Assembly (NCBI GenBank): GCA_016193065.1
Contig: JACPSX010000102.1
Span: 1 to 18,191, forward strand
From: Candidatus Tectimicrobiota bacterium
GTDB taxonomy: Bacteria; JACPSX01
DNA: 18,191 nucleotides
Reading direction: 5' to 3'
Shown here: in pieces, positions 1 through 18,191 of the stretch
Layout: each line of letters opens with the position of its first letter
Numbering within the stretch: position 1 is the stretch's first letter
Notes under the pieces: model-generated
Databases searched by the model: none
Seen by the model: only the letters and a program-made list of their open reading frames with translations
What the model was told of the DNA's origin: nothing
Translations under genes and position numbers: made by a program

Positions 1-1
1 T

Positions 2-1642
2 CTGAAAAACAACTTCTCCCAATCCCCGGTCATCCTCCAGCTTCCCCTGTACCGGGACAATCAGTTTTGCGGGGTGATTGATCTGCTGACGCGGAAAGCC
101 TACGTTTTTTCCGCTGATGGCAGCGGGAAAATGACCGAAGAGCCCATCCCTCCGGATCGCCAGGGGGAGGTCGATGAATACTTCAAGCAGCTCGTGGAAG
201 TCGTCGCCGAAAGCGATGACGCTTTGCTGGAACAGTATCTGGAGAAGGGAAATCTGGAGGAAGATGCACTAAAAACCGGGCTGCGCAATGGAACGCTGGC
301 CCAAAAACTCGCCCCGGTGGTGTGCGGATCCGCCCTCCGGAACATGGGGATCTTCCTGCTGCTCGATGTGATCGTAAATTTCCTGCCCTCCCCCAAGGAT
401 AGACCCATGCCCCAGGGGGTCAACTCCCAGGGAAGTCCTGTCGAGCGGCCTCCCGACGACAACGCGCCCCTATCCGCCCTGGTCTTTAAAACCATCGCGG
501 ACCCCTTTGCGGGAAAGTTGAGCCTCTTCCGGGTTTATTCCGGCACCCTTTCCTCGGATTCCAATTGCTACAACAAGACTCAGGAAACCCGGGAGAGAAT
601 CGGGCAGATTTATGGTATTCTGGGGAAAAACCAGAAACCCGTGGAGTCCGTCAGTGCCGGCGATTTCGGAGCCGTTGCGAAACTCAAGGCAACCACCACG
701 GGGGACACCCTGTGCGATGAGAAGGCCCCCGTAAAATATCCCCCCCTTAAGTTTCCGGAGCCGGTCATCTCTTTCGCCATCGCCCCGAAAACCAGAGGGG
801 ACGAGGAAAAGCTCAGCAACGCCCTGGCGCGACTTATGGAGGAGGATCCCACCCTGAGAACCAAGCGGGATCCCCAGACCAAGGAGCTCATCCTGTCGGG
901 GATGGGACAGGTTCACATCGAGGTGATCCTGGAGCGACTCAAGCGGAAATTCGGCGTCGAAGTGGAGATGAAAACCCCGAAAGTCCCCTACAAGGAGACG
1001 ATCCGGGGAAGGTCCAAAGCCCAGGGGAAGTACAAGAAGCAAACCGGGGGGCGCGGACAATACGGCGACGCCTGGATCGAAGTCGAGCCCCTGCCTCGGG
1101 GAGGGGGATTTGAATTCGTCGACAAGATCGTGGGCGGAGCGATCCCGAGACAGTACATCCCCGCCGTTGAAAAAGGAATTGTGGAAGCCAAGGATCAAGG
1201 GATACTGGCCGGCTATCCGGTTGTGGATTTTCGTGTGACTCTTTACGACGGCTCCTACCACGAAGTGGACTCCTCCGAAATGGCTTTCAAAATCGCCGGC
1301 TCCTTGGGTTTCAAGAAGGGCATGATGGAGGCCAATCCTGTCCTCCTGGAACCCATCATGAGCCTCGAAGTGATCGTCCCGGACGATTCCATGGGGGATA
1401 TTATTGGCGACCTCAATTCCAAACGAGGGCGTGTGTTGGGAGTAACGCCGCTGGCCAACCAGCACCAGTCCATCAAGGCCCAGGCCCCCATGGCAGAAGT
1501 CCTGCAATATGCCTCGGATCTCCGCTCTATGACCGGAGGGAGAGGTGACTTCACCATGGAATTCTCCCACTACGAGGAGGTTCCGCCGCACATGGCCGAA
1601 AAGATCATCGCGGAGGCCAAGAGGGAAGCGGAGAAGGAGTGA
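2..1642 (+). CDS. Elongation factor G-like translation GTPase, 5'-truncated by the window edge
   Basis: This is the C-terminal 546 codons or so of an EF-G family protein. The frame is open from base 2, so the GTG at 74 is an internal valine and not the start. The nucleotide-binding motifs lie outside the window; what remains starts near the end of the G domain. Recognisable family blocks include FKTIADPFAGKLSLFRVYSG (domain II), LSGMGQVHIEVILERL (domain III), TGGRGQYGD and GSYHEVDSSEMAFKIAGS (domain IV), and MGDIIGDLNSKRGRV and YASDLRSMTGGRGDFTMEF (domain V). The KYKKQTGGRGQYGD block resembles the EF-G-like/EF-G2 paralogue group more than canonical FusA, and no ribosomal protein or tuf genes lie downstream, so I read it as a paralogue. 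The stop overlaps a possible GTG of the next gene, suggesting co-transcription. Confidence 0.95.
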   Translation: MKNNFSQSPVILQLPLYRDNQFCGVIDLLTRKAYVFSADGSGKMTEEPIPPDRQGEVDEYFKQLVEVVAESDDALLEQYLEKGNLEEDALKTGLRNGTLAQKLAPVVCGSALRNMGIFLLLDVIVNFLPSPKDRPMPQGVNSQGSPVERPPDDNAPLSALVFKTIADPFAGKLSLFRVYSGTLSSDSNCYNKTQETRERIGQIYGILGKNQKPVESVSAGDFGAVAKLKATTTGDTLCDEKAPVKYPPLKFPEPVISFAIAPKTRGDEEKLSNALARLMEEDPTLRTKRDPQTKELILSGMGQVHIEVILERLKRKFGVEVEMKTPKVPYKETIRGRSKAQGKYKKQTGGRGQYGDAWIEVEPLPRGGGFEFVDKIVGGAIPRQYIPAVEKGIVEAKDQGILAGYPVVDFRVTLYDGSYHEVDSSEMAFKIAGSLGFKKGMMEANPVLLEPIMSLEVIVPDDSMGDIIGDLNSKRGRVLGVTPLANQHQSIKAQAPMAEVLQYASDLRSMTGGRGDFTMEFSHYEEVPPHMAEKIIAEAKREAEKE

Positions 1643-1653
1643 GGCCCGGACAA

Positions 1654-2742
1654 ATGAGATCCTTTAACCTACTCAAACGTGGACACGGCCTGCGCTACGG
1701 GGACCAGGTTTCCGAAGACAAACAGGATAAGAACGTCGATTCTACAACTTCGACCGAGAGCGCGGCACAACCCAATCCGCGCTTAAAGAAGCTGGCCATC
1801 CTCGTTGCGATCCTGCTGGGGGCGGGGGCTTGGTTCTATTTCACCGCCAGGCCGTCCGGGTCCCCTCCGAAAGCCCGTACTCCAGCGACCACCCCGACGA
1901 CGCCTGGCGCGCTGTCCCAGCCCGGCGAGCGGGCGCCCGGTGCACTACTCGAAGCGGCCCAACGTACTCCCGAAAAGGTAAGTCCCCCGGCAAAGGCAAA
2001 ACCCGCGGAGAGCATCGAACGGATCCCCATCGAGCCCCTGCCGCCCCCAAAACCGGCTGAGGTTTCCCCGCCACCTCCCGCCCCGGTCCCGCAGGGCAAG
2101 GAGCCCCCGGCGATCGGCCCGGCCAAGAGTGCTCCGCCTGCAAAAACCGATTCCAAAGCCGCAAGCCGAGCCGAACAAGCCGCGCCGCCGCAAGCCCCGG
2201 CTGCGCCGCCCCGCGCCCCAGCCGCGGCCCGCAAAAAAGCCGCCAGCCCGAAACCGACGCCCGCAAGGCGGGCACCCGCCGCCGCTGCCTACCAGATCGA
2301 GGTTGCTTCCTGCGTGTCTGAAGCCTGCCTGCAGAAGGCCCAGAGCCAGATCCAGCGGGCCGGGTATAAACCCCAACAAAGCAAGGTGGGGCGCAAGGCG
2401 GAAATGTACCTTGTGGTCGGTGGAGAATTCTCCTCCGGACTGCTGGCGCAGCGGCGCCAACGTGAGTTGGAAAGCCAGGGGCTCAAAACGACGATCCACC
2501 CCATCGAGGACGGCAAACAAGCAGTCGTGGCCGGCATTTTCGAGGATCTGGCAGGAGCCCGCTCCCAACGCAAGGCCCTGCAGGAACAGGGAGGCTCGTG
2601 GCGAATCCTCCGGCGTGCGGTTGACGTGGAATCCGTAACCCTCATCGTGGGAGGGTTTCATACTTATGAGGAGGCGGTCAAGGCCAAGGCCCGCCTTTCC
2701 GCCAAGGGCCTCCATCCCGAACTGCGGATGGTAAAAAAATAA
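1654..2742 (+). CDS. Membrane-anchored SPOR-domain protein
   Basis: A predicted inner-membrane protein of 362 residues with a periplasmic peptidoglycan-binding tail. Residues 1-43 are polar and cytoplasmic. A single membrane segment spans about 44-64 (LAILVAILLGAGAWFYF). Residues 65-212 are an extremely Pro/Ala/Lys-rich linker. The C-terminus carries four similar beta-alpha half units beginning near residues 213 (YQIEVASC), 251 (MYLVVGGEF), 289 (QAVVAGIF) and 328 (VTLIVGGF), equal to two SPOR-like domains. SPOR domains bind glycan strands lacking stem peptides, usually at the septum (family knowledge). I prefer the ATG at 1654, preceded by GAGG at 9 bases; an in-frame GTG at 1639 overlaps the EF-G stop and would add five residues. 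The linker's base composition is very G+C-rich. Specific role unknown. Confidence 0.85.
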   Translation: MRSFNLLKRGHGLRYGDQVSEDKQDKNVDSTTSTESAAQPNPRLKKLAILVAILLGAGAWFYFTARPSGSPPKARTPATTPTTPGALSQPGERAPGALLEAAQRTPEKVSPPAKAKPAESIERIPIEPLPPPKPAEVSPPPPAPVPQGKEPPAIGPAKSAPPAKTDSKAASRAEQAAPPQAPAAPPRAPAAARKKAASPKPTPARRAPAAAAYQIEVASCVSEACLQKAQSQIQRAGYKPQQSKVGRKAEMYLVVGGEFSSGLLAQRRQRELESQGLKTTIHPIEDGKQAVVAGIFEDLAGARSQRKALQEQGGSWRILRRAVDVESVTLIVGGFHTYEEAVKAKARLSAKGLHPELRMVKK

Positions 2743-2752
2743 GCGGCAACTA

Positions 2753-2779
2753 TTGACTCCCGGATCATTTTTTTATAAG
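2753..2779 (+). promoter_or_regulatory. Predicted sigma-70 promoter for ihfA-merR
   Basis: TTGACT at 2753-2758 and TATAAG at 2774-2779 lie in an A+T-rich patch just after the SPOR gene stop. Each box matches the consensus at five of six positions, but the spacer is only 15 bases, shorter than the optimum. The next start codon is at 2898, giving a leader of roughly 110 bases. Confidence 0.5.
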
Positions 2780-2897
2780 TTAGCGTTGCTTTTTCTCCGG
2801 ATCGAACGAACCGAGTATTGAGACACTACGGCAATGAACAAAATCCCGCTCCTGGAAGAAACTTCCTCCTACGTTCCTCGTACAAAGGGGTCGCGCG

Positions 2898-3200
2898 ATG
2901 GTGAAGGCAGATATCATCGATTTCGTATACGAAAAGGTGGGGTTTACGCGAGCCGAAGCTTCTGAAGCCGTGGAGGTGGTGTTTCAGGTCGTCAAGGAGA
3001 CTCTCAATCGCGGCGAGAAGGTGCACATAGTCGGCTTTGGCAGTTTCGTCGTACGGAACAAAAAGAAAAGGCTCGGGCGCAATCCGAAAACCGGCACGCA
3101 AATTGAAATTTCTCCACGCCGGGTTCTAACCTTCAAGCCCAGCCAGATCTTAAAAGAGGTGGTCAACAACGGTACCGGCAAGCGTTCCCTGAGGACTTGA
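2898..3200 (+). CDS. ihfA: Integration host factor subunit alpha
   Basis: A 100-residue HU/IHF-family DNA-bending protein. The family signature runs from GFGSF (residues 46-50) through RNPKTG (61-66), the beta arm that inserts its proline into the minor groove. The following [15 protein letters not shown] stretch is typical of the alpha subunit rather than HU. It should pair with the IhfB encoded at 6567-6842 to form the heterodimer that bends DNA at specific sites. The ATG has a good ribosome-binding site (AAAGGGG, 7 bases upstream). It is followed by the MerR-family gene with a one-base TGATG overlap; the ihfA-merR-tRNA-Pro order is familiar from deltaproteobacterial genomes. Confidence 0.92.
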
Positions 3201-3568
3201 TGGCGACAATCCCGGATAAGCTGTTCTTCAAAATCGGAGAGGTGGCTGAAGTCACCGGAGTCGAGCCCCATGTTCTGCGCTATTGGGAAACGGAGTTCCC
3301 TCAGCTTCGCCCCATCAAGAACCGCGCCGGCCAGCGCACCTATCAGCGCAAAGACGTGGAGACCGTGATGGAAATCAAGCGCTTGCTCTATGCAGAGAAA
3401 TTCACCATTGCGGGAGCCCGGAAGCATTTCGGCCGTTCCTCCTCAACCACGGAGCAAAAACAGCTACCCCTCGGATTTACGGATCAGGAACTGGGGCGGA
3501 CTCTAGCCCAGTGCAAGAAGGAACTCGAGAGTATTCTCCAGACCCTCGATACAGGACCAGAAAAATGA
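3200..3568 (+). CDS. MerR-family transcriptional regulator
   Basis: A 122-residue protein with an N-terminal winged helix-turn-helix of the MerR type: [20 protein letters not shown] at residues 9-28, followed by WETEF and the wing region [10 protein letters not shown]. The C-terminal part is short, with a helical segment ([19 protein letters not shown]) suited to dimerisation, and there is no recognisable ligand-binding domain and no cysteine cluster for metal sensing. Start chosen at ATG 3200, overlapping the ihfA stop by one base, with GAGG five bases upstream; an in-frame TTG at 3197 is less likely. Translation is probably coupled to ihfA. Its targets cannot be read from the sequence. Confidence 0.88.
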
Positions 3569-3613
3569 TTCTCCCGATTCGCCAACGCCTATATTATTAT
3601 TGTAGGACATAGC

Positions 3614-3690
3614 CGGGGCGTAGCGCAGCCTGGTAGCGCACCTGAATGGGGTTCAGGTGGTCGCTGGTTCAAATCCAGTCGCCCCGACCA
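3614..3690 (+). tRNA. tRNA-Pro (anticodon GGG)
   Basis: A complete 77-base cloverleaf. Acceptor strands CGGGGCG (3614-3620) and CGCCCCG (3680-3686) pair perfectly, followed by discriminator A and an encoded CCA (3688-3690). The anticodon stem CCTGA/TCAGG encloses loop ATGGGGT, with anticodon GGG at 3648-3650 reading codon CCC. The T arm is GCTGG-TTCAAAT-CCAGT. It lies 45 bases after the merR-family gene and is followed by a strong terminator. Confidence 0.96.
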
Positions 3691-3722
3691 GTCTTTATAG
3701 ATAGGAAGTGGAGAACAGAGCA

Positions 3723-3757
3723 GGAAACCCCGCATTTTGCGGGGTTTCCGCATTTTT
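3723..3757 (+). terminator. Rho-independent terminator after tRNA-Pro(GGG)
   Basis: A perfect 12-base-pair stem (GGAAACCCCGCA at 3723-3734 with TGCGGGGTTTCC at 3738-3749) closes a TTT loop. It is followed after three bases by TTTTT (3753-3757). This is a strong intrinsic terminator ending only 17 bases before the pcm start codon. Confidence 0.85.
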
Positions 3758-3774
3758 CGGGACAACAAGCGGCA

Positions 3775-4416
3775 ATGGACTATGAGCTAGCACGAAACCA
3801 AATGGTGGAGCTGCAACTGCTGCAACGGGGGATCCGGGACGAACGGGTTCTCAAAGCCATGCGGAAGGTGCCCCGCCATCTCTTCGTGGAGCCCGCCCTC
3901 CGAGAGAGAGCCTATGGAGATTACCCGCTCCCCATCGGCGAGGGCCAAACGATCTCCCAGCCCTACATGGTAGGATACATGACCCAAGCTCTGGATCTGG
4001 CAGGAACCGAGAAGATCCTGGAGATTGGCACCGGCTCCGGGTACCAGGCGGCGATCCTTGCAGAGCTTGCCGAACAGGTCTTTTCCATCGAGCGCATCAA
4101 AAGTCTCGCCCTCAAAGCGCGCGAAACTCTGGATTCCCTGGGGTATCGCAATGTGGCCATCAAGATATTCGACGGCAGCTACGGGTGGGCCGAACAGGCC
4201 CCCTTTGATGCCATTTTGGTAACCGCCGGCGCCCCCAACATCCCCCCGGTTTTCATAGACCAGCTCGGGGAAGGCGGCCGGCTCGTGATTCCCGTGGGGG
4301 GGGAATCCTATCAGGTCATCCACAAAGTGACCAAGGGGGTCAAGGGAGTTCGGACCCAGAAGTTCTCCAACTGCGTTTTCGTCAAACTAATCGGAGAGCA
4401 TGGCTGGAAAGAATAG
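3775..4416 (+). CDS. pcm: Protein-L-isoaspartate O-methyltransferase
   Basis: A 213-residue SAM-dependent methyltransferase that begins repair of isoaspartyl residues in damaged proteins. The family motif GEGQTISQP is at residues 55-63, the SAM-binding loop EIGTGSGYQ at 83-91, followed by the acidic strand end FSIER and the later [11 protein letters not shown] block. Length and start match typical Pcm (about 205-215 residues, opening with an N-terminal RNQMVE-like helix). The reading frame extends further upstream through the tRNA and terminator, but that part is not coding; I use ATG 3775. The ribosome-binding site is weak (AAGCGG) and no separate promoter is clear between the terminator and the start. 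Confidence 0.93.
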
Positions 4417-4426
4417 CAGTGCAGTC

Positions 4427-4455
4427 TGGACTCTGCGGACCGCCTGCCTTATAAT
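4427..4455 (+). promoter_or_regulatory. Predicted promoter for tRNA-Pro(CGG)
   Basis: TGGACT (4427-4432) and a perfect TATAAT (4450-4455) are separated by an optimal 17 bases. The predicted start site near 4462 gives a leader of about 24 bases before the tRNA. Confidence 0.7.
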
Positions 4456-4485
4456 GGATCTATTGCACTAAGCAGACCCTTCGGT

Positions 4486-4562
4486 CGGGACGTAGCGCAG
4501 CCTGGTAGCGCACCTGCTTCGGGAGCAGGGGGTCGCTGGTTCAAATCCAGTCGTCCCGACCA
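4486..4562 (+). tRNA. tRNA-Pro (anticodon CGG)
   Basis: A complete 77-base cloverleaf. Acceptor CGGGACG (4486-4492) pairs with CGTCCCG (4552-4558), followed by A and encoded CCA (4560-4562). The anticodon stem CCTGC/GCAGG encloses TTCGGGA, with anticodon CGG at 4520-4522 reading CCG. The D arm and T arm are identical to the tRNA-Pro(GGG) at 3614. The differences are in the anticodon arm, one compensated acceptor pair and one variable-region base, so the two are close paralogues. Confidence 0.96.
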
Positions 4563-4762
4563 TTTCTTTCCGCCCTTCGAGAGACCTGAATTCCATTCTC
4601 GCACTGGACAGACCCCCCGGCCCGGCGCCCTCACAGTCCAATTTCCCCTCCGGCGGATAGCACGGACCGGCCCTCTGGACGACCGGCATAGCATTTGTAA
4701 AAGCAGATGCTTACATGGTTTTCTTAAGCGGAAGGAAAGGCCCCCGGGCAAGGCCTCTAGGA

Positions 4763-4790
4763 GCATCCTCTCGGGAACCCGAGAGTGTGC
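4763..4790 (+). promoter_or_regulatory. Leader hairpin upstream of the HDOD-GGDEF gene
   Basis: CTCTCGGG (4768-4775) and CCCGAGAG (4778-4785) are perfect inverted repeats around AA. The stem can extend through GCAT/GTGC (4763-4766 with 4787-4790) past one mismatch. It ends about 12 bases before the ribosome-binding site of the next gene and has no following T run, so it is more likely a leader structure or operator than a terminator. The rest of 4563-4812 shows no gene; I saw no match to the c-di-GMP riboswitch consensus. Confidence 0.45.
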
Positions 4791-4812
4791 AGCAGGGGAA
4801 CGGAGCAGGTTA

Positions 4813-6552
4813 ATGTCTAATCATTTTTCGGAAAATGGCCGATATAGGAAAGGAGAAAATGGGAATGGCAGCTCAAGTCTTTTTCAGCAGAGGCAGGCAA
4901 GCCGCCATTTCTTGCGGGTGCTCCACGATCCTTTGCGAAGGACTCCTAACGTGACGGCGCATGAAATCGAAGAACGCATCCTGCAAACCCAAACCCTCCC
5001 GGTGCTTCCTGCGGAGGTCAAAGATCTCATCAGCATTTCGTTAGAGGAGACCACCTCCGCCCGGGAAATAGCCTCTATGATCATGAAGAGCCCGGCCCTG
5101 TCTGCTCGCATGCTCAAGATCGTCAACTCGCCCTTCTACGGATTTCCGCGGAGAATCACCACCGTGTCTCAGGCCGTCGTGATTCTGGGGCTGCCCGCGA
5201 CACGGAACATCGCTCTCAGCCTCTCTGTCCTCGACCTGTTCCGGGGCAGGAAGAGCCTCAGGAAGCACATGCCGGCATTCCTGGAGCACTCTCTGGGAGC
5301 GGCACTGGCAGCCCAGGAGATGAGCAAGCAGCTTGCCTATCCTTTAGCCGAGGAAGCTTTTATGGCAGGACTCCTGCACGACCTGGGGGTTTTGGCCTTG
5401 ATGGAATGCATCCCCGATCTCTACGCCGGAATTCTGGCCCAGGTGGGTTCCAGTGCAGAAACCCTGGCCTCGATCGAGGAACACACTTTGGGGTTGACCC
5501 ATGCCCGAGCCGGCGGGCTCCTCTGCCAGGCCTGGGGGCTCCCCGAAGCCCTGCAGACGGCCATTTCCCAGCATCATGATCCACCCGCTGCGTGGTCCGA
5601 AGCCGACCACCAGACCCATCTCAACACGCTGGCCTTTCTGGGCAACCTGCTATCCCGCGTGCTTTCCGACTCAACCCCGGAAGCCGCGCTAGGCTTCTTG
5701 CAGAAGGAAGTCCAGCGGATCCTGAACTGGAACCCGAAGGAGATCGAGGAAATCCTGACCGTTCTCGCCATGCGAATCCGGGAAGCGGCTCCTTCTTTCG
5801 AGATTCAGGTCAGGAGTCCATCGGGTTTGCTGGAAACCATCCTGGCCGCCAACCGAAAGCTGGGGGAAATGACGCTGGCATACAGCGAACTGATTCATTC
5901 CCAAAAGGAATCCATTGAACGTCTGCGCTGCCTCGAGGAGCAATTGGAGCAGGTTAATCGAAAGCTCCACGAAATCGCCATTACGGACGATTTGACCAAG
6001 ATTCACAACCACCGTTACTTCCAGGAATGCCTCTCACGGCAGTTGGAAAAGGCAAGACGAAAGGGCGAGACCTTCTCTCTGGTCCTGATCGACCTGGATC
6101 GCTTCCGGAAAATCAACGAGCAGCACGGTCATCTCTACGGGGATCAAGTACTGCGGGAAATCGCACAGGTACTGAAAAAAACCTGTCGGACAGAGGATAC
6201 TCTGGCGCGCTACGGCGGTGAAGAATTTGCACTCCTGTTGCCGGACACGAACGCCATGGGGGCCGTCGCACTGGTGGAGCGCCTACGCAGAGAGGTCAGT
6301 GAGTTCTCAAGAGAGCTTCTTGGTTTCTCCTCGCCTTTGGCCCTGAGCGCCGGGATCTCCCAATGGACTCCGGAATCTCCCGAGACGACTGGAAAAGAAT
6401 TGCTTCGTCAGGCCGACCAAGCCCTGCTGGGGGCCAAGAGAAAAGGAGAAAACTGTTCCGCCTTCCCCGAATCGTCTTCCAAACCGAAGCCATCCCCCCG
6501 GCGCAGAATATTTCGCGTCCTGCCGATCTCCGGGTCTACAGGGAAGGGCTGA
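4813..6552 (+). CDS. HDOD domain-diguanylate cyclase (GGDEF) signalling protein
   Basis: A 579-residue cytoplasmic signalling protein. Residues 1-50 are polar. An HDOD domain covers about 62-260, opening with TLPVLPAEV and containing KSPALSARMLKIVNSPFYG and an HDLG motif (H189-D190). A helical, coiled-coil-prone linker lies at about 350-392. A GGDEF domain runs from about 395 to 560. The catalytic signature GGEEF is at 468-472, and an RTED inhibitory I-site (R459-D462) is placed exactly five residues before it, so active c-di-GMP synthesis with product inhibition is expected. HDOD domains act as input or partner-binding modules (family knowledge). ATG 4813 has GGAG seven bases upstream. It converges on ihfB with a 14-base gap and no obvious terminator. 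Confidence 0.92.
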   Translation: MSNHFSENGRYRKGENGNGSSSLFQQRQASRHFLRVLHDPLRRTPNVTAHEIEERILQTQTLPVLPAEVKDLISISLEETTSAREIASMIMKSPALSARMLKIVNSPFYGFPRRITTVSQAVVILGLPATRNIALSLSVLDLFRGRKSLRKHMPAFLEHSLGAALAAQEMSKQLAYPLAEEAFMAGLLHDLGVLALMECIPDLYAGILAQVGSSAETLASIEEHTLGLTHARAGGLLCQAWGLPEALQTAISQHHDPPAAWSEADHQTHLNTLAFLGNLLSRVLSDSTPEAALGFLQKEVQRILNWNPKEIEEILTVLAMRIREAAPSFEIQVRSPSGLLETILAANRKLGEMTLAYSELIHSQKESIERLRCLEEQLEQVNRKLHEIAITDDLTKIHNHRYFQECLSRQLEKARRKGETFSLVLIDLDRFRKINEQHGHLYGDQVLREIAQVLKKTCRTEDTLARYGGEEFALLLPDTNAMGAVALVERLRREVSEFSRELLGFSSPLALSAGISQWTPESPETTGKELLRQADQALLGAKRKGENCSAFPESSSKPKPSPRRRIFRVLPISGSTGKG

Positions 6553-6566
6553 ATCGCCGAACCAAT

Positions 6567-6842
6567 TCACTGATTGATGATCTCTTGCAGCTCCTTACCG
6601 GCCTTAAAATAGGGAACTTTTTTGGCGGGAACATCCACCGAGGTCCCGGTCTTCGGATTTCTCCCCATTCGCGCCCGGCGCTGCCTGACACGAAAGCTCC
6701 CGAAGCCTCGCAGTTCTACCTTATCGCCTCGCGATAGGGCCTCCTGGATGCTGGAGACTGTCGTGTTCACAGCAACCTCGGCCTGAACTTTGCTGAGACC
6801 GGTTTTCTCTGAAAGCTTTTCAATCAGTTCCGCTTTCGTCAT
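6567..6842 (-). CDS. ihfB: Integration host factor subunit beta (HU family)
   Basis: A 91-residue HU/IHF-family protein beginning MTKAELIEKL. It carries ELRGFGSF (residues 43-50), RNPKTG (61-66) and VPYFKAGKEL (76-85), which is the pattern of IHF beta rather than HU. It is the expected partner of the IhfA at 2898-3200. ATG at 6842 is preceded by a purine-rich GAGAGGA site. It lies 76 bases downstream of the deacetylase-like gene on the same strand, so it may be co-transcribed with it or use its own promoter in that gap. A generic HU is the alternative reading. Confidence 0.88.
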   Translation of the reverse strand: MTKAELIEKLSEKTGLSKVQAEVAVNTTVSSIQEALSRGDKVELRGFGSFRVRQRRARMGRNPKTGTSVDVPAKKVPYFKAGKELQEIINQ

Positions 6843-6896
6843 GTCGATCCTCTCTCCCGTCTTTAGGAACTACGTTTATTTCACCGCGACCTTTTC

Positions 6897-6908
6897 CCCC
6901 CGCGGGGG
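6897..6908. repeat. Perfect G+C palindrome in the ihfB upstream gap
   Basis: CCCCCGCGGGGG is a 12-base perfect palindrome between the stop of the deacetylase-like gene (6919) and ihfB. As a hairpin it would need a tiny loop, and no T run follows on either strand, so it is not a convincing terminator. It could be a protein-binding site or chance in G+C-rich DNA. Confidence 0.3.
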
Positions 6909-6918
6909 ATTTCGTCCG

Positions 6919-7770
6919 CTACTCCTTGCCGGAGTGAGAGAGCCACCACTCAGCGATCTCGCGACGGCGAGCAAACCAGACCCGATCGTGACTGCGAGCG
7001 TAGTCCAAAAATTGAGCCAATGCTCCGGCCCGCCCGGGCCTGCCGGTGACGTGAGGGTGAATTCCCACCGTCATTAACATCGGGTTCGATTCCCCTTCCT
7101 CGTAAAGATGATCGAACTCATAGGTGAGCACATCAACCACCTCCTGAGGGGTTTTGTTGCTCTGCAAGAAAAGCCGGTAATCATTCAGGATCAGGCTATA
7201 GGGGATCTCCACCAACTCTCCATTCCCCGCCGTAACCAGGTAGGGAAGATCATCGTTGAGGAAGTCACCATGCCATGTGAAACCGTACTGGGCCAAAAGT
7301 CTAAGAGTCCTGTCTGTGCACCGGCACCCCGGGGACAGCCAACCCTGCGGCTTCTGTCCCGTCGCCTTCTCAATGGCAGCAACGCTCCGCCTGATGGCCT
7401 CTTCTTCCTCCTCGTCGTTCATGCTGACCAGAGAGACGCTTTGATCGTAAGAGTGCGCGGCAACTTCATGGCCCCGGTCATAAATCTCCTTGATCACCTC
7501 CGGGTGGCGCTCGGCGGCCAGCCCGCTGACGACGGCCGTCGCTTTCACTTCCCGCTGCTCCAGGACGTCCAGGAGCCGCCATAGACCCGCCCGGTACCCG
7601 TATTCTCGATCCGTGATCGTGGGAAAATCCCTGCGCGTAACCGCATCGGCCGGAATGGGATTCATGTAAGGGGCAGCCTCTTCCCGAGACCACTCCTCAA
7701 TGTTCAATACCAGGCTTACAGCAATCCTGGCCCCATCCGGCCAGCCGGCATGGTTCCTTCGAGCATTCAT
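6919..7770 (-). CDS. Polysaccharide deacetylase-fold hydrolase, PuuE/cyclic-imidase-like
   Basis: A 283-residue NodB-homology protein without a signal peptide, so probably cytoplasmic. Family blocks are WPDGARIAVSLVLNIEEW (10-27), GHEVAAHSYDQS (100-111), GWLSPG (143-148) and the C-terminal HPHVTGRPGR (238-247) followed by VWFARRREIAEWW. These match the subgroup of peptidoglycan deacetylase PgdA, allantoinase PuuE and cyclic imidases. The usual DD metal pair of motif 1 is replaced by NIEE, and motif 2 has H106 but no second histidine, resembling the PuuE-type altered site. Hydrolysis of a cyclic imide or ureide is therefore as likely as deacetylation; the substrate is unknown. ATG 7770 is chosen because AAAGGAGG lies upstream; an in-frame TTG at 7803 is less likely. 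It starts 37 bases after the metallo-beta-lactamase gene, forming an operon. Confidence 0.85.
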   Translation of the reverse strand: MNARRNHAGWPDGARIAVSLVLNIEEWSREEAAPYMNPIPADAVTRRDFPTITDREYGYRAGLWRLLDVLEQREVKATAVVSGLAAERHPEVIKEIYDRGHEVAAHSYDQSVSLVSMNDEEEEEAIRRSVAAIEKATGQKPQGWLSPGCRCTDRTLRLLAQYGFTWHGDFLNDDLPYLVTAGNGELVEIPYSLILNDYRLFLQSNKTPQEVVDVLTYEFDHLYEEGESNPMLMTVGIHPHVTGRPGRAGALAQFLDYARSHDRVWFARRREIAEWWLSHSGKE

Positions 7771-7807
7771 CGTTCGCTGTTCCTCCTTTAGGTCCCGCCA
7801 CAATCAT

Positions 7808-8845
7808 CTAGGAATTTGCGCGTCCGGCAATGCGCCGTTCTCTGCCTGCAGCGGCAACATTTCGGTAACGAACCAAGCCGTTTTCTTGCGCTTTTTCCGC
7901 CTGCCCCTCCGCCACCAAATGCTCCAAATGGGCCAGAGTTTCCGCCAGAGCAAAACGTCTGGCCTGGTCGGGTAGATTCTTGCCAAAGAGTTTTTGGGAT
8001 AAAGTGTACGGGGTCGAGCCCCTGCGGGTCATCAGGGACAAGAGGGTGTGTAGACGGCGCTGATGATGGAGGATGAGCTCCTCCACCCTGCCCCGAACAT
8101 CTTCAAAAGGCTCTCCGTGGGCGGGGAAAGCCAGCTTGACCGGGAGCTGGCTCACCTTTTCGAGAGAAGTGAGGTAACTCCCCAGGGGCTGTGGGTTGCT
8201 AAGAGGGAAGAGGCCAATGTTCGGAGTGATCCGGGGCAGCAGGTGATCGCCGACCCAAAACAACCCGGTCTCCGCTTCGAACAGGCAGAGATGACCCGGC
8301 GAATGGCCGGGAGTAATGATCGCCTGAAGACGCCGCCTCCCGACGATGATCGCATCACCCTCATTGACCGCGGTCACCTCCTGCACCGGATCAATGTGAG
8401 AGCCTAGTCGGACCCGCTGGGCATGGAGTCGGGCAATGAGGGAACGGGGCATGCCGCTTTGCTCCAGCATCTGGTGAATCGCCCGATCTGCGTTGCTGCC
8501 TGGATCGTACCAGTTATGGCCTAACATCTCGTATTCAGAGGAGGACATGACGATCCTGGCTCCCGTCATGGACTGTATGGTCCCGGCCATCCCCAAATGA
8601 TCCGGGTGGTAATGGGTCACCACGATGGTCGAAATGTCCCCCGGTGCAATGCCGATCATTCTTAGCGCGGCCTGAAAATGGGCCAGTGCCTTGGAAGTGT
8701 GCAAGCCACAGTCCACCAGGCAGGCTTCTCCATTGCCTTCGATCAGATAACAATTCACCACCTCGACGGGGAAGGGTAAAGGAAGCTTCAAAACCCAGCA
8801 CCCCGGGGAAATCTCCTCCACGTCGCCTGTCCCCTGATGGACCAT
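7808..8845 (-). CDS. Metallo-beta-lactamase-fold hydrolase
   Basis: A 345-residue MBL-fold protein with a complete dinuclear metal site: THYHPDH (77-83), H185 in GHSPGH, D200 in VGDHLL and H243 in PAHGEP. The order matches the glyoxalase II/LACTB2-like branch. After the core (about 255-330) is a helical C-terminal region resembling the winged-helix tail of LACTB2-like proteins. Likely a thioester, lactone or other hydrolase; the substrate cannot be read. ATG 8845 is chosen, with AGGGGAA upstream; an in-frame TTG at 8902 would add 19 residues but has its purine-rich site too close. It is the first gene of a minus-strand pair with the deacetylase-like hydrolase, suggesting a shared catabolic or detoxifying step. 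Confidence 0.88.
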   Translation of the reverse strand: MVHQGTGDVEEISPGCWVLKLPLPFPVEVVNCYLIEGNGEACLVDCGLHTSKALAHFQAALRMIGIAPGDISTIVVTHYHPDHLGMAGTIQSMTGARIVMSSSEYEMLGHNWYDPGSNADRAIHQMLEQSGMPRSLIARLHAQRVRLGSHIDPVQEVTAVNEGDAIIVGRRRLQAIITPGHSPGHLCLFEAETGLFWVGDHLLPRITPNIGLFPLSNPQPLGSYLTSLEKVSQLPVKLAFPAHGEPFEDVRGRVEELILHHQRRLHTLLSLMTRRGSTPYTLSQKLFGKNLPDQARRFALAETLAHLEHLVAEGQAEKAQENGLVRYRNVAAAGRERRIAGRANS

Positions 8846-9098
8846 CGCTGCGGTTCCCCTGGCCCTTTTCAGGCCGCTTCCCGAGGGATTTTCCTTAGTC
8901 AACCTTACTTACGGATCCCCAGCGGAAGACGGCCGGTGCAAATTTTGTGGATCCCTGCCAGCCAAAACTCAAGCATTTCGCGACTTTTAACAGTGCCATT
9001 CTAAGGAAAACCTCCGGATCACGCAACTGCTTTCGAAACCTGAGGACTGAAATCCGGACCAGTGTTCCTATATCCTGAGTCCCGGAAGGTCGAAGTAC

Positions 9099-9290
9099 AG
9101 TGGGCTTCGGGGCTCCCTTCGCTCCCGGGTACCCGCCTTGCGGGTGTCCACAGCGACCCTACCGGGCCTGCGCTCGGACGAACCTTCCGGAATTCCCTGC
9201 GGTCAGTTCCGGCTTTCATCCGGCGCAGGCCTCGGGGGGTTCCCCCGCTGCTCCGTCCACGTTCCGCTACGGGAGTCCTCTCAGCCCACT
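9099..9290 (+). ncRNA. Candidate structured RNA or palindromic repeat element
   Basis: Nested inverted repeats fold into a branched shape. The outer helix is AGTGGGCT (9099-9106) with AGCCCACT (9283-9290), eight perfect pairs. Directly inside, GGGCTCCC (9110-9117) pairs with GGGAGTCC (9271-9278), eight pairs including one G-U that is allowed only on the plus strand. Inner arms are 9124-9131 with 9160-9166 around hairpin ACCCGC-CTT-GCGGGT; GCCTGCGC (9166-9173) with GCGCAGGC (9223-9230) around CCGGAA/TTCCGG; and hairpin CGGGGG-GTT-CCCCCG (9233-9247). No known RNA family was recognised. It could instead be a dispersed palindromic repeat. Confidence 0.4.
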
Positions 9291-9292
9291 TT

Positions 9293-9316
9293 TCCTGTGA
9301 AACAGGATTTAATTCT
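9293..9316 (+). terminator. Possible weak terminator after the structured element
   Basis: TCCTGT (9293-9298) and ACAGGA (9302-9307) form a six-pair hairpin with a GAA loop, followed by an A/T-rich stretch (TTTAATTCTTT). The stem is short and the T tract interrupted, so this is tentative, but its position three bases after the outer helix fits the end of a small transcript. Confidence 0.3.
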
Positions 9317-9378
9317 TTGTTGGGAGTCCGCTTTTTGCCCGTCAACATCACACTTTTCGCAATAGAGCCCTGCTTCTC

Positions 9379-9408
9379 TTGACAAGCCCCGTTGATCGCT
9401 GGTAGGTA
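9379..9408 (+). promoter_or_regulatory. Possible promoter of the SLOG-fold gene
   Basis: A perfect TTGACA lies at 9379-9384. The best -10 candidate at 18 bases (TAGGTA, 9403-9408) is poor, so the call depends on the -35 box and on its place 95 bases before the start codon. Confidence 0.35.
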
Positions 9409-9438
9409 AGTATCCGGCTATCTTTTTTCGAACCGGAG

Positions 9439-9457
9439 TCGATTCAATGGGAATCGA
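9439..9457 (+). promoter_or_regulatory. Small leader hairpin before the SLOG-fold gene
   Basis: TCGATTC (9439-9445) and GAATCGA (9451-9457) are perfect inverted repeats with a five-base loop, eight bases ahead of the AGGAGG ribosome-binding site. TCGAACC also occurs twice, at 9428-9434 and 9454-9460. Could be an operator or a translation-modulating hairpin. Confidence 0.3.
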
Positions 9458-9478
9458 ACCAGCAAGGAGGAAGGCGTC

Positions 9479-9952
9479 GTGAGGACGGTGGCAGCCGTTA
9501 TCGGCGGAGGAGTCTGCGACCAGGAAACGACCCTGCTCGCTGAAAAGGTTGGGGAACAGCTTGCAGAACGAGGCGTGGTATTGGTCTGCGGAGGGCTGGG
9601 CGGGGTCATGGAAGCGGCCGCTCGCGGGGCCAAGAGAGCAGGGGGCACCACAGTGGGAATCCTGCCTGGATTCTCCGCCCAGGAAGCCAACCCATACATC
9701 GATATCCCGATTGTCACGGGACTCAGCCACGCCCGCAACGCCATCGTCGTGCGCAGCGCGAAAGTCGTGATCGCCTTACCAGGTGAATACGGCACCCTGT
9801 CCGAAATCGCCCTGGCCCTCAAGATGAGAATTCCCGTGATTGCCCTAAACGCGTGGTACAGTCAGGAAGGGGTGATCCACGCGAAAACCCCCGAGGAAGC
9901 GATACAAAAGGCCCTCAAATCCATCCCAGGCCTTGCCGACGGAAATCGGTAA
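9479..9952 (+). CDS. SLOG-fold (TIGR00725-like) protein
   Basis: A 157-residue Rossmann-like protein of the SLOG superfamily, which includes LOG cytokinin phosphoribohydrolases, DprA and the TIGR00725 group. A glycine-rich start IGGGVC (8-13) is followed by the nucleotide-binding CGGLGGVMEAAARGA (37-51) and PGEYGTLSEIA (101-111), equivalent to the LOG PGGxGTxxE motif with one glycine changed to glutamate. ARNAIVVRSA (85-94) is also typical. Such proteins bind nucleotides or nucleotide-derived ligands; the reaction of this subgroup is not established. GTG 9479 has a strong AGGAGG eight bases upstream. The stop codon is part of a terminator stem. Confidence 0.88.
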   Translation: MRTVAAVIGGGVCDQETTLLAEKVGEQLAERGVVLVCGGLGGVMEAAARGAKRAGGTTVGILPGFSAQEANPYIDIPIVTGLSHARNAIVVRSAKVVIALPGEYGTLSEIALALKMRIPVIALNAWYSQEGVIHAKTPEEAIQKALKSIPGLADGNR

Positions 9953-10002
9953 TCCCGCAGGACATTCTCTTCCTGGGCGGCCTCTGCCGGGATTTGCTTT
10001 TT
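9951..10002 (+). terminator. Rho-independent terminator overlapping the SLOG gene stop
   Basis: AATCCCG (9951-9957) pairs with CGGGATT (9988-9994), and CAG (9958-9960) with CTG (9984-9986), with one bulged C. TTGCTTTTT (9994-10002) follows. The loop is long (23 bases), so strength is uncertain. Confidence 0.5.
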
Positions 10003-10075
10003 CCTTGTCCTCTAGGGGAAACTGGTTTATCCTTGGCTCTTCGGAATTCGACGATTCCCGTGCGAGCTGGCTCTT

Positions 10076-10610
10076 ATGGCGGACACCACCGTTCCTCAGG
10101 AGAACAAGATCCTCACAGTGGACGACCTAAAGGAAAAGATCCGAGACATCCCGGACTTTCCCCAGAAGGGGGTTCTCTTTAAGGACATTACACCCTTACT
10201 GAAAGACCCCACCTGCTACCGCAGGGCCATTGAGCTCATTGCTTCCCGCTACCGGGACCGGAACATCAACCTGGTCGTGGGGGTCGAGGCCCGCGGCTTC
10301 ATGCTGGGGAGCCGGGATCGTTCCCATTCGCAAAGCCGGAAAACTCCCCTATCGCACCCTCAAGGCCACCTACCAGCTCGAATACGGCACGGACCAACTG
10401 GAGGTCCACCAGGATGCCATCCAGGCCGGAGACCGGGTTTTAATCATCGACGATTTGCTGGCCACGGGGGGAACCGTAGGCGCCGTCATCACCCTGGTGG
10501 AGCAGCTCAAGGGTCAAATTATCGGCCTTGCGTTCCTCGTCGAACTCACTTTTCTCGAGGGCCGAAAAAAGATCCCCGGCTTCGAGACTTATTCCCTGAT
10601 TCAATTTTAG
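10076..10610 (+). pseudogene. apt: Adenine phosphoribosyltransferase, broken by an internal deletion
   Basis: Adenine phosphoribosyltransferase makes AMP from adenine and PRPP in purine salvage. The first part, from ATG 10076 to about 10309, reads IRDIPDFPQKGVLFKDITPL and VVGVEARGFMLG. The second part, in a different frame from about 10311 to the TAG at 10608-10610, reads AGIVPIRKAGKLPYRTLKA, LEYGTDQLEVH and the PRPP-binding VLIIDDLLATGGT. Compared with E. coli Apt as I recall it, about eight residues between ARGFxxG and xGxVPxRK are missing, a net loss near 23 bases that explains the frame change. Everything else is intact. A ribosome-binding site is weak. As it stands no functional Apt is made; an assembly error is an equal possibility. 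Confidence 0.88.
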
Positions 10611-10634
10611 GCATCCTACGGAGGGAGGGACCCC

Positions 10635-13165
10635 ATGAGAGGAAGACTGCTCCTCATTCTTTTTTTCCTACTGGCCGCCTTCTCCCTGGGAGAGGTAATC
10701 TCCCTCATGATTCTGTCATTTTTATCGAGAACCCGGTTTTGGGGCTTCCGGATCGCCACCTCATCGTCCCGGTTCTGAAAGCTCTCCTGGTGCCGGCCTG
10801 TCTGACCATCGGCGTCCTGGCCGCTTTGCCCTTCTGGAGTCAGTGGAGCACCGCGCTGAAGTTTTTCTACCCCTCCGCGTTCCAGCTCTCGGATCCACTG
10901 TTCGGCAACGACATCAGTTTCTACGTCTTCGGGCTCCCATTCCTGCGTCTCTTGTATCGGGGGATCATGGCTTCCCTGACCCTGGGACTTCTCTCCGCTG
11001 CGGCGATCTACCTGTTCAACCGGGCAATTCACATCCTGCCCCGGGGAGTGGGCACGACGAGGCAGGCCCGGGCCCACCTGCTGGTGGGCGGCGCGCTCCT
11101 GCTGCTGGCCAAAGCCTGGGGATACCGCCTGGAAGCCTACGATCTCCTCTTCTCTCCCCGCGGGGTCGCCTTTGGCGCCAGTTATACCGATGTTCACGCC
11201 GATCTTCCCGTCCTCAAACTTCTCGTGGTGCTTTCCCTGGCATGTGCGCTGCTTCTTCTCATCTCCGTGTTCCGCCGGGGCTGGAAGCTCCCGGTGACGG
11301 GCTTTGTCGCACTCATTGCCGTCTCCATACTGGGCAAGGGGCTCTTCCCGGGTCTCCTGCAGCGCTTCAGTGTGGCTCCCAACGAGATTGCCATGGAGCG
11401 CCCCTACATCGATCTCAACATCAAATACACCCGGCAAGCCTTCGGTCTCAACAATATCGAAGAACGTGAGTTCCCTGCCGACGAAAACCTCACCTGGGGG
11501 ACCATCCAGCGCAACGAAGCCACCGTTCAGAACATCCGTCTTTGGGACACCAAGCCCCTGCTTACAAGCTACAGTCAGCTCCAGGAAATCCGCACCTATT
11601 ACAAATTCGTCGACATCGATGTGGACCGGTACGTGATCAACGGCCGCTACCGTCAGGTGACCTTATCCCCGCGGGAAATCTCCTACAAGGATCTGCCCAG
11701 CAAGATCTGGATCAATGAGCGCCTCAACTACACCCACGGATACGGCATCGTCATGGGACCCGTGAACCTGGTCACGGCGGAAGGACTTCCGGAATTCTTC
11801 ATCAAGGACATCCCTCCCCGGTCCCTGGACAGCGTGGAGGTCCGGCGCCCGGAGATCTACTTCGGGGAGATCCCCAATGATTATGTCTTCGTGAAAACCA
11901 AGGCCCAAGAATTCGACTACCCCTCGGGAGATCGCAACGTCTACTCGACCTATGCCGGGACGGGAGGGGTTCCTCTCTCTTCGTTCTGGCGGAAAGCGCT
12001 GTTTTCGATGCGCCTGGGCAGTCTGAAAATTCTCCTCTCCAACGACCTGACCCCGGAAAGCCGGATCCTCCTCTACCGGGACATTCGCCAGAGAGCCTCC
12101 CGGATTGCCCCGTTTTTACGTTACGATTCGGACCCCTACGTCGTCGTAACTGGAGAGGGCAAACTCTTCTGGATCCTGGACGCCTATACGGTCAGTTCCA
12201 TGTATCCCTATTCTGAACCGGTGCGGGGGATCGGCAACTACATTCGAAATTCCGTAAAGGTCGTCATCGACGCTTACAACGGCACCGTCCACTATTATGT
12301 GAGCGATCCTCAGGATCCGATCGTGCAAACCTACGCCCGGATTTTTCCCGACCTGTTCAAGCCCCTGGACACCATGGCAGCCGATCTGAAAGCCCACCTG
12401 CGCTATCCGGAAGGCCTGTTTTCGGTGCAGGCTCAGGTGTATGCCACCTATCACATGCAGGATTCTCAGGTGTTTTACAACAAAGAAGACTTATGGAGCC
12501 TGCCCGTGCGCGGCAGTGATAAAGGGCAGCCCATGGAGCCCTACTTCACGATCATGAAGCTTCCCGGCGAAACCAAGGAAGAGTTCATCTTGCTCGTTCC
12601 CTTTACTCCCAGCCGCAAGGACAACATGTCGGCCTGGCTGGCGGCGCGCAACGACCTGCCGAACTACGGCAAGCTGATCGTGTACAATTTCCCCAAGCAA
12701 AAGCTCATCTTCGGGCCCCGGCAGATCGAAGCCCGGATCGACCAGGATGCCGAGATCTCTCAGCAGATCTCCCTGTGGAACCAGACAGGTTCCCAGGTCA
12801 TCCGCGGCAACCTCCTGGCGATTCCGATCGAGACCTCCCTCATTTATGTGCAGCCTCTCTACCTGGCCGCCGCCCAGGGGCAGCTCCCCGAGCTGAAGAG
12901 GGTCATCGTCGCTTACGGCAACAGGATCGTCATGGAAGAGAATCTGGAACGGGCTCTGACCTCCCTTTTCCGGAGCGGGGCCGCACCGCGCCCCGTTGCG
13001 CCGGGCCCGGTGGCAAAGCGGGGCGTTGAGACCCAGGCACAGAAGGCCATGGAAGCATACAACCGGGCGCTGCAGTACTTGCGAGAGGGGAACTGGGCCT
13101 CCTACGGCCAGGAAGTCAATCGACTCGGGGAATTATTGCGGGAAATGTCCAGGCAATCCAAATAA
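10635..13165 (+). pseudogene. UPF0182-family membrane protein, N-terminal deletion and frame change
   Basis: A large multi-pass membrane protein of unknown function (UPF0182, usually about 900 residues). The true start is ATG 10635 with a strong GGAGGGAGGG site; it reads MRGRLLLILFFLLAAFSLGE and then stops at 10776-10778. The family sequence resumes in another frame from about 10706 (ENPVLGLPDRHLIVP) and runs cleanly for about 820 codons to 13165. It has several membrane segments (about 10770-11340) and a long extracytoplasmic part with APNEIAMERPYI, EIRTYYKFVDIDVDRY, VFVKTKAQEFDYP and DAYNGTVHYYV. The C-terminal region ends in the usual Pro-rich linker and helical YNRALQYLREGNW block. A stretch that should hold the second membrane segment is missing. 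It lies 24 bases after apt. Confidence 0.85.
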
Positions 13166-13283
13166 GCCCGATTAGACTCTCTGGGTAACTAAGGCATTTG
13201 ACCCACAAAATTCAACCAAAAACCCTATTTACGAACCGGAACGATTTGTGTAATTTCCACAAGAACTTAGGGAGGAACTGTCT

Positions 13284-14408
13284 GTGGTCCGAACAGAACT
13301 GAGCCAAGTTCTCTGCGATCCGCTGGGATTCAGCCGCCAGTGGTCCCGGGAGGGGTGCCGGGTCATGGGCTGCTTGGACAACTACGTTCCCGAGGAATTC
13401 ATCCATGCCGAGGAAATGATCCCCCTGCGCCTCTTGGGGTCTACGGAGAGCGTGACGCTGGCCGATACTTTCCTCCCTGTCTTTGCCGGCAAGCTGGCCC
13501 GCAGCATCCTGGAGCAGGCCCTGCAGGGAAACCTCGTCCACCTGGCGGGTATCGTCCTCTCCAACAGCAGCGATGCGGTGCGGATGCTCTACGACCTGTG
13601 GGAGCGCCACATCCCGGGGCAGTGGGTTGCCTTGATCGATGTCCCCGCCATCCTGGAAGGAGAGACCAACCACCGGGTTTTCCGGCAGGCCATGCTGGAG
13701 TTTAAAGAGAAACTGGAAAAGTTCACGGGCAAGCCTCTGGAGGCCGCCGCCTTGCGCCGCAGCATCGCCGTCTTCAACGAAAACCGCCGCCTGCTGAAAA
13801 AAGCTGCCGCCCTGTTGAGTGCCTCGCCGCCTCGATTGAGTGCCGAGACCTACCTGGATGCGGTTCTCAGCGGGTTCGTGCTTACGAAGGAGAAACATAA
13901 CGAGTACCTTCGGCAACTCCTGGAATCCTGCCGGCGGGAGACTCCCGACAGGGGAGGGCAACTCGTTCCCCTGCACATTTCCGGTCCCATCCTGGTGGAT
14001 CGATCCTTTCTCCCTCTCCTCCAGGAATGCGGCGCCACCATGGCCTCCGAAGACCTGGGTACCGGGAGCCGCTATTACTGGGACGAAGTTGATGAGACGG
14101 GAGATCCCATCGAGGCCGTCATCGAGCGGTACTGGAGGAAAATTCCGGACTCCTACAAGACGCCCATGAAACCCCGCTGGCTTCATCTGCTCTCCCAGAT
14201 CGAGCGCAGCAAGGCCAGGGGGGTCATTTTCGTCATCGAGAAATACTCCGATGAAGATCAGTATGACTACCCGGTATGGCGGGATCGATTGCGCGCCCGC
14301 GGCATTCCGTCTTTGCTGCTCGATTCCGAGCTGGTCCTGGAAGGCGAACAGGTGCGCACGCGCGTACAGACCTTCGTTGACATTGTGAGGGGAGGGGCCT
14401 TTTCATGA
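13284..14408 (+). CDS. 2-hydroxyacyl-CoA dehydratase/benzoyl-CoA reductase-family subunit (HgdB/BcrC-like), cysteine-poor
   Basis: A 374-residue HGD-D family protein, similar in length and motif order to the smaller subunits (HgdB, BcrC/BadD). Blocks seen are NYVPEEFIHAEEMIPLRLLG (33-52), NSSDAVRMLYD (94-104), EKLEKFTGK (142-150), FNENRRLL (164-171), SEDLGTGSRYYWD (255-267) and RARGIPSLLLDSE (337-349). In the family, cysteines near the VPEE, CD-x-VR, DLCTGSR and KFCD positions serve cluster binding or are conserved; here these read D32, S96, G259 and S322. The protein may thus lack its own [4Fe-4S] cluster. GTG 13284 has GGGAGGA upstream. It overlaps the next gene by ATGA, so the two are co-translated. 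Family membership is secure; substrate is unknown. Confidence 0.87.
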   Translation: MVRTELSQVLCDPLGFSRQWSREGCRVMGCLDNYVPEEFIHAEEMIPLRLLGSTESVTLADTFLPVFAGKLARSILEQALQGNLVHLAGIVLSNSSDAVRMLYDLWERHIPGQWVALIDVPAILEGETNHRVFRQAMLEFKEKLEKFTGKPLEAAALRRSIAVFNENRRLLKKAAALLSASPPRLSAETYLDAVLSGFVLTKEKHNEYLRQLLESCRRETPDRGGQLVPLHISGPILVDRSFLPLLQECGATMASEDLGTGSRYYWDEVDETGDPIEAVIERYWRKIPDSYKTPMKPRWLHLLSQIERSKARGVIFVIEKYSDEDQYDYPVWRDRLRARGIPSLLLDSELVLEGEQVRTRVQTFVDIVRGGAFS

Positions 14409-15646
14409 CGACTACCGCTCCGAAGAAGAAGGGGAGGGCACTGAACTCCTCTTACGAAGCCGCTATTGTCCTCAAGGAGTACTGGGAAGGAGCCGCCCGC
14501 CACCGGGCCGAGGGCCGCCCCGTGGCCTGGGTGTCGGGCAATGTACCCATCGAGCTCTTTTGGGCGCTGGGCATCTACCCCGTGTATCCGGAAAACTACT
14601 CGGCCGTCTGCGCCTCCATTCAACGCGCTCAGGAACTCTGTGAGGAGGCGGAAGAGAGGGGCTACTCGATTGATTTGTGCTCCTACAGCCGGGTCAACCT
14701 GGGAATCGTGCTCGGCAAGGGAGTTGACCATCCGGATCTCCCCTATGGTGGACTCCCCCGCCCCGATATGCTGGTCACCACCCGGATTCCGTGCCTCCCT
14801 CAAGTGAAGTGGTGGGAGGTCGTGCGGGAATTCTTCGATATCCCCATGTTCGTCGTCGATGCCACGATGGTGGATCTCCCAATCCGCGAGTCCCAGCGCC
14901 AGCACTACCTGGGCCAGATCCGGGAGCTGATCCCCTGCCTGGAGAAGAAACTTGGAGTTCGCTTTCAGGAGGACACGTTCCTGGAAACTTTGAAACTTTC
15001 CGACCGGGCGGCGGAGATCTGGCTCGAACTCCTGGATCTTCGTACGGCCGTACCCAGCCCGGTGGGGAGCCGGGAAATGTGCGGCAACGTCTTCCCACTG
15101 GTTGCCATGCTGGGAAACCCGAGGACCATCGAGTTTTTTACCCACCTCCGGGACGAGGCCAAACAGTGCGTCCAGGAGGGCAAAGGGGCTCTGGAAAACG
15201 AGCGGATCCGGCTCGGCTGGGACAACATCCCCATGTGGTACAACCTGAAATTCTTCAGCGACGTGGAAGATCGAAACGCGATTTTTACCTATGAGACCTA
15301 CCTGCGCTACGTCTGGGGAGGCCGCATGGACTTAAACGACCCCTGGACCGCATTTGCCGACAAGCACCTGGATGTCTGGCTCAACTACAGCATCAACCAG
15401 CGGGTCCGCACCCTTCTTCATGACATCGTCAAGTTCAAACTGGACGGCCTCGTCTTCCACCAAAACCGCAGTTGCAAACGGTTCTCCATGGGTCAACGGG
15501 ACCTGGCTCAGGTCATTCAGGAGAACCTCGGAGTTTCGAGCCTGTTTATCGAGTCCGATATGGCGGATCCCAGGGCGTACGCGGAAGCTCCGACCCGGGT
15601 AAAAATGGAGGCGTTCCTGGAAATGCTGGAGGGGAAAAAGAGCTGA
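14405..15646 (+). CDS. 2-hydroxyacyl-CoA dehydratase/benzoyl-CoA reductase-family subunit (BcrB-like)
   Basis: A 413-residue HGD-D family protein resembling the larger subunits HgdA and BcrB/BadE. Blocks include PVAWVSGNVPIELFWALGIYP (39-59), DLCSYSRVNLG (90-100), IPCLPQVKWWE (128-138) and FHQNRSCKRFSMGQ (351-364), with APTRVKMEAFLEML at the C-terminus. C92, C130 and C357 stand where the family places its three [4Fe-4S] ligands, so this subunit should carry the active-site cluster. In the known enzymes the cluster receives an electron from an ATP-driven activator to dehydrate a 2-hydroxyacyl-CoA or reduce an aromatic acyl-CoA, reactions typical of strict anaerobes. The ATG overlaps the previous stop and the stop overlaps the activator's ATG by one base, indicating one operon. 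Confidence 0.9.
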   Translation: MTTTAPKKKGRALNSSYEAAIVLKEYWEGAARHRAEGRPVAWVSGNVPIELFWALGIYPVYPENYSAVCASIQRAQELCEEAEERGYSIDLCSYSRVNLGIVLGKGVDHPDLPYGGLPRPDMLVTTRIPCLPQVKWWEVVREFFDIPMFVVDATMVDLPIRESQRQHYLGQIRELIPCLEKKLGVRFQEDTFLETLKLSDRAAEIWLELLDLRTAVPSPVGSREMCGNVFPLVAMLGNPRTIEFFTHLRDEAKQCVQEGKGALENERIRLGWDNIPMWYNLKFFSDVEDRNAIFTYETYLRYVWGGRMDLNDPWTAFADKHLDVWLNYSINQRVRTLLHDIVKFKLDGLVFHQNRSCKRFSMGQRDLAQVIQENLGVSSLFIESDMADPRAYAEAPTRVKMEAFLEMLEGKKS

Positions 15647-16452
15647 TGTACTATGCCGGGATCGACGCGGGATCCAACACGATCAAGACCGTGATCTTAG
15701 GTGAAGAGGGGATTGCTTCCTACCACGTGATTAAGACGGGGCTGGGCGGGGAAGAGCAGGCCGCCCGCTGTCTGGAAGAGGCTTGTGCAAAGGCCCGCAT
15801 CGGCCGCGAGGAGATCGCCTGCATCTACTGTACCGGCTATGGCAGGGAGTATCTCAACTTTCCCCAGGGGCGCAAGAGCGAAATCATCTGCCACGGCGTC
15901 GGCGTGCACTGGATCCTTCCGGAGGTCCGAACGATCGTCGACATCGGCGGCCAGGACAGCAAGGGCATCCGCCTCAACGAGCGGGGAGAGGTGGAGAACT
16001 TCAACATGAACGACAAGTGCGCGGCCGGAACCGGCCGCTTCCTAGAGACCATGGCGACCGCCTTGCAGGTCCCCCTGGAAGAGTTCGGGGCGTGTGCCTT
16101 GCGAGCGACTGAACCCGTACGGGTGAGCAGCACCTGCACGGTCTTTGCCGAAACCGAGGTTATCTCTCACATCGCCCGCGGGAAAAAGAGAGATGAGATC
16201 CTCCTGGGGGTCTGCCAGTCCATTGTTGACCGGATTGCCGCCATGGTGCGCAGCATCGGGGTCAAGCCACCCGTCGCCATGACCGGGGGTGTGGCTAAGA
16301 ACCCGGCCGTTGTCAAGCTCATGGGGGACCGGCTGGGCCTCCCGCTACTGCTGCCTCCCGAGCCCCAAATCACGGGGGCTCTGGGCGCGGCGCTCATGGC
16401 CCGCCAGGACATCCTCTCCCGCCAGAATTCCCAGCCGGCCCTGAGCGGATAG
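15646..16452 (+). CDS. ASKHA-type ATP-dependent activator (HgdC/BcrA-BcrD family)
   Basis: A 268-residue member of the BadF/BadG/BcrA/BcrD/HgdC family. The homodimer bridges one [4Fe-4S] cluster and uses ATP to drive a very low-potential electron into the partner enzyme. Seen are GIDAGSNTIK (5-14, phosphate 1), DIGGQDSKGI (99-108), MNDKCAAGTGRFLE (121-134) with bridging C125, SSTCTVFAETEVI (161-173) with C164, and MTGGVAKNPAVV (212-223, adenosine motif). ATG 15646 overlaps the preceding stop; the same frame runs further upstream inside the previous gene but that part is not coding. There is only one such gene, as for 2-hydroxyacyl-CoA dehydratases; Thauera-type benzoyl-CoA reductase has two different ones. 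This favours a dehydratase-like system, if the operon is complete. Confidence 0.93.
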   Translation: MYYAGIDAGSNTIKTVILGEEGIASYHVIKTGLGGEEQAARCLEEACAKARIGREEIACIYCTGYGREYLNFPQGRKSEIICHGVGVHWILPEVRTIVDIGGQDSKGIRLNERGEVENFNMNDKCAAGTGRFLETMATALQVPLEEFGACALRATEPVRVSSTCTVFAETEVISHIARGKKRDEILLGVCQSIVDRIAAMVRSIGVKPPVAMTGGVAKNPAVVKLMGDRLGLPLLLPPEPQITGALGAALMARQDILSRQNSQPALSG

Positions 16453-16476
16453 AAAGCTTCCCGATCAAGCGCGCCT

Positions 16477-17469
16477 TTACAGTCCCAGAGACTTGAAGAA
16501 CCCCTCCTTCTCGAGCTCATCGAGAAAGCTGGTGTCCACGAAGTCGGCGGGCTTGGCCTGCTTGGCCTTGGGATGGTCTTTGGCGATGTCATCGAGCAAG
16601 AACTGGATCCCCTCCAAAGTGGGGTAGGGTTTGTTGGGAACCATCCTTACAAAGGCCTTGTAACCAGATTCCAGGACATCCCTGTCAGGATTCCGCATGT
16701 ACTGGGACATGATGGCCTTGGTTTCTTTCTCGTGCGTCTTGATGTAGCGGACGGCTTCTGCATAGCCCTTGACCACCGCCTTCACGGTGCTCCGGTTGGC
16801 CTTGATGTAGGTGCGGGTCGTGGCGAGCCCGTTGCCCTGAATGGGAACATTCAGATCCGCGATATCCAGGAGCTCTTTGTAGCCCAGCTTCAGGGCTGTG
16901 GGAACCTCGGAGGGGCTTAAGATGGTTCCGTCGATCCCTCCTGCCTTCAAGGCTGCAATCCGCTTGCTTGTCCCCCCGGTCTGCAAAATCATAACGTCCC
17001 GGTTCGGATTCAGCCCCAGATGCTTGAGGGCGATGAGCATGGCGTTATGCGAAGCGGATCCAAAGCCGCTCACGCCCAACTTCGTCCCCTTTAGGTCCTG
17101 GGCCTTGCTGACGTCGGGCTTGGTAATGAGGGAATAAGCATAGGTGTTTTCCGAGGCTGCCACCAGGACTGCGTCCGAGCCCGCCAGGTTGGCCTGCACG
17201 ATCGTTCCAATGTTGACAAAGGGGGCTTCCCCGGCCACCAGAGCCTGGGTGGCGACCCTTCCTCCCTCGATGAAGACGAGCTCCGCCTCAATCCCATGCT
17301 TCTTGAAAATCCCGGCCTCCTTCCCCACCCAGATGTGGATCTGGTTGTAGGAGATGGCCGGATAGGCAATGCGCACCGTTTTGATGCTTCCCTGGCCATG
17401 CGCCGTACTGACGGACAGCGACAAGGCCACGGTGAGAACAAGCCACAAAAAAGTCGATCGACTTTTCAT
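16477..17469 (-). CDS. NMT1/TauA-like periplasmic substrate-binding protein
   Basis: A 330-residue secreted protein of the NMT1/THI5-SsuA/TauA type, which delivers sulfonates, nitrate, pyrimidine precursors or aromatic carboxylates to ABC importers. A clear signal peptide (MKSRSTFLWLVLTVALSLSV, then STAHG/QG) opens it. The mature part shows VRIAYPAISYNQIHIWVGKE, EAGIFKKHGIEAELVFIEGG, GTKLGVSGFGSASH and ALKAGGIDGTILSP, the usual two-lobe pattern. No lipobox cysteine is seen. ATG 17469 is chosen because GGAGGTGTGAG precedes it and the signal peptide starts there; an upstream in-frame extension lacks these. No permease or ATPase gene is near. Its 3' end faces the dehydratase operon across 24 bases with no terminator seen. 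Confidence 0.92.
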   Translation of the reverse strand: MKSRSTFLWLVLTVALSLSVSTAHGQGSIKTVRIAYPAISYNQIHIWVGKEAGIFKKHGIEAELVFIEGGRVATQALVAGEAPFVNIGTIVQANLAGSDAVLVAASENTYAYSLITKPDVSKAQDLKGTKLGVSGFGSASHNAMLIALKHLGLNPNRDVMILQTGGTSKRIAALKAGGIDGTILSPSEVPTALKLGYKELLDIADLNVPIQGNGLATTRTYIKANRSTVKAVVKGYAEAVRYIKTHEKETKAIMSQYMRNPDRDVLESGYKAFVRMVPNKPYPTLEGIQFLLDDIAKDHPKAKQAKPADFVDTSFLDELEKEGFFKSLGL

Positions 17470-17551
17470 CTCACACCTCCATCCATTCGAGAACTTCAAT
17501 CTCTCCAGAAAAGACAGCAATGCCAATCTTTTTAATGTGTTAGACAACCAC

Positions 17552-17580
17552 TTCGTATCATAATCGGTCCCGAATGTCAA
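17552..17580 (-). promoter_or_regulatory. Predicted promoter of the substrate-binding protein gene
   Basis: On the minus strand, a perfect TTGACA (17580-17575) is followed after 17 bases by TACGAA (17557-17552), preceded by a TG extended -10 element. The start site near 17545 gives a leader of about 75 bases. Confidence 0.5.
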
Positions 17581-17861
17581 TTTCGAAGTAAGTTCATCCA
17601 TCACCGCCACATGCCCAAGCTCAAAGGCGCAGGTCCTTCCCTCAAGACTCCCAAAACCATGCGCTCAGTTCAAGCTCTTCGCGAGTCTCTGAAAAGGGGA
17701 GGGTGGAAACCTGCAGTGGACTGAAGATTCTCCGTAGAAACCGGGAACCTCGCTTGCTCCTTGCAGTTCCGAGAAGAGGTGGGTATGATAGCCGGGAACA
17801 TTTAGGAGAGACCAGAAGCCACCTCTTCCAGAGTAGTTCAAGTTCCAAAACTTGGCGAGGT
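17581..17861. other. Gene-free stretch between divergent units
   Basis: The intergenic region runs from 17470 to 17861 between the substrate-binding protein gene and tRNA-Arg. It contains the two divergent promoters listed separately. Otherwise I see no gene: a 68-codon minus-strand open frame has no ribosome-binding site or recognisable motif. Confidence 0.6.
17761..17789 (+). promoter_or_regulatory. Predicted promoter for tRNA-Arg and the downstream TPR gene
   Basis: TTGCAG (17761-17766) and TATGAT (17784-17789) are spaced by 17 bases. The predicted start near 17796 gives a leader of about 65 bases before the tRNA. Confidence 0.5.
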
Positions 17862-17938
17862 GCCCCCGTAGCTCAGTCGGATAGAGCGAGGGATTCCTAA
17901 TCCCTAGGCCGGAGGTTCGATCCCTCTCGGGGGCACCA
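17862..17938 (+). tRNA. tRNA-Arg (anticodon CCT)
   Basis: A complete 77-base cloverleaf. Acceptor GCCCCCG (17862-17868) pairs with CGGGGGC (17928-17934), followed by A and encoded CCA (17936-17938). Anticodon stem AGGGA/TCCCT encloses TTCCTAA, with anticodon CCT at 17896-17898 reading AGG. The T arm contains GGTTCGATCC. Confidence 0.96.
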
Positions 17939-17963
17939 ACCTTTTATCGGAGAAAAAACCCTT

Positions 17964-18191
17964 ATGGCGGTATCCGCAGCAAAAACTCGCAAACAGCTCC
18001 TGAACCAGAAGGATGAATTCGTCACGCTCTCTGCCAGGGCACTCACTTTCGTTGCCAGTCACTGGCGCCCTTTTCTCTTCGCTCTCCTTTTCATCCTCAT
18101 CGTCGGTGCCGCCTTTGGCGCCTATAACCTGTATTCCAACCGCCAAGAGCGTCAGGCAGCGCTCGCTCTCTTTCAGGCCCGCGCTCTTTAT
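17964..18191 (+). CDS. Membrane-anchored YfgM/TPR-like protein, truncated by the window end
   Basis: The frame opens at ATG 17964 and stays open to the last base (76 codons). It starts with a charged, helical cytoplasmic segment (TRKQLLNQKDEFVTLSAR), then a single membrane span at about residues 37-57 (FLFALLFILIVGAAFGAY), then a helix rich in Ala and Gln that looks like the start of a TPR region (QERQAALALFQARALY). This matches the layout of YfgM-like, periplasmic tetratricopeptide proteins of deltaproteobacteria, which help SecYEG clients. Only the first part is visible, so the call is tentative. A GGAGA site lies about ten bases upstream. It begins 25 bases after tRNA-Arg on the same strand, with no terminator between. 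Confidence 0.7.
   Translation, partial: MAVSAAKTRKQLLNQKDEFVTLSARALTFVASHWRPFLFALLFILIVGAAFGAYNLYSNRQERQAALALFQARALY

Follow-up and report, generated by a model that had tools for sequence, protein, structure and literature searches.

Must both subunits of an enzyme in the 2-hydroxyacyl-CoA dehydratase / class I benzoyl-CoA reductase superfamily hold an iron-sulfur cluster? The question is raised by a three-gene operon in the window analysed here, a stretch of 18,191 nucleotides from a Candidatus Tectimicrobiota bacterium, since one of its two subunits has lost the cysteines that would hold such a cluster. Acidaminococcus component D was reportedly once described with a single [4Fe-4S] cluster. 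The preliminary description of this locus took characterised enzymes to carry a cluster in both subunits and the literature agrees (PMC8473912, PMC11574389, PMC11971306), with reviews giving one cluster per subunit in HAD (PMC8473912, PMC11574389). No cysteine-free subunit of such enzymes was found in a literature search of limited reach.

The small-subunit gene opens with GTG and closes with TGA; the large-subunit ATG overlaps that stop (ATGA), and the activator ATG has one base in common with the large-subunit stop (TGATG). Both subunits belong to the HGD-D superfamily, their scores (see the table) standing against a PF06050 gathering score of 28.4, and the activator, for which the TIGR00241 cut-off is 125.4, is also a BcrAD_BadFG protein in the profile search (203.8 bits). 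Compared with known proteins, the small subunit matches BzdN (4.7e-42) and HadC (8e-41), the large subunit HadB (3.6e-50) and the activator HadI (1.9e-66). Coordinates, overlaps and profile scores agree with the original account of three overlapping genes for two HGD-D subunits and an ASKHA activator. Antisense open reading frames also cross the operon on the minus strand (13212-14186 and 14267-15145) and are treated as by-products of high G+C coding.

Features of the operon and codons at the former cluster-ligand positions of its small subunit
Feature	Position	Strand	Basis and remarks
Shine-Dalgarno-like GGGAGGA, 5' of small-subunit GTG	13270..13276	+	sequence reading
Small HGD-D subunit (BzdN/HadC/beta type, 374 aa)	13284..14408	+	PF06050 216.7 bits; all six cluster-ligand cysteines replaced
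D32 codon (= BzdN Cys36)	13377..13379	+	alignment on BzdN
G69 codon (= BzdN Cys73, inner ligand)	13488..13490	+	alignment on BzdN
S96 codon (= BzdN Cys100, inner ligand)	13569..13571	+	alignment on BzdN
G259 codon (= BzdN Cys263)	14058..14060	+	alignment on BzdN
D289 codon (= BzdN Cys293; Glu in orthologues)	14148..14150	+	alignment on BzdN
S322 codon (= BzdN Cys327, inner ligand)	14247..14249	+	alignment on BzdN
Large catalytic HGD-D subunit (HadB/BzdO/alpha type, 413 aa), C92/C130/C357	14405..15646	+	PF06050 214.2 bits
ATP-dependent activator (ASKHA, 268 aa), C125 and C164	15646..16452	+	TIGR00241 256.4 bits

In BzdN the [8Fe-9S] double-cubane cluster is held by Cys36, 73, 100, 263, 293 and 327 (PMC11971306). 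Aligned on BzdN, the small subunit has none of the six, with D32, G69, S96, G259, D289 and S322 in their place; the four replacements noticed at the outset (D32, S96, G259 and S322) were correctly identified, and the alignment adds G69 and D289. Nor is the three-cysteine site of the HAD beta subunit present, its positions being G69, S96 and S322 throughout the clade of six genomes in which the gene occurs. Replacement ligands were sought among C11, C25, C30, C216 and C249 and none is at a ligand position, so that the loss is not masked by any of the cysteines (C25, C30, C216, C249) that might have concealed it: C25 and C216 are not conserved, and C30, common among homologues, is a non-ligand cysteine whose HadC counterpart likewise lies off the ligand columns. 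Could a cluster nonetheless be bound, either by the oxygens of S96, S322 and D32 or by displaced cysteines? Serine and aspartate are rare but known cluster ligands (PMC11574389) and C249 is invariant in the clade, but the inner ligand Cys73 has become glycine, C249 is ten residues off the ligand column, before the strand leading to the ligand, and no published ligand position corresponds to C30; we consider such binding highly improbable. An AlphaFold (AF2) model of the small subunit (pLDDT 92.9) matches BzdN (8s02_B) with a Z of 48.1 over 370 residues at 26% identity, and alignment and model together show a protein predicted to keep the whole HGD-D fold without any of the six ligands. From its sequence we infer that the small subunit would bind no iron-sulfur cluster.

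The loss is not peculiar to one genome. Five orthologues, at 68-80% identity, are all without ligand cysteines, position 32 being missing in the truncated L028, and genome search and alignment show the loss to be clade-wide; the close homologue with retained cysteines that would have told against it was not found. Among 137 homologues all six ligand cysteines are present in 86 and the inner three are kept in most others, total loss being confined to the six-genome clade and one very divergent pair; the three inner positions are 'nearly invariant' (cysteine in >90% of the rows of a 91-row alignment). Searched at a strict E-value, 395 genomes from a single phylum and 38 from a single class gave no orthologue beyond the known genomes. 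In the tree the clade branches among six-cysteine rows (SH-aLRT 100), and with that nesting loss is the simpler reading. Because the neighbouring lineages all carry six cysteines, what was lost was probably the six-ligand double-cubane site, beyond the three-ligand site of HadC type. In a second lineage (L105, L145 and L174, in genomes G341, G417 and G230) two inner ligands out of three are gone, replaced by Asp and by Phe or Asn. This lineage differs from the clade in retaining Cys73 and Cys263 and in its separate branch on the tree, and resembles it in that the cysteines of its partner subunit are intact in G341 and G417; in G341 and G230 it adjoins a phenylacetate-CoA-ligase-like gene.

Is the small subunit, then, merely on its way out, with the large subunit working alone or with another partner? 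It does evolve at roughly double the rate of the large subunit (dN/dS 0.11-0.19 for the small gene against 0.03-0.09 for the large), and in L028 the small gene is frame-shifted with some 20 residues missing. However, in the clade genomes other than L028 the gene is open, coupled and under purifying selection, and the windows around the former cluster ligands rank with its better-conserved parts. Decay was rejected on dN/dS and conservation, and a dispensable small subunit is very improbable; clade-wide loss, intact fold and purifying selection make the selected, cluster-free subunit proposed in the preliminary description much likelier. The broken frames, that of the L028 small gene and those of the activators in L025 and L028, may reflect either assembly error or decay.

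Acidic residues that are invariant in the clade now occupy the emptied site. D32, D/E289, E319, E324, D325, S96 and S322, all at or beside ligand positions, are conserved in the clade, R49, R263 and K286 are retained, and windows around four former ligand sites are 0.82 invariant against 0.56 for random windows (p about 0.01). In BzdN the counterparts of R49, R263 and K286 face the cluster, and here these three basic residues may form pairs with the carboxylates, which are characteristic of the clade. Both the conserved acids and serines and the conservation of the four windows would also suit a site rebuilt for another cofactor, a metal on carboxylates and serines or a flavin, acting as a relay. 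That is quite unlikely: the retained basic residues could simply neutralise the acids, and no histidine was gained in the columns inspected. To our knowledge no homologue has such a replacement cofactor in its small-subunit site.

The other two proteins keep their ligands, as had been claimed for both. C92, C130 and C357 of the large subunit align with BzdO C95, C128 and C380, giving the three-cysteine site of the HAD alpha subunit, and C125 and C164 of the activator stand in NDKCAAGTG and SSTCTVF, conserved motifs common to HadI. As in HAD, there is one ASKHA activator gene, and its product has two cluster cysteines per monomer. Nine active-site columns of the large subunit read V W E C C Q C K W, compared with V W E C C V C K W in HadB, S W E C C H C E L in BzdO and A Y E C C F C R S in MbdO, a HAD-like signature of nine columns only, three of them common ligands. 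Where BzdO has His131, Glu381 and Leu302, the large subunit has Q133, K358 and W304; of the BzdO acid/base pair Glu65/His131 only the glutamate is kept, as Glu63, and the His131 column is the least certain, because HadB has Val there in the present alignment but Ala in the BzdNO paper. Neither subunit reaches the specific NCBIfam families, whether HadB/HadC of R-2-hydroxyisocaproyl-CoA dehydratase (192.5 vs 750 and 162.6 vs 700 bits) or the class I BCR subunits (bzdN 142 vs 453.8, bzdO 114.3 vs 448.6). Taken with the presence of only one activator gene, the active-site residues of the partner suggest a dehydratase-like enzyme.

The gene neighbourhood brings in a different consideration. In the three genomes that have the ring-opening hydrolase Oah, its sole above-cut-off copy adjoins the operon, and in two of these the operon is also collinear with a Dch-like hydratase, an SDR, a thiolase and a DUF35 protein. 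The genome of the window, 86% complete, gave no Oah match over the family cut-off when searched, and the genes next to the operon in the window do not belong to aromatic catabolism; orthologue neighbourhoods do point to benzoyl-CoA-linked ring catabolism. The genome of the window has a separate, canonical and complete bzdNOPQ reductase (on C149), and the other clade genomes have bzd- and/or Mbd-type HGD-D genes, with BamB in three, in L027 adjoining the operon. Because of these other aryl-CoA reductase genes, the operon is disfavoured as the organism's main benzoyl-CoA reductase. Oah adjacency counts against the dehydratase reading in that it could suggest a ring reductase instead: an unusual ATP-dependent aryl-CoA or enoyl-CoA reductase in which two successive electrons would pass from the activator directly to the large-subunit cluster, the double cubane, normally a buffer for two electrons, being dispensed with. 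The collinearity with Oah, as in a benzoyl-CoA pathway cluster, the accompanying genes in two genomes and the six BzdN-type cysteines of neighbouring small-subunit lineages all suit this possibility, which we hold doubtful since all the genomes examined contain BamB or further HGD-D genes able to serve as aryl-CoA reductase, there is one activator gene and not two (the bzd set on C149 has two), and the three BzdO active-site residues are replaced.

We give an even chance to a dehydratase-like radical enzyme of aromatic-ring catabolism, a catalytic dimer with one cluster fed directly by the activator. The sole [4Fe-4S] cluster of the dimer would be in the large subunit, and after ATP hydrolysis the homodimeric activator would deliver one electron to it, bypassing the small subunit. 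The electron would reduce a bound CoA-thioester, presumably one of benzoyl-CoA-linked ring catabolism, to a ketyl radical; elimination of dehydratase type would follow and the electron would return to the same cluster. In HAD one electron serves many turnovers (PMC8473912, PMC11574389); with no second cluster in which to park it, it might be lost more easily and ATP re-activation be more frequent. The electron path would thus be altered. Beside the BzdO cluster runs a water chain, and it has been proposed that docking of the activator closes it (PMC11971306). A one-cluster dimer is at odds with published HAD schemes, in which the electron is taken up and kept by the cluster of the second subunit (PMC11574389, PMC8473912), the very one missing here. 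A bolder version, in which that entry and storage cluster was deleted in favour of a carboxylate site, possibly with a non-Fe-S metal, the activator firing into the catalytic cluster and the loss having occurred independently at least twice, is unlikely.

According to the authors of the BzdNO work, assigning its EPR signals would require single-cluster variants, and Cys-to-Ala variants proved too unstable to obtain (PMC11971306). The clade would be a natural single-cluster version, in which one could test directly what the second cluster does: do relay and storage of the electron depend on the small-subunit cofactor? The published family series of cluster reduction, from a double cubane in both subunits to one and then to a single cubane, would gain a further step, to none.

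Among known systems DCCP (PDB 6eno, 7yzm) is alike in fold and activator type but is a homodimer with a double cubane in each subunit, whereas here there are two different subunit genes and no small-subunit ligand cysteine. The 3-methylbenzoyl-CoA reductase MbdONPQ (PDB 9g87, 9gai) shares the fold and has similar relatives within the clade-carrying genomes; it differs in its two activator subunits, its other active-site columns and the inner three cysteines kept by MbdN. BzdN/BzdO (PDB 8s02) has the small-subunit fold and the counterparts of the three large-subunit cysteines, but also the six-cysteine [8Fe-9S] site absent here, a histidine where the large subunit has glutamine, and the two activator paralogues of BCR where this operon encodes one. 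HadBC with HadI (PDB 3o3m, 4eht) is likewise an HGD-D heterodimer with one activator gene, and the active-site columns of HadB are nearly identical to those of the large subunit, while HadC holds its cluster on three cysteines at the positions now taken by glycine and two serines.

The [8Fe-9S] cluster of BzdN has six ligands in the BzdNO structure (Cys36, 73, 100, 263, 293 and 327), and the catalytic cluster of BzdO has three (Cys95, 128 and 380) (PMC11971306). The operon considered here has three coupled genes on the 18,191-base contig; among solved structures the small subunit comes closest to BzdN and HadC, the large subunit to HadB and the activator to HadI. Cysteine occupies all three catalytic columns of the large subunit (C92, C130 and C357), while alignment of the small subunit on BzdN gives D32, G69, S96, G259, D289 and S322 at the ligand columns. 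The preliminary description had correctly named D32, S96, G259 and S322 as lost cysteine positions; the BzdN-based columns add two further losses, G69 and D289. The cysteines present in the small subunit are C11, C25, C30, C216 and C249, of which only C249, ten residues from a ligand column and ahead of the strand leading there, is invariant in the clade formed with the orthologues; the C30 column has Tyr in one of these (L027) and cysteine in 23 other homologues, HadC included. NCBIfam assigned no equivalog to either subunit, the top scores being far under cut-off (HadC 162.6 against 700, HadB 192.5 against 750). Elsewhere in the window apt (adenine phosphoribosyltransferase) is apparently split across two frames by a frameshift or an assembly error.

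Features in the window and at compared loci
Feature	Source	Positions	Strand	Remarks
Small subunit	window	13284-14408	+	HGD-D match, 216.7 bits
Large subunit	window	14405-15646	+	HGD-D match, 214.2 bits
Activator	window	15646-16452	+	BcrAD_BadFG match, 203.8 bits
Periplasmic binding protein	window	16477-17610	-	NMT1/SsuA-like; convergent with activator gene
apt	window	10076-10610		split
ORF	window	10076-13165		residues 15-79 are N-terminal part of apt; continues in frame into UPF0182 gene
ORF	window	10230-10610		remainder of apt
Hydrolase and neighbour	window	6919-8902	-	metallo-beta-lactamase fold (364 aa) beside allantoinase/polysaccharide-deacetylase-like protein (294 aa)
L105/L110	G341	8040-10714		second lineage with ligand loss
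L195	G417	3060-5524		second lineage with ligand loss
L196	G230	2694-3902		second lineage with ligand loss
L109 (also L071)	G061:C60	3744-6299		very divergent HGD-D pair
L091		364-1527		small subunit with five of six cysteines

The loss proved to be clade-wide. Five orthologues (67-79% identity) came from a single scan of the genome collection; their source genomes, labelled Deltaproteobacteria or Acidobacteria, are all metagenome-assembled, and the six cysteines are absent from every orthologue (L028 being truncated at position 32), with identical replacements except for Glu in place of Asp at 289. Among 137 homologues 86 have all six and most others retain the inner three (Cys73, Cys100 and Cys327 of BzdN), whose columns hold cysteine in 90% or more of the rows of a 91-row alignment; outside this clade, total loss occurs only in L071, a highly diverged pair in which the large subunit, too, lacks one ligand. 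That pair, another HGD-D pair in the genome of orthologue L027, lacks ligand cysteines at the six small-subunit columns, carries Thr in place of the third catalytic ligand and is possibly a non-redox paralogue. In a tree computed without the ligand columns the clade sits on one branch among six-cysteine rows (SH-aLRT 100, stem length 0.95), apart from the three-cysteine HadC/MbdN group. Its sister in the large-subunit tree (L081-L087; SH-aLRT 94) has small subunits that keep all six. Another small subunit, L091, has Ser in place of Cys263, which may illustrate loss of ligands one at a time.

Is this decay? Three results argue strongly against it. Where computable, dN/dS is 0.11-0.19 in the small gene, compared with 0.03-0.09 in the large one. 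The predicted fold is intact (pLDDT 92.9; 370 residues aligned to BzdN with Z 48.1 and rmsd 1.9, and 369 to HadC with Z 45.9). The surroundings of the lost ligands are conserved: seven-residue windows at four of them are 82% invariant in the clade versus 56% overall (random windows, p ~0.01; p ~0.05 with all six sites). Counting against this, the small gene is frame-shifted in L028 and the activator frames are broken in L025 and L028, which could be assembly error. Acidic residues invariant in the clade (D32, D/E289, E319, E324 and D325) occupy or flank former cluster contacts, and we infer that carboxylates replace the charge of the lost cluster; R49 and R263 (BzdN Arg53 and Arg267) are retained, with Lys at BzdN Arg290. 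The earlier proposal of a selected, cluster-free subunit is thus supported as far as sequence allows.

A second lineage (L105, L145 and L174, in genomes G341, G417 and G230) retains just one of the three inner ligands (Asp and Phe/Asn stand at the other two; pattern LCDCFF/N), and its partners in G341 and G417 have all three catalytic cysteines intact. Since its place in the tree differs from that of the window's clade, the second cluster may have been lost on more than one occasion. In G341 and G230 the small-subunit gene adjoins a gene named by eye from its sequence as phenylacetate-CoA-ligase-like.

Upstream of the operon and on the same strand in L025, L029 and L026 is a ring-opening hydrolase gene, Oah (TIGR03200 532.5, 524.9 and 465.7 bits; cut-off 464.45), separated from it in L025 and L029 by a Dch-like hydratase, SDR, thiolase and DUF35-like protein and in L026 by at least an SDR. 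This is the sole Oah above cut-off in G059, G060 and G063; none reaches it in G061, G062 or the window's genome, though the last is 86% complete. BamB (6.3e-236 to 4z3w) and BamC (5.9e-50) adjoin the operon in L027, with BamB relatives of 79-80% identity in G063 and G059. The window's genome has on contig C149 (L038, L044) a canonical bzdNOPQ set (bzdN 553.3, bzdO 699.8 and bzdQ 498 bits, all above cut-off) with a second activator adjoining, and the organism probably degrades aromatics anaerobically; C149 also has acyl-CoA dehydrogenase-like genes and two Oah/BadI-like hydrolases under the Oah cut-off. Given this set, BamB and the further HGD-D genes of the other genomes, several bzd- or Mbd-like, the product of the operon is most likely supplementary to the main dearomatising reductase.

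No earlier report of such an enzyme was found in the literature searched, and it should be classed neither as a 2-hydroxyacyl-CoA dehydratase (HAD) nor as a benzoyl-CoA reductase, because a defining cluster site of each was absent when tested. In HAD the activator reduces the cluster of the second subunit by one electron; this cluster hands the electron on over 12 Å to the catalytic cluster and also stores it from one turnover to the next, so that there is one ATP-driven activation per thousand or more cycles (PMC8473912; PMC11574389). If the second-subunit cluster is absent, the electron would pass from the activator straight into the catalytic cluster. By analogy such close approach is conceivable, since the catalytic cluster of BzdO is reached through a water chain, which docking of the activator is proposed to shut (PMC11971306). 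For a redox-neutral elimination one recycled electron would be enough, and the lost cluster would be tolerated better than in a two-electron reduction, which favours a dehydratase-like reaction, at about even chances, over one of the reductase type, ranked lower and rather unlikely. Of nine active-site columns in the large subunit eight match HadB and five BzdO, and the operon, as in HAD, has a single activator gene. The enzyme probably works as HAD does, minus one cluster.
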